From positions 744,001 through 808,000 of the forward strand of contig NZ_APNH01000001.1 in assembly GCF_040361275.1 (NCBI RefSeq): a stretch of 64,000 nt of DNA. Direction: 5' to 3'. The DNA comes from Salinisphaera sp. T31B1. GTDB taxonomy: Bacteria > Pseudomonadota > Gammaproteobacteria > Nevskiales > Salinisphaeraceae. The translations under genes were made by a program, and so were the position numbers. Under the pieces are notes generated by a model, which saw only the letters and a list, made by a program, of their open reading frames with translations, was not told the origin of the DNA and did not search any database. Positions 1-64,000 of this stretch are shown piece after piece; positions within the stretch are counted from its first letter, which is position 1, and the number at the start of each line of letters is the position of its first letter.

Positions 1-1
1 G

Positions 2-1078
2 CTGTTCATCCTCATGAGCGAGATCATCGGTGCCACCGGTATCGGCCGCGATCTATTCATCGCGGTGGAACGGTTTCTGGGACGCATCAGCGGCGGGCAG
101 GCGGTGGCGACCGTGGTGGCCTGTGCAATCTTCGGCGCCGTGAGCGGCACCGCGGTCGGCGTGGCGGCCGTGATCGGCGGCGTGGCGATACCGGAGATGC
201 TCTCGCGCGGTTACCCCAGGCGTATCGCTACCGGCGCCGTGGCCGGCGGCAGCCCGCTGGGCATGATCATTCCGCCTAGCCTGCCGTTGATCATCTATGG
301 CGTGGTCACCGAAACCCCCATCGCCGATCTGTTCCTGGCCGGTATCGTCCCGGGACTGATCATCACCGTGCTGTGCTGCATCTGCGTCAGTTTCATGGTG
401 CGCCGCTCGGGCATTCGCAGCGAGCCCGTCGATGCCGGCAGTGCATTCGACTCGATCAAGCTCTCGCTGCCAGTGGTGATCCTGATCGTGCTCGTCATCG
501 GCTCGATCTATGCCGGTATCGCCACCCCCACGGAAGCCGCCGCCGTGGGCGCGGTCGGCGCCTTCGTCATTGCCGGCATCCAAGGCCGGCTGACCTGGGA
601 GCGCGTGGTGAGTTCGCTTTATGCATCGGCCCGTACGAGCGCGATGCTGCTATTCGTACTCGTCGGCGCCATGCTGTTCGGCTACCTGCTGGGCATCACT
701 CGCATGCCGCAGGAACTCACCGCGCTGGTCGTCGACCTGGACGTCTCGCGGTGGGTGATCTTCGCGATGATCATGCTGGCGTTCTTCATCCTCGGCATGT
801 TCCTGGAAGTCACCTCCATCATTCTCATCACGATGCCGGTGATCTTTCCGACGGTCGTCGCCCTGCAGTTCGATCCGGTGTGGTTCGCGATCGTGCTCAT
901 GGCCAATATGAGCCTTGCCGTGGTCACGCCCCCGGTCGGTCTGTGTCTGTATGTCGTCAAGTCCTGTGCCCCGAACACGTCGCTGCGCGACGTCATTCTC
1001 GGTACCGCACCGCTCATGATGATGTATGTCCTCGTGCTGATTGCGCTGTGTTTCTTCCCGGAACTGGCGATTTACTGA
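2..1078 (+). CDS. dctM: TRAP transporter large permease (DctM-like), 5' truncated
   Basis: This is the large membrane subunit of a tripartite ATP-independent periplasmic transporter, which couples sodium flow to uptake of organic acids delivered by the DctP protein. The frame is open from the first bases of the window, so the start is missing; 358 codons are visible against about 430 usual. Repeated hydrophobic segments and the family stretches IPEMLSRGYPRRIATG and GGSPLGMIIPPS are present. The DctP gene follows after 25 bases, and a small DctQ subunit would be expected just upstream. The substrate cannot be read from the sequence. Confidence 0.93.
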   Translation: MFILMSEIIGATGIGRDLFIAVERFLGRISGGQAVATVVACAIFGAVSGTAVGVAAVIGGVAIPEMLSRGYPRRIATGAVAGGSPLGMIIPPSLPLIIYGVVTETPIADLFLAGIVPGLIITVLCCICVSFMVRRSGIRSEPVDAGSAFDSIKLSLPVVILIVLVIGSIYAGIATPTEAAAVGAVGAFVIAGIQGRLTWERVVSSLYASARTSAMLLFVLVGAMLFGYLLGITRMPQELTALVVDLDVSRWVIFAMIMLAFFILGMFLEVTSIILITMPVIFPTVVALQFDPVWFAIVLMANMSLAVVTPPVGLCLYVVKSCAPNTSLRDVILGTAPLMMMYVLVLIALCFFPELAIY

Positions 1079-1103
1079 AACGACAATAAAAGGAGATGAG
1101 CTT

Positions 1104-2108
1104 ATGAACAGAAAGACCACGTTGTGTATGGCGCTGGGCGTTGCCGCCACGGTGTTTGCCGGTACCGCCTGGGCACAGCAGACGCTGCGCCTGGGCCACT
1201 ATTTCGCCACCGAGGACTTCAGAGGCAAGACCGCTCAGCACTTCGCCGATCAGGTCAACGAACAGACCGACGACCTTCAGGTCGACGTCTATCCGAACGA
1301 ATCGCTGGTCAAGGGTCGCGAGGCGCTGCAGGCGACCTCCCAGGGTGTGGTCGATATCTATTCGGTATATGCCGGGTATCTCTCCGGCCAGGTGCCGTTG
1401 ATCAATATCTTCTCGTTGCCGTTCCCCCCGCCGTCGTATGACGACAAGGCGATGTACGAGCTCGCGCTGGATCCCGATACCGTCGCGCTGATGGACAAGA
1501 CGTTCGCCAAGTTCGGGGTGAAATATCTGGGCGTGATCAACTCTTCCGGGCCGGCACAGCTGTTCCTGCGCAACCCGGCCAAGTCCGTATCCGATATCCG
1601 TGGCCGCAAGCTGCGCGGTGCCGGCGGTCTGTCCGACGTGGCATTGCGCAAGCTCGGTGCTTCGGTGGTTCTGCTCAGCGCCGCCGAGCAGTTCCTTGCC
1701 CTGCAGACCGGCACCGTCGACGGCATTTCAACCACTTGGTCGTCGTACGTGAACTACGGCCTGGCCGACGTGGCGCCGACCTATCTCGCGGCGACCGTGG
1801 TGCGTGCGCCGTATCTGTTGCTGATGAACAAGGCCAAATACGACGCCTTGAGCGATGCGCAGCGCGATGCGATCACCAATGCCGTCAACAACACCGTGGA
1901 ATGGTCGCGCGAAAACTTCGCCGCGGAGCAGAAGATGCTTCACGACAAGGTCGTCGAACAGGCCAAGAACGTTGTGGAAGTCTCTGATGCAGACAAGGCC
2001 GCGCTGCGTGAGCAGATGCAGCCGATCTACGACTCCTATGTCGAAGACAACGGCGAAGCGGGCCGCCAGCTCATGGACAACTGGAAGAAGGTCACCGGGA
2101 CCGAATAG
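1104..2108 (+). CDS. dctP: TRAP transporter substrate-binding protein, DctP type
   Basis: Periplasmic solute receptor of the TRAP transporter whose permease lies just upstream. The 334-residue protein begins with a clear signal peptide (MNRKTTLCMALGVAATVFAG, cleavage near AWA-QQ). The family core is present, including the ligand-Arg region GRKLRGAGG and LQTGTVDGIST. I chose ATG 1104 because AAAGGAG lies eight bases upstream; an in-frame ATG at 1041 would lie inside the permease gene and would bury the signal peptide. A strong hairpin follows the stop, so this closes the operon. The ligand is probably an organic acid, but nothing here fixes which. Confidence 0.93.
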   Translation: MNRKTTLCMALGVAATVFAGTAWAQQTLRLGHYFATEDFRGKTAQHFADQVNEQTDDLQVDVYPNESLVKGREALQATSQGVVDIYSVYAGYLSGQVPLINIFSLPFPPPSYDDKAMYELALDPDTVALMDKTFAKFGVKYLGVINSSGPAQLFLRNPAKSVSDIRGRKLRGAGGLSDVALRKLGASVVLLSAAEQFLALQTGTVDGISTTWSSYVNYGLADVAPTYLAATVVRAPYLLLMNKAKYDALSDAQRDAITNAVNNTVEWSRENFAAEQKMLHDKVVEQAKNVVEVSDADKAALREQMQPIYDSYVEDNGEAGRQLMDNWKKVTGTE

Positions 2109-2138
2109 TAGGGTTGGCCGGCCGTCCGGCCGACAATG

Positions 2139-2180
2139 ACGGGACCGTACGACCGTCCGGGTGTCGTAGGGTCCCGTTTG
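2139..2180 (+). terminator. Hairpin terminator after dctP
   Basis: The arms 2139-2146 (ACGGGACC) and 2170-2177 (GGTCCCGT) pair perfectly. Inside them 2148-2153 (TACGAC) pairs with 2163-2168 (GTCGTA), leaving one G-G mismatch and a nine-base loop, and a short T run follows. A second, weaker hairpin lies just before it at 2113-2134. Together they separate the TRAP operon from the convergent gene at 2321. Confidence 0.7.
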
Positions 2181-2320
2181 TCGTGGTTGGCCGCTGCCTG
2201 CTCAACCGGCCGTCGCGTGCCGCTGGCATATGCTTGCTGGCTGCACAGTCGTAGTTGCCGGTACGGTAGGCCTCCGCTGGTCCTGCGAGAGCTGCCAGGC
2301 GGATCCGAGAAGGCTCGCGC

Positions 2321-3904
2321 CTAGAGCGTGACCGCGCCGCCATCGGCCCGGGGGTCGCTGGCGCCTTCACAATAGCCCTGCGGGTGACGTACGACGGCGC
2401 CGGCATGGCCGGCCAGATCGGAGTACGCATCGATCATTTCGACCTGATGGCCGCTGGCGATCAGGTCGTCGACCAGCGCGCTATCGAATCGATCCTCCAG
2501 CTTGAGGCTGGTGGTGGCATCGCCCCAGGTCTTGCCGAGCAGCCAGCGCGGCGCGGTCACCGCGCGTTGCAGGCCCTGGCCGTACATCGCATAGCGCGAG
2601 AATACCGCCGCCTGGGTCTGCGGCTGGCCTTCGCCGCCCATGGTGCCGTAAGCCATCACGCGGCCGTCGCCGAGTTCGGCCATGGCCGGGTTGAGCGTAT
2701 GGAACGGGCGCTTGCCGGGGGCCAGCTGGTTGGCCCCCGGGGCCAGCGAAAACCCGGCGCCGCGGTTCTGGAAGGCTACGCCGGTATCCGGGCAGGTCAG
2801 CCCCGAGCCAAACTCCCAGAACACGCTCTGGATGAAGCTCACCATGGTGCCGTCGCGGTCCGTCGCGCCCATCCAGATGGTATCGCCCTGCTTGGGCTCG
2901 TAGGGCCAGGCGAGCGCCTGGCGCGGATCGATCGCGGCCCGCAGCCGGTCCAGATGGTCGGGCTCGAGCCAGGATTCGGCCGGGCGGGCCATGTGATCGG
3001 GATCGCCCAGCTCCGCGTTACGGAGGATGAAGGCTTGCTTGGTGGCCTCGATCAGGCCGTGCAGATGGTCGAAGCCTTCGGCGTCGGCGACCTTCAGACG
3101 GTCGAACAACGCCAGAATCATCAACGACGACACGCCCTGGGTGGGCGGCGGCATGTTGTAGATCGTGCCTACCGAGAGTTTCGTGGACAGCGGGGCGACG
3201 ATATCGGCCGCGCACTGGGCGAGATCCCGGGCGCGCAGCGGCGAGCCCATCGCTTCCAGATAGGCAGCATGCGTTTGTGCCAGCGAGCCGTTGTAATAGC
3301 TGTCCAGCCCTTCGCGCGCGAGTGTTTCCAGGGTATGGGCGAGCGCGTTCTGATAGAAGATATCGCCTTCGCGCGGCGCGTTGCCGCCGGGCAGGAAGAT
3401 ATCCGCAAAGCCGGGGACGTGGCGTAGTTCCTCGGCTTTGGCGGCCGTACAGGCGGCTTGGTTGCCGGTGGTCACGAAACCGTCGCGGGCATGAGCGATC
3501 GCGGGTGCGAGCAGGGTGCCCAACGCCATCGGTTCGCGTTCGAGCTGGTTCAGGGCCGTTTGCCAGCCGGCGATCGTGGCCGGCGTGGTCAGCGCGGCCT
3601 GGGCGCCGCGGGCCGGAATCTGTTGGTGATGACCATGTCCGGCATACCAGTCCGGTGTGGCCAGCGCCGCGGCGCGACCGCAGGCCGAAATGCCGATCGG
3701 GGCCTGTCCGGGCTTTCGGATCAGCCAGAAACCGTCTCCGCCGATCGAATTCATATGTGGGTAGACCACGGCGATCGTGGCCGCCGCGGCCACCATGGCC
3801 TCGATCGCGCTACCGCCGGCCGCAAGCACGTCCCGGCCCGCCAGGGCGGCCGACAGATGGGGTGCGGTGACACAGCCGTAACGGCCCTTGGCGCTTTGCA
3901 GCAT
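2321..3904 (-). CDS. Gamma-glutamyltransferase-family Ntn hydrolase, oxamate amidohydrolase (HpxW)-like
   Basis: A 527-residue member of the self-processing gamma-glutamyltransferase fold. The likely autoprocessing nucleophile is Thr342 in QGDTIWMG, followed by MVSFIQSVFWEFGSG and a proline-rich PGKRPFHTLNPAM stretch. The GDTIWMG context resembles Klebsiella HpxW (oxamate amidohydrolase) more than glutathione-cleaving enzymes, which carry a TTHFS-like motif. No export signal is seen, which fits a cytoplasmic HpxW. ATG 3904 is chosen for the GAGGAC ribosome site just upstream; an ATG at 3946 would add 14 poorly conserved residues. It is divergent from an amidase and an HpxZ-like gene, as expected of an hpx-type cluster. 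The precise substrate is inferred. Confidence 0.8.
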   Translation of the reverse strand: MLQSAKGRYGCVTAPHLSAALAGRDVLAAGGSAIEAMVAAAATIAVVYPHMNSIGGDGFWLIRKPGQAPIGISACGRAAALATPDWYAGHGHHQQIPARGAQAALTTPATIAGWQTALNQLEREPMALGTLLAPAIAHARDGFVTTGNQAACTAAKAEELRHVPGFADIFLPGGNAPREGDIFYQNALAHTLETLAREGLDSYYNGSLAQTHAAYLEAMGSPLRARDLAQCAADIVAPLSTKLSVGTIYNMPPPTQGVSSLMILALFDRLKVADAEGFDHLHGLIEATKQAFILRNAELGDPDHMARPAESWLEPDHLDRLRAAIDPRQALAWPYEPKQGDTIWMGATDRDGTMVSFIQSVFWEFGSGLTCPDTGVAFQNRGAGFSLAPGANQLAPGKRPFHTLNPAMAELGDGRVMAYGTMGGEGQPQTQAAVFSRYAMYGQGLQRAVTAPRWLLGKTWGDATTSLKLEDRFDSALVDDLIASGHQVEMIDAYSDLAGHAGAVVRHPQGYCEGASDPRADGGAVTL

Positions 3905-3990
3905 GGAATGTCCTCTTCGGTTCTGGCAAACGCCATCGGCTGGCACGCCCCTGGATCACCGGGCTGGGCCCATTCGCCGACGACTCTAGC

Positions 3991-4006
3991 TGGCACGTCG
4001 GTTGCA
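3991..4006 (+). promoter_or_regulatory. Sigma-54 (-24/-12) promoter for the amidase operon
   Basis: TGGCACG at 3991-3997, four bases, then TTGCA at 4002-4006 matches the sigma-54 consensus TGGCACG-N4-TTGCW at every defined position. The -24 GG is 3992-3993 and the -12 GC is 4004-4005. Transcription would start near 4017, about 120 bases before the amidase ATG. Sigma-54 control fits nitrogen-scavenging genes. Confidence 0.82.
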
Positions 4007-4136
4007 TACAACGACGCGTGCATAAACAGGCGCGCCGACGGCCGTTGGTTCGAGCCTGCAATACCCGTGCCGACGGGCGATCGCTCGGTCGCAGCGACAT
4101 GGGTTCGAAAACCGTGATTACCCATGGGATGTCGAT

Positions 4137-5351
4137 ATGTCAGTCATCGAGGATACCGTTCACGCCTTCTGTCTGGACAATCCGGCCATACAGGCGCCGA
4201 CCGGCCACGGCGTCCTGTCGGGGCTGCGATTCGCAGCCAAGGATGTTTTCGAGGTCGCCGATACCCGTACCGGCTTCGGCCAGCCTGATTGGTTGGCCTC
4301 GCATCCGCCGGCGTCGATCAACGCCGACTGTATCGAGCGACTGCTGGCTGCTGGGGCCGCGCTGGCCGGCCGTACCGTATCCGACGAGTTGTGCTACTCG
4401 CTGACAGGCGATAACGCGCACTACGGCGCGCCCAGGAACAGCTGGGGGGCTGATCGGCTCAGCGGCGGTTCGTCCAGCGGTTCGGCCGCGGCGGTCTGCG
4501 CGGGGTTGGTGGATTTTGCCCTCGGCACCGACTGCGGCGGCTCCGTGCGTGTGCCGTCGAGCTATTGCGGCCTGCTCGGCCTGCGTACGACGCATGGGCG
4601 CGTGCCCACGCGCGGCCTGCTGCGCTTTGCCAGCGAGTTCGACTGTATCGGCTGGTTCGCACGTGATGCGGGGATCTTCGAACGGGTCGCCCGCGTGCTG
4701 TTGCCCGAAGCGCGCGAGCAGGGCGCATTCAGGCGATTGTTGATCGCCACCGATGCCTTCGCCGCCGTGGACACAGCGATCGCCGACGCATTCGCGCCAG
4801 CGCTGGAGACGCTTTCCGCGCAGATCGGTGCCACGCATGACGTGCGTCTGTCGGAAGACGGGCTGGATCGCTGTTTCGAGACCTTTCGCATCATTCAGGC
4901 GGCCGATGTGTGGTCGGCGCTCGGTGACTGGGTGACCCGGACCCGGCCCACGCTCGGCCCCGGCGTGCGCGAGCGGATCGAGCAGGCCGGGCAGATCGGC
5001 GCCGCCGAGCTGCGCGCCGCCCAGGCCCATCGGGCTGAAATCGTGGCCCGGCTGGATACGCTGATCGGCGAAGACGATGTGGTGGTCCTACCCACCACGC
5101 CCCGCCCCGCGCCGCCGCGCGGGGGCGGCGATGACGCGCTGGAAACCACGTATCGCTTCCAGGCGATGTCGTTGCTGTGCAGCGCGGGTCTGGCGGGCCT
5201 GCCGCAGATGAACCTGCCGCTGGCGATGAAGGATGGCCTGCCGCTGGGCCTGTCGATCATGACACGCCGCAACGGCGACATGCGGCTGATCGAACTGGCC
5301 GGGCAGGTCTGCCCGCAGGCGCCGGTACCGCCCGATGCGGTGCGCCCATGA
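4137..5351 (+). CDS. Amidase-signature hydrolase (AMI1/HpxY/AtzE-like)
   Basis: A 404-residue amidase-signature enzyme that hydrolyses a C-N amide bond. The Ser-cisSer-Lys triad is visible: Lys35 in RFAAKD, cis-Ser112 in GGSSSGS and nucleophile Ser136 in GTDCGGSVRVPS, with the usual 24-residue spacing between the serines. The N-terminal half closely resembles plant AMI1-type amidases. Its position beside an HpxW-like enzyme and an HpxZ-like protein recalls HpxY, but the small DUF4089 partner (HpxX/AtzG) is not seen. A sigma-54 promoter lies upstream; the start has only a weak ribosome site. It overlaps the next gene by four bases. The substrate is unknown. Confidence 0.87.
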   Translation: MSVIEDTVHAFCLDNPAIQAPTGHGVLSGLRFAAKDVFEVADTRTGFGQPDWLASHPPASINADCIERLLAAGAALAGRTVSDELCYSLTGDNAHYGAPRNSWGADRLSGGSSSGSAAAVCAGLVDFALGTDCGGSVRVPSSYCGLLGLRTTHGRVPTRGLLRFASEFDCIGWFARDAGIFERVARVLLPEAREQGAFRRLLIATDAFAAVDTAIADAFAPALETLSAQIGATHDVRLSEDGLDRCFETFRIIQAADVWSALGDWVTRTRPTLGPGVRERIEQAGQIGAAELRAAQAHRAEIVARLDTLIGEDDVVVLPTTPRPAPPRGGGDDALETTYRFQAMSLLCSAGLAGLPQMNLPLAMKDGLPLGLSIMTRRNGDMRLIELAGQVCPQAPVPPDAVRP

Positions 5352-5749
5352 GCCAGTCGCCCGATGGCATCAACCGGCGCGACGTCGTCGCCGAAGTCAC
5401 CGATGCACTCATGCGCTACGAGGCCGCGCTCACCGGCAACGATGTCGCCACGCTCGATGAGTTGTTCTGGAACAGCGAACATACGGTGCGCTACGGCGCC
5501 ACCGAAATGCTCTACGGCCACGACGAGATCCGCGCCTTTCGCAAGGCGCGCAGTCCCGCCCATCTCGACCGCCGCATACGACGGATTGCGATCACGACCT
5601 TCGGCGAGGATTTCGCCACCGCCAGCATCGAATTCGAGCGCGAAGGCGAAGACGGGCTGACGATCGGCAGGCAGAGCCAGTGCTGGGTTCGCTTCGATAC
5701 GGGTTGGCGGGTTGTGTCGGCGCACGTATCCGCGTTGCCAAACAATTGA
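5348..5749 (+). CDS. hpxZ: HpxZ/AtzH-like protein (DUF3225, NTF2-like fold)
   Basis: A 133-residue protein matching the DUF3225 family by INRRDVVAEVTDALMRYEAA, LDELFWNSEHTVRYG, RQSQCWVRF and WRVVSAHVS. HpxZ sits in the Klebsiella purine/oxalurate cluster, and AtzH, in the cyanuric acid pathway, is an amidase of the same fold. The start overlaps the amidase stop as ATGA, implying translational coupling. It may act as an amidase or as a partner of the neighbouring one. Its presence is the clearest sign that this cluster belongs to ureide or triazine-type nitrogen catabolism. Naming it hpxZ rests on family and context. Confidence 0.82.
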   Translation: MSQSPDGINRRDVVAEVTDALMRYEAALTGNDVATLDELFWNSEHTVRYGATEMLYGHDEIRAFRKARSPAHLDRRIRRIAITTFGEDFATASIEFEREGEDGLTIGRQSQCWVRFDTGWRVVSAHVSALPNN

Positions 5750-5893
5750 CGGCTGTGTAAAACCGGAAGACGAGTCTGTCGCGGACGCGAAACCGACAGA
5801 TCGCCTGCGCACTCGCGACCAGTCGGCCCGATTCAAGGCGTCTGGTTCGTCGCGGTGTCGACGACCCTGTGCTCCACGCGTGCTCTATTTCTC

Positions 5894-6394
5894 ATGCCCG
5901 ATACTTTCGACGTCGCTGAAGAACTCGCCCGTATCGAAGCCCGCTCGCCGCTGTTGGTGCGGCCGGGTTTCCTCATCCGACGGCTGCACCAGATTCATAG
6001 CGCGCTGTTCACCAAGGAAACCGAAGGATTCAATATCACGCCGGTGCAATACAGCGTGCTTACCGCGCTGGCCGAGCACGGCGAAATGGATCAGATGACC
6101 CTGGCCCACGAGATCGGACTCGAGCGCACCAGCGTGGGCGATGTGCTGCGCCGCCTCGAACAGCGCGAGCTGGTCGAGCGCCGCGCGAGCAGCGAAGACG
6201 GCCGGGTGCGCCTGACCCGGGTCACCCGCAAGGGGCGCAACCACGTGCGCCGGATGACCGACGCCGTGCAGCGCGCCCACGAGCGCACGATCGAAGCACT
6301 CGCCGGCCCCGATCGCGACCTGTTCATCTGGTATCTCGGCCGCCTGGTCGAGGCGAACAACGATATGGGCACCGTGCCTTTCCGTCTGCGCTAG
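5894..6394 (+). CDS. MarR-family transcriptional regulator
   Basis: A 166-residue winged-helix regulator. The MarR core is clear: ITPVQYSVLTALAEHGEMDQ, the recognition helix region LERTSVGDVLRRLEQRELVE, and the wing SEDGRVRLTRVT. It lies between the amidase pair and the amidohydrolase operon, so it probably controls one of them by responding to a pathway aromatic or ureide. I use ATG 5894; an in-frame GTG at 5855 would add 13 residues, and neither has a convincing ribosome site. The palindromes at 6521 and 6624 are possible binding sites, although they could belong to an enhancer-binding protein. Confidence 0.88.
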   Translation: MPDTFDVAEELARIEARSPLLVRPGFLIRRLHQIHSALFTKETEGFNITPVQYSVLTALAEHGEMDQMTLAHEIGLERTSVGDVLRRLEQRELVERRASSEDGRVRLTRVTRKGRNHVRRMTDAVQRAHERTIEALAGPDRDLFIWYLGRLVEANNDMGTVPFRLR

Positions 6395-6520
6395 ATCGCG
6401 CGCCGTCGTCGCCGCTCCGGGCGGCCCGTCCCGTGGGTGGCCTGTGCCGACAGCTCGTCGCAGATTCTCGTGCTCGCGTAGCGGGCGTCGATTCGCTGAC
6501 AGCAATCATCTGCTAAAAAT

Positions 6521-6536
6521 ATGGGGTGCACCACAT
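6521..6536. promoter_or_regulatory. Palindromic operator or enhancer site, copy 1
   Basis: ATGGGGTGCACCACAT is a near-perfect inverted repeat centred on GGTGCACC. It matches the copy at 6624 at 12 of 16 positions. Its centre lies about 190 bases upstream of the sigma-54 -24 element, a normal distance for an upstream activating site. A further GGTGCA lies at 6551-6556, giving a TGCACC-N18-GGTGCA arrangement with a spacing unlike the NtrC consensus. Confidence 0.55.
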
Positions 6537-6623
6537 AGTTCCCCCAGCCTGGTGCAGGCGCGTTGTTTTCGCGCATCGCCTAGGGCTGTGTGCAGTCGCG
6601 CCGCCGCATTCGCCGAGTGCGAT

Positions 6624-6639
6624 ATGGGGTATACCACTC
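6624..6639. promoter_or_regulatory. Palindromic operator or enhancer site, copy 2
   Basis: ATGGGGTATACCACTC repeats the copy at 6521 with a GGTATACC core. The centres are 103 bases apart and this one lies about 85 bases before the -24 element. The binding protein is unknown: the adjacent MarR protein or an unseen enhancer-binding protein are the candidates. Confidence 0.55.
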
Positions 6640-6709
6640 AATTAGTAAATAAATTATCCTTTCATAAACAGTATTTTAAATATAAAGCGCCTGCTTCCTA
6701 ACGTCGCCC

Positions 6710-6725
6710 TGGCACAGCCCTTGCG
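6710..6725 (+). promoter_or_regulatory. Sigma-54 (-24/-12) promoter for the amidohydrolase/Mo-hydroxylase operon
   Basis: TGGCAC at 6710-6715, five bases, then TTGC at 6721-6724 fits the sigma-54 consensus; only the last, weak position is G instead of A/T. Transcription would start near 6737. This favours ATG 6765 over an in-frame ATG at 6732 as the amidohydrolase start. Confidence 0.82.
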
Positions 6726-6764
6726 CTATCCGTGTCATCGCAGACAGGACATGCAGGAGCCAGA

Positions 6765-8036
6765 ATGTCGACAACGGTGTTGAAAGGCGGTCGGGTCGTG
6801 GACCCGGCGACGGGAACCGATGAACAGGCCGATCTGGTCATACAGAACGGCATCGTCACCGGCTTGAATGCCCCCTACGCCTCGGACGCCGAGGTCATCG
6901 ACTGCACGGGCAATTTGGTGTTGCCCGGCATGATCGATACCCATGCCCATGTCTATCGCTATGTGACCGGGCGTTTCGGCCTCGATCCGGACATGTGCGG
7001 CGTGCGTTCGGGCGTGACCACGCTGGTCGACCAGGGCGGGCCGAGCTGCATGACCCTGCCCGGCTTTCGCCATTTCATCGCCGAGCCGGCCAAGACTCGG
7101 GTGCTGGCCTTCATATCGGCCTATCTGGTGGGCGGGCTGGAAGGGCATTACTACCCGCAGCTCTACCAGCCGGAATGTCTGAACGTTGATGCGACCGCCA
7201 AGGCCGTCGATGCCAACCTCGATCTGGTCAAGGGCATCAAGGCACATGCCGAGCTGGGCGGTTTCCAGCGCTGGGGCATGGATGTGATCAAGCTGGCGGC
7301 CCAGATCGGGCGCCAGTCGCGCATGCCGGTCTATCTGCACTTCGGCCAGCTCTGGCCGTCGCCGGAAGACCCGATGGATATCGATCCGGACACCATCTTT
7401 CCGAGCGTGCTCGAACTGGTGAAGCCGGGCGACGTGCTCGCGCATCCATTCACCCGTCATCCCGGCGGGTTCGTGGACAAGCATGGCCAGGTGCATGGAC
7501 TCATTCGCGACGTGATCGACAAGGGCGTGAAGATCGACGTCGGCCACGGCTCGCATTTCAGCTTCGATGTCGCCCGCAAGGTGCTGGATGCCGGCATCGT
7601 GCCGAATACGCTCGGCGCGGACATGCACGGCTACAACACGCGTATCGCGCCGCCGCCGGGCACGCCGGATATCCATTCCGACCCGGAAGAAGGCGACCAC
7701 ATGTTTGCCGGCGCGGTGCGCTTTTCGCTCACCTCGACGATGACCAGCATGCTCGCGCTGGGGCTCACGCTCGATCAGGTCGTGCCGATGGTCACGTCCA
7801 ACGCGGCCGCAATGCTCGGCATGCAAGCCGAGATCGGCCATCTCAAGCCGGGCGCGGTCGCGGACGTATCGGTACTCAACGACGACCGCGGCCAGTGGAC
7901 GCTGCGCGATAACGAAGGCCATCGCGTGAGTGCCGAGCGCATGCTCACGCCGCGATTCTGTCTGCGCGCCGGCGAGCGCTTCGATGCCGATGCGCCCACG
8001 CTGCCGCAGTTCGCGCCGGCCCAAGCCTCGGCATGA
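6765..8036 (+). CDS. Dihydroorotase-like amidohydrolase/deacetylase
   Basis: A 423-residue metal-dependent hydrolase of the amidohydrolase superfamily, probably cytoplasmic. The metal site reads His60-x-His62 (IDTHAHVYR), a candidate carbamylated Lys159 (KGIKAHAE), His192 (YLHFGQ), His227 (AHPF) and Asp286 (GADMHGYN). Such enzymes open cyclic amides or ureides, or deacetylate amino acids. ATG 6765 has AGGAG at 6755-6759 and lies downstream of the predicted sigma-54 start point. It overlaps the large molybdenum-hydroxylase subunit by four bases, so the two are translationally coupled. I infer hydrolysis of the ring or amide produced or consumed by that hydroxylase; the substrate is not known. 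Confidence 0.85.
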   Translation: MSTTVLKGGRVVDPATGTDEQADLVIQNGIVTGLNAPYASDAEVIDCTGNLVLPGMIDTHAHVYRYVTGRFGLDPDMCGVRSGVTTLVDQGGPSCMTLPGFRHFIAEPAKTRVLAFISAYLVGGLEGHYYPQLYQPECLNVDATAKAVDANLDLVKGIKAHAELGGFQRWGMDVIKLAAQIGRQSRMPVYLHFGQLWPSPEDPMDIDPDTIFPSVLELVKPGDVLAHPFTRHPGGFVDKHGQVHGLIRDVIDKGVKIDVGHGSHFSFDVARKVLDAGIVPNTLGADMHGYNTRIAPPPGTPDIHSDPEEGDHMFAGAVRFSLTSTMTSMLALGLTLDQVVPMVTSNAAAMLGMQAEIGHLKPGAVADVSVLNDDRGQWTLRDNEGHRVSAERMLTPRFCLRAGERFDADAPTLPQFAPAQASA

Positions 8037-10390
8037 CCGGCGCTGTGCCCGACACGCAGGCCAAGGGCATCGGCGCCCGGCTCGCGCGCAAGGAAGACGC
8101 CCGTTTTCTGAGCGGTCGCGGCGAGTTCGTGGCCGACATCCGCCGCCCGGACATGCTGGACGTGGCGTTCGTGCGTGCGCCGGTGGCCCACGCCCGCATC
8201 GTCGAGATCGAAAAACCGGAAGGCTGGGAATCGCTGGTCTACACCATGGCCGACATGGCCGGTGTGAAGCCGATCGTGGCGGCCTCCAAGCTGCCGGGTT
8301 TTCAGAAATCCGAACAGTATCCGCTGGCCCGCGACAAGGTCCGTTTCGTTGGCGAGATGGTGGCCATGTGTGTGGCACCCAGCCGCGCCCGCGCCGAGGA
8401 TCTGGCCGAGCAGGTGTTCGTCGACTACGAAGACCTGCCGGTCGTCTCCGACATGCATGCCGCTGCCAACGGCAACGCCGAAGGCAAGCTGCATGAACAC
8501 TGGGATTCCAACGTCTTCCTGGAAACCCAGGTGGATAACAAGGTCGGCATGGCCGACGACGTCGTGAGCGTGCGCCGGCAATTGTCGACCTCGCGCCAGT
8601 GTCAGGTCCCGCTGGAAGGCCGTGGCGTTGTCTGCTGGTGGGACCATCGGCTCAACCGGCTGGAGATGACCAGCGCGGCACAGATGCCGCATATCAACCG
8701 TACCGGCCTGGCCGAGTGCCTGGGCCTGGATGAAGGCCAGGTGCGTGTCGTCTCGCCCGACGTGGGGGGCGGCTTCGGCTACAAGGGCATCCTGCTGCCC
8801 GAAGAAATCTGTTGTGCGTGGCTGGCGATGAAACTCGACCGCCCCATCCGGTGGATCGAGGATCGGGGCGAGCATCTGTCGGCCAACGCCAACTGTCGTG
8901 AACACGCCTACGACATCAGCGTGCACGTCGAACGCAGCGGCCGGCTGGCCGGCATCGACTGCGATGCGATCGTGGATTCCGGCGCCTATTCCTCGTACCC
9001 GTTCTCGGCCTGTCTGGAAGCCGCCCAGATCGGCTCGATCCTGCCGGGCCCTTACAAGATGGACAGCTACAGCTGTCATACGCGCTCGGCGGCGACCAAC
9101 AAGCCGCCGATCCTGCCGTATCGAGGCGTGGCCCGTACCGGCGTGTGCTTTGCGCTGGAAGTGATGCTGGATATCGCTGCTCGCGAGCTCGGCATCGAGC
9201 CGTTCGAACTGCGCGAACGCAGCCTCGTCGGGGCTGACGACATGCCCTATACGAACATCACGAACAAGCTGTTCGACTCCGGCGACTATATCGCCTGCAT
9301 GCATCGCGCGGTCGAAGCGCTCGACTGGGCCGGCTGGCGCGCGCGTCAGGCCGAAACCAATGGCCGCAAACGGATCGGCCTGGGTCTGGCGACGTTCTGT
9401 GAACAGGGCGCCCACGGCACCTCGGTGTACCACGGCTGGGGCATCCCCATGGTGCCCGGCTACGAGCAGTGCAATGCCCGCGTGACCACCGATGGCATTC
9501 TCGAGCTGCAGATCGGTGCGCATTCGCACGGCCAGAGCATGGAAACCACCATGGCCCAGGTGGCAAACACGGTGCTGGGTATCGACCCGGCACAGGTGCG
9601 CATCATGCACGGCGATACCGGCGGTTCGCCTTACTCCACCGGGACCTGGGGCTCGCGCAATGCCGTGATGTCCGGCGGCGCAGTCGCGGCCGCCTGTGAA
9701 AAACTCGCCGATCGCGTGCGGCGTCTGGCTAGCCATCTGATGGACGTCGCGCCGGACGATCTGATCTTTGAAAACGGCGGCGTGGTCAGCGGCGATCGCA
9801 GCCGCTCGATGACGCTCGCCGAGATTGCGCATACCTGGTATCGCGCGCCGCAGCGGTTGCCCGACGACGTCGACCCGGCCGGGCTCGGCCTGGTCGCCGG
9901 TTACAAGATGAAGCCGGACATGGGCACCTTCAGCTATGCGACCCATGCCTGTGCGGTCGAGGTGGATACCGTCACCGGCGCGGTCAAGCTGCTCGACTAC
10001 GCCATCTGTGAAGACGGCGGCGTGTTGCTCAATCCGATGGTGGTCGAAGGCCAGCTGCTCGGCGGCCTCGCCCAGGGCATCGGCACCGCGCTCTACGAGG
10101 AAATGCCCTTCGACGATGAAGCCCAGCCGTTGGCCTCGACGCTGGCCGACTACATGGTGCCGGGCGCGGCCGAAATGCCGCCTCTGACCATCGAGCATAT
10201 GGAAACGCCGAGCCCGTTCAGCCGCTTCGGTCAGAAAGGCATCGGCGAAGGCGGGGCGATTGCGCCGCCCGCGGCGATCGCGAATGCGGTCAACGATGCG
10301 TTGGCCGCACTGGGCGCCGAGATTCACAGCGTGCCGATTTCGCCCGAGCGCGTCATCGCGGCACTGGAGGCAGCCCGTGAAAGCCATTGA
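8033..10390 (+). CDS. Molybdenum hydroxylase large subunit (CoxL/XdhB family)
   Basis: The 785-residue molybdopterin-cytosine-dinucleotide subunit of a xanthine-dehydrogenase-family hydroxylase. Characteristic stretches are VVSPDVGGGFGYKG, PILPYRGVART (about residues 360-370), GDTGGSPYSTGTWGSRNA and the catalytic Glu739 in GIGEGGAIAPP. The active-site loop is PYRGVART, not the AYxCSFR loop of true aerobic CO dehydrogenase, so CO oxidation is unlikely despite the Cox-like gene order. It should hydroxylate an N-heterocycle or aldehyde, passing electrons to the M and S subunits encoded next. It starts within the amidohydrolase stop (ATGA). Confidence 0.9.
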   Translation: MTGAVPDTQAKGIGARLARKEDARFLSGRGEFVADIRRPDMLDVAFVRAPVAHARIVEIEKPEGWESLVYTMADMAGVKPIVAASKLPGFQKSEQYPLARDKVRFVGEMVAMCVAPSRARAEDLAEQVFVDYEDLPVVSDMHAAANGNAEGKLHEHWDSNVFLETQVDNKVGMADDVVSVRRQLSTSRQCQVPLEGRGVVCWWDHRLNRLEMTSAAQMPHINRTGLAECLGLDEGQVRVVSPDVGGGFGYKGILLPEEICCAWLAMKLDRPIRWIEDRGEHLSANANCREHAYDISVHVERSGRLAGIDCDAIVDSGAYSSYPFSACLEAAQIGSILPGPYKMDSYSCHTRSAATNKPPILPYRGVARTGVCFALEVMLDIAARELGIEPFELRERSLVGADDMPYTNITNKLFDSGDYIACMHRAVEALDWAGWRARQAETNGRKRIGLGLATFCEQGAHGTSVYHGWGIPMVPGYEQCNARVTTDGILELQIGAHSHGQSMETTMAQVANTVLGIDPAQVRIMHGDTGGSPYSTGTWGSRNAVMSGGAVAAACEKLADRVRRLASHLMDVAPDDLIFENGGVVSGDRSRSMTLAEIAHTWYRAPQRLPDDVDPAGLGLVAGYKMKPDMGTFSYATHACAVEVDTVTGAVKLLDYAICEDGGVLLNPMVVEGQLLGGLAQGIGTALYEEMPFDDEAQPLASTLADYMVPGAAEMPPLTIEHMETPSPFSRFGQKGIGEGGAIAPPAAIANAVNDALAALGAEIHSVPISPERVIAALEAARESH

Positions 10391-11192
10391 TTACCGTATC
10401 GAACGCGCGCCCGACTTGGCGGGCGTCATCGACGCCCTGCAGGCCGATCCGTTCGCCAAGCCCATCGCTGGCGGCCAATCGCTGGGTGCCATGCTCAATC
10501 TGCGTCTGGCCCAGCCCGAATGCGTGATCGATCTGGCCGGGCTGGACACCCTCAAGGGCATGCATATCGACGGCGACGACATGGTCATCGGCCCGCTCGT
10601 CACCCACGCCACGCTCGAAGATGGGCGCTACGAGGATGCGACCGGCGGCATGCTCGCCCATGTGGCGGGCGGCATTGCCTACCGCGCTGTGCGCAACAGC
10701 GGCACCATCGGCGGCAGCCTCTGTCATGCCGACCCGGCCGCCGACTGGATCGCAGCGACCGCGGCACTGGGCGCGGTTTTCGAAATCCAGGGCCCGGACG
10801 GTACACGCCGGCTCGCGGCCCGCGAATTCATGACCTCGGCGTTCGAGACCGCTCTGGCCGAGGCCGAGGTGCTCAGCGCCATCCGTGTGCCCGCGCTGGG
10901 CGACGACGCGCGCTGGTCCTATCGCAAGTTCTGTCGCAAGACCGGTGAATTCGCGCTGGCCATCGTCAGCGGCGTGGCCGACGCCCGGACGGGCATCGAA
11001 CGGCTGGTGTTCTCCGCCCTCGACGGCGCGCCGGTCGTGATCGAACGCGCCGGCCTGTTCGAAGAGCTCGCCGAGACAAGCGCGCGTGACGCATTGCTCG
11101 ACGACGAGCTGTTGTCACTCACCGGCCACCGCCGCGCCCTGCATGCCGGCCTGCTCGCCGACGTGGTGGCCGATCTGCGAGGTATCGCATGA
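10377..11192 (+). CDS. Molybdenum hydroxylase FAD subunit (CoxM family)
   Basis: The 271-residue medium subunit that carries FAD and passes electrons onward. The FAD-binding signatures AGGQSLGAMLNLR and the TIGGSLCHADPAAD stretch are present. The start is GTG 10377, supported by GGAGG at 10366-10370 with a six-base gap; it overlaps the large-subunit gene by 14 bases. The next gene begins in the ATGA at its stop, so L, M and S should be made together as a heterotrimer. Confidence 0.9.
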   Translation: MKAIDYRIERAPDLAGVIDALQADPFAKPIAGGQSLGAMLNLRLAQPECVIDLAGLDTLKGMHIDGDDMVIGPLVTHATLEDGRYEDATGGMLAHVAGGIAYRAVRNSGTIGGSLCHADPAADWIAATAALGAVFEIQGPDGTRRLAAREFMTSAFETALAEAEVLSAIRVPALGDDARWSYRKFCRKTGEFALAIVSGVADARTGIERLVFSALDGAPVVIERAGLFEELAETSARDALLDDELLSLTGHRRALHAGLLADVVADLRGIA

Positions 11193-11707
11193 GCGCTCCT
11201 CTCCAATTTCCGCAAAGCAACACGGTCACGTTTCGTCTGACTGTGAACGGCCAGGAACGTGAAATCAGCGCCGAGCCGCGGACCCATCTGGCCGATGTGC
11301 TGCGCGAGCACTGTGGTCTGACCGCGACCCATCTGGGCTGCGAGCAGGGCGTATGCGGAGCCTGCACGGTCGAGATCGACGGCGTGCCGCAGCGCTCCTG
11401 TCTGCAGTCCGCCACACGCTTCGAAGGCCGCGAGATTCGTACGCTCGAGGCCTTCGAAGACGACCCGCTCGGCGCGGCCCTGCGCCGTGCCTTCAGCGAA
11501 GAACATGCCCTGCAATGCGGCTATTGCACGCCCGGCATGCTCATGACCGCGCACGACATCGTGCAGCGCCTGCCCCATGCCGACGAGGCCCGTATCCGCG
11601 AAGAACTGGCCGGCAATCTGTGCCGGTGCACGGGCTATCGCGGCATCGTGCGGGCGATTCAGCGCGTGCTCGAAACCTATCCCCACGAGAGTTCCGATGG
11701 ACGTTAA
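11189..11707 (+). CDS. Molybdenum hydroxylase iron-sulfur subunit (CoxS family)
   Basis: The 172-residue small subunit with two [2Fe-2S] clusters. The plant-ferredoxin-type cluster uses Cys51, Cys56, Cys59 and Cys71 (GCEQGVCGACT...SC). The second uses the CGYCTPGM and CRCTGY pairs in the helical domain. It overlaps the FAD subunit gene by four bases and the CoxG-like gene by eleven. Together with the L and M subunits it forms a complete three-subunit hydroxylase. Confidence 0.93.
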   Translation: MSAPLQFPQSNTVTFRLTVNGQEREISAEPRTHLADVLREHCGLTATHLGCEQGVCGACTVEIDGVPQRSCLQSATRFEGREIRTLEAFEDDPLGAALRRAFSEEHALQCGYCTPGMLMTAHDIVQRLPHADEARIREELAGNLCRCTGYRGIVRAIQRVLETYPHESSDGR

Positions 11708-12326
11708 ACAACGCTTCACCATTGACGCCCCGGCCGACGATGTCTGGCAGGCCTTTCAGGACCCGGCCCTGCTGGTCGAGTGTCTGCCGGGGGCGACGCT
11801 GACCGAACCGGTCGCCGACAACCACCTCAAGCTCATGTTTCAGGTCAAGCTCGGCCCGATTTCGGCAGCGTTTGCCGGCGAGGGCGACTTGAGCCTCGAC
11901 GACACCGCGCATACCGGCGGCCTGCAGGGCCGCGGTACCGACCGCAAGAGCAACAGCCGGGTGAAAGGCGAGGCCGCCTTTGCGGTCATCGACGAAGGAG
12001 CTGTAACCGCGGTCGAGTTGAATGTGTCGTTTTCGATCACCGGCAAGCTGGCCCAGTTCAGCCGCGAAGGCATCGTCAAGGCCCTGGCCGATCAGCTCAC
12101 CCGCGATTTCGCCGACAACCTGCAGCAGGCGTTGCAGCCCGAGGCGACAGCCGACGCCGCGGTGCCGGCCGGCGAAACGCGCCCTGCATCCGAACGCGGC
12201 GGCACGCCGGCCGGCTCCCGCCCACGATTGAAGTCGGTGGATACCAGTTCGGTGAACGCGTTGAGCCTGGTCTGGCGGATGATCGTGAGCTGGTGGCGCC
12301 GGCTGCTGGGTAAATCGCCGGCATGA
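11697..12326 (+). CDS. CoxG-like SRPBCC protein with C-terminal membrane anchor
   Basis: A 209-residue protein of the CoxG family, part of the START/SRPBCC fold. The N-terminal 150 residues (MDVKQRFTIDAPADDVWQAF, VECLPGATL, GPISAAFAGEGDLSLDD) are typical. After a low-complexity linker the end is amphipathic and rich in Trp and Arg (LVWRMIVSWWRRLLGK), which fits the known role of CoxG in tethering the hydroxylase to the membrane. ATG 11697 lies inside the CoxS gene. It is likely to anchor or mature the hydroxylase encoded just before. Confidence 0.85.
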   Translation: MDVKQRFTIDAPADDVWQAFQDPALLVECLPGATLTEPVADNHLKLMFQVKLGPISAAFAGEGDLSLDDTAHTGGLQGRGTDRKSNSRVKGEAAFAVIDEGAVTAVELNVSFSITGKLAQFSREGIVKALADQLTRDFADNLQQALQPEATADAAVPAGETRPASERGGTPAGSRPRLKSVDTSSVNALSLVWRMIVSWWRRLLGKSPA

Positions 12327-13432
12327 GCGTCGTTGCGCCAGAGCGGCTCGATGCCAAGCGGGGTCAGGCCGCCGCGCTTTTCGAGGGCGCCTGCTTGCGC
12401 GGCGTTGCGCGCCTGTCCGATATGCGTCCCGAGCTGGGCGACGACGTGCTGCTGCACGCCGGCCCGCCACTGGATACGCACGCGCTGCCGTATCCGGTAC
12501 GCAATGCCGCGGTGCACGCCCTCGTTTATGCCGGCTGGCCGGCCGGCGACGCGGCGCGCGCGATCGATACCGACGCCATCCGTTTCGAACCCGCCCAGGA
12601 TCACGGCGTGGTTACGCCGCTGGCGCAGGTGGTATCGAATGCCATGCCGGTGTTTCGGGTCGGGGACGAGCGCCATGAAGTGGCGGCGCCCATTGCCGAG
12701 AGCGCGCCGCCCGCGCTGCGTTTTGGTTCGGCCGACGAGGCCTGCGTAATCCGCCTGCGCCAACAGGCGGAATGGGCGTTCGGCGCGCTCGCGCCGCGGT
12801 TGGCCGATGCGCCGCTGCCGATACGCGACTGGATCGATGCCGCGCTGGTCGAAGGCGACGAATGCCATGCCCGCACCGGCGTAGCCAACGCCCGGCTGAT
12901 CTCGGCGCTGGGCGAGCTGCCCGAAGACTATGCCGAGTCGATCGCGGCCAACGCCAACTTCGTGCTGCCGATACTCATGGCCGCCAGCGCCTGGGCCATA
13001 CGTCGACACCGCGGTTCGATCGCGGCGGTCGGCGGCAACGGCCAGCGCTTCGGTGTGCGTTTCGACGACGAACAGGACTGGCGCACGGTCGATGCCCGGC
13101 CGCCGATCGGCGTCGCGCTGGCCGGCGGCGAGCAGCTACCGGTGCTCGGCGCGGTCGGCGACAGCCCGGTCATCGATTTCTGCGGCCTGGGCGGCCAGGC
13201 GCTCGCCTTTGCGCCGGCCCTGGTCGAGGCCTGGGAGGCCCTGCTGCCGGCCGACTGGCAGGAACGTGCCGATGCGGTCAGCGACGACGAAACCGGCCTG
13301 GTCTGCCGCCATCGCATCGCGGCCAGCGGACGGTCGCCGCTGGTGCATCTGGCCCTGGTCAGCGCAGCGCCCGAGGGTGGGCTGGCCGGCCGCGGATTCT
13401 ATACGCCGCCCATGGCGTTGTTCAGGGGGTAG
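12323..13432 (+). CDS. DUF1116 protein, AllG/YlbE-like
   Basis: A 369-residue protein recognisable as DUF1116 by DDVLLHAGPP, the HGVVTPLAQVVSNAMPVF stretch, ALVEGDECHARTG, DFCGLGGQALAFAPAL and the closing GFYTPPMALF. Known relatives (YlbE/AllG, YahG) work with FdrA-type proteins; AllG has been linked to catabolic oxamate carbamoyltransferase, which splits oxalurate into oxamate and carbamoyl phosphate. Neither FdrA nor AllH partner is encoded in this window, and this copy is shorter than E. coli YlbE. It overlaps coxG by four bases and so belongs to the operon. The role is inferred from family and context. Confidence 0.78.
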   Translation: MSVVAPERLDAKRGQAAALFEGACLRGVARLSDMRPELGDDVLLHAGPPLDTHALPYPVRNAAVHALVYAGWPAGDAARAIDTDAIRFEPAQDHGVVTPLAQVVSNAMPVFRVGDERHEVAAPIAESAPPALRFGSADEACVIRLRQQAEWAFGALAPRLADAPLPIRDWIDAALVEGDECHARTGVANARLISALGELPEDYAESIAANANFVLPILMAASAWAIRRHRGSIAAVGGNGQRFGVRFDDEQDWRTVDARPPIGVALAGGEQLPVLGAVGDSPVIDFCGLGGQALAFAPALVEAWEALLPADWQERADAVSDDETGLVCRHRIAASGRSPLVHLALVSAAPEGGLAGRGFYTPPMALFRG

Positions 13433-13571
13433 CGGGGCGGCGCCGCGCCGGCGGCGTGGTCGCGCTTTTTAGAAGCCGACGCTGCAACACCGGGTCCGAC
13501 CGCGTGATGTTGCGCCGCAGCATCGTAATCGAGGCGCCGCAGACCGGGCGGCGCTTAGACAGTGACACCGA

Positions 13572-13595
13572 CGGGCGGGACATGCCGTCCGCCCG
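13572..13595. repeat. Inverted repeat between the DUF1116 and ABC genes
   Basis: CGGGCGG (13572-13578) and CCGCCCG (13589-13595) pair perfectly around a ten-base loop. No T run follows, so it may be an operator or a weak terminator or attenuator. The rest of the 247-base gap (13433-13679) holds no supportable gene; a GC stem followed by TTTTT lies near 13450-13471 and could be a weak terminator. Confidence 0.45.
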
Positions 13596-13679
13596 AATAG
13601 ACGACAACCGTTTGTCGCGATATCCGCTCTGGGCGCGTCCATGCGCCGCGGCGAGTCGCGTCACCGAGAAGAGGGACCG

Positions 13680-15332
13680 ATGGACGCCAGCGCATTTCTG
13701 CATTACCTGACCCTGCCGTTGCTATGGGAAGGGCTCAAGACCGCGATGATCATCGCCGTGATCGCGTTCGCGGCCGCACTGCCGTTCTCGCTGGGCATGG
13801 CGATGATGCGCATGTCGCACTACAGGATCGTGCGGCTGTTGCCCATTCCGTATATCTGGGTCATGCGCGGCACGCCGATCCTGTTGCAGCTGCTGTTCTG
13901 GTACAACGTGCTGCCGCTGGTCGGCCTGGGGCTGAGCGCGTTCTGGACGGCGGTACTCGGGCTGATGCTCAACGAGATCGCCTTCATGTCGGAGATCATC
14001 CGCGGCGGTCTGCAGTCGATCAAGAAAACCCAGCGTGATGCGGCCAGTGCGCTCGGTCTGACCTCGTGGCAGATCATGTATCGCGTGATCATGCCGCAGG
14101 CAATGCGCTCGATCGCGCCGGCGATGGCCAACGAAGGCATGGTCATCGTCAAGCACACCTCGCTGGCCTCGGTGATCACCGTGCAGGAGCTCACGCTCAG
14201 CAGCGAACAGGTGGTCTCGACCAACTTCCAGTATGTCGAGGTCTTCATGGCCGCCGGCGTGCTCTATCTGGCCGCCACCACGCTGATCGCGCTGGCCCAG
14301 AACTATCTCGAGCGCCATCTCGATCTCGAACGGCGCGGGCATGCGATTGCGATCGCGGCCCAGGCCGGGCGTGATCGCGGCGGCAATCCGGTGGTCGATG
14401 CACCGCAGCCTGCCGGTGCCGGCCCGGGTGGTGGCGCCGCCACGATCGATGCCGAAGCGCCGGCCCTGCAGAAGTTCCTCAATCCCGGCCGTGACCTCGC
14501 TACGAAAGATGGCAGGCGAGCCGACCGCCCGCGCCGGCCGTATGTGGTGATCAACAAGGTATCCAAGTCCTTTCACGGCAAACGCGTGCTGCGCGATGTC
14601 TCGTTCAACATCTTTCCGGGCGAGGTGGTGTTTTTGATCGGGCCCAGCGGCTCCGGCAAGACCACGCTGCTGCGCACGATCAACCGGCTGGAAACCGTCG
14701 ACGACGGCGAGATCACCGTGGGCGGACAGTTCGTGGGCTATCGCGCATCCGCCGGCCGGCCGGTGCCGATGCGTGACGCGGCGCGCTCTCGCGCCAAGGT
14801 CGGCGTGGGCATGGTGTTCCAGCATTTCAATCTGTTCGACCACCTGACCGTGCTCGAAAACGTCATCGAAGCGCCGGTACGCGTCCACGGCGCGAAACGT
14901 GAACAGGCCCGTGCCGAAGCCCGCGAGCTGCTCGCCTGGGCCGGGCTGGCGGAATACGAAAACCACTATCCGCATCAGCTGTCCGGCGGCCAGCAGCAGC
15001 GTATCGCCATCATCCGTGCGGTCGCCACGCGGCCGAAGCTGCTGTTGTTCGACGAACCCACCTCGGCGCTCGACCCCGAGCTGGTCAACGAGGTGCTCGA
15101 CCTCATGCGCAAGCTCGCCGAATCCGGCATGACCATGGTGGTGGTCAGCCACGAGATCGTGTTCGCCCGCGACTGGGCCGACAAGGTCGTGTTCATGGAA
15201 GACGGCGAGATCGTCCAGCACGGCGCGCCGGAAGCGGTCTTCAACTCGCCGGACAACCCGCGCACGAAGAATTTCGTGAATCTCATCGAGCAACGTTCCG
15301 AAGGTAAATCTTCCAAAACCGTAGAGGTATAA
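13680..15332 (+). CDS. Fused permease-ATPase of a polar amino-acid ABC importer
   Basis: A 550-residue protein joining two subunits normally made separately. Residues 1 to about 225 are a HisM/GlnP-type permease with about five membrane segments and the EAA-like loop AASALGLTSWQIMYRVIMPQ. A Gly/Ala/Pro-rich linker spans about 227-287. The rest is a GlnQ-type ATPase with Walker A GPSGSGKTT near 320, signature LSGGQQQR, Walker [15 protein letters not shown] and an SHE switch. ATG 13680 has GAGAAGAGGG upstream. The binding-protein gene follows after three bases. Two copies of this chain would suffice for a complete importer, probably of an amino acid or a similar nitrogen compound. Confidence 0.92.
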   Translation: MDASAFLHYLTLPLLWEGLKTAMIIAVIAFAAALPFSLGMAMMRMSHYRIVRLLPIPYIWVMRGTPILLQLLFWYNVLPLVGLGLSAFWTAVLGLMLNEIAFMSEIIRGGLQSIKKTQRDAASALGLTSWQIMYRVIMPQAMRSIAPAMANEGMVIVKHTSLASVITVQELTLSSEQVVSTNFQYVEVFMAAGVLYLAATTLIALAQNYLERHLDLERRGHAIAIAAQAGRDRGGNPVVDAPQPAGAGPGGGAATIDAEAPALQKFLNPGRDLATKDGRRADRPRRPYVVINKVSKSFHGKRVLRDVSFNIFPGEVVFLIGPSGSGKTTLLRTINRLETVDDGEITVGGQFVGYRASAGRPVPMRDAARSRAKVGVGMVFQHFNLFDHLTVLENVIEAPVRVHGAKREQARAEARELLAWAGLAEYENHYPHQLSGGQQQRIAIIRAVATRPKLLLFDEPTSALDPELVNEVLDLMRKLAESGMTMVVVSHEIVFARDWADKVVFMEDGEIVQHGAPEAVFNSPDNPRTKNFVNLIEQRSEGKSSKTVEV

Positions 15333-15335
15333 GCC

Positions 15336-16151
15336 ATGACCGAGACCACACCCTTCAAGAAACTGCTGACTGCGTCGGCCCTGTTGGCCGCCGCGGTGAC
15401 CACGGCCCCGGCATTCGCGGCCGATTCGTACGTGATCGCCACATCCGCCGATTTTCCGCCGCTGAGCTATCGCGATTCCGAAGACACCTCGAAGATTATC
15501 GGCTTCGAGATGGACATGATCGAAGCCATGTCCGAGCACGGCGGCTGGGACTACGAGCTCAAGACCAGTGCCTTCAATGGCCTGCTGCCATCGCTCAAGA
15601 GCGGGCGCGTGGATATGGTGGTATCCGATATCTACAACACCGCTGAACGGCGCAAGAGCGTGGATTTCATCAACTACATCGAAAACGGCTTTGCGGTGAT
15701 GGTGCGCGCCGAGGATGCGGACACGCTCACCGGCTATGACGCGATGTGCGGCAAGAACATCGGCATCCTCACCGGCAGCGCACCGGAAATGGATGCGGTG
15801 ACCGCGGCCAGCGAGAAGCACTGCGAATCGCAGGGCAAGCCGGCGATCCAGCCGAAGTCCTATCCGTCGGTCGCCCAGGAGATTCCGCAGCTGGCCAACG
15901 GCCGTCTTTCGGGAATTCTGGAGACGTTGACCACGCTGGCCTATGCCCAGAGCCAGAACGAGGGCAAGTTCGAGATCGCCTTTCGCGACCCGAACACCAC
16001 GAAAGTGGGCATCGCGATTCGCAAGGACAGCGACTTCGCCGACGCCATCCGTGAAGACATGGCCTGGTACATGAGCTCGGGCACCGCCGACGAAAACGCC
16101 AAGAAGTGGGATATTCCGGTCGAGGCGTTGATCAAGACCGATAGCCCATAG
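15336..16151 (+). CDS. Polar amino-acid ABC transporter substrate-binding protein
   Basis: A 271-residue periplasmic binding protein of family 3. It has a signal peptide ending at AFA-ADS, the fold-typical ATSADFPPLSYRDS, and GLLPSLKSGRVDMVVSDIYNT. It starts three bases after the fused permease-ATPase and is clearly its partner. A hairpin follows the stop. The ligand is not evident; a polar amino acid or a ureide is plausible given the neighbouring enzymes. Confidence 0.9.
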   Translation: MTETTPFKKLLTASALLAAAVTTAPAFAADSYVIATSADFPPLSYRDSEDTSKIIGFEMDMIEAMSEHGGWDYELKTSAFNGLLPSLKSGRVDMVVSDIYNTAERRKSVDFINYIENGFAVMVRAEDADTLTGYDAMCGKNIGILTGSAPEMDAVTAASEKHCESQGKPAIQPKSYPSVAQEIPQLANGRLSGILETLTTLAYAQSQNEGKFEIAFRDPNTTKVGIAIRKDSDFADAIREDMAWYMSSGTADENAKKWDIPVEALIKTDSP

Positions 16152-16161
16152 GCGCGCATGC

Positions 16162-16189
16162 CGGTCGCGGGCTCGAATGCCCGCGGCCG
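16162..16189 (+). terminator. Hairpin after the amino-acid ABC operon
   Basis: CGGTCGCGGGC (16162-16172) pairs with GCCCGCGGCCG (16179-16189) over eleven positions, with one G-T pair and a six-base loop. There is no T run, so termination may be partial or Rho-assisted. Confidence 0.5.
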
Positions 16190-16314
16190 TCTACTCGGCA
16201 GCGACACACAGTATGGGTATTTCGCACCGAAAGGGTGCGTAGCGTCGATATGCCGGTGCAGGCGCGGTATCGGCTACCTGAATAACGGTTGGGCCGATCC
16301 GTATAAGCGCTCGT

Positions 16315-16334
16315 CCAGCTTGTATGCAAGCTGG
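16315..16334. promoter_or_regulatory. Perfect inverted repeat upstream of the peptide ABC operon
   Basis: CCAGCTTG (16315-16322) and CAAGCTGG (16327-16334) flank TATG. The centre reads TTGTATGCAA, close to the TTGTATACAA class bound by FCD-type GntR proteins. It lies about 85 bases upstream of the binding-protein gene, where an operator would be expected. No other gene is seen in the gap 16152-16416. Confidence 0.55.
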
Positions 16335-16416
16335 TACACAAATTGCGATAGCCCCTGTCTGACTTGCAATCCGTTGCGTCGAACCGGACGCAGCGGCCAA
16401 TCGGCACGAGGCAGCC

Positions 16417-18036
16417 ATGGATCGTAGAACCTTTCTCAAGAACAGTGCGTTGATCGCCGGCGCGGCCGGCAGCCTGCCGTTGTTCAAGTTCATGCCCGCG
16501 CATGCGGCCGGCAACCGCGAGACGCTGATCGTGGTCACCGGCGCCGGCCCGAACAGCATGGATATCCATCGCGAGGGCACGAACCGGCCGAGCTATGCGA
16601 TCGCGGTCAATCTCTACGACCGGCTGCTCAGCTACGGTACCAAGACGCTGGATGACGGCACCGTGTCCTACGACTACGAAACGCTCGTGCCCGAGCTGGC
16701 CGAAAGCTGGGAAGTGGCCGACGACAACATGTCGGCCGTATTCCACCTGCGCAAGACGGCCACCTTCTGGGACGGCAAGCCGGTCACCGCGAACGATGTG
16801 AAATGGTCGTTCGACCGCGCGGTGACGGTGGGCGGCTTTCCCACGGTGCAGATGAAAGCCGGCTCGCTGGAAAAACCCGAGCAGTTCGAAGTGGTCGACG
16901 AGCACACCTTCAAGATCAATTTCCTGCGCCCGAGCAAGCTGACGCTGCCGGATCTGGCCGTACCGGTGCCGATCATCATCAACGCGGAAGTGGCCAAGGC
17001 GCATGCCACCGATGACGACCCCTGGGCAACGGATTACCTGCACCGCACGCCGGCCGGCGGCGGTGCCTACAAGCTGCTGCGTTGGGACCCGGGCGAACAG
17101 ACCGTCTACGAACGCTATGACGACTGGCGCAACGGCGAGGTGCCGGCGCTCAAGCGGGTGATCATCCGCGAAGTGCCGTCGGCATCCACACGCCGTGCGC
17201 TCATCGAACGCGGCGATACCGATATCTCGCTCGATCTGCCGCCCAAGGAAGCCGCCGATCTGCATGCCAGCGACAAGATCAACGTGGCCGGCGTGCCGAT
17301 CGAGAACTGCATCAACGCGCTGGGCCTGAACGTGGAGATGGCGCCCTTCGACGACAAACGCGTGCGCCAGGCGATTGCCTATGCGCTGCCCTACAAAAAG
17401 ATCTTCGATGCAGCCGCCTACCAGCGTGGACGCATGATGCACGGCGGCCAGTCGTTTACGCCGGCCTCGGCGGACTGGCCGCAGCCGTTCCCCTACGACA
17501 CCGATCTCGACAAGGCCCGCGCGCTGCTCGAAGAAGCCGGCCACGGCAACGGTTTCGAAGTGCCGCTGTCGATCAATCTGGGTCTGGCGCAATGGACCGA
17601 GCCGACCGCGCTGCTGATCCAGGAAAGCCTCGGCAAGATCGGCATCCGTACGCCGATCGACAAGATTCCGGGCGCGAACTGGCGGACGCAGGCGCTGGTC
17701 GAGAAAAGCCTGGCCATGCACCTGAAGAACTTCGGCGGCTGGCTCAATTATCCCGACTACTACTTCTTCTGGGCCTATGTGAAAGGCCATCTGTTCAACT
17801 CGATGAATTACAGCAATCCGACCATCGACACGCTGGTCGACGAAACGCTGCATATTCCGGTCGACGACCCGGCCTATGTGCCGAACATCAAGAAGATGAT
17901 CGCGATCGCCTTCGAGGACGTGCCGTTGATACCGCTCTGGCAGCCGAACCTGGATGTGGCCATGCAGAACAACGTGCAGGGTTACCAGTACTGGTTCCAT
18001 CGCCAGCTCGATTGCCGGCCGCTGAAGAAAGTCTGA
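16417..18036 (+). CDS. Dipeptide/oligopeptide ABC transporter substrate-binding protein
   Basis: A 539-residue family 5 binding protein. The N-terminus MDRRTFLKNSALIAGAAG is a Tat-type signal with twin arginines, unusual for a peptide-binding protein and suggesting folded export. The conserved body includes ETLVPELAESWEVADDNMSA, WDGKPVTANDVKWSFDRA and FDDKRVRQAIAYAL. It heads a five-gene operon with two permeases and two ATPases. Family 5 proteins carry peptides, nickel, glutathione or opines, so the ligand is open. Co-localisation with amide-hydrolysing enzymes suggests a small nitrogen compound. Confidence 0.9.
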   Translation: MDRRTFLKNSALIAGAAGSLPLFKFMPAHAAGNRETLIVVTGAGPNSMDIHREGTNRPSYAIAVNLYDRLLSYGTKTLDDGTVSYDYETLVPELAESWEVADDNMSAVFHLRKTATFWDGKPVTANDVKWSFDRAVTVGGFPTVQMKAGSLEKPEQFEVVDEHTFKINFLRPSKLTLPDLAVPVPIIINAEVAKAHATDDDPWATDYLHRTPAGGGAYKLLRWDPGEQTVYERYDDWRNGEVPALKRVIIREVPSASTRRALIERGDTDISLDLPPKEAADLHASDKINVAGVPIENCINALGLNVEMAPFDDKRVRQAIAYALPYKKIFDAAAYQRGRMMHGGQSFTPASADWPQPFPYDTDLDKARALLEEAGHGNGFEVPLSINLGLAQWTEPTALLIQESLGKIGIRTPIDKIPGANWRTQALVEKSLAMHLKNFGGWLNYPDYYFFWAYVKGHLFNSMNYSNPTIDTLVDETLHIPVDDPAYVPNIKKMIAIAFEDVPLIPLWQPNLDVAMQNNVQGYQYWFHRQLDCRPLKKV

Positions 18037-18039
18037 TCC

Positions 18040-19059
18040 ATGTCCGGCCTGGCGACGATTGCCAAGCGCCTGCTCGAGGCGTTGCCGACCCTGTTCGGCG
18101 TGATTCTGGTGACGTTTCTGCTTACCCGGGCACTGCCGGGCGATCCGGCGGTGTATTACGCCGGCCCGGCGGCGGACGCCGAATCCATTGCCCAGGTCCG
18201 GCATGCCATGGGGCTGGATCGCAGTCTGCCGCTGCAGTTCGCAAGCTATGTTAAGGGCCTGGCGGCGGGCGATTGGGGCGTGTCGCTCAGTACCGGCCGC
18301 GATGTCACCGAAGAGCTGGGCCGGCGCCTGCCGGCGTCGCTCGAATTGACCCTGCTCGGGTTGCTGATCGCTATCGTGATTGCGATACCACTGGGCGTAC
18401 TTGCTGCGACGCGACCGAACAAACCCATCGACCATATCTGTCGAATCATCGTCACCACGGGCGTGTCGATGCCGGTGTTCTTTACCGGTCTGCTGTTGGT
18501 CTATGTCTTCTATTACCTGCTCGGCTGGGCGCCCGCACCGCTCGGCCGACTGGATTTCATGCATATCGCGCCGGATCGGGTCACCGGGCTCTATCTGGTC
18601 GATAGCCTCATTGCCGGCGATTTCGAGGTTTTTCGGGCCAGCCTTGCGCATATCTTCCTGCCCGCGCTGACGCTGGGCATCTTTGCGCTCGCCCCGATCG
18701 CCCGCATGACCCGGGCGGCCATGCTGGATGTGTTGTCGAGCGACTATATCCGTACCGCCCGTGCCAGCGGTCTGGCCACGCGCACCGTGTTGTTCACCTA
18801 TGCGTTGCGTAACGCGCTGCTGTCGGTGCTCACCACGCTGGGCATGGTGTTTTCCTTTCTGCTGGGCGCGAACGTGCTGGTCGAAAAGGTGTTTTCCTGG
18901 CCGGGGATCGGCTCGTTCGCGATCGATGCGCTGGTGGCATCGGACTATGCGGCGGTCCAGGGCTTCGTGCTGGCGATGGCGTTGTTGTTCGTCACCCTGA
19001 ATCTGATCATCGATCTGCTGTATGCGGTGATCGACCCCAGAATACGGGCCGCATCCTGA
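18040..19059 (+). CDS. Peptide-type ABC transporter permease (DppB-like)
   Basis: The first inner-membrane permease of the importer, 339 residues, starting three bases after the binding protein. DppB hallmarks are present: the N-terminal TLFGVILVTFLLTRALPGDP, the domain from about residue 90 with six membrane segments, and the EAA loop DYIRTARASGLATRTVLFTYALRNAL. VEKVFSWPGIGSFAIDALV near the end is typical. The stop and the next start share a base (TGATG). Confidence 0.93.
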   Translation: MSGLATIAKRLLEALPTLFGVILVTFLLTRALPGDPAVYYAGPAADAESIAQVRHAMGLDRSLPLQFASYVKGLAAGDWGVSLSTGRDVTEELGRRLPASLELTLLGLLIAIVIAIPLGVLAATRPNKPIDHICRIIVTTGVSMPVFFTGLLLVYVFYYLLGWAPAPLGRLDFMHIAPDRVTGLYLVDSLIAGDFEVFRASLAHIFLPALTLGIFALAPIARMTRAAMLDVLSSDYIRTARASGLATRTVLFTYALRNALLSVLTTLGMVFSFLLGANVLVEKVFSWPGIGSFAIDALVASDYAAVQGFVLAMALLFVTLNLIIDLLYAVIDPRIRAAS

Positions 19060-19910
19060 TGGCGGCGACTTCGACCTTCACCCATGCCCGCTATGTGCTC
19101 GGCGAGAATCCGCTCACGGTCGTCTCCTTTGCACTGTTTTTCCTGCTGGTGCTGCTGGCGGCCTTCGGGCCGTGGATTGCGCCCTACGACCCGTTGGCCA
19201 GCGATACCGCGATCAAGCTCATGGCGCCGTCCGCCGAGCACTGGTTCGGCACCGATCATCTGGGCCGGGATGTGCTCAGCCGCGTGATCGTAGCCACCCG
19301 GCTCGATCTGATGATCGCGCTCTCGGCCGTGGCGCTCGCGTTTTTCGGCGGCAGCGTGCTGGGCAGTCTGGCCGGCTACTACGGCGGCTGGACCGACCGT
19401 GTGATCGGGCGCGTCATCGATACGGTCATGGCCTTTCCGTTGTTCGTGCTGGCGATGGGCATCGTCGCGGTGCTGGGTAACAGCGTGGAGAACATCGTTT
19501 ATGCCACGGCGGTGATCAACCTGCCGTTTTATGCGCGCGTGGCCCGGGCCGAAATCGGCGTACGCCGCGACTCCGGTTTCGCGGCCGCTGCCAAGGTCGC
19601 CGGCAACGGCAATATCGGCGTGCTCGCACGCCATCTCTATCCGAATATCCTGCCGGCGATGATGGTGCAGCTGTCGTTGAACATGGGCTGGGCGATATTG
19701 AACGCGGCCGGCCTGTCGTTCATCGGTCTGGGCGTGCGCCCGCCCACGCCGGAGTGGGGCATCATGGTCGCCGAAGGCGCGCAGTTCATCGTGTCTGGCG
19801 AATGGTGGCTGGCGGTATTCCCCGGCGTATCGCTGATGATTGCGGTGTTCTGCTTCAACATGATGGGCGACGGGCTGCGCGATCTCATCGACCCGAGGCG
19901 ACGCACATGA
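19059..19910 (+). CDS. Peptide-type ABC transporter permease (DppC-like)
   Basis: The second permease, 283 residues. It has the DppC N-terminal helix followed by PYDPLASD, then FGTDHLGRDVLSRVI, the EAA loop and LNAAGLSFIGLGVRPPTPEW. It shares one base with the preceding gene and overlaps the first ATPase by four, so expression is tightly coupled. Confidence 0.93.
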   Translation: MAATSTFTHARYVLGENPLTVVSFALFFLLVLLAAFGPWIAPYDPLASDTAIKLMAPSAEHWFGTDHLGRDVLSRVIVATRLDLMIALSAVALAFFGGSVLGSLAGYYGGWTDRVIGRVIDTVMAFPLFVLAMGIVAVLGNSVENIVYATAVINLPFYARVARAEIGVRRDSGFAAAAKVAGNGNIGVLARHLYPNILPAMMVQLSLNMGWAILNAAGLSFIGLGVRPPTPEWGIMVAEGAQFIVSGEWWLAVFPGVSLMIAVFCFNMMGDGLRDLIDPRRRT

Positions 19911-20875
19911 GCGCGTTGCTGGACGTCTCCGATCTGAGCGTGGAATTTCGCAGCCGGGCGGGCACGGTGCATGTGCTCGATCGTATCGCGCTGTCGGTGG
20001 CCCGCGGCGAAACCCTGGCCGTGGTGGGCGAAAGCGGCTCCGGCAAGTCGGTGGCCGCGTTTTCCATCATGGGCATTCTCGACGAGGCCGCGCGGATACC
20101 GAACGGTCAGGTGCAGTTCGGTGGCATGGACCTGCTCAAGGCCAAGCGCCGCGACCTGGACGAAGTGCGCGGGCGCGAAATGGCGATGATCTTTCAAAGC
20201 CCGCGTACCGCGCTCAACCCGATTCGCAAGGTCGGCCACCAGATCGAAGACGTGCTGCGTCGACATGGCCCGGTCGCCCGGGGGGATGCGAAACGGCGCG
20301 CCATCGAAGCCCTCGAGCAGGTGCGTATTCCGGATCCTGCACGCCGTTACGACGCGTATCCGTTCGAACTGTCGGGCGGGCTGTGCCAGCGCGTGATGAT
20401 CGCCATCGCGCTGTGTTGCAAGCCGCGTCTGTTGATCGCGGACGAGCCGACCACCGGCCTGGATGTGACCACCCAGGCGACGATCATGGATCTGCTGGCC
20501 GAGCTCGGGCGCGAGACCGGGCTGGCGACGCTGCTGATCACCCACGATCTGGCGCTGGCTTCGCAGTACGCCGACCGTATCGCGGTCATGCATGCCGGTC
20601 AGGTTGTCGAAACCGCGCCGACCGCATCGCTGTTCGCCGCGCCGCGCCATCCGTATACCGCCGGCTTGATGGGGGCGACACCGACCCGCACCACCGCACT
20701 CGCTGCGCTGGAATCGGTGCCCGGGCGTATCCCGGCGCTCAATGCCGATCTGCCCGTCTGTCGTTTTGCTGAGCGCTGCCCGCGTCGGGTGGCCGAGTGC
20801 GACGACCCCGGCCCGCGCTTCGACGCCGAAGCGCAGGCACCCGATCATTATTTCGCTTGTCGGAGGCCGCTATAA
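19907..20875 (+). CDS. Peptide-type ABC transporter ATPase (DppD-like)
   Basis: A 322-residue ATPase with Walker A GESGSGKS, Walker [17 protein letters not shown] and the C-terminal Cys-rich [16 protein letters not shown] motif of peptide importers. The ABC signature reads [13 protein letters not shown] where family members usually have LSGGMRQR; the core LSGG and QR are kept, so function is expected. ATG 19907 overlaps the permease stop. The stop (TAA 20873-20875) appears to overlap the start of the next ATPase. Confidence 0.93.
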
Positions 20876-21936
20876 AACCGTTGCTCGACATCCAGGGCTT
20901 GTCCAAGCTGTATCCGGTGTCCGACGGCGAGTCGGCGCCCATGCGTGCCCTGCGCGGCTGGGCGCGACATCAGCCGCGCCCGGCGCCGAAGCTGCATGCG
21001 GTCGATGATGTGAGTTTCACCATCGGCGCGGGCGAAAGCGTTGGCTTGGTGGGCGAGTCCGGCTGTGGCAAATCGACGCTGGTGAGCCTGATCACGCGGC
21101 TGATCGAACCCACCACCGGCGCCATCCTGTTCGAAGGCGAGGATATTGCCGCCATCAATACCCGCGCGTTCGCGCGCTCGCCCCATCGCGGCGCGATTCA
21201 GGTCGTCTTTCAGGACCCGCACGACAGCCTCAACCCGCGCCACAGCGCCTTCGATGCGATTGCCGAACCGCTGCGGCGCTTGCAGAAAATGTCGACCGCC
21301 GAATGCCGGGCGCGGGTGGCCGAACTGGCCCGTGATGTCGGCCTGCCCGAAGAACTGCTGGATCGGCTGCCGCACCAGCTCTCCGGCGGCCAGAAAGCGC
21401 GCGTGAATATCGCCCGGGCACTGGCGCCCGAACCGCGCCTGCTGGTACTCGATGAACCCACCTCGGCGCTCGATGTGTCGGTACAGGCGGTGATCCTCAA
21501 GCTGTTGGACGACCTGCGTACGCGCCTGGGCATCAGCTATCTGTTCGTATCCCACGATCTCAACGTGGTGCGGCTGCTCTGCGACCGCGTGATCGTGATG
21601 TATCTGGGCCGTATCGTGGAAACCGGCACCGCCGAGCAGGTCTTCGACCAGGCCGCCCACCCCTACACGCGGGCGCTGATTTCGGCGATCCCGCGCACGA
21701 TCGAGGAAAGTCCGGTCGAACGGATTCACCTGCCGGGCGATCCGCGCAGCCCGATCAATCCGAACCCGAATGTGTGCCGCTTCTATGGCCGCTGCCCCCG
21801 CGGCGTCGACCGCTGCCAGCAGGCCGAACCGCGCCTGTTGAGCATGGCACCGCGGCACTCGGCGGCCTGCCATTTCGCCGAAGAGGTCCAGGCCAGTATT
21901 TCGGGCGGCGAGACGGTGTCGCCTAGCACCGGCTAG
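20872..21936 (+). CDS. Peptide-type ABC transporter ATPase (DppF-like), unusual start codon
   Basis: A second ATPase, about 354 residues, with Walker [10 protein letters not shown], signature [15 protein letters not shown], Walker [17 protein letters not shown] and the terminal [16 protein letters not shown] motif. The homologous region begins at [13 protein letters not shown], but no ATG, GTG or canonical overlap is present there. The best-placed codon is ATA 20872, five bases after GGAGG (20862-20866) and overlapping the upstream TAA exactly where ATGA occurs in neighbouring gene pairs. Alternatives are TTG 20881 (gap of 14) and TTG 20857. The start is therefore uncertain; the body is not. 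Confidence 0.85.
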
Positions 21937-22058
21937 CGACGAGTGCCGCCTCGCTCGGTGCTTGCGGCCCGACGGCCGGCCAGCGCGGTCGAGTCGCCTT
22001 CCGATTGCCAGCGGTTACACTACGGTCCGTTACGAAATAGTGACTGGGACGATTCTCG

Positions 22059-23021
22059 ATGCGAGTAGTGGCCATCGGCGCCGGCGCCTGGGGCAAGAAC
22101 ATCATCCGCAACCTGCACGAGCTCGATGCGCTCGGCGGCATCGTCGAGGGCAACGGCGAGCGTCTGAACGAATACGCCGAACAGTACCCCGGCGTATCGC
22201 TGTTCGAGGACTGGCGTGCGGCACTGGAGTCCGACTGTGTCGCGGTGGCTATCGCCACGCCTACGCCGTCGCACTACGAGATTGCGATGGCTGCGCTGGA
22301 GGCCGGTAAAGACGTGTTCGTCGAAAAGCCGCTGACACACAGTTCCGCGCAGGCGCGCCAGCTCGTGGACGCGGCCGAACACCGCGGCGCGGTGCTCATG
22401 GTCGGCCACCTGTTGCTGTATCAACCCGCGATCGCTTGGATCAAGGACTATATCGCGGCCGGCCAGATCGGCGAGCTGTTCTCAATTCGTCACGAGCGGC
22501 TCAATCTCGGCCGAGCCCGGAGCGCGGAGAACGTGATCTGGGACATCGGCGTGCATGACATGGCGATCATGCTGTATCTGGTGGGCCAGGCACCGGAACG
22601 GGTACGCGGAACGGGTCATCGTATGCTCGGTCTGAGCGTCGAGGACGAAGTGCATGTCCATCTGGAGTTCGCCAACGGGGTGCGCGGGAATCTGCACACG
22701 TCGTGGCTGTGGCCCGAAACCAATCGGCGAACGATCGTACGGGGATCGCGCGGCATGCTGGTCTACGACGAGGTCGCTCAGACCGTGACCCACCATCGCA
22801 AATGGATCGACGACGAACTCCAGAACCACGACGAAGGCAGTGAGGTGGTCCACCGTGGCGACGGTCAGCCGCTACGGCTGGAGCTGCAGCATTTCCTCGA
22901 CCGCGTCGCCGACCGCGAGCCGGCCCGCTCCGACGGCGCCAGCGCGTTGGCGGTGGTGGAGACGCTCGAACGCATTAATACCGCGGTCGCCGAATCCAGC
23001 CGTTTTCAGCCGGCCTATTGA
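22059..23021 (+). CDS. Gfo/Idh/MocA-family NAD(P)-dependent oxidoreductase
   Basis: A 320-residue sugar-dehydrogenase-type protein. The Rossmann motif GAGAWGKN is at residues 8-15, the family motif VEKPLTHSSAQARQLV holds the conserved EKP, and VIWDIGVHDMAIMLYL carries the catalytic-region Asp and His. The pattern resembles UDP-sugar 3-dehydrogenases (WlbA/WbpB), although no other surface-sugar gene is nearby. It stands alone between the peptide importer and exonuclease III. The substrate is not assignable. Confidence 0.85.
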   Translation: MRVVAIGAGAWGKNIIRNLHELDALGGIVEGNGERLNEYAEQYPGVSLFEDWRAALESDCVAVAIATPTPSHYEIAMAALEAGKDVFVEKPLTHSSAQARQLVDAAEHRGAVLMVGHLLLYQPAIAWIKDYIAAGQIGELFSIRHERLNLGRARSAENVIWDIGVHDMAIMLYLVGQAPERVRGTGHRMLGLSVEDEVHVHLEFANGVRGNLHTSWLWPETNRRTIVRGSRGMLVYDEVAQTVTHHRKWIDDELQNHDEGSEVVHRGDGQPLRLELQHFLDRVADREPARSDGASALAVVETLERINTAVAESSRFQPAY

Positions 23022-23235
23022 GGCGGGCGCAGACCCGCTCGGCACGATACGCGCGGCCGCTCCGGCCGACCGCCGTCGGGTCTGCGAGCCTGTCGGAATC
23101 CGGCGGATGACATCGGTCCAGCGCCGGGCGAGACGGTTGATCGGTTGCACAGAACGGGGCCGCGGGCCGGTTTCGTTTTACCAGTCGCCATGCGTGGCCC
23201 GTGGTATCTCCCGTCGAACGCGCCTGTATCGAATC

Positions 23236-23259
23236 GCCGACGCGGCCGGCCGCGTCGGC
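23236..23259. terminator. 24-base perfect palindrome in the convergent gap
   Basis: GCCGACGCGGCC is followed directly by its exact reverse complement, ending four bases before the stop of the minus-strand exonuclease gene. It can form a very stable stem in either transcript and probably acts as a bidirectional terminator, though it lacks a T run. The rest of the gap 23022-23262 shows no gene. Confidence 0.55.
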
Positions 23260-23262
23260 CGC

Positions 23263-24036
23263 TCAGATCGCGAAATCTGCCACCACCGGCACGTGGTCGG
23301 AGGGTCGCTTGCGCCCCCGCTCGCCGACATGCGCTTTGCAGTCGCGGCAGTGCTCGACCAGCGCCGGCGTGGCCAGGACATGGTCGATACGCAGACCGGC
23401 GTTACGCGCCCAGCCGCCGTTGCGATAGTCCCACCAGGTGAAGCGATGCCGGCCTTCGCGCTCGTCAAACAGACGCCAGCAGTCGGCGAGCCCGGCCTCC
23501 AGCAGGCGCTCCAGGGCGGCACGCTCAGGCGGTGAGCACAGGATCCGACCTTCCCATTTTTCGGCGTCGTAGGTGTCTTCCGGGCGCGGCGCGATATTGA
23601 AGTCGCCGGTGAGCACGAGCTTGTCGTGCCGGGCCAGCTCGTCGGCGATCCAAGCGCGCAGGGCGTCGAACCAGGCCAGCTTGTACTCGAACTTGGGTGA
23701 ATCCAGATCCTGCCCGTTCGGGCAGTAGACACCGATCACGCGCACATCGTCGACGGTCGCGGCGATCACGCGCTTGTGGTCGTCCTCGAAGTCCGGCAGG
23801 GCGGTGACCACATCCCGGGCCGGCGTTTTCGATAGCAGAGCCACGCCGTTATAGGTCTTCTGGCCGGTAAAAACGCATTCGTAGCCGGCATCGCGGATTG
23901 CATCGATCGGGAACTTGTCGTCGACCAGCTTGGTTTCCTGCAGCGCGAGCGCATCGACCGGATTCTTGTCCAGCCAGGCCAGCACATGCTCGAGGCGGAC
24001 ATTGAGCGAATTGACGTTCCAGGTGGCGATCTGCAT
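23263..24036 (-). CDS. xthA: Exodeoxyribonuclease III
   Basis: A 257-residue AP endonuclease/exonuclease of base-excision repair. Active-site signatures are all present: TWNVNSLNVR, LQETKL (Glu34), the YCPNGQDL stretch, TGDFNIAP and PSDHVPVVADF with the catalytic His. The length matches the family. It is convergent with the oxidoreductase gene and divergent from a lipoprotein gene, and appears to be a single-gene unit. Confidence 0.95.
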   Translation of the reverse strand: MQIATWNVNSLNVRLEHVLAWLDKNPVDALALQETKLVDDKFPIDAIRDAGYECVFTGQKTYNGVALLSKTPARDVVTALPDFEDDHKRVIAATVDDVRVIGVYCPNGQDLDSPKFEYKLAWFDALRAWIADELARHDKLVLTGDFNIAPRPEDTYDAEKWEGRILCSPPERAALERLLEAGLADCWRLFDEREGRHRFTWWDYRNGGWARNAGLRIDHVLATPALVEHCRDCKAHVGERGRKRPSDHVPVVADFAI

Positions 24037-24114
24037 GAGTGGGCTCCAGGTCGAGACGGCGTCGGGACGCAGGGCACGCTACAGTGGGTCTTCCACTCGC
24101 GCCAAAAGGTTTCG

Positions 24115-24582
24115 ATGATGATCCGGATACTGCTGCGGCCGGTGACCGCCGCCATTGTAATGGCAACGGGGCTGCTCGGTTGTGCGAGCAGTCCGCCGAG
24201 CCATTTCACCCGTACCGCAGACGATTTCACGCCTTGTGCGAACGCGCCCCACTGCGTCTCCTCCCAGGCCGACAAGGCCAGCGCCCGCTATGTCGAGCCC
24301 TATGCCTTTGCCGGTACGGCCGACGGCGCACGCCGCGCGCTGCTGACCGCCATCGACAAACACAACAATGCAACCGTCGAGCGAGCCGACCGACGCTTCG
24401 TGCACGCCACCTTCCGCTCCACGCTGGGTTTTGTCGATGACGCGACGTTTCTGATCCAGCCGCATGACCACATCATCGACGTGAAATCCTCGTCGCGCGT
24501 GGGCTATTACGATTTCGGTGTGAACCGTCGGCGTGTGGAGACACTGCGCGACCAGTTCAAGCAGGCTCTGGCGCAGCCGTGA
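24115..24582 (+). CDS. DUF1499 lipoprotein
   Basis: A 155-residue predicted lipoprotein with lipobox LLGC (Cys23) after a hydrophobic signal. The DUF1499 pattern is clear: CANAPHCVSSQADKA, RFVHATFRSTLGFVDDATF, and IDVKSSSRVGYYDFGVNRRR. The function of the family is unknown. ATG 24115 follows AAAAGG. It is divergent from xthA and followed by a hairpin. Confidence 0.87.
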   Translation: MMIRILLRPVTAAIVMATGLLGCASSPPSHFTRTADDFTPCANAPHCVSSQADKASARYVEPYAFAGTADGARRALLTAIDKHNNATVERADRRFVHATFRSTLGFVDDATFLIQPHDHIIDVKSSSRVGYYDFGVNRRRVETLRDQFKQALAQP

Positions 24583-24590
24583 AACCGACC

Positions 24591-24612
24591 CCGGCGGCCG
24601 TTCGTCCGCCGG
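24591..24612. terminator. Bidirectional hairpin between DUF1499 and prlC genes
   Basis: CCGGCGG (24591-24597) and CCGCCGG (24606-24612) form a perfect seven-pair stem with an eight-base loop in a 59-base convergent gap. There is no long T run. Confidence 0.5.
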
Positions 24613-24641
24613 ATCCAGGGTTGTCTGCGGCCTGCTGACGA

Positions 24642-26723
24642 TCAGGCGGCGCGCTCCTCACTCAGGCCGCTGTGGCGCAACAGGGCGTCGATGGACGGCT
24701 CGCGGCCTCGGAAGGCGACAAAGTTGTCCAGCGCATCGCGGGTGGCGCCGCGTTCGAGCACTTCAGTAAGAAAACGCTGGCCGGTGGCCGCGTCGAACAG
24801 CGATGTTTCCTCGAACGCAGCGAAGGCATCGGCCGACAGGACTTCCGCCCATTTGTAACTGTAGTAGCCAGCGGCATAACCGCCGGCGAAAATATGCGCG
24901 AAGCTGTGCGGGAAGCGGTTGAACGCCGGCGGCTGCATGACCGCGACTTCGGCGCGTACGCCGGCCAGCGTATCGAGCACGCCGGTCTCGGTGGCCGGGT
25001 CGAAATCGCGGTGCAGGCGAAGATCGAACAGTGAGAATTCCACCTGCCGCAGCATTTGCCAGCCGGCCATGTGGTTGCGCGAGGCAGCCAGCTTGTCGAA
25101 CAGCTCGCTCGGCAGCTTCTCGCCGGTCTGGTAGTGCGCAGCGAACAGGTCCAGCGATTCGCGCTCCCAGCACCAGTTTTCCATGAACTGGCTGGGCAGT
25201 TCGACTGCATCCCATTCCACGCCGGCGATCCCGGCAATGGGGGCATAGTCGACCCGGGTGAGCATGTGGTGCAACCCGTGGCCGAACTCGTGGAACAGCG
25301 TAGTGACTTCGTCGTGGGTCAGCAGCGCCGGCGCGTCGCCGATGGGCGGCGAGAAGTTGCAGGTCAGGAACGCCACCGGCAGCTGGACGCCGTCGGCGTG
25401 TACGCGCCGGCTCTGGAAGCCGTCCATCCAGGCGCCGCCGCGCTTGCCTTCGCGTGCGTACGGATCGAGATAGAACACGCCCCGCACACTCTCGTCGTCG
25501 TCGCGGATTTCGTAGACGGTCACGTCCCGGTGCCAGACGGGGACATTGTCGACCGCTACGATGTGCACTCCGTACAGGCGCTGGACCACGCGGAACAAGC
25601 CATCAATGACGGCGGGCGCCGGGAAGTAGGGCCGCAGATCCTCATCGGAGTAATCGTAGCGGGCCTGCTTGAGTTTTTCGCCGTAGTAACCGATGTCCCA
25701 GGCTGCGATCTCTTCGATGCCGTCCTCGGCAGCCAGGGCCGCGATCTCGGCGAGCTCGTCGGCTGCCCGGCCCTGCGTACGCTCGGCCAGGTCGAGTAGG
25801 AAGCTCTCGATCTGGGCGGGGCTGTCGGCCATCTTCTTGGCCAGCGACTTGTCGGCGTAGTTGGCAAAACCGAGTAGCTGAGCCGCCTCGTGGCGCAGCG
25901 CGAGAATTTCGTCCATGAGCGCGCTGTTGTCGTACTCGCCGCCGTTGGGCCCGGTATCGGAGGCACGCGTGGAAAAGGCGTGATACACGGTTTCCCGCAG
26001 GCTGCGATCGTCGGCGTGTGTAAGCACCGCGATGAAGCTGGGTGCATCGAGGGTGATCAACCAGCCCTGCATGTCCTTATTGGCCGCATTCTGGGCGAGC
26101 AACGCCCGGGCCGATTCGGGCAACCCGGCGAGCAGGGTTTCGTCGGTGACGTGTTTGCTCCATGCCTGAGTGGCATCCAGCAGGTTCTGCTGGAAGGTGG
26201 TGGACAGCTCGGAGAGCCGCTGCTGGATCTCGGCATGACGCACCTTGGCATCATCGTCCAGTGCAACGCCGGACAGCTTGAAGTCGCGCAGCATGTCGTC
26301 CACGACGCGCTGTTGCGCGGCGTCGAGCTGTTGGTAGGCGTCGCTGTCGTCGTGAAGGCGCTGTACGGCCTCATACAGACGCGTGTTCTGGCCCATTTCA
26401 GACGAGAACGCGGTGAGCTTGGGCAGACAAGCCTGGAAGGCCTTGCGCCAGGCCGGTGAATCCATCACCGAATGCAGGTGCGAAACCGGTGAAAAGCCGC
26501 GCTCCAGCCGATCGCCGGCCGCATCGATCGGCTCGATCAGCGTGCCCCAGCTGGGCCGGTCGGCACTGCGGGCGATGGCCTTATCGACCGCCTTGCGCGC
26601 GTCGGCGATCAGGGCATCGACCGCCGGCTCTGCATGCTCGGGGGCGATAGCCTGGAAATCCGGCAGCTGCCGGGTGTCCAGCATCTCGAGTAGCGGATTG
26701 GATCCGGTGGCGGCTTGGCTCAT
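24642..26723 (-). CDS. prlC: Oligopeptidase A
   Basis: A 693-residue zinc metallopeptidase of family M3, which degrades cytosolic oligopeptides and cleaved signal peptides. The zinc site [11 protein letters not shown] begins at His478, and further family features are [18 protein letters not shown] and [20 protein letters not shown]. The length is close to E. coli PrlC. It is divergent from a glutathione reductase gene; in E. coli prlC and gor also lie close together, which supports a gammaproteobacterial chromosome. Confidence 0.95.
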
Positions 26724-26810
26724 GACGTGTTCCCGAAAACGATCAATGGATACGTAAGGCAGTGTATGTGCGGGCCGGGGGCAGACGAATCAAGCGGTCG
26801 GTGCCTCGGC

Positions 26811-26839
26811 CTGACAGCGCCCGTGCAGACCCATACAAT
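26811..26839 (+). promoter_or_regulatory. Sigma-70-type promoter for gorA
   Basis: CTGACA (26811-26816) and TACAAT (26834-26839) are separated by 17 bases, five of six matches to each consensus box. Transcription would start about 20 bases before the gorA ATG. Confidence 0.65.
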
Positions 26840-26867
26840 GCTGCCCTCCTGTGGCAAGCGAGCGGAC

Positions 26868-28217
26868 ATGAGCGAACAATTCGATTTGATTGTTATCGGC
26901 GGCGGCAGCGGTGGCATGGCCACCGCGCGCCGTGCCGCGGCTTACGGCAAGCGGGTCGCGCTGATCGAGCGCGGACGTCTGGGCGGGACCTGCGTGAACG
27001 TGGGCTGTGTTCCCAAGAAGGTGATGTGGCACGCCGCCGACTTCGCCGAACGCGCCGCCCAGGCGCACGGCTACGGTTTCGATCTGGGCTCTGTCGAGCA
27101 CGACTGGGCGCGCCTGGTGGCTAATCGCGAGACCTATATCGAGCGTCTCAACGGCATTTACGAACGCAATCTGGACAAGGACGACGTCGAGTACCTCGCC
27201 GGCGATGCGCGTTTCGTGGGCGTGCGCACGGTGGCCGTCGGCGAGCGCGAACTGGTTGCCGATCATGTGGTCATCGCCACCGGCGGCAAACCGAGCTGGC
27301 CGGATGTGCCGGGCGCGGCGCTGGGCACCGACTCCGACGGCTTCTTCCAGTGGCGCGAGCGCCCGGCGCGCGTGGCGATTGTAGGCAGCGGTTATATCGC
27401 CTGCGAGCTGGCAGGCGTGCTCAACGGGCTGGGCGCCCGGGTGTCGCTGCTGTTACGGCGCGAGCACGTGCTCAAGGCGTTCGACGACATGCTGAGCGAT
27501 ACGCTCATAGAGCGCATGCGCGATGCGGGTATTGACGTACAGATGAATCGCTCGGTCGCCGAACTGTCCGAAGCCGGCGACGGCGTGTGCATCGACTGGG
27601 TCGGCGGCGGTGAACCGGCGCATGTCGATCGTCTGATCTGGGCCATCGGCCGTCTGCCCAATACCGATGGGCTGAGTCTGGAGGCCACCGGTCTGAGCGT
27701 GGCGGCCGACGGCACGATCCCGGTCGACGAATGGCAGGACACCTCGGTCGAAGGCGTCCATGCGCTGGGCGACGTGACCGGCGCGGTCGAGCTCACGCCG
27801 GTGGCGATCGCGGCCGGACGGCGTCTGTCGGACCGACTGTTCGGCGGACGACCGGATCGGCGGCTGGATTACCACAACATCCCCACGGTGGTCTTCACCC
27901 ATCCGCCGATCGGCACGGTCGGTCTGAGCGAGGCACAGGCACGCGAGCAATACGGCGACGCGGCGGTGAAGATCTACACCAGCCATTACGTAGCCCTTTA
28001 CCACGGCGTGCTCGAGCACAAGGTGGGCTCGGATATGAAGCTCGTATGCGTGGGTGACGACGAGCGCATTGTGGGCGCCCATGTCATCGGCGACGGCGCC
28101 GACGAGATGCTCCAGGGTTTTGCGGTCGCGGTGAAGATGGGCGCGACCAAGACCGATTTCGACGATACCGTTGCGATTCATCCGACCAGCGCGGAAGAAT
28201 TCGTCACCATGACGTGA
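26868..28217 (+). CDS. gorA: Glutathione-disulfide reductase
   Basis: A 449-residue FAD- and NADPH-dependent reductase keeping glutathione reduced. FAD motif [14 protein letters not shown] is at the N-terminus, the redox disulfide is Cys42-Cys47 ([13 protein letters not shown]), the NAD(P)H fold reads [14 protein letters not shown], and the C-terminal [11 protein letters not shown] carries the catalytic His-Glu pair. The length equals that of E. coli Gor. ATG 26868 is the first codon giving the conserved N-terminus. The next gene starts within its stop codon. Confidence 0.93.
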
Positions 28218-29098
28218 TCGGGCGTGGTGTACAACGTCTGCTTGGCATAGGCGGCGTGAGTCTACTGACGGTGCTGGCCAGTGCCTGCTCCGGCCAGTTC
28301 TGGGCCAATACGCTGACCCCGCCGTGGGGCTATGATCGGCATGCCGATATCGCCTACGGACCGCTCGATCGCCAGCGCCTGGATGTCTATGTCCCCCACG
28401 ACAAGGTCGCCGATGCACCTGTCGTGGTGTTCTTCTACGGCGGCAGCTGGCAGACGGGTAGCCGTCAAGGCTACCGCTTCGTCGGTCAGGCGCTGGCCTC
28501 ACGCGGACTGATCGCGGTCATACCCGACTACCGGCTCTATCCGCCCACCACGTTTCCGGGCTTTGTCGAGGACGGCGCGCTTGCAACCGCCTGGGCCTAT
28601 CGGCATGCGGCCGACTACGGCGGTGATTCCGCGAAGTTGTTCGTGGCCGGCCATTCGGCCGGCGCGCATATTGCGGCCCTGCTGGCCACCGACGGGCATT
28701 ATCTGGCCGACACGGGTCTGTCGATCCGGGATCTGGCCGGGTTCGTCGGCATGGCTGGCCCTTACGATTTCCTGCCGATCACCGACCCGGCGCTCAAGCC
28801 GATATTCGCCCCGGAATCGGCCTGGCCGAGTTCTCAGCCGATCCATTTCGTGGACGGCGACGAGCCGCCGATGCTTTTGATGCACGGATCCGCGGACAAG
28901 ACCGTCTATCCGAAAAACAGTCGGAATCTGGCCCAAAAGGTTAATGATTCGGGCGGATCGGCCATATTGGAAATCTATCCGGGCGTCGGCCATATCGGGC
29001 TCATCGCGCCCCTTGCTGCACCGCTTCGGATGACCGGCAGCGAGCTGGATGACTTCGCGGATTTCGTCAAACAAGTAAGCACAGACAGCCAGCGTTAA
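28214..29098 (+). CDS. Alpha/beta-hydrolase (carboxylesterase-like) lipoprotein
   Basis: A 294-residue alpha/beta-hydrolase. The oxyanion loop reads [16 protein letters not shown], the nucleophile elbow is GHSAGAH with Ser148, and the acid and His sites are likely in [14 protein letters not shown] and GVGHIGL. An N-terminal hydrophobic stretch ends in ASAC (Cys25), suggesting a lipoprotein. The start is GTG 28214, overlapping the gorA stop. It resembles esterases of the kynurenine-formamidase/BD-FAE type; the substrate is unknown. Confidence 0.82.
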
Positions 29099-29144
29099 GG
29101 TTGGTCGTGTATCGTCGGGCGCTTGTTCAAGCGGTATCTCCGAC

Positions 29145-29555
29145 ATGCATCGTTTTCTGGCAATGACGATCAGCGTGCTCATACTACTGTGCGCTATGGC
29201 CCTTCCCGCCCAGGCAGAACTGGTCGAATGGAAAGAGCTTAGTGTCTCGGCTTCTGCTTATAACTCAGTCGCTTGGCAGACGACCAAGAACAAGCCGTCG
29301 ATCGCTGCCTGGGGTGACGAACTCAAGCCCGGCATGCGGGCAATCGCGGTCTCGCGCGATCTGATCGATCAGGGGCTCACGCACGGCACCCGGGTCAAGA
29401 TCGAAGGTCTGCCCGGGGTGTATGTCGTACGCGACAAGATGAACAGCCGCTGGCGCAAGAAGATCGACATCTACATGGGTAAGGATGTGGCGGCCGCGCG
29501 CCAGTGGGGCATCCAGAAAGACATCCAGATTTCCTGGGCCGATCCGGCCGAGTAA
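29145..29555 (+). CDS. 3D-domain (double-psi beta-barrel) exported protein
   Basis: A 136-residue protein with a signal peptide (cleavage near AQA-ELV) followed by one 3D domain. The motif LTHGTRVKIEGLPG...VVRDKMNSRWRKKIDIYMG holds the conserved aspartates that name the domain. Such domains are found in periplasmic cell-wall-associated proteins, including lytic transglycosylases, but no separate catalytic domain is present. It stands alone between a hydrolase and gpmA. Confidence 0.8.
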   Translation: MHRFLAMTISVLILLCAMALPAQAELVEWKELSVSASAYNSVAWQTTKNKPSIAAWGDELKPGMRAIAVSRDLIDQGLTHGTRVKIEGLPGVYVVRDKMNSRWRKKIDIYMGKDVAAARQWGIQKDIQISWADPAE

Positions 29556-29666
29556 GCGGCCAGTCGTCGGCCGGCGGATGAACGCTGTGCCGGGCTGCGG
29601 CATAATACCGGCCCGTGCCGTCGATCGGCTCGTTCCAGTGCTGTTCAATCCATTCAGGGAGCCGCC

Positions 29667-30419
29667 ATGCCCGGCCAGCTCGTATTGCTACGCCACGGCC
29701 AGAGCCAGTGGAACCTCGAGAATCGCTTCACAGGTTGGGTCGATGTCGATCTGACCGAGCAGGGCCGAGCCGAAGGGCGTGCCGCCGGTCGGCTCCTCGC
29801 CGAGGAAGGTCTGCGCTTCGATGTTGCCTACACATCGCTGCTGCAGCGAGCGATCAAGACGATGTGGCTCGCCCTCGACGAGATGGACCAGCCCTGGGTT
29901 GACGTGACTCGCCACTGGCGCCTCAATGAACGCCACTACGGGGGCTTGCAGGGTCTGGACAAGGCGGAGACATCGGCCAAGCACGGTGAGGATCAGGTGC
30001 ATGTCTGGCGTCGCAGCTACGATATTCCGCCGCCGCCCATGGCCGACGACGACCCTGGCCATCCGCGCTTCGATGCCCGCTATCGTCATCTGGATGCGCG
30101 CGTGCTGCCGGCCACCGAATCGCTGGCGCTCACGCTCGAACGGGTGCTGCCCTTCTGGCACGACGCAATCGCGCCCGATCTGAAGGCCGGCAAGACCGTG
30201 CTGGTGACCGCGCACGGCAATAGCCTGCGTGCGTTGGTGAAGTACCTGGACGATATCGCCGACGATGTGATCACCGGCGTGAATATCCCGACCGGCATTC
30301 CCCAGCTCTATCGGCTCGACGACGAATTGAACGTGATCGACTCGCGCTATCTGGGCGATGCCGAGGCCGCCGAAGCGGCCGCTCAGGCGGTGGCCAACCA
30401 GGCCAAGAGCGGCGCCTGA
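29667..30419 (+). CDS. gpmA: 2,3-bisphosphoglycerate-dependent phosphoglycerate mutase
   Basis: A 250-residue glycolytic enzyme interconverting 3- and 2-phosphoglycerate. The phosphohistidine motif [10 protein letters not shown] (His10), [15 protein letters not shown] and [14 protein letters not shown] are all intact, and the length fits the cofactor-dependent family. CATAAT at 29601-29606 could be a -10 box, without a good -35. It appears to be transcribed alone. Confidence 0.95.
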
Positions 30420-30441
30420 GGCGCCAGCGCGGGCCAGCGTG

Positions 30442-30924
30442 TCAGCGACGCAACGCGTAGCGCAGGCGTGTGCCGGCCGGCTCGATCAGGCCGGCTTCGG
30501 CCAGCCATGTCCGTGCGTCCTCGGCGTCCTCGGCAAACCAGGCGGCCGCGCTGCCCAGCCGGAAGGTATATCCCCAGGCGTCCATCTCGGCGCACATGCG
30601 CGCACGATCGTGTCCGGCGAGCAGATCGGCGGCCAGAATCTGCCAGTAGCAGACTGCGTTCTCCTCGTCGTAGTCCCCTCCGGCGTTGGTGTCCAGCCCG
30701 CGTCGCCGGGCGTCGTCCATGCACACGAAATGGCCGGCCTCGTGAAGCGCCGAATGCACCGGCGTATCGGCACGCACGTACAGTGTATGGCCGCGCAAGC
30801 CGGCTTCGGCGTCGCCCCAGAAGCTGCCGGGAATCGATTGGTCGTCGGCGACTCGCTCCACGCCGAGCTCGAATCGGTTCAACAAGGTGCGCAAGCGATC
30901 GATGCCCAGGTCGGCCACGGTCAT
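30442..30924 (-). CDS. Unknown protein with HEAGH metal-binding motif
   Basis: A 160-residue soluble protein I cannot name. HEAGH at residues 61-65, followed by acidic DYDEEN around 85-89, resembles a gluzincin-type zinc peptidase site. The segments IPGSFWGDAEAGLRGHTLYV and WGYTFRLGSAAAWF look like conserved family blocks seen in hypothetical proteins. The start is uncertain: ATG 30924 gives a compact protein, while a TTG at 30984 would add 20 residues; neither has a good ribosome site. It is divergent from a lipoprotein gene. Proteolytic activity is a guess. Confidence 0.72.
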   Translation of the reverse strand: MTVADLGIDRLRTLLNRFELGVERVADDQSIPGSFWGDAEAGLRGHTLYVRADTPVHSALHEAGHFVCMDDARRRGLDTNAGGDYDEENAVCYWQILAADLLAGHDRARMCAEMDAWGYTFRLGSAAAWFAEDAEDARTWLAEAGLIEPAGTRLRYALRR

Positions 30925-30998
30925 GACGGCCGGCTCGGCGGGCAGGGTCGTCTCCGATTGACGTACAGTATGCAAATTGCTCAAAGCACAGGTGAAAT

Positions 30999-31841
30999 GT
31001 GAAACCGCAAATCAAATCTTATCTGATCGTGGCCTGCCTCGGCGCGCTCATGCTCGCCGGCTGCGCGACCGGGCCGACCAGCGAACCGGCACAGACCAGC
31101 GCCGCCAATCGTGTGCTGGAAGCCTACGACGTGCCCGATCTGCTGGCCCAGGCAGCGCCGGCGGTGTCGCAGTCGTTGGACAAGAACCTGCCCGACGATG
31201 TGCCGACTGCCGAACGCCAGCGTCTGCGTGACGCGGTGTATGCCGCCTATGCGCCTGACGCGCTGGCTGCCGATGTCACCCAGCGTCTGCGTGAACAGGC
31301 CAAGACGGACGGCCGCGAGCGGGCCCTGGCGTCTGCCGCCGACGAGCTTGCTTCGCCGCTGGCACAGCGCATGATCAGCCTGGAATCGGCCACCGGAGAC
31401 GACGGCTTCGCCCAGGGCTTTTCCGCGTTTGTCGAACAGCCGGCCACCGATGCGCGCAAGCGCCGTCTGCGGATCATCGATTCGCTGTCCGACGATATGC
31501 AGATCGTGCAGTTGCAGACCGCATTCAACGTGACCCTGCTCGAGGCGATGATCCGGGGCCGCAATGCGGTGGTCGACAGCGACCGTCAGGTGGACGAGCC
31601 GCAGATCGAGCGGATGTTGTCGAATACGCGTGACGGTATTCGGGGCAAGCTCGATGAGCGCGTGCCGTTGATGCTGCTGTATGTGTACCGCGATGTCGAC
31701 GACGCGACGCTGCAGGATTATGCCGATCTGCAGAGCCAGCCGGACATGGTATGGACAAATCAGGCCGTCGAGAAGGCGATCATCGACGCACTGGCCGCCG
31801 CCGGCGATCAGGTGCCGACCATCTACAACCAGGGCGCCTAG
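30999..31841 (+). CDS. Conserved hypothetical lipoprotein, alpha-helical
   Basis: A 280-residue protein with lipobox LAGC (Cys22) and then a largely helical, acidic body with no motif I recognise. The start is GTG 30999, with AGGTGA just upstream. It is likely anchored in the outer membrane facing the periplasm. It ends three bases before the CoA-binding gene, so the two are co-transcribed, but no functional link is evident. Confidence 0.78.
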   Translation: MKPQIKSYLIVACLGALMLAGCATGPTSEPAQTSAANRVLEAYDVPDLLAQAAPAVSQSLDKNLPDDVPTAERQRLRDAVYAAYAPDALAADVTQRLREQAKTDGRERALASAADELASPLAQRMISLESATGDDGFAQGFSAFVEQPATDARKRRLRIIDSLSDDMQIVQLQTAFNVTLLEAMIRGRNAVVDSDRQVDEPQIERMLSNTRDGIRGKLDERVPLMLLYVYRDVDDATLQDYADLQSQPDMVWTNQAVEKAIIDALAAAGDQVPTIYNQGA

Positions 31842-31844
31842 ACC

Positions 31845-32258
31845 ATGCCGATGATCGAGAACGACACCGATGTCCGAGAGATCCTGGCGCGGGTGCGGCG
31901 TATCGCCGTGCTCGGACTGTCGTCCAAGTCCGAGCGTCCTTCATATGGTGTGGCCAAGGCCATGCAGGCCGAGGGTTACCAGATCGTCCCGGTCAACCCG
32001 AACGAGGATGTAGTCCTCGGTGAAAACGCCTTCCCTGATCTGCGCCATGTCACCGGCATGATCGACATGGTCGACGTGTTCCGTGCGCCCGAGCACGTGC
32101 CGCAGATCGTGGACGCCTGTATCGAGCGCCATGTCCATGTCCTTTGGTTGCAGGAAGGCGTCGTGCATGCCGAGGCGGCGCAGAAGGCCGCCAATGCGGG
32201 GATCGACGTAGTCATGGGCCGCTGCATGCTCAAGGAGTATCGCCGCCTGCTCGGGTAG
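31845..32258 (+). CDS. CoA-binding domain protein (YccU-like)
   Basis: A 137-residue single-domain protein of the CoA-binding Rossmann family. It contains RIAVLGLSSKSERPSYGVAK, the IVPVNPN strand, FPDLRHV, and MGRCMLKEYRRL at the end, as in E. coli YccU. The family binds CoA, but its cellular job is not established. A strong terminator follows. Confidence 0.88.
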   Translation: MPMIENDTDVREILARVRRIAVLGLSSKSERPSYGVAKAMQAEGYQIVPVNPNEDVVLGENAFPDLRHVTGMIDMVDVFRAPEHVPQIVDACIERHVHVLWLQEGVVHAEAAQKAANAGIDVVMGRCMLKEYRRLLG

Positions 32259-32281
32259 CTCAGCCCCTGCTGATGGAACCG

Positions 32282-32313
32282 GCCCGGGTGAATGCGTTCG
32301 CCCGGGCTTTTTT
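32282..32313 (+). terminator. Rho-independent terminator
   Basis: GCCCGGGTGAA (32282-32292) and TTCGCCCGGGC (32297-32307) form an eleven-pair stem with one G-T pair and a TGCG loop, followed by TTTTTT (32308-32313). It ends the lipoprotein/CoA-binding operon. The stop of the convergent LysR gene begins in the T run. Confidence 0.93.
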
Positions 32314-33226
32314 ATTGCGCGCCGGCGTATAGCAGCGATCGGTCGGCCCGGCAGCGCTCGATGATGAAATGCCAGGTGCGATTGACCGCGGCAAAACGGT
32401 GCAGATCGCGGTTGGTCGATATCCAGTAGTGGCGTACGAATTGCGCGTCGGCCAATACCCGAACCAGTCGCGGATCGTCGCGTCCCATGTAGTCCGGCAG
32501 GATGGACAGCCCCACGCCGGCCGCAGCGGCTTCCCGCTGGGCGCCGATCGTCGTGCTCTGGAACACGAAGTTCAAACTCGGCGAGATCTCGTAGTGATAC
32601 TTGAGCTCGTCGGTGAACATCATGCTCTCGATATAGCCGATCCAGGCATGCTCGACGAGCTCTCGACGCTCTCGGATCGGCCCGTGCCGGGCCAGATACT
32701 CCTGGCTTGCATAGATACCGAGCGTGTAATCGGTGAGCAGGCGGCGGATGACGAATTCGCCGGTCGGCTGCTCGAGCGTGATGCTGATATCCGCCTCGCG
32801 GCTGGCCACAGTGGTCGATTTCGGCAGTGAAATGAAATCGATCTCGATACGCTGTTCGGGCATCCATTGGGCGATGCGCCGGGACAAATAGTTATCGCCC
32901 AGGCCTTCGGTCACGCCGATACGCACCCGTGAGCGCGTCGCCCCCGGCGTGCCCAGCACTTCCAGCCCCAGGCGCAGATTCCGTTCGAGACTTTCGGCGT
33001 GTCGGAACAGACGATCGCCGGCATGGGTCAGTTCGAAGCCCTGGCCGGTCTGTACGAACAGCTGTGCCGCCAGCGCCGATTCCAGGGCGCGAACCCGATT
33101 GCCGACGGTGACATGCGAGGTATCCAGTACGCGGGCGGCATGGCTGAGACGGCCGTGGCGAGCCACCGCCAGGAAGAACTTGAGATCGTTCCAGTTGGTG
33201 GCCAGGAGCTGGGCTTCATCCGACAT
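32312..33226 (-). CDS. LysR-family transcriptional regulator
   Basis: A 304-residue LysR regulator with an N-terminal winged helix (NWNDLKFFLAVARHGRLSHA, ARVLDTSHVTVGNRVRALES) and a C-terminal effector domain from about residue 95. It is divergent from a nitrilase-family gene over a 121-base gap, the usual arrangement for a regulator of its neighbour. I infer that it activates the nitrilase/symporter unit in response to the transported compound or its product. Confidence 0.9.
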   Translation of the reverse strand: MSDEAQLLATNWNDLKFFLAVARHGRLSHAARVLDTSHVTVGNRVRALESALAAQLFVQTGQGFELTHAGDRLFRHAESLERNLRLGLEVLGTPGATRSRVRIGVTEGLGDNYLSRRIAQWMPEQRIEIDFISLPKSTTVASREADISITLEQPTGEFVIRRLLTDYTLGIYASQEYLARHGPIRERRELVEHAWIGYIESMMFTDELKYHYEISPSLNFVFQSTTIGAQREAAAAGVGLSILPDYMGRDDPRLVRVLADAQFVRHYWISTNRDLHRFAAVNRTWHFIIERCRADRSLLYAGAQ

Positions 33227-33347
33227 GACAGGGTATCGATTCGCGCGTTCTAAAAATTATGACATGCGCTGAAAGATATTTTGTATTCCGTCGCACGAGC
33301 CCAGCGGCTAGATTCGAGCCACGTTTCGAATCACCCGATCATCCGCC

Positions 33348-34199
33348 ATGCAATCCGATACCGCTGTCTCGGTCGTCCAGCACGCGCCACGCGAGATGGG
33401 CCAGAGCGAGACCAATATCGACTACATCGTGGCCAGTCTCGCAGCCGAGGCGGCCCGCGGCAGCCGACTGGTGGTGTTTCCCGAAATGGGAATCACCAGC
33501 TTCTTTCGCCACGAGCCGGGCGGATACGAGCGCTATTGGCGCGAGGCCACCATCGAACTCGACGGCCCGGAACTGGCGCGGATCATCGAGGCAGCGGCGG
33601 CGGCCGACGTCCATGCCGTGGTCGGCTTTGCCGAGCGATCGGCTAGCACGGGCGTTATCTACAACAGTGCCGCACTGGTCGGTCCGGCGGGCATCCTCGG
33701 CGTGACCCGCAAGGTTCATCTGCCGGGGCTAGAGAAGATGTACTACACGCCGTCGGATTCCATCGACGTCATCGACAGCCCGTTCGGTCGTATCGGGATC
33801 GCGATCTGTTACGACGTCATGTTCCCGGAATACTTCCGGGCACTGTCCGATCAGGGCGCCGAGATCATCGTGTTCTGTTCGTCGACCTGGCGCGGCGGCG
33901 CCAAGGGCGGCGTGGGCCTGGAAGGGGTCAAACGCGACTACTGGTCGGCGCTGCCGATGGTCACCGCGATCCAGAACCAGGCGTTCGTGGTCGCCTGCAA
34001 CGCCTGTGGCCGTCTGGATATGGGCGACCAGGCGGGCACCTGGGAGCGGTTGGGGCTGAGCCAGATCGTTGCGCCCACCGGTGAGGTGCTGGCCGCCGCC
34101 GGCGACTGCGACGAGGAAATCATCCGCGCCGAGTTGGCCGTCAACGACATGGTCGCGGCGCGTACCAGCTACCGGTTCCTGACCGATCGGCTGCTGTAA
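33348..34199 (+). CDS. Nitrilase-superfamily carbon-nitrogen hydrolase
   Basis: A 283-residue C-N hydrolase with the full Glu-Lys-Cys triad: Glu46 (VVFPEMG), Lys122 (TRKVHLPG) and Cys154 (AICYDVMFPE). The family cleaves nitriles, amides or carbamoyl groups; the sequence looks closer to amidase or carbamoyl-amidase branches than to true nitrilases, but this is weak. It is followed by a sodium symporter, which probably imports its substrate, and is divergent from a LysR gene. Confidence 0.88.
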   Translation: MQSDTAVSVVQHAPREMGQSETNIDYIVASLAAEAARGSRLVVFPEMGITSFFRHEPGGYERYWREATIELDGPELARIIEAAAAADVHAVVGFAERSASTGVIYNSAALVGPAGILGVTRKVHLPGLEKMYYTPSDSIDVIDSPFGRIGIAICYDVMFPEYFRALSDQGAEIIVFCSSTWRGGAKGGVGLEGVKRDYWSALPMVTAIQNQAFVVACNACGRLDMGDQAGTWERLGLSQIVAPTGEVLAAAGDCDEEIIRAELAVNDMVAARTSYRFLTDRLL

Positions 34200-34234
34200 T
34201 CTTTCGTATCAAGGGCATTTCGGGGGAATAGAAC

Positions 34235-35707
34235 GTGACAGAAATACGCATCATGATGTGGGTGGGCTTGGTGATCTTCCTCGCGCTGATCGCCGTGCTT
34301 GGCTATATCGGCTCGAAGAAGACGACCACCATCGCCGATTTCTCCATTGCTGGGGCTTCGCTTGGCCCGGGCGTGTTGGGCCTGGCCTATGCCGCGACCT
34401 TCTTCAGCGCCTCCACGTTCGTCGGCTATACCGGATGGGCCTATGAATGGGGATTCTCCTCGCTCTGGATATTCCTGACGCTGATCGCGGCCTCGCCGCT
34501 GGGGCTGATCGTGATCGCCAAGCGTGCTCGGGCCATGAACATCACGCAGAACTCGCTGTCGCTGCCGGATTGGCTGGGCGATCGCTACGACAGTGACTTC
34601 GTGCGGGTCGGCGCCGCGCTGATCTGTCTGTTCAACATTTTCTATATCGCGGCCCAGTTCGCCGCTGGCGCGTGGATTTTCAACACCCTCCTGGGCTTGC
34701 CTTACGACGTGGGCGTGGTGTTCATCGCCGTCATCGTGGTCGCCTATGTGTTCGGCGGCGGATCCTATGCCGATATCTATACCGATGCCGCCCAGGCGCT
34801 GCTGATGATGATCATGGGTGTGCTCGTGTTCGTGTCGATCTTCTGGATGTTCGACGGCGGCCTGACCAGCTCACTGACCCAGATCTCCGAGACCCTGGCC
34901 GCACGCGACCCCAACCTGGTGGCCGCGATCAACCCCGACTCGATCGTGTTTTACTCGGTCCCGGCCATCATCGGTGCGTTCATCATCCAGTTCGCCTTCG
35001 CCGCCCAGCCGCAGCTGTTCAACAAGGTGCTGGCGCTCAAGGATCCGAAGGACATGCGCCGCATGATTCTGGTCTATATCGCTTCGGCGCTGTGTTTTCT
35101 GCTGGTGATCTTCGGCGGTCTGTATGCAGCGGTCACCGTCAACGTGGACAATCTCGATCAGAGCCTGCTGCAGTACGTCACCATCGCGTTTCCGCCGATC
35201 ATCTCGGCGTTTCTTGGCCTGGTGATCATCGCCGCGGCGATGTCGACGACCGACGGCATTTTCGTGGTCATGTCCACGATCGTGGCCAACGATATCTATC
35301 TGAAATTCCTGGTGCGTCGCGGCTATATCAAGAAGACGCAGGCGGAGGCCGAGCACACCGCACTATGGCTGTCGCGCTGGTCGGTCATCGTGGTCGGCGT
35401 GGTTGCGTCACTGATCGTGTTCAACCCGCCCGAGTCGATCGGCATGTTCATCTGGATCGGCATCTCCGGGGTGGCCTCGGGAACGCTCGGCCCGCTACTG
35501 GCCAGCCTGTTCGTCCCGGCGCTGGCCACGCGTACAGCGGCCTCATGCTCGCTGGTGGCCGGCCTCGTCGCCTACCTGCTGATTCTGCTCACCGGCGCGA
35601 TCAAGAGCACCATGGCGGCCGGTTCCGTGGGCGTGCTGATCGGACTGGCCGTCATGCTGGTCGTCGGCTATGCCACTCGCCATCATCTGACCAACCAGGA
35701 GGGCTGA
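34235..35707 (+). CDS. Sodium:solute symporter (SSS family)
   Basis: A 490-residue membrane protein with about 13 hydrophobic segments. SSS features are the N-terminal GYIGSKKTTTIADFSIAG, the substrate/sodium core SASTFVGYTGWAYEWG, and TDAAQALLMM. The start is GTG 34235 after GGGGGAAT; an ATG at 34253 is also possible. A 31-codon membrane peptide gene follows after three bases. Together with the nitrilase it forms an uptake-and-hydrolysis unit for an amide or nitrile; the substrate is unknown. Confidence 0.9.
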   Translation: MTEIRIMMWVGLVIFLALIAVLGYIGSKKTTTIADFSIAGASLGPGVLGLAYAATFFSASTFVGYTGWAYEWGFSSLWIFLTLIAASPLGLIVIAKRARAMNITQNSLSLPDWLGDRYDSDFVRVGAALICLFNIFYIAAQFAAGAWIFNTLLGLPYDVGVVFIAVIVVAYVFGGGSYADIYTDAAQALLMMIMGVLVFVSIFWMFDGGLTSSLTQISETLAARDPNLVAAINPDSIVFYSVPAIIGAFIIQFAFAAQPQLFNKVLALKDPKDMRRMILVYIASALCFLLVIFGGLYAAVTVNVDNLDQSLLQYVTIAFPPIISAFLGLVIIAAAMSTTDGIFVVMSTIVANDIYLKFLVRRGYIKKTQAEAEHTALWLSRWSVIVVGVVASLIVFNPPESIGMFIWIGISGVASGTLGPLLASLFVPALATRTAASCSLVAGLVAYLLILLTGAIKSTMAAGSVGVLIGLAVMLVVGYATRHHLTNQEG

Positions 35708-35710
35708 ACC

Positions 35711-35806
35711 ATGTGGGTCAACGAAATGCTCACCATCTGGCTGTACGGCACCATCGGCGCGCTTGTCGTATGCGGCATCAGCCTCGCCGTCTGGTATCGC
35801 GACTGA
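35711..35806 (+). CDS. 31-residue symporter accessory membrane peptide
   Basis: This very small gene encodes one predicted membrane helix (about residues 7-28) with a C-terminal YRD. It starts three bases after the symporter stop and has a strong ribosome site (GGAGGG, seven-base gap). Small accessory peptides of this size are known beside some SSS and NSS transporters. It probably stabilises or modulates the symporter. Its short length makes it easy to miss in routine annotation. Confidence 0.72.
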   Translation: MWVNEMLTIWLYGTIGALVVCGISLAVWYRD

Positions 35807-35815
35807 CACGCCGGT

Positions 35816-35846
35816 ACGAGACCAGGCGCCGGGGGCCTGGCCTCGT
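35816..35846. terminator. Bidirectional hairpin between symporter and TonB genes
   Basis: ACGAG and CCAGGC (35816-35827, one base between) pair with GCCTGG and CTCGT (35835-35846) around a seven-base loop, with one mismatch. It lies in a 51-base convergent gap, so it probably serves both transcripts. Confidence 0.55.
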
Positions 35847-35857
35847 GTCCGGATGAC

Positions 35858-37870
35858 TCAGAACTTCACGTTGATTCCCGCGGTCAGGCTACGGCCCGGT
35901 TGGGGTACGCGCAGGAACGAGGTGCTGCGTACGATTTCCTCGTCGAGCAGGTTGTCGCCCCGCAGATAGACCAATGCCTGACTGGCATCGAACCCGCTCA
36001 GGCGATAGCCGATGAAGGCCGTGAGGTCGGTGAAGCCCGCGGTTTCATCCTCCAGAGGCCCTTCGTGGTTCTGCCGGGTCGAACGGATCGCTTCCACCGT
36101 GCCCAGCCAGGTATCGCTGTCGTAGTCGAGGCCGGCGCCGTAACGGCCCGGCGTGATCCGGGGCAGGTTGGTATGGTCGTCGAGTTCGGCACGGACATAG
36201 TCGCCCAGGACGCGAGCGGTCAGCCGATGTGCGCCCTGGAGCAGGTCGTAGCCAACCTCACCTTCGCCGCCATAGAAGGTGGCATCGCGAGCGGCATAGT
36301 CGACGAGCAGGAATTCACCATCGGGGTCGAACGTCCCGTCCTCGTCCACCCGGTCGGCGATCCCATCGGCCACGCCGACGCCCGAGCCGTCGGCGTTCAG
36401 GCCGGCGTCTACCGACTGCTGGTAGATGTATTTGCTGTACCGGGTATAGAACAGACTGGTGTCGAAGCGAAGGCGGCCCTTGATACGCCGCAGGCCCAGG
36501 TCGAAGCTGTTGGAGGCTTCCTCGTCGAAGCCGTTGTCGCCGCGCTCGTAGGTCAGTGTCGCTTCGTGCGGGCCGAAGCTGTATAGCTCTTCGGTGGCCG
36601 GCGCGCGTTCATAGTGGCCCGCCGTGGCGGTCAGCAGATAGTGCTCGCCAATGGCGCGCTTGGCGCCCAGCGAGACACTCAGCGGCGTATGGTCGACGTC
36701 GCGCCGGCCGCCGCTGGTGTCCTCGTCCTGGTATTCCACACGCAGCCCGCCCTGAATCGTCCACAGCTCGCCGATCGGCCGCTGCTCGACCAGAAAGGCG
36801 GCCAGAGAGCGGGTCTGCGTGGCCGGCACGAACGACTCTTCCTCGCCGTAGGCCTTGAAGTCGCGATCGAAGCCCTGCAGTCCGAAGATGCCGGTAAAAC
36901 CGGCCAGTGGCGCGTGTTCGGCGGCCAGACGGAATTCGGTCTCCTGATTGTCGAAGAACGCTTCCGGATTGTTCTGCTCGCCTTCGGTATGGAGATAATC
37001 CGTATACGCGCCAGAGAACTCGATGCGGTTCAAGCCGGGTGTGGGATCGTAGACCTCGCCCTTAAGATCGTAGCGATCCTGGGTCAGGCGGATCTGCGAC
37101 TGTTCGCCGGGGATACCGTATTCGCGGCCGAAATGGCTGACTGCACCGCCTACATAGCCCCAGTCGCCCGAATAGGAAGTGCCGGCGCTGTAGGTATCGG
37201 TATCGGTCGAGCTGTTGTCGATCCGGCGGTTGTCGTTGGCCTGGTAGTCGTCGGTCAGGCGTTTCATGCCCTGAACGTTGAGCGCGAAATCTCCCATGCC
37301 GCCGGTGATATCCAGCCGCTGCAGCCGCTCGCCGAGCGTGCTGTCGCCGCGTACCAGATCGGCTTCGCCGGTGAGCCCGTCCGGCGCGCTCTGGGGAATG
37401 CGGTCGGTGACGACATTCACCACGCCGCCGATCGCACCCGAACCGTAGAGCAGCGTCGAGGGGCCCTTGAGAACCTCCACCTGGCGCGCCGAATAAGGGT
37501 CGATACTCACCGCGTGGTCCTGACTGAGCGTCGAGACGTCGGCGGACGCCAAGCCGTTTTCCTGGACGCGTACACGCGCGCCGGCCTGGCCACGGATCAC
37601 CGGCCGGCCGACGCCCTGGCCGAAGTCTGCCGAGCTGATGCCGGGCGTATCGGCCAGCGTGGCGCCCAGTGTCTGGCCACGCTTGCGAATGAGTGCCGGG
37701 CCGGTGACGACCGTGGCCGGTTCGATCGCCTGGCTCGGATCCTGGTCGTCGAAGGCCAGCGCTTCGACAGAAATCGGGGCCATGAGGGTGTCGTCCTGGC
37801 CGAAGGCGGTCAGGGCCAGTCCGAGCGCGCAGGCGCCACCAGCCCAGGCAACAAATCTTGAGATGAACAT
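35858..37870 (-). CDS. TonB-dependent outer-membrane receptor, ZnuD-like
   Basis: A 670-residue receptor with a signal peptide (cleavage near FGQ-DDT), a plug domain (LADTPGISSADFGQGVGRPV, IDPYSARQVEVLKGPSTLLY, GSGAIGGVVNVVTDRIP), a beta-barrel, and the C-terminal Phe of outer-membrane barrels. The plug resembles zinc receptors of the ZnuD type. The preceding gene encodes a small Cys/His-rich protein, and a Zur-like box lies upstream of both, which supports metal uptake. The assignment to zinc is inferred. Confidence 0.88.
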   Translation of the reverse strand: MFISRFVAWAGGACALGLALTAFGQDDTLMAPISVEALAFDDQDPSQAIEPATVVTGPALIRKRGQTLGATLADTPGISSADFGQGVGRPVIRGQAGARVRVQENGLASADVSTLSQDHAVSIDPYSARQVEVLKGPSTLLYGSGAIGGVVNVVTDRIPQSAPDGLTGEADLVRGDSTLGERLQRLDITGGMGDFALNVQGMKRLTDDYQANDNRRIDNSSTDTDTYSAGTSYSGDWGYVGGAVSHFGREYGIPGEQSQIRLTQDRYDLKGEVYDPTPGLNRIEFSGAYTDYLHTEGEQNNPEAFFDNQETEFRLAAEHAPLAGFTGIFGLQGFDRDFKAYGEEESFVPATQTRSLAAFLVEQRPIGELWTIQGGLRVEYQDEDTSGGRRDVDHTPLSVSLGAKRAIGEHYLLTATAGHYERAPATEELYSFGPHEATLTYERGDNGFDEEASNSFDLGLRRIKGRLRFDTSLFYTRYSKYIYQQSVDAGLNADGSGVGVADGIADRVDEDGTFDPDGEFLLVDYAARDATFYGGEGEVGYDLLQGAHRLTARVLGDYVRAELDDHTNLPRITPGRYGAGLDYDSDTWLGTVEAIRSTRQNHEGPLEDETAGFTDLTAFIGYRLSGFDASQALVYLRGDNLLDEEIVRSTSFLRVPQPGRSLTAGINVKF

Positions 37871-37938
37871 GAGGGTATGACTCGTCTAGTAACGAAAACG
37901 GCCGGCGCGAGCGCGCCGGCGGCACAGGGCAATTCGGT

Positions 37939-38226
37939 TCAGACGAATCGGACGGGCGGGGCACGCACGCGATAGCCAGCCCGGGTATCGGCCACCGGGC
38001 GAGACACGGGACAGACCGGTACCGGAGCCGACGACGCCGGCGGTGCAACCTGAGCTACGGTGGCGGGCGCCGGCCCGGCGCCGAGATGGCCATGACTGCA
38101 GCTCGGGCAGTCGTGGTTGGCATGCGGCTGGCCGACGGGGTGGTCGAAGCCGTGGGCAAACACGAGCCACTGTGCGCAGATCAGCATGACTGCGATCCAC
38201 AACCCGCGTTTGTTTCGAGCCCCCAT
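37939..38226 (-). CDS. Small exported Cys/His-rich protein (DUF2946-like)
   Basis: A 95-residue protein with an N-terminal hydrophobic segment and the metal-binding-looking motif HANHDCPSCSHGHLG, then a Pro/Ala-rich tail. Proteins of this type are often found beside metal-responsive TonB receptors. ATG 38226 is preferred over an in-frame TTG at 38235. It is 68 bases upstream of the TonB receptor gene on the same strand, so the two are probably co-transcribed from the Zur-controlled promoter. It may deliver or sense zinc or copper; the role is unproven. Confidence 0.68.
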   Translation of the reverse strand: MGARNKRGLWIAVMLICAQWLVFAHGFDHPVGQPHANHDCPSCSHGHLGAGPAPATVAQVAPPASSAPVPVCPVSRPVADTRAGYRVRAPPVRFV

Positions 38227-38282
38227 GGCGTTCAACCGCAGCGGCGCGCCGGCCGCTCGCCGGGCTCCGCCTCATCATTGTT

Positions 38283-38297
38283 AGTTATAAAATAACA
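38283..38297 (-). promoter_or_regulatory. Zur-like box
   Basis: On the minus strand this reads TGTTATTTTATAACT, with arms GTTAT and ATAAC three bases apart, matching the enterobacterial Zur core TGTTATANTATAACA closely. It is flanked by TTGTTA/TAACAA half-sites (38278-38303). It lies 57 bases upstream of the Cys/His-rich gene in an AT-rich patch, as expected for zinc-responsive repression. Confidence 0.68.
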
Positions 38298-38337
38298 TAA
38301 CAATTATGAGTCCGGATGACAAGCGCTGCAGACGGCC

Positions 38338-39147
38338 TCAGTTGAGCGCCAGAATCCGCCGGGCACGAGCCAGTACCGGCGCATCCACCATCTGTCCGTC
38401 GACCTGAAACGCGGCCTCGTTGGTACGGCTGGCTTCCATGACACGCTGAGCCCAGCTGAGTTCGTCCTCGGTCGGGGAGAACGCCTTCTTTACGGTGGCA
38501 ATCTGGGCCGGATGAATACAGAGCATGCCGCCGAAGCCCATATCGCTGGCGCGACGCGCGATGGCGTGCAGACGGTCGACGTTCTGGAAGTCGGGAAACA
38601 CGCTTTCCAGCGGTGGGATCAGCCCGGCGGCATGGGAGTGGATCAGCAGCTGGTAGCGGGCGTGGTCGAGCACGGCCCGGCCGCCGTCGCTGTCGGGCGT
38701 CACGCCGGCTTCAAAGGCGAAGTCGAGGGCGCCGAAGCTGTAGCGCTCGACGCCGCGGACGCGGGTCAGCTCGGCCAGCGCCAGGATGCCCGCCGGGGTT
38801 TCCAGCAGCGGCCAGACCGGCTTGCCGAGTGAGGCGATCCGTTCGAGCGCACCGCGCGACTCGGCCTTGGGCGCGACGATTCCGGCGATGCCTGCATGCC
38901 CTCGGCACACTTCCAGGTCGGCATCGAGCTCGCCGCTGGTCGGCGTGTTGATACGCACGTGGACACGGGCGTCCGGGTGCTCGCCGAGAAAGCTAGCCAG
39001 TGCGGCGCGTGCTTCGTCCTTGCGATCGACGGCGACGGCGTCTTCCAGGTCGACGATCACGGCATCGGCCCCACTGGCCAGCGCCTTGGGGATGAGATTC
39101 GCGCGCGTGGCGGGCACGAACAACGGGCATTGAATCGCAGCGGTCAT
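38338..39147 (-). CDS. ccl: (S)-citramalyl-CoA lyase, CitE/HpcH family
   Basis: A 269-residue CitE-type lyase, last gene of the itaconate operon. It would cleave citramalyl-CoA to acetyl-CoA and pyruvate. Features are LFVPATRANLIPKAL, the Mg-binding VDLEDAV, HVRINTP and the YSFGALDFAFEAG region. Its place right after the CoA-transferase gene matches PA0883 in Pseudomonas aeruginosa. The start is ATG 39147. The product assignment depends on the conserved order of the operon. Confidence 0.85.
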   Translation of the reverse strand: MTAAIQCPLFVPATRANLIPKALASGADAVIVDLEDAVAVDRKDEARAALASFLGEHPDARVHVRINTPTSGELDADLEVCRGHAGIAGIVAPKAESRGALERIASLGKPVWPLLETPAGILALAELTRVRGVERYSFGALDFAFEAGVTPDSDGGRAVLDHARYQLLIHSHAAGLIPPLESVFPDFQNVDRLHAIARRASDMGFGGMLCIHPAQIATVKKAFSPTEDELSWAQRVMEASRTNEAAFQVDGQMVDAPVLARARRILALN

Positions 39148-39173
39148 GGTGCGCGTCTCTGTCGAGGGGTGGG

Positions 39174-40373
39174 TCAGACCGCGCCTGCATCATGCAGGCG
39201 GGCGATATCGGTGGCGTCGTAGTCGAGCTCGGCCAGGATCGCGTCGGTGTGTTCGCCCAGGTCCGGAATCGAGTCCATGCGTGCTTCGAATGCGCGATTC
39301 GCCGCCGGCGGCAATAGGGCCGGCAGTTCTCCGACCGGACTGCCCACACGCCGCCAGCGATCACGGGCGGCCAGCTGCGGGTGCGCCCAGACGCCGGCCA
39401 TGTCGTTGACATGAGCATTGGCGATGCTGGCCCGATCCAGTCGCTCGATGGCCTGATCGGCGGTCAGCGCGGCGAAGGCCTCGTGAATGAGCGTGCGCAG
39501 TTCGCCGCGGTTGGCTGAGCGGTCGCTGTTGGTGGCAAAACGGACATCGGTGGCCAGCTCGGGTTGCTGCAGAACGATTTCGCAGAAGGCGCCCCATTCG
39601 CGCTCGTTCTGAAGACCCAGCATCACGCTCTGGCCGTCGCCGGTAGCGAACGGGCCGTAGGGATAGATCGTGCTGTGCGAGGCGCCGGCCCGTGGCGGCT
39701 GGGGCTGGCCGTCGAAGGCGTAGTACATGGGATAGCCCATCCACTCGACGATGGTCTCGAGCATGGACACATCGATCGAGGTGCCGCGACCGGTTTTACC
39801 GCGCTGGATGAGTGCGGCCATGATGCTGTTCTGGGCATACATGCCCGCCGAGATGTCGGCGATCGAGCAGCCGACCTTGGCCATGTCCTCGTCTTCGGGC
39901 CCGCCGGTGGTCGACAGCACACCGCCCTCGCTCTGGATGAGCAGATCGTAGGCTTTCTTGTCGGTATACGGGCCGGTCTCGCCGTAGCCGGAGATGTTGC
40001 AGACGATCAGTCCCGGGAAGCGCTCGTGCAGATCGTCGAAGGACAGTCCCAGACGGGCGGCCGCACCCGGTGCCAGGTTCTGTACCAGCACATCGGCCTC
40101 GACCAGCAGCTTGTCGAGGATCGTCATGGCCTCCTCGTGCTTGATATTGAGGGTGAGACTCTCTTTCGAGCGGTTGGTCCAGACGAAATGCGACGACAAC
40201 CCGCGCACACGGGTGTCGTAGCCGCGCGCAAAGTCGCCGACGCCGGGGCGTTCGATCTTGATCACCCGGGCGCCGAGATCGGCCAGCTGACGGGTACAGA
40301 AGGGCGCGGCGATTGCATGCTCGAAGCTCACCACGGTGATGCCGTCGAGCGGGCGGCTTTGCTCAGTGCTCAT
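39174..40373 (-). CDS. ict: Itaconate (succinyl-CoA) CoA-transferase, CaiB/BaiF family III
   Basis: A 399-residue family III CoA-transferase predicted to activate itaconate with succinyl-CoA. The catalytic Asp is probably Asp143 in KKAYDLLIQSEGG; IKIERPGVGDFAR and VQNLAPGAAARLGL are family segments. It sits between MmgE/PrpD and CitE-type genes, like PA0882. Related family III enzymes use mesaconate or other dicarboxylates, so itaconate is inferred from the operon. Confidence 0.85.
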   Translation of the reverse strand: MSTEQSRPLDGITVVSFEHAIAAPFCTRQLADLGARVIKIERPGVGDFARGYDTRVRGLSSHFVWTNRSKESLTLNIKHEEAMTILDKLLVEADVLVQNLAPGAAARLGLSFDDLHERFPGLIVCNISGYGETGPYTDKKAYDLLIQSEGGVLSTTGGPEDEDMAKVGCSIADISAGMYAQNSIMAALIQRGKTGRGTSIDVSMLETIVEWMGYPMYYAFDGQPQPPRAGASHSTIYPYGPFATGDGQSVMLGLQNEREWGAFCEIVLQQPELATDVRFATNSDRSANRGELRTLIHEAFAALTADQAIERLDRASIANAHVNDMAGVWAHPQLAARDRWRRVGSPVGELPALLPPAANRAFEARMDSIPDLGEHTDAILAELDYDATDIARLHDAGAV

Positions 40374-40392
40374 CGGTCGTTCCTTTTCGTCG

Positions 40393-41766
40393 TCAGTGCG
40401 GGCGCAGGGTCGGCACGCGCGACAGCTCGCGCAGGCCCCAGACCGTGTCGATCATCGTGCGGGCGGCGTTTTCGTCCGTTCGACCGCCGAAAGCGGCCAG
40501 CCGCATGAACTTGTCTTCCAGCTCGGCGCGCGAGAGCGTGTTGCCCGGGTCGCCCTTGGGTTCGTCGATCGACCCTTCGAGATGACGGCCGTCGGTGGTT
40601 TCGATCTCGACCCGGCCCAGCCAGCGGTTCGGATAGGCCGTATCGACTTCGTCGTCGAGGCGCATGGAGACCTTGTCGCGAAAGGCCGCGACCGCATCGT
40701 CGGTCAGCGCGAGCGTGTCGAACTCGGTCAGTCCGGCGGCGTCGTGGACCGCGATCAGGCCGAGCACCGTGCCCATCGAGAACTTGGCCTGGTGGATGGT
40801 ACGCGGGACGTCCACCGCGCCGAGCACGTCGATCGCGCCCTGGTGGACACGGGTGGTGACACGCTCGATATCGTCGGCGGCGAGATCGTGTTCGGCCATA
40901 GCCGCGGCCAGCGCATCGGCGGCCGGGTGCGTATGCCGACAGGAGGCATGGAACTTGAAGGACGTCTCGGCCAGCGCCCAACGACTGCCCAGCTTGGCGG
41001 CCAGGCGCTGGATATCGGCATCGCTCGACATGCCGGCCGCCATGCCCTGGCTGCCGCCGAAGATGTCCTGTGCGCCGGTGAGCCCGTCTCGGGCCATGTA
41101 GGCGGCCAGCAGACCGTTGCCCGCCGCCTTGGCCGTGTGCAGCTGCTTTGAGTCTGCGCCATCGCGCAGAAACGCCCACAGCCCGGCCGCCTGGGTGCCT
41201 GCATTGCCGAGCGTGTGGATCATGGTCTGGGTATCGACATTCAGTATCCGGGCGGTGGCCACGGCGGCGGCCAGCGTGCCGGCCGTGCCGGTGGTATGAA
41301 ACACGCGGTAATGCGACCGGCCGAGGAACTCACCGACCCGAATCCCGGCTTCGTAGCCAGCTACGCTGGCCGCGATCAACTCTTGCCCGCTCGCGCCGAC
41401 GTCCTGAGCGGCGGCCAGAGCGGCGGGAAACACGACCGTGGCTGGATGCAGCACGGAACTGTTGTGCAGGTCGTCCTGCTCGATCACGTGCGAGGCCGCC
41501 GCGTTCACGAAAGCCGCGTAGTAGGGCGAGCTGGTGGTCGCGTTGGTCACGATCTCGCTGGGGCCGCTGGCCGGGCCCATGGCCTGGGCATGGCGCTCGA
41601 ACACCGGTATCGGATGCTGGCTGGCACCGCCCAGTGCCGAGGCCAGCCAGTCCAGGAACAGATCCTCGCAGCGGGCAACGACCGCGTCGGGGATATCGTC
41701 GTAGCGTAGCGTCGCGCAGAAATCGGCCAGTTGCCAGGTCGGGCCGTGGTCGTGGGAATCGGTCAT
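40393..41766 (-). CDS. MmgE/PrpD-family protein
   Basis: A 457-residue member of the 2-methylcitrate/cis-aconitate dehydratase family. Typical regions are VIEQDDLHNSSVLHPATVVF, a GNAGTQAAGLWAFLRDGADS stretch, and KFHASCRHTHPAADAL. PrpD relatives dehydrate 2-methylcitrate or decarboxylate cis-aconitate to itaconate. In the Pseudomonas operon the equivalent gene (PA0881) has no settled role; it may form or isomerise a C5-C6 dicarboxylate feeding the CoA-transferase. It overlaps the VOC gene by four bases. Confidence 0.88.
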   Translation of the reverse strand: MTDSHDHGPTWQLADFCATLRYDDIPDAVVARCEDLFLDWLASALGGASQHPIPVFERHAQAMGPASGPSEIVTNATTSSPYYAAFVNAAASHVIEQDDLHNSSVLHPATVVFPAALAAAQDVGASGQELIAASVAGYEAGIRVGEFLGRSHYRVFHTTGTAGTLAAAVATARILNVDTQTMIHTLGNAGTQAAGLWAFLRDGADSKQLHTAKAAGNGLLAAYMARDGLTGAQDIFGGSQGMAAGMSSDADIQRLAAKLGSRWALAETSFKFHASCRHTHPAADALAAAMAEHDLAADDIERVTTRVHQGAIDVLGAVDVPRTIHQAKFSMGTVLGLIAVHDAAGLTEFDTLALTDDAVAAFRDKVSMRLDDEVDTAYPNRWLGRVEIETTDGRHLEGSIDEPKGDPGNTLSRAELEDKFMRLAAFGGRTDENAARTMIDTVWGLRELSRVPTLRPH

Positions 41767-42170
41767 GCGGTGGTGTCCTCACAGGCGCCGGGCGACGGAT
41801 TGGAAATCTCGATCAGATTGCCGTCCGGGTCGCGTATATAGACGGATAGGAGCGGCCCGGTCGCGCCCGTGCGCTCGACCGGCCCTTCGGTCACGGCCAC
41901 GTCCGCGGCCGCGAGGTCCGCGATCACGCTGTCCAGCGGCGTCGCGGTGATGAAACACAGATCGGCCGATCCCGGTGTAGGGCGGCCGGCCTTCGGCTCG
42001 AACGGCCGCGCGGCCGGATGCAGATTGATCTTCTGCGAGCCGAACGCCAGTGCCGTACGCCCCGAGCCGAACGTCACCTGCCGCATGCCCAGCACGCCAC
42101 AATAGAATGCGCAGGTCGCCGGGATATCGGCGACGGTGAGCACCAGGTGGTCGAGCCGGTCGATCTGCAT
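41763..42170 (-). CDS. VOC/glyoxalase-family protein
   Basis: A 135-residue vicinal-oxygen-chelate protein: RLDHLVLTVADIPATCAFY at the start, INLHPAARPF in the middle, and SVYIRDPDGNLIEI with the last metal ligand Glu. The family includes glyoxalases, epimerases and dioxygenases. Its counterpart PA0880 occupies the same position in the Pseudomonas itaconate operon. Its substrate is not known. Confidence 0.85.
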   Translation of the reverse strand: MQIDRLDHLVLTVADIPATCAFYCGVLGMRQVTFGSGRTALAFGSQKINLHPAARPFEPKAGRPTPGSADLCFITATPLDSVIADLAAADVAVTEGPVERTGATGPLLSVYIRDPDGNLIEISNPSPGACEDTTA

Positions 42171-42181
42171 GGCCGGCTGTC

Positions 42182-43339
42182 TCAGAACGAGCGCGGCATG
42201 CCCAGCAGATGCTGGGATACGTACGACAGAATCAGGTTGGTCGAGATGGGGGCGACCTGATACAGCCGTGTCTCACGGAACTTGCGTTCGATGTCGTACT
42301 CGGTGGCGAAGCCGAAGCCGCCGTGGGTCTGCAGACAGGCGTTGGCGGCCTCCCAGGACGCCTTGGCCGCCAGATACTTGGCCATATTCGCCGAGGCACC
42401 GGCCGGCTTGCCGGCGTCGTATTCCTCGCAGGCGCGCCAGCGCATCAGATCGGCCGCCTCGACCTCGATATGGGCCTCGGCGATCGGAAACGACACCCCC
42501 TGGTTCTGACCGATCGGCCGGTCGAAGACCTTGCGCTCGTTGGCATAGGCGGTGGCGCGTTCGATGAACCAGCGACCGTCGCCGATACACTCGGCCGCGA
42601 TCAGCGTGCGCTCGGCGTTGAGCCCATCGAGGATGTACTTGAAGCCTTCACTTTCTTCGCCGATGAGGTTCTCGGCGGGTATCTCCAGATCGTCGAAGAA
42701 CAGCTCGTTGGTCTCGTGGTTGACCATGTTGGAGATCGGTTTGACGGTCAGCCCGTTGCCGATGGCCTCGTGCAGATCGACCAGGAAGATCGACATGCCG
42801 CGCGACTTCTTCTCCACCTGATCGATCGGCGTGGTACGGGCGAGCAGGATCATCAGGTCGGAGTGCTGTACCCGCGAGATCCAGACCTTCTGGCCGTTGA
42901 CGACGTATTTGTCGCCCTTCTTCACGGCCGTGGTCTTGAGTTTGGTGGTATCGGTGCCGGTGGTCGGTTCGGTCACGCCCATGGCCTGCAGGCGTAGTTC
43001 GCCGGCAGCGATCTTGGGCAGGTAATAGCGCTTCTGTTCTTCCGAGCCGTGGCGCAGCAGGGTGAACATGTTGTACATCTGGCCGTGCACGAAGCCGGCG
43101 TTGCCACCGCAGTGGTTGACCTCCTCAAGGATCACAGAGGCTTCGGCCAGGCCCAGGCCCGAGCCATCGTATTCCTCGGGGATCATCGCGGCCAGCCAGC
43201 CGGCCTCGGTGAGCGCCTTGACGAAGGCCTCGGGAAATTCGCGGCGTTCGTCCACGCCGCGCCAGTAGGCATCGTCGTAGTCGGCACACAGGCCGCGCAC
43301 GCCGTCGCGGATGGCATCGAGCGATTCGTTGTCGAGCAT
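42182..43339 (-). CDS. Acyl-CoA dehydrogenase of the itaconate operon, Gln at usual catalytic Glu
   Basis: A 385-residue acyl-CoA dehydrogenase with FAD-binding AMGVTEPTTGTD and VWISRVQHSD regions and LQTHGGFGFATEYDIER. At the usual catalytic-base site (commonly YEGT) it reads RLYQVAPIST, so the classical Glu is Gln. Either the base is elsewhere, as in isovaleryl-CoA dehydrogenases, or the reaction differs. It follows the hydratase gene after five bases and corresponds in position to PA0879. Confidence 0.87.
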   Translation of the reverse strand: MLDNESLDAIRDGVRGLCADYDDAYWRGVDERREFPEAFVKALTEAGWLAAMIPEEYDGSGLGLAEASVILEEVNHCGGNAGFVHGQMYNMFTLLRHGSEEQKRYYLPKIAAGELRLQAMGVTEPTTGTDTTKLKTTAVKKGDKYVVNGQKVWISRVQHSDLMILLARTTPIDQVEKKSRGMSIFLVDLHEAIGNGLTVKPISNMVNHETNELFFDDLEIPAENLIGEESEGFKYILDGLNAERTLIAAECIGDGRWFIERATAYANERKVFDRPIGQNQGVSFPIAEAHIEVEAADLMRWRACEEYDAGKPAGASANMAKYLAAKASWEAANACLQTHGGFGFATEYDIERKFRETRLYQVAPISTNLILSYVSQHLLGMPRSF

Positions 43340-43344
43340 GGGTA

Positions 43345-44190
43345 CTAGATCTCCGTGAAGGTCAGCTCGGCCTCCTGGGCCGGGCCGTCGTCGTTATGGG
43401 CCCACAGGCGGGCAGAGCCGGTGGACTCGATACGTCCGCAGACGTCGAATGGCTTGGGCGCGACCAGGGGTCGCAGGCCGCGGAAAGAGAACGTGTCGAC
43501 GCGCGCGTTCGGATGCGCGTTGCAGAAGGCGCGGATCAGCAGGGTCGCGACCAGCGGGCCGTGGACGACCAGGCCGGGGTAGCCCTCGGCCTCGGTCACG
43601 TACGGCCAGTCGTAGTGGATACGATGCGCGTTGAACGTCACTGCTGAATATCGGAACAGAAACACCGGATCCGGCGTGATCGTCTCGTGCCACTGGCTCT
43701 GCGAGACCGCGCGATCCAGCGACAGTTTCGGCGGACTGGGCTCGCGGTAGACGATGTCCTGTTCTTCGTCGATCGCGAGCCGGCCGTCCTGGTGATAACG
43801 ATGGGCGACGGTCACGAACAGCAGGCTGCCGGTCCGGCCCTGCTTTTCCTTGATCGCGATAATCTCGGACTCGCGCACCGCGGGCGTGTCCACCCGCAGC
43901 GGCTCGACGAAGCGCAGACGGCTGCCGGCCCACATACGATTGCGATTGTCGGCCGGCGGCAGGAAACCGCCGCGGGCCGGATGGCCGTCCTCGCCGATGC
44001 CTTCGGCGACCACCGGCTCCTGGAAGAACGCCCAGTGCCAGAGCAGCGGCAGGGCCGCGCCGGCCGGTAGCGGGGTTTGCCCGAAAGTGGCCGCGATCCG
44101 GTCGACCAGTACCGGGGCGAGCCGGTCTTCGCAGCGGGCGGTGTTGCCGAGCCAGGCGGTCGGGTCCTGTGCGGTCGGGTTGGATGCCAT
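43345..44190 (-). CDS. ich: Itaconyl-CoA hydratase, MaoC/HTD2-like
   Basis: A 281-residue hot-dog-fold hydratase, first gene of the operon. It should add water to itaconyl-CoA to give citramalyl-CoA. The HTD2 signature FRYSAVTFNAHRIHYDW followed by EGYPGLVVHGPLVATLLI is clear, with an N-terminal hot-dog half containing LPLLWHWAFF. The start is ATG 44190. Its promoter lies in the divergent gap with a GTATAC operator. The name rests on gene order with PA0878. Confidence 0.85.
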   Translation of the reverse strand: MASNPTAQDPTAWLGNTARCEDRLAPVLVDRIAATFGQTPLPAGAALPLLWHWAFFQEPVVAEGIGEDGHPARGGFLPPADNRNRMWAGSRLRFVEPLRVDTPAVRESEIIAIKEKQGRTGSLLFVTVAHRYHQDGRLAIDEEQDIVYREPSPPKLSLDRAVSQSQWHETITPDPVFLFRYSAVTFNAHRIHYDWPYVTEAEGYPGLVVHGPLVATLLIRAFCNAHPNARVDTFSFRGLRPLVAPKPFDVCGRIESTGSARLWAHNDDGPAQEAELTFTEI

Positions 44191-44302
44191 CGCGGTTACC
44201 GTCGGTCGATAAACAGATCACGCGCACCTATGGAGGTACGCGCCGGAGAAAGGGCAAAACAGCGGACGTAACGCCGGTTTCCGTTGCCCGTAATATGAAC
44301 AC

Positions 44303-44330
44303 AGTGTACCGTATACAAAACCGTTGGCAA
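44303..44330 (-). promoter_or_regulatory. Promoter of the itaconate operon
   Basis: Read on the minus strand, TTGCCA (44330-44325) and TACACT (44308-44303) are 16 bases apart, a good sigma-70 promoter. Transcription would begin near 44296, about 105 bases upstream of ich. The spacer contains the GTATAC palindrome. The rest of the 227-base gap holds no gene. Confidence 0.65.
44310..44317. promoter_or_regulatory. GTATAC operator, divergent itaconate/acyl-CoA dehydrogenase gap
   Basis: CGTATACA lies within the spacer of the ich promoter and about 100 bases before the plus-strand acyl-CoA dehydrogenase gene. It is one of four similar sites in this island and fits the TTGTATACAA class of FCD-type GntR operators. 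A protein bound here would block the ich promoter. Confidence 0.6.
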
Positions 44331-44417
44331 TGGCACGTGCATCCGCATGGCCCGGCGAATCCGGCATTCGGGCCGGAGCGGTGCAGAGCGTTGTTTTGGT
44401 ACATCTTCGAGGGTCCG

Positions 44418-46142
44418 ATGGCCGCCACGATCTATCGCAATATTCCGGACAGTGCCGGCGAGAACGCCTATCGCGCCGATCCCGGTTTCGCCCAGTTGCT
44501 GCGCTTGTATGCGACCGAGGCCGAAGTCGCCCACGTCGAGCCGCGCTTCGACGAACTCGGTGCGCTGGTCGGCGACGAACTCGAGCAGCTCGCCCTGACC
44601 GCGGACAAGAACAAGCCGACGCTGGCCGTACGCCATCGCAACGCATCGCCGCGCAACGGCATCGACAAGCATCCGGCCTATATCGAACTCGAGCGGTATG
44701 CCTTTTCCCGTTTCGGGCTGGCGGCGATGTCCCACCGGCCGGGCGTGTTCGATTGGCCGGAGAAATGGCCGCCGATCATCAAGTACGGCCTGACCTACCT
44801 GTTCGTGCAGGCCGAGTTCGGACTGTGCTGCCCGTTGAGCATGACCGATGCCCTGACGCGCACGCTGGCGAAGTTCGGCGACAGAGCCTTGGTCGAGCGC
44901 TTCTTCGACGATCTCACCACCCAGGATTTCGACGCGCTCTGCCAGGGCGCAATGTTCATGACAGAGCAAGATGCCGGCTCGGATGTGGGTCGCATATCGA
45001 CCGAGGCACGCGAGGAAGACGGCGTCTGGAAGCTGTATGGCGACAAGTGGTTCTGTTCCAACGCCGATGCCGGTCTGGCCATGGTGCTGGCCCGTCCGTC
45101 CGGCGGCGGTGACGGCACGCGCGGGTTGACTCTGTTTCTACTGCCGCGTCACAAGGCGGACGGCGAGCTCAACGACTACCGCCTCGTGCGGCTCAAGGAC
45201 AAGCTTGGCACGCGCTCCATGGCTAGCGGCGAGATCACGCTCGACGGCGCCGAGGCCTATGTCGTGGGTGAGCCCGGCAGCGGCTTCAAGCAGATGACCG
45301 ACATGATCAACATGTCGCGCCTGTCCAACGGCGTGCGCTCGGCCGGGATGATGCGTCGCTGTGTCAACGAGGCGCTGTTCTTTTCGCGCCATCGCGAGGC
45401 GTTCGGGCACAAGCTCGTCGACCTGCCATTGATGTGGCGGACGCTGGTCAAGCTGATGACGCCGGCCGAACAGGGCCGCAGCATGGTGTTTCATACCGCC
45501 GACGTGCTCAAGCGAGCCGACGCTGGCGACGAGCGTGCCGCCAAGCTGCTGCGTATTCTGACCCCGCTCATCAAGTTCCGTACCACGCGTGACGCGCGCA
45601 AGGTCGCCGGCGACGCCATGGAAGTGCGTGGCGGTTGCGGTTATATCGAAGAGTTCTCCGATGCGCGCGTGCTGCGCGACGCACATCTCGGTTCGATCTG
45701 GGAAGGCACCAGCAATATCGTGGCGTTGGACGTTATCCGCTCGATCAAACGTGAGGATACGCTGGCGACACTCATGCCCTATCTGCGGGAATGCCTGGAT
45801 CAGGCAGCGTTGCCGACGGCCGGGCGTGCGCTGTTCGAAACGGCGCTGAGCCGAGTCGAATCTGCAGTCGCGGCGGTCACGGCGGATTCGCGCGCCACCA
45901 TCGACACCCGCGCCGTGGCCAGCGCGTTGTACAGCGTGAGCTCGGCGGTGTTCATGGCCTGGGAGGCCCGCCGTATCGGCGACGATTGGCGGCGATTGGC
46001 GCTGGCCTATCTCGTGCTCTGTCACCGCGTACTGCCGCGCGATCCGCTCGCAGGCGAATCGGTCGATATCGATCTGCTGCCGCATCTGCTGGCCGAAGCA
46101 TCGATGACCCTGGAGCAGGCACAGCGTTTCATGCCGGGATAG
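44418..46142 (+). CDS. AidB-like long-form acyl-CoA dehydrogenase
   Basis: A 574-residue acyl-CoA dehydrogenase of the long AidB-like subgroup. It contains MTEQDAGSDVGRIST, LYGDKWFCSNADAG, RLKDKLGTRSMASGEI, GGCGYIEEFSDARVLRD and WEGTSNIVALDV with the catalytic-region Glu. A C-terminal helical extension follows. The start ATG 44418 has GAGGG just upstream; the frame is open further upstream but that part overlaps the promoter region and is not protein-like. It is divergent from the itaconate operon, with an operator between them. It probably oxidises a branched or substituted acyl-CoA. Confidence 0.87.
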   Translation: MAATIYRNIPDSAGENAYRADPGFAQLLRLYATEAEVAHVEPRFDELGALVGDELEQLALTADKNKPTLAVRHRNASPRNGIDKHPAYIELERYAFSRFGLAAMSHRPGVFDWPEKWPPIIKYGLTYLFVQAEFGLCCPLSMTDALTRTLAKFGDRALVERFFDDLTTQDFDALCQGAMFMTEQDAGSDVGRISTEAREEDGVWKLYGDKWFCSNADAGLAMVLARPSGGGDGTRGLTLFLLPRHKADGELNDYRLVRLKDKLGTRSMASGEITLDGAEAYVVGEPGSGFKQMTDMINMSRLSNGVRSAGMMRRCVNEALFFSRHREAFGHKLVDLPLMWRTLVKLMTPAEQGRSMVFHTADVLKRADAGDERAAKLLRILTPLIKFRTTRDARKVAGDAMEVRGGCGYIEEFSDARVLRDAHLGSIWEGTSNIVALDVIRSIKREDTLATLMPYLRECLDQAALPTAGRALFETALSRVESAVAAVTADSRATIDTRAVASALYSVSSAVFMAWEARRIGDDWRRLALAYLVLCHRVLPRDPLAGESVDIDLLPHLLAEASMTLEQAQRFMPG

Positions 46143-46160
46143 GCTGAATTGTCAGTACAC

Positions 46161-46168
46161 TGTATACG
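46161..46168. promoter_or_regulatory. GTATAC operator before the second acyl-CoA dehydrogenase gene
   Basis: TGTATACG lies 55 bases upstream of ATG 46223, just downstream of a TTGTCA -35-like element (46149-46154). It shares the GTATAC core with three other gaps in the island. Confidence 0.55.
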
Positions 46169-46222
46169 ATTCAAAAATGACGATCGGTCGTCCCGGCCGA
46201 TCGGTTTTCAACAGGGGTTGCG

Positions 46223-47350
46223 ATGAGCGCAGTGCTGTCCGAATCCAATATCGATGAGCGCCGGATGCTGGCCGACGCGGTCCAGGGTTTTGCGCGCCAG
46301 GCGCCGCACGGCGACGGCGTCAGTCGTGCCCGTGCACTGAAAAATGGCGATGGCCATGTCGATACTGCGGCCTGGCAGGCCATGGCCGAATTGGGCTGGC
46401 TGGGTATCGCCGTACCGGAGGCCGCCGGCGGGCTGGGCCTCGGGGCCGGAGAGCTGGCCGTGGTGGCTCGCGGGCTGGGTGACGATGCGGCGCCCGAGCC
46501 GTTCGTAGCCGCCGTGTTCGCCCAGACGGTGATCGCAGCCTGTGACAACACGAAGCAGGTCGAGGCGCTGCTGGCCCCCAGTGTGGAAGCCGCCTCGACA
46601 CTCGCGATCGCCTGGCAGCCCGGCGCGGAGACGCTCGATCTTTCTGCCATCGTCGATCGTGTCGTCGACGGGCGGTTGAGCGCCCGCCGGCATCTGGTGC
46701 AGCCGGCCGAGGCCGATGTGTTCGTAGTGGCGGTTCGCGATGATGACGGCATTGCCCTTTATCAGGTGCCCCGCAAGATGCCCGGGGTAGCGACGACCGC
46801 ACGCCGGCAAGTCGACGGTAGCACCATGGTCACGCTCGATCTCGACGGTGTCGAGTTGAGCGATGGCGATCGGCTGGCCGCCGGGCGGTGCGGCGAGCAG
46901 GCGTTGCGACGCGGGCTGTGTGTCGCCCGTATCGTGGCCAGTGCCGAACTGCGCGGGCTGGCCGATCGGCTGTTCAGGCTCACCAGCGACTATCTGGCGT
47001 CACGCAAGCAGTTCGGCCAGCAGCTGTCGAGTTTCCAGGTACTGCGCCATCGCGCGGTGGATCTGTATATCCAGGGCGAGCTCATGGGGCATGCGCTGGC
47101 CCAGGCGGTACGGGCGATCGACCGGGACGTGCCGCTGATCGAGCTCGAGCGGGCCGCCGCGCGCGCGAAATCGCGCTGTTCGGACGCGGCCCTGCGTATC
47201 GGCCGCGAAGCGGTCCAGCTGCACGGTGCGATCGGTTATACCGAGGAGGCCGATGTCGGCGTCTATCTGCGCCGTGTCCTGAGCCTGTCTGCCTGGCTTG
47301 GCAACGCCACCGCCCAGCGCCGTGAATACGCGCGCCTGTGCCGCGATTGA
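46223..47350 (+). CDS. Acyl-CoA dehydrogenase, divergent (possible beta subunit)
   Basis: A 375-residue acyl-CoA dehydrogenase with a degenerate N-terminal half and a clearer C-terminal FAD-type domain (YLASRKQFGQQLSSFQVLRH, VQLHGAIGYTEEADV). The usual catalytic YEGT motif is absent. It is ten bases upstream of another acyl-CoA dehydrogenase of complementary type. Such pairs form alpha2-beta2 enzymes in steroid and other cyclic-acid degradation, with one subunit lacking full FAD-binding or catalytic sites. A heteromer is inferred. Confidence 0.85.
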   Translation: MSAVLSESNIDERRMLADAVQGFARQAPHGDGVSRARALKNGDGHVDTAAWQAMAELGWLGIAVPEAAGGLGLGAGELAVVARGLGDDAAPEPFVAAVFAQTVIAACDNTKQVEALLAPSVEAASTLAIAWQPGAETLDLSAIVDRVVDGRLSARRHLVQPAEADVFVVAVRDDDGIALYQVPRKMPGVATTARRQVDGSTMVTLDLDGVELSDGDRLAAGRCGEQALRRGLCVARIVASAELRGLADRLFRLTSDYLASRKQFGQQLSSFQVLRHRAVDLYIQGELMGHALAQAVRAIDRDVPLIELERAAARAKSRCSDAALRIGREAVQLHGAIGYTEEADVGVYLRRVLSLSAWLGNATAQRREYARLCRD

Positions 47351-47360
47351 GGATTCGAAC

Positions 47361-48512
47361 ATGACCGACTGGAATGCGCTGTCCGACGATGAATTCCGTG
47401 CCGAGGTTCGGCAGTATCTGGAGGCCGAGTATCCGGCCGAGCTGCGCCATATGCCGCGCCGACCGCGTTGGGCCGAGGTGCGCGACTGGTATCTCAAACG
47501 CGCGGCGGCGGGCTGGACGGCCACCGGTTGGCCGGTCGAGCACGGCGGCGTCGGACTGTCGCCGGCCAAGCAGCTGATCCATACCGAGGAACAGGAACGC
47601 ATCGGTGTGGCGCGCGCACCCGATCAGGGCGTGGTCATGGTTGGCCCGCTGCTGATTCGCTACGGTACGCCTGAGCAGCAGCAGAAGTATCTGCCGAAGA
47701 TCCTCAGCTGGGAGCATATCTGGTGTCAGGGTTACTCCGAGCCGAATTCGGGCTCGGACCTGGCCAGCCTGCGCACCGCCGCGGTCGCCGACGGCGAGGA
47801 ATACGTGGTCAACGGCCAGAAGACCTGGACCACGTTGGCTCAGGACGCTACGCATATCTTCTTGCTGGCGCGCACCGATCCCGAGGCGCCCAAGAAGCAG
47901 CAGGGCATCAGCTTCCTGCTGGTCGATCTGGAGACGCCGGGCATCACCATCCGGCCGATCGAGAACATCGCCGGGCACGAAGAATTCTGCGAAGTCTTTT
48001 TCGACGATGTGCGCGTGCCGCGTGACAGCCTGGTCGGCGAGCCCAACGACGGCTGGACCATGGCCAAGGCGCTGCTTGGCTTCGAGCGGCTTTTCCTGGG
48101 TAGCCCGAAACAGTCGCGCAACGCGCTGAGCCGGCTCGACGTGTTCGCCCGGGCGCGCGGGTTGCACGACGATCCGGCCTTCTCGGATGCCTATACGCGA
48201 CTGGCGCTGGATGTGGCCGATCTGTCCGAGGCCTTCGAGGCCTTCGCCGACCAGGTTCGGCGCGGCGAAACGCTCGGCGCGGATATTTCCTGGCTCAAGA
48301 TCTGGGGCACCGAGACCTTCGGTCGTATCGCCGAACTGGCCGTGCAGGCCGCCGACAGCGAGGCGGCGTTGGTCGACGGCCAGGACGCCGGCGACGACCA
48401 TGTCGACACCCTCACGCTGTATTTCAACTGTCTGCCGACCACCATCTACGGCGGCTCCAACGAGATCCAGCGCAACATTCTGGCCAAGCAGGTGCTGCGC
48501 CTGCCCGGCTGA
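47361..48512 (+). CDS. Acyl-CoA dehydrogenase (possible alpha subunit)
   Basis: A 383-residue acyl-CoA dehydrogenase with SEPNSGSDLASLRT, VVNGQKTWTTLAQDATHIF and TIYGGSNEIQRNILA. Its catalytic-base position is Gly (YGGS instead of YEGT), as in many dehydrogenases of heterotetrameric pairs that place the base elsewhere. It follows its partner after ten bases. I infer oxidation of a bulky or cyclic acyl-CoA thioester. Confidence 0.9.
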   Translation: MTDWNALSDDEFRAEVRQYLEAEYPAELRHMPRRPRWAEVRDWYLKRAAAGWTATGWPVEHGGVGLSPAKQLIHTEEQERIGVARAPDQGVVMVGPLLIRYGTPEQQQKYLPKILSWEHIWCQGYSEPNSGSDLASLRTAAVADGEEYVVNGQKTWTTLAQDATHIFLLARTDPEAPKKQQGISFLLVDLETPGITIRPIENIAGHEEFCEVFFDDVRVPRDSLVGEPNDGWTMAKALLGFERLFLGSPKQSRNALSRLDVFARARGLHDDPAFSDAYTRLALDVADLSEAFEAFADQVRRGETLGADISWLKIWGTETFGRIAELAVQAADSEAALVDGQDAGDDHVDTLTLYFNCLPTTIYGGSNEIQRNILAKQVLRLPG

Positions 48513-48551
48513 GCGCCCTAGAGCAAACCATTCGACGACAAGGAGACAGGC

Positions 48552-49466
48552 ATGAGTGAAGCGTCCGAACAGCGGGTGGCGATCGTCACCGGCGCCGGCG
48601 GCGGTATCGGCAAGGCGATCGCCCTGGAAATGGCGGCCGACGGCGCAGCCGTGGTAGTCAATGACCTGGGCACCAGCGTGTCGGGCGACGGGACCGACCA
48701 GTCGGCCGCCCAGGCAGTGGTCGACGAGATCAAGGCCGCCGGCGGCAACGCCGTGGCCAACACCGACAGCGTGGCCGAATACGCCGGCGCGTCCAATATC
48801 ATCGCCACGGCCATGGATACCTACGGCCGCGTGGATGCGGTGATCAACAACGCCGGCATCCTGCGCGACCGCATGTTCCACAAGATGGATCCGGACGAAT
48901 GGAAGGCGGTGATCGACGTGCATCTGCACGGCACCTTCAACGTCTCGCGTGCGGCCGCGCCGATCTTCCGGCAGCAGGAATACGGCGCCTATGTCCATAT
49001 GACCTCGACCTCGGGGCTGATCGGCAACCGGGGCCAGTCCAATTATTCGGCGGCCAAGCTCGGTATTGCGGCGCTGTCGAAATCGATCGCGCTCGACATG
49101 GCGGCCTTCAACGTGCGCTCGAACTGCATCAGCCCGTTCGCCTGGAGCCGCATGATCGGCTCGATCCCCACTGATACGCCCGAGCAGCAGGCGCGTGTCG
49201 ACAAGCTCAAATCCATGACGCCCGACAAGATTGCGGTGATGGCGACCTATCTGGCCAGCGATCGCGCCGAGGGTGTGTCCGGACAGATCTTCGCCGTCCG
49301 CGGCAACGAGATCTTCCTGATGAGCCAGAGCCGGCCGCTGCGCGGCATCCATCGCGGTGAAGGCTGGAACCCGGACAGCATCGCCGCCGAGGCGATCCCC
49401 GCGCTCAAGAGCCAGTTCTACGATCTGGAAGTCTCGGGCGAAGTCTTTTCCTGGGACCCGGTCTGA
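48552..49466 (+). CDS. Short-chain dehydrogenase, MFE2/17beta-HSD4-like
   Basis: A 304-residue NAD-dependent 3-hydroxyacyl-CoA dehydrogenase of the short-chain fold. It has VTGAGGGIGKAIAL, VVVNDLGTSVSGDG, NNAGILRD and the catalytic SNYSAAK with Tyr-x3-Lys. NDLG and AVANTDSV are marks of the peroxisomal multifunctional-enzyme-2 dehydrogenase group. It would act after the dehydrogenase and a hydratase in beta-oxidation. A strong hairpin follows. Confidence 0.9.
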   Translation: MSEASEQRVAIVTGAGGGIGKAIALEMAADGAAVVVNDLGTSVSGDGTDQSAAQAVVDEIKAAGGNAVANTDSVAEYAGASNIIATAMDTYGRVDAVINNAGILRDRMFHKMDPDEWKAVIDVHLHGTFNVSRAAAPIFRQQEYGAYVHMTSTSGLIGNRGQSNYSAAKLGIAALSKSIALDMAAFNVRSNCISPFAWSRMIGSIPTDTPEQQARVDKLKSMTPDKIAVMATYLASDRAEGVSGQIFAVRGNEIFLMSQSRPLRGIHRGEGWNPDSIAAEAIPALKSQFYDLEVSGEVFSWDPV

Positions 49467-49483
49467 GCGGCAGGCCATACGCA

Positions 49484-49509
49484 CGGCCGGACCGGACGGT
49501 CCGGCCGTT
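49484..49509 (+). terminator. Hairpin after the dehydrogenase genes
   Basis: ACGGCCGGACC (49484-49494) and GGTCCGGCCGT (49499-49509) form a perfect eleven-pair stem with a GGAC loop. No T run follows, so it may attenuate rather than stop transcription into the ligase gene. Confidence 0.55.
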
Positions 49510-49572
49510 GCCCCGATCATCAATACAACCATAGCGGGGCGACACGATCACGCGGCATTGACGGAGGAGTCC

Positions 49573-51186
49573 ATGTCACAAGCCGACGAGCGTGGCGAAA
49601 CGCTCAGCCAACTGTTGGCCAGCCAGGTCGAGCGGACGCCGGATGCCACGGCGCTCATCGACGCGCACGCGAGCCTGAGTTTTGCCGAGCTGGCCGATCG
49701 TGCGGCACGCGTGGCCGCCGGGCTGGCCGCCTGCGGGGTCGGCCCTGGCGACCGGGTCGCGGTCTGGCTGCCCAATCGGTTCGCCTGGGTCGAGCTGGAG
49801 TTCGCGCTCGCACGTCTGGGCGCGGTCGCGGTGGCGATCAACACCAAGTTCCGCAAGCACGAGGTCGAGGATATTCTCGAGCGCGCCGCGGCACGGTTGC
49901 TGGTGCTGCCGGGCGGCGCCGACGGGGTGGATTATCTCGCGCTGGTCGAGCAGTTCGAGCCCGACCGGCTGCGCACACTGGACACGGTGATCACCGTCGG
50001 CGAGCGCACGGCGAGTGGCGAAGTCGCCGGCCGGCCGAGTCTTGCCTATGACGATTTATACCAGCACGCCCCGGCCGACGACGGTGCACGCAGCGATGCG
50101 GCGTGCAACGTATTCACGTCGTCCGGTACCACCTCGGCGCCCAAGCTCGTGGTTCATCGCCAGTCGGCGATCACGCATCAGGCGCGGGCGATCGCGTCAC
50201 GGTTCGGTTTCGTCGCTGCGGCCGACACGGTGGTGCTCGCCATGCTGCCATTCTGCGGGGTGTTTGGATTCAACACGGTCATGGGCGCACTGGCGGCCGG
50301 TCGACCGGTGGTTCTGCAGCCGTCGTTCGATACCGACGGGGCCATCGAACTGATCGAGCGTCACCGGGTCACCTATACCTCCGGCTCGGACGAGATGTTC
50401 CGCCGTATTCTGGCCGCCGCGCCGGCCGAGCGTATCGCCAGCCTGCGATCGGGCGCGTTCGCCAATTTTAGCGCCGATGCCGCGGCACTGGTGGCCGATG
50501 GCCAGGCCCGGGGCATGCAGCTGTTCCAGACCTTCGGCTCGTCCGAGGTCCAGGCGCTGATGAGTCATGCGCCGGCCGGCTCCGGGCCCGCACGCTGGGC
50601 GCTGGGTGGCGGCACGCCGAGTTCGGATGCCACCCGGGTGCGGGTGCGCGACACCGAGACCGCAAAGCTGCTGCCCGACGGCGAGGCCGGCGAACTCGAG
50701 ATCGCCGGACCCAACGTCATGGTCGAGTACATGAACAACCCCGAGGCCACCGCGCGCACGGTGACCGCTGACGGCTATATCCGCACGGGCGATCTGGGTT
50801 ATATCGAGGGCCCGGACAGCTTCGTCTATCTGGCACGGCTGGGCGATACGCTGCGGCTGGGCGGATTCTTGGTTAATCCGCGCGAGATCGAAGCCTATCT
50901 GGAGGCATTCGAGTCGATCGCGCTGGCCCAGGTCGTCGCGGTCGACACCGATCGGGGGCCGCGGCCGGTGGCGTTCGTGATCGCCGCCGGAGATGCCGCC
51001 GTGATCGACGAGGCCGCGATCATCGATGCCTGCCAGGCAGACATGGCCAAGTTCAAGGTGCCGATCCGGCTGTTGCGTGTGGATGCGTTTCCGACCACCA
51101 GCAGCGCCAACGGCGAGAAGATCCAGAAAACCCGTCTGCGTGAACAGGCCCAGGCGGTCGTCGATGCCATGGAGGATTCGGCATGA
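49573..51186 (+). CDS. Acyl-CoA synthetase (AMP-forming)
   Basis: A 537-residue adenylate-forming ligase that would activate the incoming acid with CoA and ATP. The P-loop FTSSGTTSAPK, the YIRTGDLGYIEG hinge region and the catalytic Lys in NGEKIQKTR are present. ATG 49573 has GGAGGAG upstream. It overlaps the alcohol dehydrogenase by four bases. Its acid substrate is unknown; it probably starts the pathway. Confidence 0.9.
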   Translation: MSQADERGETLSQLLASQVERTPDATALIDAHASLSFAELADRAARVAAGLAACGVGPGDRVAVWLPNRFAWVELEFALARLGAVAVAINTKFRKHEVEDILERAAARLLVLPGGADGVDYLALVEQFEPDRLRTLDTVITVGERTASGEVAGRPSLAYDDLYQHAPADDGARSDAACNVFTSSGTTSAPKLVVHRQSAITHQARAIASRFGFVAAADTVVLAMLPFCGVFGFNTVMGALAAGRPVVLQPSFDTDGAIELIERHRVTYTSGSDEMFRRILAAAPAERIASLRSGAFANFSADAAALVADGQARGMQLFQTFGSSEVQALMSHAPAGSGPARWALGGGTPSSDATRVRVRDTETAKLLPDGEAGELEIAGPNVMVEYMNNPEATARTVTADGYIRTGDLGYIEGPDSFVYLARLGDTLRLGGFLVNPREIEAYLEAFESIALAQVVAVDTDRGPRPVAFVIAAGDAAVIDEAAIIDACQADMAKFKVPIRLLRVDAFPTTSSANGEKIQKTRLREQAQAVVDAMEDSA

Positions 51187-52274
51187 ATACCACCGTACCT
51201 GCGCGCATGACCGCGATCACCATGGCCCGATTCGGCGGGCCCGAGGTGCTCGAGCGCGCCACCGTCGACGTGCCGAGCGTCGGCGAAGACGATGTGCTGA
51301 TTCGGGTGGCCTATTGCGGGGTCTGTCGGCACGACCTGCTCACCCGGGCCGGCGCATTCCCGCGTATCGATCTGCCGGTGATCCTGGGCCATCAGGTCAG
51401 CGGCCATATCGTGGCCATGGGCGCGGCGGTGGCGGATTGTTCGATCGGCGACCGCGTGATGAGCATGATTTATACCGGCTGCGGCGGCTGTCCGGCCTGC
51501 GGCGACGGCAACCAGGCGCTGTGTCTGGACGAGCGGCCGCGTTTTCTGGGCGAGGATGTCGACGGCGGCTATGCCGAATACGTCAAGGTGCGCGCGGACA
51601 CCATCGTGCCGGTGCCGGACGAGGTCAGCCTCAAGGCGGCCTCGGTGGTCATCTGTACCGTTGGCACGGCCTACCATGCGCTGGTGACCCGCGCCGCCAT
51701 CCAGCCGGGAGAGACGGTGGTACTCACCGGCGCCAGCGGCGGCGTGGGTATTCATGCGCTTCGGCTGGCTCGTCTGCTGGGTGCACGTACGATCGCCATC
51801 ACCTCCAGCGAGCATCGCCGGGCCGGATTGGTGGCCGCCGGGGCGGACGAGGTCGTGGTCGCGCCCGAGCGCGACTTCGCCCGTCAGGTCAAGGCGCTCA
51901 CCGGCGGGCGCGGGGCCGATGCGGTGATCGAAATCGTTGGCGCGGCGACGCTTTCGGCCTCCATACACGCGGTGCGCAGCGGCGGGCGCGTGGTGATGCT
52001 CGGCAACGTCGAGGGCCTGCCGGCCGAGATTCGGCCGGCGCATTTCATCCTCAAGGAGATCAGCCTGGTCGGCACGAAATCCTGTACGGCCGACGAGGTC
52101 GCGCGCGCGCTGGCGTTGATCCGAACCGGCGAACTTGCGGTGGATGTGGGCGAGGCGATTCCCCTGGCCGATGCCGCGAGGCTGCACGAGCGCATGGACG
52201 CCAACGCCGCCGAGGGGCGTCTGGTACTCGAAGTGGCCGGCGAAGCGCCGAGCCTGCGACCTAAGTCTTGTTGA
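51183..52274 (+). CDS. Zinc-dependent alcohol dehydrogenase (MDR family)
   Basis: A 363-residue medium-chain dehydrogenase. Catalytic zinc ligands lie in CGVCRHD and GHQVSGHI, the structural zinc cluster in CGGCPACGDGNQALC, and the NAD(P) motif in TGASGGVGIHALRLA. It overlaps the acyl-CoA ligase gene. It could oxidise an alcohol group of the pathway substrate or reduce an enoyl group; the direction is unclear. Confidence 0.88.
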   Translation: MNTTVPARMTAITMARFGGPEVLERATVDVPSVGEDDVLIRVAYCGVCRHDLLTRAGAFPRIDLPVILGHQVSGHIVAMGAAVADCSIGDRVMSMIYTGCGGCPACGDGNQALCLDERPRFLGEDVDGGYAEYVKVRADTIVPVPDEVSLKAASVVICTVGTAYHALVTRAAIQPGETVVLTGASGGVGIHALRLARLLGARTIAITSSEHRRAGLVAAGADEVVVAPERDFARQVKALTGGRGADAVIEIVGAATLSASIHAVRSGGRVVMLGNVEGLPAEIRPAHFILKEISLVGTKSCTADEVARALALIRTGELAVDVGEAIPLADAARLHERMDANAAEGRLVLEVAGEAPSLRPKSC

Positions 52275-52282
52275 CCGGGTAC

Positions 52283-52290
52283 TGTATACA
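52283..52290. promoter_or_regulatory. GTATAC operator before the branched-chain-type ABC operon
   Basis: TGTATACA is a perfect eight-base palindrome nine bases after the alcohol dehydrogenase stop. It lies between a TTGACC (52271-52276) and a TAGCTT (52295-52300) element, that is, inside a possible promoter spacer of 18 bases. It is the best match of the four sites to TTGTATACAA. Confidence 0.6.
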
Positions 52291-52401
52291 AACGTAGCTT
52301 GAAGGACAGGGCGCGCTTCCGAACACGGTCGGATCGTCTTGACGAAGGATTCGGCCCGAACCCTTCGATAACAACCTGTGTGCGTACGAGAGGAATCGAA
52401 C

Positions 52402-53565
52402 ATGAGACAAGACCGACTCGGACGGCTGGGCATCCGCCGGATGCGCGTGGCCGTGCTCACCATCGCGGTGGCTCTGGTCGGCCTGGCCGGGCCGGCCCTG
52501 GCCGATGAGCCGACCTACGCGCTGGGCGCGCTGTTTCCGCTGACCGGACCCAACGCGGTCTACGGCAAGCTGTTCAGCGAAGGTGCGGATCTGGCGGTCG
52601 AGCATGTCAACGCCAGCGACGCCTTCGATGCCCGGCTGAAGATCGTCTATGCCGACAGCCAGGCGCTGCCCCAGCCCGCCGTCGTGGGCATGAACAAACT
52701 CGTCAACGTGGACGATGTGAAGTTCGTGCTGTCGGCATTCTCGGGGGTGAGCCAGGCGATCGCGCCGATCGGCAATCGGGCCCATGTGCTGATGGTCAAC
52801 GGCGGCGGCGTAAGTCCGGAACTGGCCATCGGCGATTACTTTCTCAACGATATCCCGCTGTCCGACGACGAGGTCAACGCGCTCTGGCCTTATGTCGTCA
52901 ACGAGATGGGAGCGAAGAAGATCGCCGTGATCCATGTCAACGACCCGTTCGGCAACGGCGTGAACAAGGTCATCAAGAAGCGCTGCGAAGAACTGGGCTG
53001 CTCGGTGGTTTCGGATATTTCGGTCGATCCGTCGGCGACGAGTTTCCAGTCGGAGGTGGTCAAGCTTCGCGTGTCGGGCGCGGATGCGATCTATATCGCC
53101 TCCTACGGCCAACAGCAGAACGTGATCGCCAAGCAGCTGCGCGATGGCGGCATTCGTACCCAACTGCTCAGCTACTCTGCGTTCGGGATACCGACCACGC
53201 AGAAGCTCGGCGCCGCCGACGGCGCCATCTACACGGCCGAACATATCGACTACGACGCCAACGACCGGACGCGTGAATTCTTGACCGACTTCAAGGACAA
53301 GTACGGCGAGAAACCCAACTACTACCAGATCAATTACTACAACGCGGTGCTGATCTATGCCCAGCTGATCGATCACCTGCAGGGCCAGGACCGCGAGGTC
53401 ACCGGCGAGAATCTGAAGGCGGCACTGCACGAGATCGGTACGTTCGAAGTGGTCGGCGGTGACGTGACTTTCCGCGCCGACGGAACCGTGCGCATGCCGA
53501 TCGAGATCAATCAGATCAAGGGTGGCGAATCGACGGTGCTCAAGACCGTGGAGCTTGCCGACTGA
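52402..53565 (+). CDS. Branched-chain amino-acid-type ABC transporter substrate-binding protein
   Basis: A 387-residue periplasmic receptor of the LivJ family with a signal peptide ending near ALA-DEP. Typical segments are GALFPLTGPNAVYGKLF, FVLSAFSGVSQAIAPIG and KIAVIHVNDPFGNGVNK. ATG 52402 follows AGAGGAA. Family members near CoA-ligases often bring in aromatic or branched carboxylic acids rather than amino acids, which fits this locus. Confidence 0.9.
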   Translation: MRQDRLGRLGIRRMRVAVLTIAVALVGLAGPALADEPTYALGALFPLTGPNAVYGKLFSEGADLAVEHVNASDAFDARLKIVYADSQALPQPAVVGMNKLVNVDDVKFVLSAFSGVSQAIAPIGNRAHVLMVNGGGVSPELAIGDYFLNDIPLSDDEVNALWPYVVNEMGAKKIAVIHVNDPFGNGVNKVIKKRCEELGCSVVSDISVDPSATSFQSEVVKLRVSGADAIYIASYGQQQNVIAKQLRDGGIRTQLLSYSAFGIPTTQKLGAADGAIYTAEHIDYDANDRTREFLTDFKDKYGEKPNYYQINYYNAVLIYAQLIDHLQGQDREVTGENLKAALHEIGTFEVVGGDVTFRADGTVRMPIEINQIKGGESTVLKTVELAD

Positions 53566-53602
53566 TGAGTGCCGGGTCGGTCGCAACGATGACGGACACG
53601 CC

Positions 53603-54478
53603 ATGATCGTGTTGCTGCAGCTGTTCATCGAAGGACTGGCCGCGGGCAGTCTGTACGCGCTGGCCGCGGTGGGTTTTGCGCTGATCTATGCCACCACGCG
53701 TACCTTCCATTTCGCCCATGGTGCGACCATGCTGCTGGCGGCGTACGGCTTCTACCAGGCGATCGCCGTCTGGCAGTGGCCGGCGGTCCTGGCCATTGGG
53801 CTGGCATTGGCGATCGCCGTGGTGTTCGGGGTCGGCGTCGAGCGGCTGGTCTACCAGCCGATGCGGCGCACGGACGCGTCGTTCCTGACTATTTTCGCGG
53901 CTTCGTTCGGACTGCTGATCGTGGCCACGAACGTGATCGTGCTGATCTTCGGCAACAGCTTCTATAGCGTCGATTCCACGCTGAGCCAGGGTTTTCTGAT
54001 CGGGCCGGTGTTCGTCTCGAAGGTCAATCTGCTGGCGATGGCGTCCGCCGTGCTGATGATCGGCGCGCTTGGCTGGTTCATTCGTGCGACCCGGACCGGC
54101 GTGATCCTGCGTGCGATGATGGACGATGCGCCTCTGGTCGGCGTATTCGGGCTGGGCGATCGGCGTTACGGCATGATCGCCTTCGGGCTGGGTTCGGCGA
54201 TGATCGTGCCGGCCGCGATCCTGACCAGCTACAGCTCGGGGTTGACCCCGTCGATGGGCGCGGTGATCACGCTGCTGGCTATCGCCGGGGCGATCGTGGG
54301 CGGCATCGGCAATCTCTGGGGCGCGGCATTGGGCGGCCTGCTGCTGGGCATCGCCGAGAATCTGGGCGTCTGGCAGCTGTCGTCGAGTTGGAAGCCCGCC
54401 ATCACCTTCGGCGTGTTGCTGGTGTTTTTGATGGTCAAGCCCGACGGACTGCTGGGCGCGGCTACGCGCCGGTCATGA
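53603..54478 (+). CDS. Branched-chain-type ABC permease (LivH-like)
   Basis: A 291-residue inner-membrane permease with the family start QLFIEGLAAGSLYALAAVGF, a FHFAHG motif, and about eight membrane segments. It pairs with the LivM-like gene, which starts inside its stop (ATGA). Part of a complete five-gene importer. Confidence 0.92.
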   Translation: MIVLLQLFIEGLAAGSLYALAAVGFALIYATTRTFHFAHGATMLLAAYGFYQAIAVWQWPAVLAIGLALAIAVVFGVGVERLVYQPMRRTDASFLTIFAASFGLLIVATNVIVLIFGNSFYSVDSTLSQGFLIGPVFVSKVNLLAMASAVLMIGALGWFIRATRTGVILRAMMDDAPLVGVFGLGDRRYGMIAFGLGSAMIVPAAILTSYSSGLTPSMGAVITLLAIAGAIVGGIGNLWGAALGGLLLGIAENLGVWQLSSSWKPAITFGVLLVFLMVKPDGLLGAATRRS

Positions 54479-55389
54479 TCGCCTACCTCTCCAACCTGAT
54501 GGTGCTGCTGGGTATCGCCGTGATTCTGGCCTCGTCGCTGAACCTGATGGTCGGCTATGCCGGCATCTTCTCGGTGGCGCACGCGGTCTTCTACGGCGTG
54601 GGTGCCTATACGGCGGCCAAGGTGGCGCTGGGGATGACCGACTCGTTTCTCATTGCCACCGCCGCGGCGATGCTCGTCACCGGCGCGGTATCGTTCATCC
54701 TGGCGGTGCCGGTGCTCAGGGTGCGCGAGGAATATTTCGTGGTCGCCTCGATCGGATTCCAGATCGTGGCGTCGACCATCTTCACCAGCTGGACCGTGGT
54801 CACGGGCGGCATGGGCGGGCTGGCCGGCATTCCGCCGGCACGGATACTGGGCTGGCAGCTTGACGGCTCGGTCGACATGATGGTGCTCACCGGCGTATGC
54901 GTGGTGCTGGTGGTCGGCCTGATCGCGGCGCTGGTCCATTCGCCTTTCGGGCGCGCGCTCAAGGCCTTCCGCGACGACGAGACCGCGGCGATCGCGCTGG
55001 GTAAGGATCCGCTGGTCCTCAGAGTGGCTGCCACCACGCTGTCGGGTGCGCTGGCGGCGGTGGCCGGGTCGATCTATGCGTTCCACGTGTCGTTCGTCAA
55101 TCCGGAGAGTTTCACGCTCGACTATTCGGTGCTGGTCCTGGCCATGGTGATCATCGGCGGCGCCGGCTCGCTGGCCGGGCCGATCGTCGGCGCGATCTTC
55201 ATCACCGTATTCCCCGCCCTGCTGAATTTTCTGCACCTGCCCAGCCAGTATGTCGGCCCGCTCGAACAGCTGATCTACGGCGCGGCCATTGTGCTGCTGA
55301 TGGTGTTCTGGCCGAGCGGTCTGGCCAACGCCTGGCGTTTGCTGGTCCCCGCGCGTCGCGGCGACGTGCCGGCCGGCGGGGAGCGCTAG
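54475..55389 (+). CDS. Branched-chain-type ABC permease (LivM-like)
   Basis: A 304-residue second permease: ASSLNLMVGYAGIFSVAHAVF near the N-terminus, the cytoplasmic loop GRALKAFRDDETAAIALGKD, and GGAGSLAGPIVGA. It overlaps the LivH-like gene by four bases. The LivG-like ATPase follows after five bases. Confidence 0.92.
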   Translation: MIAYLSNLMVLLGIAVILASSLNLMVGYAGIFSVAHAVFYGVGAYTAAKVALGMTDSFLIATAAAMLVTGAVSFILAVPVLRVREEYFVVASIGFQIVASTIFTSWTVVTGGMGGLAGIPPARILGWQLDGSVDMMVLTGVCVVLVVGLIAALVHSPFGRALKAFRDDETAAIALGKDPLVLRVAATTLSGALAAVAGSIYAFHVSFVNPESFTLDYSVLVLAMVIIGGAGSLAGPIVGAIFITVFPALLNFLHLPSQYVGPLEQLIYGAAIVLLMVFWPSGLANAWRLLVPARRGDVPAGGER

Positions 55390-55394
55390 CCGCC

Positions 55395-56138
55395 ATGTCG
55401 GTGCTCGATATACGCGGTCTGCGCAAGGCCTTCGGCGGCAATGTCATCATCCCGGACGTCACGCTCGCCCTGGACGGCGGCCTGATCACGTCGCTGGTGG
55501 GCCCGAATGGCGCCGGCAAGACGACCCTGTTCAATCTGATCACGGGCTTTCTTCGCCCGGATGCGGGCAGCGTGCACTACAAGGAACGCGATCTGGTCGG
55601 GCTGTCGCCGCAGCGGATCACCCGACTGGGCATGGCGCGCTCGTTCCAGGATCTGAAGCTGTTCAACGACATGACCGTGTTCGAGAACGTGCTGGTCAGC
55701 CAGGAGGCGAGCCTGCGCCTGTGGACACGAGCGGCCGCGCGCAAGCACACGCAAGCGGTGCTCGAGCGCGTCGGGCTGGCCGCCAAGGCGAGCACGCGGG
55801 CGGCGGATCTGTCCTACGCCGAACGCAAGTTTCTGAATCTGGCGCGCATCATGGCGCTGGATGTCGATCTGTTCCTACTCGACGAGCCGGCCTCCGGGCT
55901 GGACGGGCCGTCCCGCACGACCTTTCATGAACTGCTGGCTTCACTCAAGCGCGACGGCCATACCGTGCTGCTGATCGAGCACAACCTGGATATCGTGCGA
56001 GAGGTCTCCGATCGCATCGCCTTTCTCAACAAGGGCGAGGTCATGGCCTTCGACACGCCCGAACGGATATTTGCCAACACACAGCTCACCGAGCTGTATT
56101 TCGGCACCTCGGGCAAAAAGCAGGCCGCGACATGCTGA
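55395..56138 (+). CDS. Branched-chain-type ABC ATPase (LivG-like)
   Basis: A 247-residue ATPase with Walker A GPNGAGKTT and Walker B LFLLDEPASGL. The signature motif is LSYAERKFLNLARIM, where LivG proteins usually have LSYGQQR; the change may be tolerated because LivF supplies the other site. It overlaps the LivF-like gene by seven bases. Confidence 0.92.
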   Translation: MSVLDIRGLRKAFGGNVIIPDVTLALDGGLITSLVGPNGAGKTTLFNLITGFLRPDAGSVHYKERDLVGLSPQRITRLGMARSFQDLKLFNDMTVFENVLVSQEASLRLWTRAAARKHTQAVLERVGLAAKASTRAADLSYAERKFLNLARIMALDVDLFLLDEPASGLDGPSRTTFHELLASLKRDGHTVLLIEHNLDIVREVSDRIAFLNKGEVMAFDTPERIFANTQLTELYFGTSGKKQAATC

Positions 56139-56836
56139 GCGTGCGCGATTTTCATGCCGGCTATCCGTCGGTGCCGGTCGTCGCCGGGGCCGATCTTGAG
56201 GTCGGACCCGGCGAGATCGTGGCCCTGTTCGGGCACAACGGCGCAGGCAAGTCGACCCTGCTCAAGGGCTTGTTCGGCGTGCTCGGCGCGTGTCGGGGCC
56301 GGGTCGAGTTCGACGGTGCGGCGGCCAGCGGGCTGTCCACCCGCGCGCTCACCCGGCGCGGGATGGTGCTCGTGCCGCAGGACCGCGGCGTGTTTCCGAG
56401 CCTGACCGTCGAAGAGAATCTCAAGATGGGCTTCTGGGCAAGCGGGGCGAACGAGGCCGCGGAGTACGAACGCCGGTTGCAGCGCGCGCTCGGTTATCTG
56501 CCGTTGCTGGATGAACGGCGGCGCGACAAGGCCGGCAATCTGTCGGGTGGTCAGCAGCAGATGGTGAGCATCGGCCGGGCCCTGCTGGCCGGTCCGAAGA
56601 TGCTGTTGCTCGACGAGCCCTCGACGGGGCTGGCGCCGAATCTGGTCGACGACATCATGGCGCTGGTCCGCCGCCTGCGCGATGAGGAACAGATGAGCGT
56701 ACTGCTGGTCGAGCAGAATGTCGGCCAGGCATTGGCCGCCTCGGATCGTGTCTATCTGATGAAGGGCGGACGGATCACCCACGAGGCCGATCCCGACGAA
56801 CTGGCGGCGTCCGAAAACCTGTGGACGCTGTTCTAG
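56132..56836 (+). CDS. Branched-chain-type ABC ATPase (LivF-like)
   Basis: A 234-residue ATPase with Walker A GHNGAGKST, the LVPQDRGVFPSLTVEENL Q-loop region, signature LSGGQQQMVSIGRALL and Walker B MLLLDEPSTGL. It completes the importer. The regulator gene follows after 75 bases. Confidence 0.92.
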   Translation: MLSVRDFHAGYPSVPVVAGADLEVGPGEIVALFGHNGAGKSTLLKGLFGVLGACRGRVEFDGAAASGLSTRALTRRGMVLVPQDRGVFPSLTVEENLKMGFWASGANEAAEYERRLQRALGYLPLLDERRRDKAGNLSGGQQQMVSIGRALLAGPKMLLLDEPSTGLAPNLVDDIMALVRRLRDEEQMSVLLVEQNVGQALAASDRVYLMKGGRITHEADPDELAASENLWTLF

Positions 56837-56852
56837 CCGCCGTGATGTCAAC

Positions 56853-56860
56853 CGTATACC
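56853..56860. promoter_or_regulatory. GTATAC operator before the GntR gene
   Basis: CGTATACC lies 52 bases before the GntR ATG, in the only gap between the importer and the regulator. It suggests autoregulation by the GntR protein. Confidence 0.55.
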
Positions 56861-56911
56861 TGGCCTGTGTTAGCGTTTTGAATTGGTTCAACCAGTGAAA
56901 CCGACAACCCC

Positions 56912-57592
56912 ATGAGCAGCAAATCCAGTTTCGGGCCGGTCCGAAGACGTTCCATCGAGGACGAGGTCTACATGCGTCTTCGCGAGGCGATCCTGCGCGG
57001 CGAGATCGAAGGCGGTGAACGTCTGGTGCACGAAGACCTGGCGAGCCGGTTCGGTACCAGTCGTATCCCGGTACGTGACGCACTCAAGCGGCTGGTCTTC
57101 GACGGCCTGGTCGACGCCGACGATCGCGGCGTGTGCCATGTCAGCCATTTCGGTATCGAGGACGTCGAGGAAATCTATGCGCTGCGCGAGATGCTCGAAG
57201 CGCATGCGGTAATCAAGGCCACCCCGCAGCTTACCGCAGACGAGCTCGACGAGCTCGACCGGCTCCAGAGCGAGATCGAGGCCGCCGCGGAGGCCGACGA
57301 CAAGGAGCTCTATGTCCGGCTCAACCAGGAGTTCCATCGCGAGCTCTACGACAGCGCCGACCAGCCTCGGCTGTCACGGCTGATCTACGGCCTCTGGCAG
57401 GGCCTGCCGCCACTCACGCCGATGACCATCGAGGATCGGCTCGTTCAGGCCGCCTATGAGCATCGCGACATCCTGAGCGCGCTGCGGGCACGCGACGCCA
57501 AGGCGGCGGGTGAGGCCATGCGCGCGCATATCGCGACCGCCGGCCGGGCCCTGCGTGATTATGTGGCCAGCAAGGAAGGGCGGATCCGTTGA
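56912..57592 (+). CDS. GntR-family regulator, FCD subfamily
   Basis: A 226-residue regulator with an N-terminal winged helix (VYMRLREAILRGEIEGGERL, LASRFGTSRIPVRDALKRL) and a C-terminal all-helical FCD effector domain. The likely metal/effector histidines are in NQEFHRELYD, YEHRDIL and MRAHIATAG. FCD regulators often bind TTGTATACAA-like palindromes and respond to organic acids. GTATAC sites occur before this gene and in three other gaps of the island, so it is the best candidate master repressor. Confidence 0.9.
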   Translation: MSSKSSFGPVRRRSIEDEVYMRLREAILRGEIEGGERLVHEDLASRFGTSRIPVRDALKRLVFDGLVDADDRGVCHVSHFGIEDVEEIYALREMLEAHAVIKATPQLTADELDELDRLQSEIEAAAEADDKELYVRLNQEFHRELYDSADQPRLSRLIYGLWQGLPPLTPMTIEDRLVQAAYEHRDILSALRARDAKAAGEAMRAHIATAGRALRDYVASKEGRIR

Positions 57593-57695
57593 CCCGGCTG
57601 ACGCTCGTCGACGGGTAGGCGGGACCTTTTTGTCGCAGGCGCCCCGCGCCGGCGCATCCGTGAATCGAAACCGTGAAATTCAAATGGAGAACATG

Positions 57696-58838
57696 ATGAA
57701 GCGATGGTCGGGTCTGATATTGGCGATGGCTGCCGGGGTACTGAGCCAGCCGGTTCTGGCCGCCGATTCGGTGGATCTGCCGGCCACCATGACCTGGTCG
57801 TCCTATGATGTCGGTTCGGCCGGCTATGCCGAGGCCTCGGCGATCGCCAACGCCTTCGGCAAGGAATACGGCACGCGTGTACGTATCCAGCCCTCGGGTT
57901 CGGCTATCGGCCGTCTGCAGCCGCTGATTTCCGGCCGGGTCGATTACGGCTATCTGGCCACCGAGACGTTCTTTGCCACCGAGGGGCTGTTCGATTTCTC
58001 GACCCGTCGCTGGGGCCCACAGGATCTGCGTGTGGTCGCGGGTCGTCCGTCGTCGTTCGGCATGCCCACGGCAGCCGACGCTCATATCGACACCATCGCC
58101 GACGTCAAGGGCAAGCGGCTGGCCTATGTGGCCGGCAATCCGTCGATCAACATCAAATGCGATGCGGTGCTGGCCTTTGCCGGGCTGAGCCGCGACGACG
58201 TCGACCTGATCATGTTCCCGACCTATGGTGCAGCGATGAGCGCGCTGGCTCAGAACCAGGCCGATGCGACCTGCACGCTGACCACCCCCAGCCAGATGTA
58301 CGAGCTGGCCGAGTCGCCGCGCGGCATCCACTGGACCGATCTGCCGGCCGACAACGCCGCGGGCTGGAAGCGGCTGCAGCAGATTGCGCCGTTCTTCGCG
58401 CCGTTCGAGGAAACCGTCGGTGCCGGCATTTCCAAAGACGACCCGGTCGAGCTGATGGCCTATCGATACCCGATGGTGGTGGTACGCGCCGATCAGAGCG
58501 ACGAATCGGTCTATGAATACATCAAGGCGCTGGATCAGACCTTCGATCTGTACAAGAACGCCACGGCCTCCATGCCGCGCTGGGACCTGCAAAGGGCCGG
58601 GCATGCGCCGGTGGATGCGCCGTTCCATCCCGGTGCGATCCGATATCTCAAGGAAAAAGGCATCTGGAGCGATGCCGATCAGCAATGGAATGATCGGCGT
58701 CTGGCCCGGTTGAAGACGTTGAGGGCGGCCTGGAAGAACACCGTAGCCTCCCATGAAGACGCCGACGACGAGGCGTTTGCCCAGGCCTGGGCAAACGCGC
58801 GCGAGAAGGCACTCGACGGTTTGGACGATACTCACTAG
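57696..58838 (+). CDS. TAXI-family TRAP substrate-binding protein, copy 1
   Basis: A 380-residue periplasmic receptor of the TAXI family. The signal peptide ends near VLA-ADS; the mature part has MTWSSYDVGSAGYAEASA, PSGSAIGRLQPL and APFHPGAIRYLKEKGIW. ATG 57696 is chosen for GGAG six bases upstream (57686-57689); ATG 57693 and 57684 are alternatives. It is clearly paralogous to the next gene. No TRAP membrane subunit is encoded nearby, so its partner must be elsewhere, or it may be used by another transporter. Confidence 0.85.
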   Translation: MKRWSGLILAMAAGVLSQPVLAADSVDLPATMTWSSYDVGSAGYAEASAIANAFGKEYGTRVRIQPSGSAIGRLQPLISGRVDYGYLATETFFATEGLFDFSTRRWGPQDLRVVAGRPSSFGMPTAADAHIDTIADVKGKRLAYVAGNPSINIKCDAVLAFAGLSRDDVDLIMFPTYGAAMSALAQNQADATCTLTTPSQMYELAESPRGIHWTDLPADNAAGWKRLQQIAPFFAPFEETVGAGISKDDPVELMAYRYPMVVVRADQSDESVYEYIKALDQTFDLYKNATASMPRWDLQRAGHAPVDAPFHPGAIRYLKEKGIWSDADQQWNDRRLARLKTLRAAWKNTVASHEDADDEAFAQAWANAREKALDGLDDTH

Positions 58839-58899
58839 AGCACCAGGGGCGCCGGCCCATCAGCCGGCAATGACGAAACCACAGGAGGAGAGAAAGACC

Positions 58900-60027
58900 A
58901 TGCATAAATTCATCAAGATGGCAGCGACCGCGGCCGTTGCGGCAACGGTCGCCGCACCGGGCGCGTTTGCCGCCGACCTGCCGCGCAGCATGACCTGGTC
59001 GTCGTACGACGTCGGCTCGGCCGGCTACGCCGAGGCCTCGGCCATGGCAGACGCCTTCGGCAAGAAATACGACACCCGCATCCGGATTCAGCCGTCCGGC
59101 TCGTCGATCGGCCGCCTGCAGCCGCTGCTGCAAAAGCGAGCCGATTACAGTTTCCTGGCCACGGAAACCTATTTCGCCACTGAAGGCATCTTCGATTTCG
59201 CCGACCCGCGCTGGGGACCGCAGGATCTGCGTGTGATTGCCGGCCGGCCCTCGTCGTTCGGCATGCCCACGGCAGCCGATGCGAACATCCGCAAGCTGGC
59301 CGACGTCAAGGGCAAGCGGGTGGCTTATGTCGCCGGCAACCCGTCGGTCAACGTGAAGTGCGACGCGCTGCTGGCCTTTGCCGGGCTGACCCGCGACGAC
59401 GTGGATGCCCGCATGTTCCCGACCTATGGCGCGGCGATGAGTTCGCTGGCCCAGGGCCAGTCGGATGCCACCTGCACCACCACCACGCCCAGCCAGATGT
59501 ACGAGTTGGCCGAATCGCCACGCGGCATCTACTGGGTGCCGCTGCCGGCTTCGGACGAAAAAGGCTGGGAACGGGTACGTGAGGTCGCACCGTTCTTCAA
59601 ACCCTACAAGGAGACGCTCGGCGCCGGCATCGAGAAGGACAAGCCGGTTCCGCTGATGGCCTATCGCTATCCGGTGCTCACGGTCCGGGCCGATATGTCC
59701 GACGAGGCCGTCTACGACTTCACCAAGGCCATGGACGAAACCTACGACATGTACAAGGACGCGACTTCGGTGATGCCGCGCTGGAAGCTGAGTGAGGCGG
59801 GCACGCCGCCGATCGATGCGCCGTTCCACCCGGGTGCGATCAAGTACCTGAAGGAAAAGGGTATCTGGACCGACGAGATGCAAAGCTGGAACGACGACCG
59901 CCTGGCGCGTCTGAAAGCGCTGCAGAAAGCCTGGAAGAAGACCCAGGACGAGGCGGGCGACAAGACCGGCGATGCCTTCCAGTCGGTATGGGAAAAGAAT
60001 CGTCAGGCTGCGATCGACAGCCTGTAA
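58900..60027 (+). CDS. TAXI-family TRAP substrate-binding protein, copy 2
   Basis: A 375-residue close paralogue of the preceding protein, with a signal peptide ending near AFA-ADL and the same blocks MTWSSYDVGSAGYAEASA and MPTAADA. A strong ribosome site AGGAGGAG precedes ATG 58900. A short GCCGGC hairpin sits in the 61-base gap between the copies (58851-58868). Differences in the binding-region residues suggest related but distinct ligands. Confidence 0.87.
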   Translation: MHKFIKMAATAAVAATVAAPGAFAADLPRSMTWSSYDVGSAGYAEASAMADAFGKKYDTRIRIQPSGSSIGRLQPLLQKRADYSFLATETYFATEGIFDFADPRWGPQDLRVIAGRPSSFGMPTAADANIRKLADVKGKRVAYVAGNPSVNVKCDALLAFAGLTRDDVDARMFPTYGAAMSSLAQGQSDATCTTTTPSQMYELAESPRGIYWVPLPASDEKGWERVREVAPFFKPYKETLGAGIEKDKPVPLMAYRYPVLTVRADMSDEAVYDFTKAMDETYDMYKDATSVMPRWKLSEAGTPPIDAPFHPGAIKYLKEKGIWTDEMQSWNDDRLARLKALQKAWKKTQDEAGDKTGDAFQSVWEKNRQAAIDSL

Positions 60028-60060
60028 TCCACCACGTCTGACCCAGGACTCGCGTTCCCC

Positions 60061-60735
60061 ATGATCGATAAAATCCGTGATTCCGCTGCCCAGGCGATCG
60101 CCACGATCGCTGACGGAGATACCGTGATGTGCGGTGGTTTCGGCAGTTCGGGCATACCGTTCAATCTTATCGATGCCCTGCTGGATCATGGGGCGCGCGA
60201 TCTGACCGTGGTAGCCAACAACGCCGGTGTCGCCGACACCGGCGTGGCCAAGCTGCTGCGCGAAAAGCGATTGGCGAAGGTCATTTGTTCGTATCCGCGT
60301 TCGCCCGGCTCGATCTGGTTCGAGCGTCGCTTCGAGGAGAAGGCGATCGAACTGGAGTTGGTGCCCCAGGGCACCCTGGCCGAACGTATCCGCGCCGCCG
60401 GTGCCGGCATCGGCGGCTTTTTCACGCCGACCGGCTATGGCACCGCCCTGGCCGAAGGCAAACGCACCGAGATCATCGACGGAATCGGCCACGTCTTCGA
60501 GACGCCGCTGGCCGCCGATGTCGCCCTGCTCAAGGCTGAACGGGCCGACCGCTGGGGCAATCTCACCTATTACAAGACCGCCCGCAATTTCAACCCGATC
60601 ATGGCCACGGCCGCGACCACCGTGATCGTGGAAACCAGCCGGGTGGTCGAACTCGGCGAGCTGGATCCGGAGACCGTGATCACCCCCGGCCTGTTCGTCG
60701 ATCATGTCATCGAACTGGAAACGGTGATCCCATGA
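60061..60735 (+). CDS. CoA-transferase subunit A (ScoA/PcaI family)
   Basis: A 224-residue alpha subunit of a family I CoA-transferase, which moves CoA from succinyl-CoA to a 3-oxoacid. The glycine-rich GGFGSSGIPFNLIDALL, GGFFTPTGYGT and RADRWGNLTY segments are typical. It overlaps subunit B by four bases. Confidence 0.92.
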   Translation: MIDKIRDSAAQAIATIADGDTVMCGGFGSSGIPFNLIDALLDHGARDLTVVANNAGVADTGVAKLLREKRLAKVICSYPRSPGSIWFERRFEEKAIELELVPQGTLAERIRAAGAGIGGFFTPTGYGTALAEGKRTEIIDGIGHVFETPLAADVALLKAERADRWGNLTYYKTARNFNPIMATAATTVIVETSRVVELGELDPETVITPGLFVDHVIELETVIP

Positions 60736-61400
60736 ATCGACTCACGCCCGTGGAGATGGCTCGGCGCCTGGCGATGGATATCCCCGACGGTGCCATCGTC
60801 AATCTGGGCATTGGCATGCCCACCGAAGTGGCCAATCACGTGCCCGCCGATCGCGAGGTCGTCTATCACAGTGAAAACGGCGTGCTGGGCTTCGGCGCGG
60901 CACCGGCGCAAGGCGAGGAGGACCCGCAGCTGATCAATGCCAGCAAGCAGCACATCACCATGCAGCCGGGTGGCTCGTTCTTTCACCATGCCGACTCGTT
61001 CGCGATGATGCGCGGCGGCCATATCGATATCTCCGTGCTCGGCGCCTACCAGGTGGGTGCCAACGGCGATCTGGCCAACTGGTCGACCGGCAGCGAAACC
61101 TACCCGCCGGCCGTGGGCGGGGCGATGGATCTGGTGGTCGGCGCCCGGCAGCTATACGTGATCACCCGCCATACCCTGAAAGACGGCACGCCCAAGATCG
61201 TCGAGCGCTGCAGCTATCCGCTGACCGGCGCGGGCGTGGTCAGCCGTATCTATACCGACCTGGCGGTGATCGAGGTCACCGACGCCGGCCTGGCCGTGGT
61301 CGAGCTGCTGGCCGGCAACGATTTCGACACCGTACAGAAGGCCACCGGCGCGCCGTTGATCGCGCCGGGCGCCGGAACCGCTCGACAAGCACAAGGATAA
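60732..61400 (+). CDS. CoA-transferase subunit B (ScoB/PcaJ family)
   Basis: A 222-residue beta subunit carrying the catalytic Glu in [11 protein letters not shown], with [12 protein letters not shown] and [10 protein letters not shown]. Together with subunit A it would activate an acid such as 3-oxoadipate or acetoacetate, or another 3-oxoacid made in this pathway. The start overlaps the subunit A stop. Confidence 0.93.
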
Positions 61401-61407
61401 TCCGCGC

Positions 61408-61851
61408 ATGGCCTGGACGCTGGAAGACGAGATCGCGTGGACGACGCGCAACCCTTTTCGGGTACATCTCGGGGTCGACATCGAACGTGTGAGTCGCGAC
61501 GGCTCGGGCGACTGCGAGATCTCGCTCGTAGTCAACGACAACCTGGTGCAGGCCTACGGCATGGTCCATGGCGGCATCCACTGCACCCTCATCGATACCG
61601 TGCTGGGCACGGCGGTGCGATCGGCCTTCCAGCAGGATATCGGTCCGTTGACCATCGACCTGAACGTCAGTTTCCTACGGCCGTCCGGCAAGGGTCGGAT
61701 CTATTCGAGCGCGACGATCGTCAAGATGGGCCGCCAGATTGTGGTCGGCGTGGCCGATGTGTTCGATGCCGACCGACGCAGACTGGCCACCGGACGGGGC
61801 TCGTTCGCGCTGCGCGAAAGCCCCCGCCATCGGGCGTCCGAACCGGCCTGA
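61408..61851 (+). CDS. PaaI-type hot-dog thioesterase
   Basis: A 147-residue thioesterase with the HGG motif in AYGMVHGGIHCTLIDTVLGT and TIDLNVSFLRPSGKGRIYSS. It would hydrolyse acyl-CoA, releasing CoA from dead-end intermediates. It is seven bases after the CoA-transferase. Confidence 0.88.
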   Translation: MAWTLEDEIAWTTRNPFRVHLGVDIERVSRDGSGDCEISLVVNDNLVQAYGMVHGGIHCTLIDTVLGTAVRSAFQQDIGPLTIDLNVSFLRPSGKGRIYSSATIVKMGRQIVVGVADVFDADRRRLATGRGSFALRESPRHRASEPA

Positions 61852-61909
61852 AGCCGGGCATTGCCCGGACCCTGTCCTTTCCTACCCTGCAATCTTTTCG
61901 AGGAGCCTC

Positions 61910-62692
61910 ATGAGCCGCCAGAACAAGCCCATCCGTTCGGATATCGCCTGGAGCACCAAGGACCGTATCGAGGTCCGTGGCAAGAGCCTGCCGGACGAGA
62001 TCCTCGGTCATTTCAATCTCGGTGATCTGGCCTATCTGCAGCTGACCGGCAAGACCCCGACCGCGGCCGAATCGAAAGTCTTCAACGCGATCGTCATCAC
62101 CCTGGTCGAGCACGGCATCACGCCCTCGGCGCTGGCGGCCCGGCTGACCTATGCCGGCGCGCCCGAATCGCTGCAGGCCGCCGTGGCCGCCGGGCTGTGC
62201 GGCCTGGGTACGGTGTTCGTCGGCAGCATGGAAGGCGCCTCGAAGATGCTCTATGAGGTCTTGCCGACCGATGCGGCCGATGCGGATCTGGATGCCATCG
62301 CCAGACAGACGGTCGCCGACCACCGCGCGGCCAGGAAGATCATTCCGGGGCTGGGCCATCCGCTGCACAAGCCGGTCGACCCGCGTACGCCGCGTCTGTT
62401 CGCCATCGCCGAGGAAAACGGATTGTCGGGCCGCTATGTCGAACTCATGCAGAAGATACAGGCCGAAGCCGAAGCGGCCTCGGGCAAGCAGCTGCCGATC
62501 AACGCCACCGGTGCGATCGGCGCGATCTGCTGCGAGTTCGGCTTTCCCGGCCATATCGTGCGCGGGTTCGGCGTGATGGCACGGGCCATCGGCCTGGTCG
62601 GTCATATTCTCGAAGAGTCCGAGAACCCGATGGGCATCGAGCTATGGCAGCGGGTCGAAGACGAAGCCACGGCCCATATTCGGCCCGAATAG
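61910..62692 (+). CDS. Citryl-CoA lyase-like (short citrate-synthase fold)
   Basis: A 260-residue protein of the citrate synthase superfamily, far shorter than citrate synthase (about 430 residues). It keeps ILGHFNLGDLAYLQLTGKTP, GLCGLGTVFVGSMEG and the catalytic-type PGLGHPLHKPVDPRT. This is the form described as citryl-CoA lyase, which cleaves rather than makes citryl-CoA. ATG 61910 follows AGGAG. Beside CoA-transferase and hydratase genes, it may cleave citryl-CoA or a substituted analogue; the substrate is unproven. Confidence 0.82.
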   Translation: MSRQNKPIRSDIAWSTKDRIEVRGKSLPDEILGHFNLGDLAYLQLTGKTPTAAESKVFNAIVITLVEHGITPSALAARLTYAGAPESLQAAVAAGLCGLGTVFVGSMEGASKMLYEVLPTDAADADLDAIARQTVADHRAARKIIPGLGHPLHKPVDPRTPRLFAIAEENGLSGRYVELMQKIQAEAEAASGKQLPINATGAIGAICCEFGFPGHIVRGFGVMARAIGLVGHILEESENPMGIELWQRVEDEATAHIRPE

Positions 62693-62710
62693 CGCCTGCA
62701 GGAGCCATTC

Positions 62711-63496
62711 ATGGACAGTATCGAATTCAGCGTCGCCGAGGGCGTGGCCACAGTCACGCTCAACCGGCCCGAACACAAGAACGCCATCGATCGCAGCATG
62801 ACCGAAGCCATGGCGTCAGTCGTCGAGCAGGTACGACGTGACGAGGCCATCCGAGCACTGGTCATCGGCGGTGCCGGCGGCGCCTTCTCGGCCGGCGGCG
62901 ATATCAAGGCCATGCTGGCCGACCGGGACAACCCCGAAGCCCGGCGTGCGCGCATGCGTTTTCATCACGCCTGGCTCAAGCCGTTGATCGAGCTGGACAA
63001 GCCGGTCATCGCTGCGGTCGATGGGGCCGCGTTCGGGGCCGGCTTCGGCCTGGCGCTGGCCGCCGACCTGATCGTGGCCAGTGAGCGGGCCAAGTTCTGT
63101 ATGGCCTTCATGAAAGTCGGCCTGGTTCCCGATTTCGCCGCGCTCTACACCCTGCCACGGGTCGTGGGCCTGGCCCGGGCCAAGGAGATCATGTTCTCGG
63201 CCCGGGTCATCGATGCCGCCGAGGCGGTGGCGTTGGGAATCGCCCTGGAAGTGGTCGCGCCCGATGCGCTGGATGCGCGTGCCGCGGCGATCGCGCACAG
63301 CCTGGCCGGCGCCTCGTCTGAGGCCTTTGCGTTGACCAAGCGAGCGCTCAACGGCTCCCAGCTCAATGATCTGTCAACCATGCTGGAGATCGAGTACATG
63401 GGTCAGGGCGTGGCGTTTTCCACCGACGACCATCATGCCGCGATCGATGCGTTTCTGAACAAGCGCGCCCCGGCATTCCGCTGGCCCGAGGACTGA
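62711..63496 (+). CDS. Enoyl-CoA hydratase/isomerase
   Basis: A 261-residue crotonase-fold protein. It contains VTLNRPEHKNAID, the oxyanion-hole FSAGGDIKAML, and VDGAAFGAGFGLALAADLIV. The VGLVPDFA segment has Asp where some hydratases carry the second Glu region, so isomerase or hydratase cannot be decided. It is the last recognised plus-strand gene. Confidence 0.9.
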   Translation: MDSIEFSVAEGVATVTLNRPEHKNAIDRSMTEAMASVVEQVRRDEAIRALVIGGAGGAFSAGGDIKAMLADRDNPEARRARMRFHHAWLKPLIELDKPVIAAVDGAAFGAGFGLALAADLIVASERAKFCMAFMKVGLVPDFAALYTLPRVVGLARAKEIMFSARVIDAAEAVALGIALEVVAPDALDARAAAIAHSLAGASSEAFALTKRALNGSQLNDLSTMLEIEYMGQGVAFSTDDHHAAIDAFLNKRAPAFRWPED

Positions 63497-63520
63497 GCCG
63501 GGCCGCGTTTCGGTGGTACG

Positions 63521-63553
63521 AAAAAATGCCCGGATCGCCGAGCGATCCGGGCA
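63521..63553 (-). terminator. Terminator for the minus-strand DUF35 gene
   Basis: TGCCCGGATCG (63527-63537) and CGATCCGGGCA (63543-63553) form a perfect eleven-pair stem. On the minus strand it is followed by TTTTTT (plus-strand AAAAAA at 63521-63526). It also lies 25 bases after the hydratase stop, so it may work for both convergent genes. Confidence 0.85.
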
Positions 63554-63602
63554 AACACTCAGGCCGCTATCAAGCCGCCTGGGAGGGGCCGCGCGTCCTA
63601 GA

Positions 63603-64000
63603 TCAATCGGCCGGGCGGAATACCGGCAGAGCGATATCCTCGGCCATCTCCTCGAAATCGACGACCACGGCCTGACCGATGGCCACCGATTCGATATCGT
63701 CGGCGCGCACGTTCGACAGCATGCGTGCGCCTTCTTCCAGGTCGATCAGGGCGACGACATAGGGCACGTACGGCTTGAAGCCGGCGCCGGCCGGGCGTCT
63801 GGAGACGGTCCAGGAATGGATGGTGCCGCGACCGCTGAGAGTCTCCCAGGCCAGCGATTCGCTGCCGCAGTGCGGACAGACCGCCCGCGGGTAATAGTGC
63901 ACCCGGTCGCAGTCGCCGCAGCGAGGCAGTGAAAGCTGGCCCCGGCTGGCAGCGGCCCAGAACGGCGCAGTGGTCGGGTCGGTGATCGGGATCGGGCGGT
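63603..64000 (-). CDS. DUF35 zinc-ribbon/OB-fold acyl-CoA-associated protein, truncated by the window end
   Basis: A DUF35 protein with an N-terminal rubredoxin-like zinc ribbon (CGDC...CPHC) and an OB fold (GTIHSWTVSRRP, YVPYVVALIDLEEGARM). The frame is open through the last base of the window, so the start lies beyond it; a GTG at 63902 would cut off half the zinc ribbon and is rejected. Such proteins partner thiolases and hydratases in steroid and related ring degradation. It is convergent with the enoyl-CoA hydratase and presumably follows a thiolase gene outside the window. Confidence 0.85.
   Translation of the reverse strand, partial: RPIPITDPTTAPFWAAASRGQLSLPRCGDCDRVHYYPRAVCPHCGSESLAWETLSGRGTIHSWTVSRRPAGAGFKPYVPYVVALIDLEEGARMLSNVRADDIESVAIGQAVVVDFEEMAEDIALPVFRPAD

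Follow-up and report, generated by a model that had tools for sequence, protein, structure and literature searches.

The genes at positions 2321 to 13432 of the window (the whole 64,000-nucleotide stretch of the Salinisphaera sp. T31B1 genome that was analysed) are read here, together with the two importers that follow, as a module that would break down a carboxylated nitrogen heterocycle via acyl-urea or amide intermediates. We give this reading a probability of roughly 0.45. The enzyme classes fit the pathway for an amide- or ureide-type N-heterocycle that an earlier note on this DNA had proposed.

Gene content and layout

All genes named in the earlier note were confirmed within the region, and the ABC importers behind them reach position 21936 (Table 1). 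The short overlaps described from the amidohydrolase through DUF1116 were also found, at 4, 14, 4, 11 and 4 bases in order, that of 14 bases lying between CoxL and CoxM. The gene of a MarR-family regulator, missing from the earlier list, sits mid-region and is flanked by gaps of 144 and 370 bases. Because of these gaps, and because the HpxW-like gene lies on the opposite strand, the region probably comprises at least three transcription units. The fused permease-ATPase has a 62% identical orthologue that opens the module at locus L009, where a 56% orthologue of SBP3 is also present. SBP3 keeps the Arg of the ERK motif of amino acid binders and has Glu at their Asp position, residues which we take to have roles in amino acid binding. 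Orthologues of SBP5 (56-64% identical) and of the permeases (66-70%) adjoin the amidohydrolase and an allophanate hydrolase at three loci (L042, L123, L124).

Table 1. Genes of the region and of the importers that follow, with window coordinates
Product	Coordinates	Strand	Basis
HpxW-like Ntn hydrolase, gamma-glutamyltransferase fold, probable small-amide amidohydrolase	2321..3904	-	PF01019 417 bits
Amidase-signature hydrolase, PRK08310 type, not AtzE	4137..5351	+	NF006169 475 bits, cut-off 391
HpxZ/AtzH (DUF3225), probable N-carboxy-urea decarboxylating amidohydrolase	5348..5749	+	NCBIfam NF033625 185 bits, cut-off 135
MarR-family regulator	5894..6394 (start may be 5855)	+	Open frame; MarR-type models match below their own cut-offs
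COG3964-type metallo-amidohydrolase, probable ring-opening enzyme	6765..8036	+	NF006689 406 bits, cut-off 371
CoxL-type molybdopterin subunit	8033..10390	+	PF02738, PF20256, PF01315
CoxM FAD subunit	10377..11192	+	PF00941
CoxS 2x[2Fe-2S] subunit	11189..11707	+	PF01799, PF00111
CoxG (SRPBCC) accessory protein	11697..12326	+	PF06240 55 bits
Stand-alone DUF1116 protein, AllG superfamily, separate branch	12323..13432	+	PF06545 98.5 bits, cut-off 27
Fused permease-ATPase, polar amino acid type ABC importer	13680..15332	+	PF00528, PF00005
SBP3 solute-binding protein	15336..16151	+	PF00497
Dipeptide-type ABC importer: SBP5, two permeases, two ATPases	16417..21936	+	SBP5 56-64%, permeases 66-70% to orthologues at L042, L123, L124

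Recurrence of the gene set

The genes are more than chance neighbours. The set is shared by many bacteria of soil and water, recurring in Burkholderiales, Azospirillum and others with its order reshuffled, which supports the earlier view that it forms one functional unit. Among the 54 named loci with full flanks, CoxL is present in 44, DUF1116 in 40, MarR in 38, CoxG in 36, HpxZ in 16, the amidase in 14 and the HpxW-like gene in 8; at least one of the last three occurs in 22 loci, and DUF1116 is present in 21 of these 22. Of 10 randomly drawn loci, 9 had MarR. Complete sets are found on three Azospirillum plasmids, and in one genome (G648) all enzymes of the set and an allophanate hydrolase lie within about 24 kb. 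Of 398 Pseudomonadota genomes sampled, 11 had the amidohydrolase clade, a number that includes the window's own genome. Four of these 11, and 0 of the 387 others, had low-scoring, module-type DUF1116 (90-126 bits), with a Fisher p of 3e-7 including the window's genome and 1e-5 excluding it, the division between low and high scores having been chosen after the scores were seen. Among the 387, AllG-type genes with high scores (215-331 bits) were seen in eleven, and one genome (G593) has a sub-threshold DUF1116 fragment with stops. Homologous clusters already tied to a substrate, which the earlier note had named as a refutation, were looked for in the open-licence literature; none was found there, nor was a description of this gene combination.

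DUF1116 is missing from 14 of the 54 full-flank loci and from 7 of the 10 random ones. A variant form, seen in Methylobacterium, on a Geminicoccaceae plasmid and in several other genomes, consists of the amidohydrolase and the Mo hydroxylase, sometimes with an alpha/beta hydrolase, and had no acyl-urea enzymes within the sequence stretch examined. The amidohydrolase/Mo-hydroxylase core may therefore serve other compounds. CoxL is missing from 10 of the 54 loci, and in a few of them other oxygenases occupy its place: an FMN monooxygenase is present in four (L031, L032, L052, L088) and a TauD-type dioxygenase in two, L020 has a more distant Mo enzyme, and three have none of these. Both CoxL and an FMN monooxygenase are present at L058.

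Predicted acyl-urea enzymes and the DUF1116 protein

The HpxZ protein matches AtzH (6bjt) at 145 bits and keeps all nine pocket residues, including Tyr22; across an alignment of 26 sequences seven pocket residues are present in all 26, Arg96 in 25 and Gln108 in 22. To judge from these residues it is probably an N-carboxy-urea decarboxylating amidohydrolase. The amidase carries the Lys and Ser-rich signature motifs, which presumably play their usual roles. It was rejected as an AtzE/HpxX type, since it scored 188 and 180 bits against AtzE models (cut-offs 461 and 426) and 475 bits against PRK08310, over the cut-off of 391. An AtzG-like (HpxY) subunit gave 0 matches in the window's own genome, in a search in which no control genome gave a match either. 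The HpxW-like protein is closer to HpxW than to GGT: its best PDB entry is 5hft (282 and 244 bits for chains A and B, vs 165 for GGT 2e0w), which we take to be HpxW and which the PDB listing names gamma-glutamyltranspeptidase. The start of chain B corresponds to Thr356 in the 541-aa reading; this Thr, where the nucleophile is expected, is kept, and the enzyme is a probable small-amide amidohydrolase. Of 80 named loci, 10 have a homologue of it, two of them in Salinisphaera (89-93% identical) and eight elsewhere (49-52%); identity is 57% to Azospirillum and 66% to G648. Allophanate hydrolase equivalogs (TIGR02713 above cut-off) share one gene run with the SBP5 importer at L042, L123 and L124, and neither these loci nor the flanks L129 and L130, which were added, gave a urea carboxylase match. 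Against the acyl-urea reading, the window genome's own allophanate hydrolase lies far away in a urea amidolyase-like operon.

According to PMC6219798, the role of AtzH in the degradation of cyanuric acid is to produce allophanate, N-carboxy ureas are the substrates of both AtzH and allophanate hydrolase, and genes occur in the arrangement ggt-atzG-atzE-atzH. The module resembles the AtzDGEHF pathway of Pseudomonas sp. ADP (PMC6219798) in a predicted ring-opening amidohydrolase, an amidase-signature enzyme, AtzH with intact pocket and, at some loci, allophanate hydrolase, the logic of stepwise acyl-urea hydrolysis being common to both. It differs in that its ring opener is of COG3964 and not AtzD, its amidase is of PRK08310 type, AtzG gave no match in a search that had no working control, and Mo hydroxylase, CoxG, DUF1116, HpxW-like enzyme and MarR are added. 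With the hpxWXYZ oxalurate/oxamate genes of Klebsiella the module shares the grouping of an HpxW-like hydrolase, HpxZ and an amidase; it differs in the amidase subfamily, in the HpxY/AtzG match not obtained by that uncontrolled search, and in the added Mo hydroxylase, COG3964 enzyme and DUF1116.

The DUF1116 protein belongs to the DUF1116/PF06545 superfamily by its score over the Pfam cut-off and by its fold, as its AF2 model (pLDDT 94.9) has 3clq as sole PDB entry at E<=0.001 (Foldseek E 2e-22). It scores about 98.5-100 bits, vs 215-331 for AllG-type genes, and retains the core residues His45, Arg133, Asp179, His182, Asn239 and Gly279-Asp-Ser281. Module proteins carry Asp285 (44/44) and Arg357 (43/44) where AllG-type proteins have Glu and Ala (17/17), and a 100/100 branch of the tree splits the two. 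AllH (DUF2877, PF11392) gave 0 matches in the window's own genome, with a match in the E. coli control; tblastn with the E. coli query found none in 87 amidohydrolase loci, a weak search that gave no AllH in L013 either. AllF (FdrA) gave one partial match (26% over residues 117-291 of 555), which lies elsewhere in the own genome and is not convincing; by tblastn AllF was absent from the 87 loci and present in L010 and L013. An AllFGH subunit was rejected on these grounds. The protein is thus not AllG in the oxamate carbamoyltransferase sense, and the carbamoyl transfer proposed in the earlier note is therefore unproven. Compared with AllFGH of E. coli (PMC11326118), the module has the DUF1116 family and core residues in common and differs in lacking AllH and a convincing AllF, in residues 285 and 357 and in the side of the branch.

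A specific form of the acyl-urea reading, which we hold to be doubtful, would take a hydantoin, hydroxyhydantoin or parabanate-type ureide to oxalurate and then to oxamate and carbamate or urea, the HpxW-like enzyme converting oxamate to oxalate. HpxZ, an equivalog match here, HpxW-like enzymes and the AllG superfamily are three unrelated families named for these compounds (PMC11326118 and PMC5270733), and at L013 canonical AllF and AllG genes have an HpxW-like gene of 53% identity about 1.3 kb away. The absence of AllH, the unconvincing AllF, an amidase not of AtzE type and the lack of an HpxY match in the uncontrolled search speak against it. Searches of the window and of 103 other stretches gave one 29% partial match for E. 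coli Oxc (L044) and three matches of 29-31% for Frc (window, L101, L016), so no linked E. coli-type oxalate-CoA route is present. Attack by Mo hydroxylases on the sp3 carbon of a hydantoin is rare. Oxalurate and hydantoins, both considered in the earlier note, are candidate substrates only.

Amidohydrolase and molybdenum hydroxylase

The amidohydrolase exceeds the cut-off of NF006689, which we take to be COG3964, and H60, H62, K159, H192, H227 and D286, presumably the binuclear metal ligands, are invariant in 43/43 sequences; it is placed in COG3964 on both counts. Its AF2 model is closest to 8je0, 8wzy and 2ogj. It is probably a ring-opening enzyme. Not every COG3964 enzyme acts on a ring, acetyl-mandelate hydrolysis being one example. 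CoxL carries a GIGE motif and ranks quinoline 2-oxidoreductase (1t3q, 502 bits) first among PDB entries, followed by the CO dehydrogenases 8uem and 1ffu and, fourth, 6-hydroxypseudooxynicotine dehydrogenase. Its best NCBIfam models, CO dehydrogenase and glyceraldehyde dehydrogenase (516 bits, cut-off 790), are both far below cut-off. The Cys motif AYxCSFR, which we take to be the copper-binding loop of form I aerobic CO dehydrogenase, is absent from all CoxL-type proteins at the loci, window included; form I CO dehydrogenase was rejected, as the window CoxL has PYRGVAR instead, as do 57 of 67 surveyed CoxL-type proteins. The three-subunit layout, GxGE motif and top PDB score liken the enzyme to quinoline 2-oxidoreductase and related Mo hydroxylases, and the PYRGVAR loop and the partners (COG3964 amidohydrolase, acyl-urea enzymes) set it apart.

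The first and fourth places in this ranking would also suit a pyridine- or pyrimidine-type ring converted via a cyclic imide to an unsaturated amide acid, with generic amidases and no ureide. Nic-type genes after the module in two Azospirillum plasmids, and an FMN monooxygenase with flavin reductase in the amidohydrolase gene run of L031 and L032 (without CoxL), agree with such a course, but no nic-type genes adjoin the complete A. ramasamyi module and the linkage of allophanate hydrolase and AtzH indicates an N-CO-N unit; we regard this course as rather improbable. Still less likely is an amidohydrolase acting as deacylase or esterase beside a CoxLMS aldehyde oxidase, in the degradation of N-acylated or amide-linked linear compounds: NCBIfam names the family amidohydrolase/deacetylase, but two of the partners, AtzH and allophanate hydrolase, have N-carboxy ureas as substrates (PMC6219798). 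The sub-cut-off score against the glyceraldehyde dehydrogenase model agrees with an aldehyde oxidase, but the top-scoring solved Mo enzyme is an N-heterocycle hydroxylase. A thione or thiohydantoin, its ring C=S desulfurised by the Mo enzyme as has precedent in ergothioneine breakdown and the LLM/TauD-type oxygenases of variants reflecting sulfur chemistry, is very improbable. In its favour, a YtnJ/MoxC-like monooxygenase, TauD-type dioxygenase and TauE/SafE exporter do occur in some variants; against it, TauD is in 2 of 54 loci, the A. ramasamyi module has no gene annotated as TauE/SafE and nothing relevant was found in the literature searched.

Proposed pathway

For the acyl-urea module, each reaction and the order of reactions are predictions, and the substrate is given as a predicted class only. 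The ABC importers would take up an acidic, amino-acid-like ring compound, and CoxLMS, helped by CoxG, would hydroxylate a ring carbon adjoining nitrogen to give a cyclic acyl-urea or imide, which the COG3964 metallo-amidohydrolase would open. The amidase and HpxZ/AtzH would then act on the N-acyl or N-carboxy urea so formed, hydrolysing and decarboxylating it in the way that AtzE and AtzH work in cyanuric acid degradation, the end-product in some hosts being allophanate for allophanate hydrolase. The stand-alone DUF1116 protein would act on a ureido or carbamoyl group with neither AllF nor AllH as partner, and the HpxW-like enzyme would release ammonia from the remaining amide, like HpxW acting on oxamate, with MarR sensing substrate or product. 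Only tentatively, we suggest an undescribed pathway in which the Mo hydroxylase (an FMN monooxygenase in sister loci) forms a cyclic acyl-urea that is opened by the COG3964 enzyme, and DUF1116 cleaves the ureido group alone, Arg357 and Asp285 perhaps replacing AllF and AllH. If true, this would be a second function for the DUF1116 superfamily.

Significance

The module signature residues and growth phenotypes are open to direct testing in Paraburkholderia or Salinisphaera that are not pathogenic. A discrete, widely shared enzyme set points to a nitrogen compound used by many Burkholderiales, and the module could at one stroke reveal what three little-understood families act on, namely the COG3964 amidohydrolases, AtzH/HpxZ proteins not engaged in the breakdown of cyanuric acid, and DUF1116 proteins that are not part of AllFGH.

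Organization of the locus

The block at 2321-13432 encodes an HpxW-like hydrolase, an amidase, an HpxZ/AtzH protein, a MarR regulator, a COG3964 amidohydrolase, CoxL, CoxM, CoxS, CoxG and a DUF1116 protein. All genes named in the earlier note were recovered there; the MarR gene was missing from its list. The six genes from the amidohydrolase to DUF1116 overlap by 4, 14, 4, 11 and 4 bases, in agreement with the 4 to 14 bases claimed previously. Two ABC importers lie downstream of DUF1116 and reach 21936, and the genes beyond approximately 22 kb, judged from their opening residues, appear unrelated to the module. Genes were called with a home-made codon-usage gene caller, with approximate starts and some genes missed. 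A TRAP transporter is located upstream, with neighbours resembling an acyl-CoA ligase and an enoyl-CoA hydratase. Its membership in the module is unsupported, the upstream genes resembling a separate acyl-CoA unit; DctP matches near other modules are weak (25-27% only, L098 and L129; L-numbers denote loci compared with the window).

Table. Coordinates of features in the window and in the compared loci
Locus	Feature	Coordinates	Strand
Window	HpxW-like hydrolase	2321-3904	minus
Window	TRAP transporter	14-2108	
L101	TRAP transporter	18323-18811	
L031	FMN monooxygenase gene, flavin reductase-like neighbour	16600-18564	
L032	FMN monooxygenase gene, flavin reductase-like neighbour	16440-18345	
L052	FMN monooxygenase gene, flavin reductase-like neighbour	5039-6953	
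L009	Single DUF1989 gene	1625-2224	
L024, L033, L041	Single DUF1989 gene		
L020	Formamidase-family (FmdA-like) gene	12412-13392	
L031	Formamidase-family (FmdA-like) gene	1943-2902	
L013	HpxW-like gene (53%) near AllF and an AllG-type DUF1116 gene	1357-6830	
L151	Stand-alone DUF1116 genes	11875-13098, 21576-22616	
L152	Stand-alone DUF1116 gene	11908-13101	
L153	Stand-alone DUF1116 gene	11911-13098	

Conservation and distribution

The module is real and conserved. The nearest relatives of the amidohydrolase are found in Salinisphaera shabanensis and S. orenii (94-96%). Two other Salinisphaera genomes gave no DUF1116 match, suggesting a patchy presence. When one genome per species was scanned, 309 amidohydrolase relatives emerged, the best 80 of which were taken forward and are chiefly from Burkholderiales, with some alphaproteobacterial. 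Of 398 evenly drawn Pseudomonadota genomes, 11 carry the amidohydrolase clade, among them the window's own, all matching at E <= 4.7e-149 in a search that allowed up to 1e-60.

After exclusion of the 26 of 80 named loci with short flanks, and with presence or absence scored by identity thresholds chosen by the analyst, CoxL is present in 44 of 54 loci, DUF1116 in 40, MarR in 38 and CoxG in 36; HpxZ occurs in 16, while 14 loci carry the amidase and 8 the HpxW-like gene. DUF1116 occurs in 21 of the 22 full-flank loci that carry HpxZ, the amidase or the HpxW-like gene. Within the first 20 kb of each of ten random loci, MarR was found in 9, CoxL in 8 and DUF1116 in 3; the added flank L130 brings CoxL and MarR for one further random locus. 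By these counts MarR, the amidohydrolase and the Mo hydroxylase form the core, and the acyl-urea enzymes are the mark of one large variant that includes the window. The earlier note proposed a search for one gene order; the set recurs with its order freely reshuffled between loci, and is read as a single functional unit.

Complete gene sets are carried by three Azospirillum plasmids (HpxW-like 57%, amidase 47-48%, HpxZ 55-59% and CoxL 59-60% versus the window proteins). On approximately 24 kb of genome G648, covered by the overlapping loci L124 and L130, the amidohydrolase, amidase, HpxZ and DUF1116 genes stand with a dipeptide-type importer and allophanate hydrolase; LysR, CoxL-M-S, MarR and an HpxW-like gene 66% identical to that of the window are found on the same stretch. 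L039, from a contig assigned to a Klebsiella pneumoniae metagenome bin, has a gene layout identical to that of the betaproteobacterial bin L036, and the assignment may be in error.

Enzymes and predicted pathway

Judged from the sequences, the best-supported reading is that an acidic N-heterocycle would be imported, oxidized at the position next to a ring nitrogen and opened hydrolytically, after which acyl-urea and amide bonds would be hydrolysed stepwise. Among the importer components, the fused permease-ATPase and the binding protein SBP3 have orthologues (62% and 56%) heading the module of L009. SBP3 retains the arginine that in amino acid binding proteins holds the ligand carboxylate, and Glu replaces the usual Asp, which together hint at an acidic ligand.

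The highest PDB score of CoxL is to quinoline 2-oxidoreductase, with carbon monoxide dehydrogenase chains second and third; carbon monoxide dehydrogenase was rejected, as CoxL lacks that enzyme's copper-loop motif. In the amidohydrolase, H60, H62, K159, H192, H227 and D286 are invariant in all 43 sequences of alignment A3 (the window plus 42 of 72 listed amidohydrolases). Its model is nearest to 8je0, 8wzy and 2ogj, followed by dihydroorotases, allantoinases and hydantoinases. A true gamma-glutamyl transpeptidase is disfavoured for the HpxW-like enzyme: 5hft, a PDB entry for HpxW, far outscores the GGT chains, and TIGR00066 is under its cut-off.

Orthologues of the SBP5 importer (56-64%) adjoin the amidohydrolase in L042, L123 and L124, in one run with allophanate hydrolase (TIGR02713, above cut-off). 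The urea carboxylase-sized protein of the window genome, used as query, gave no match in L042, L123, L124, L129 or L130; across 104 stretches it gave a full match in L088 and a partial one in L095. Since the first three lack a match, the pathway may itself make allophanate there. The window genome's own allophanate hydrolase was rejected as a module gene, lying far away beside the urea carboxylase-sized gene.

Variant loci

CoxL is missing from 10 of the 54 full-flank loci. An NtaA/DmoA-type FMN monooxygenase or homologue is present in L031, L032, L052 and L088, all without CoxL, and in L031 and L032 the monooxygenase and a flavin reductase are in the amidohydrolase's gene run. The L032 enzyme is of the NtaA/DmoA type, with YtnJ/MoxC nearest in the PDB. 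L058 has both monooxygenase and CoxL. Among the remaining loci without CoxL, L020 has a more distant Mo hydroxylase (35%), a TauD-type dioxygenase is found in L043 and L057, and none of these enzymes in L042, L047 and L089. Either different enzymes can perform the oxidation, or related substrates are used.

Fe(II)/2-oxoglutarate dioxygenases in the 54 loci comprise PhyH (12), isopenicillin-N-synthase-like (12) and TauD (2) types; the first two never occur together (0/54, p 0.03), a result confounded by taxonomy. Other recurrent genes are DUF1989 (5 loci) and FmdA-like (3 loci). The single DUF1989 genes in or beside the module are urea amidolyase-associated-like, under cut-off, and the FmdA-like gene near the L031 module is far under the FmdA cut-off.

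Comparison with known pathways

HpxZ scores above its NCBIfam equivalog cut-off, and its alignment with AtzH (6bjt) keeps nine of the nine pocket residues listed in PMC6219798; seven of them are invariant across 26 aligned sequences, with Arg96 in 25 and Gln108 in 22. According to PMC6219798, AtzH is proposed to turn 1,3-dicarboxyurea into allophanate, and AtzG-E-H clusters occur with ggt, with allophanate hydrolase and ABC transporters, and with a monooxygenase and FMN reductase. For these clusters section 14 of that paper mentions neither a Mo hydroxylase nor a COG3964 or DUF1116 partner. The module would work like the cyanuric acid lower pathway, yet is not a member of it. A search of the window genome for an AtzG-like subunit, run without a working control, gave no match. 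The solved AtzH/HpxZ homologue 2owp (Bxe_B1374) was only the fourth match (96 bits); its name follows the locus-tag style of Paraburkholderia xenovorans LB400, and it is a different copy from the HpxZ of LB400's own module.

The module would likewise resemble the oxalurate/oxamate pathway, yet does not belong to it. With oxalurate and oxamate as intermediates, linked oxalate use might be expected. Searches of 104 stretches, the window among them, with the E. coli proteins returned one match for Oxc (29%) and three for Frc (29-31%), so a linked oxalate route of the Oxc/Frc type was not seen. Two oxalate candidates were rejected: the TPP enzyme of L096 better fits PRK08327 (over cut-off), and the CoA-transferase of L016 better fits succinate-glutarate CoA-transferase, itself below cut-off. 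A nicotinate link from Azospirillum was set aside because A. ramasamyi has the full module and no nic-type genes.

The DUF1116 protein

The E. coli oxamate transcarbamylase requires AllF, AllG and AllH (PMC11326118). This enzyme was rejected for the module, as the partner subunits are missing: the window's genome has no AllH and one weak partial AllF match elsewhere. No AllF, AllH or AllK was matched in the stretches of 87 amidohydrolase loci; L010 and L013 did give AllF matches, and the AllH search is weak because L013 also gave nothing. The earlier note held that the HpxW and AllG families normally belong to different pathways; L013, from a genome of the window's class, brings HpxW and AllFGH families together.

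Across the 398 genomes, PF06545 matches of 215-331 bits comprise 15 genes in 11 genomes, 14 with AllF beside them, and none of these genomes carries the amidohydrolase clade. Matches of 90-126 bits occur in four genomes, all with the clade (a sub-threshold fragment in genome G593 was left uncounted). A tree of 68 sequences separates 17 AllFGH-type and two others from 44 module and five other sequences with 100/100 support. The 44 cluster together at moderate support (87/67), finer placement being unsure in view of several long branches. Core residues are common to both types. Position 285 is Asp in 44/44 module versus Glu in 17/17 AllFGH-type sequences, and position 357 is Arg in 43/44 (Phe in L009) versus Ala in 17/17, excluding six fragments that end before residue 279; alignment A2 comprised the window and 36 of 37 listed full-length rows. 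Asp285 is also present in L151 and L153, so that Arg357 alone is module-specific among the sequences compared. The structure model has a pLDDT of 94.9, and 3clq is its sole match at E <= 0.001.

The DUF1116 genes of L151, L152 and L153, which are plasmid-borne in Rhodococcus ruber, Ruegeria conchae and Paracoccus aminovorans, lie near Rieske oxygenases, with amidases also close by in L152 and L153 and no AllF annotated within the three stretches. This setting is a second, different context for the stand-alone DUF1116 branch.

No homologous cluster with an assigned substrate was found in the open-licence literature; the open-licence papers searched held no description of the gene combination. 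The module combines known enzyme families in a new way and is not a new kind of system, and its most interesting element is the stand-alone DUF1116 branch.
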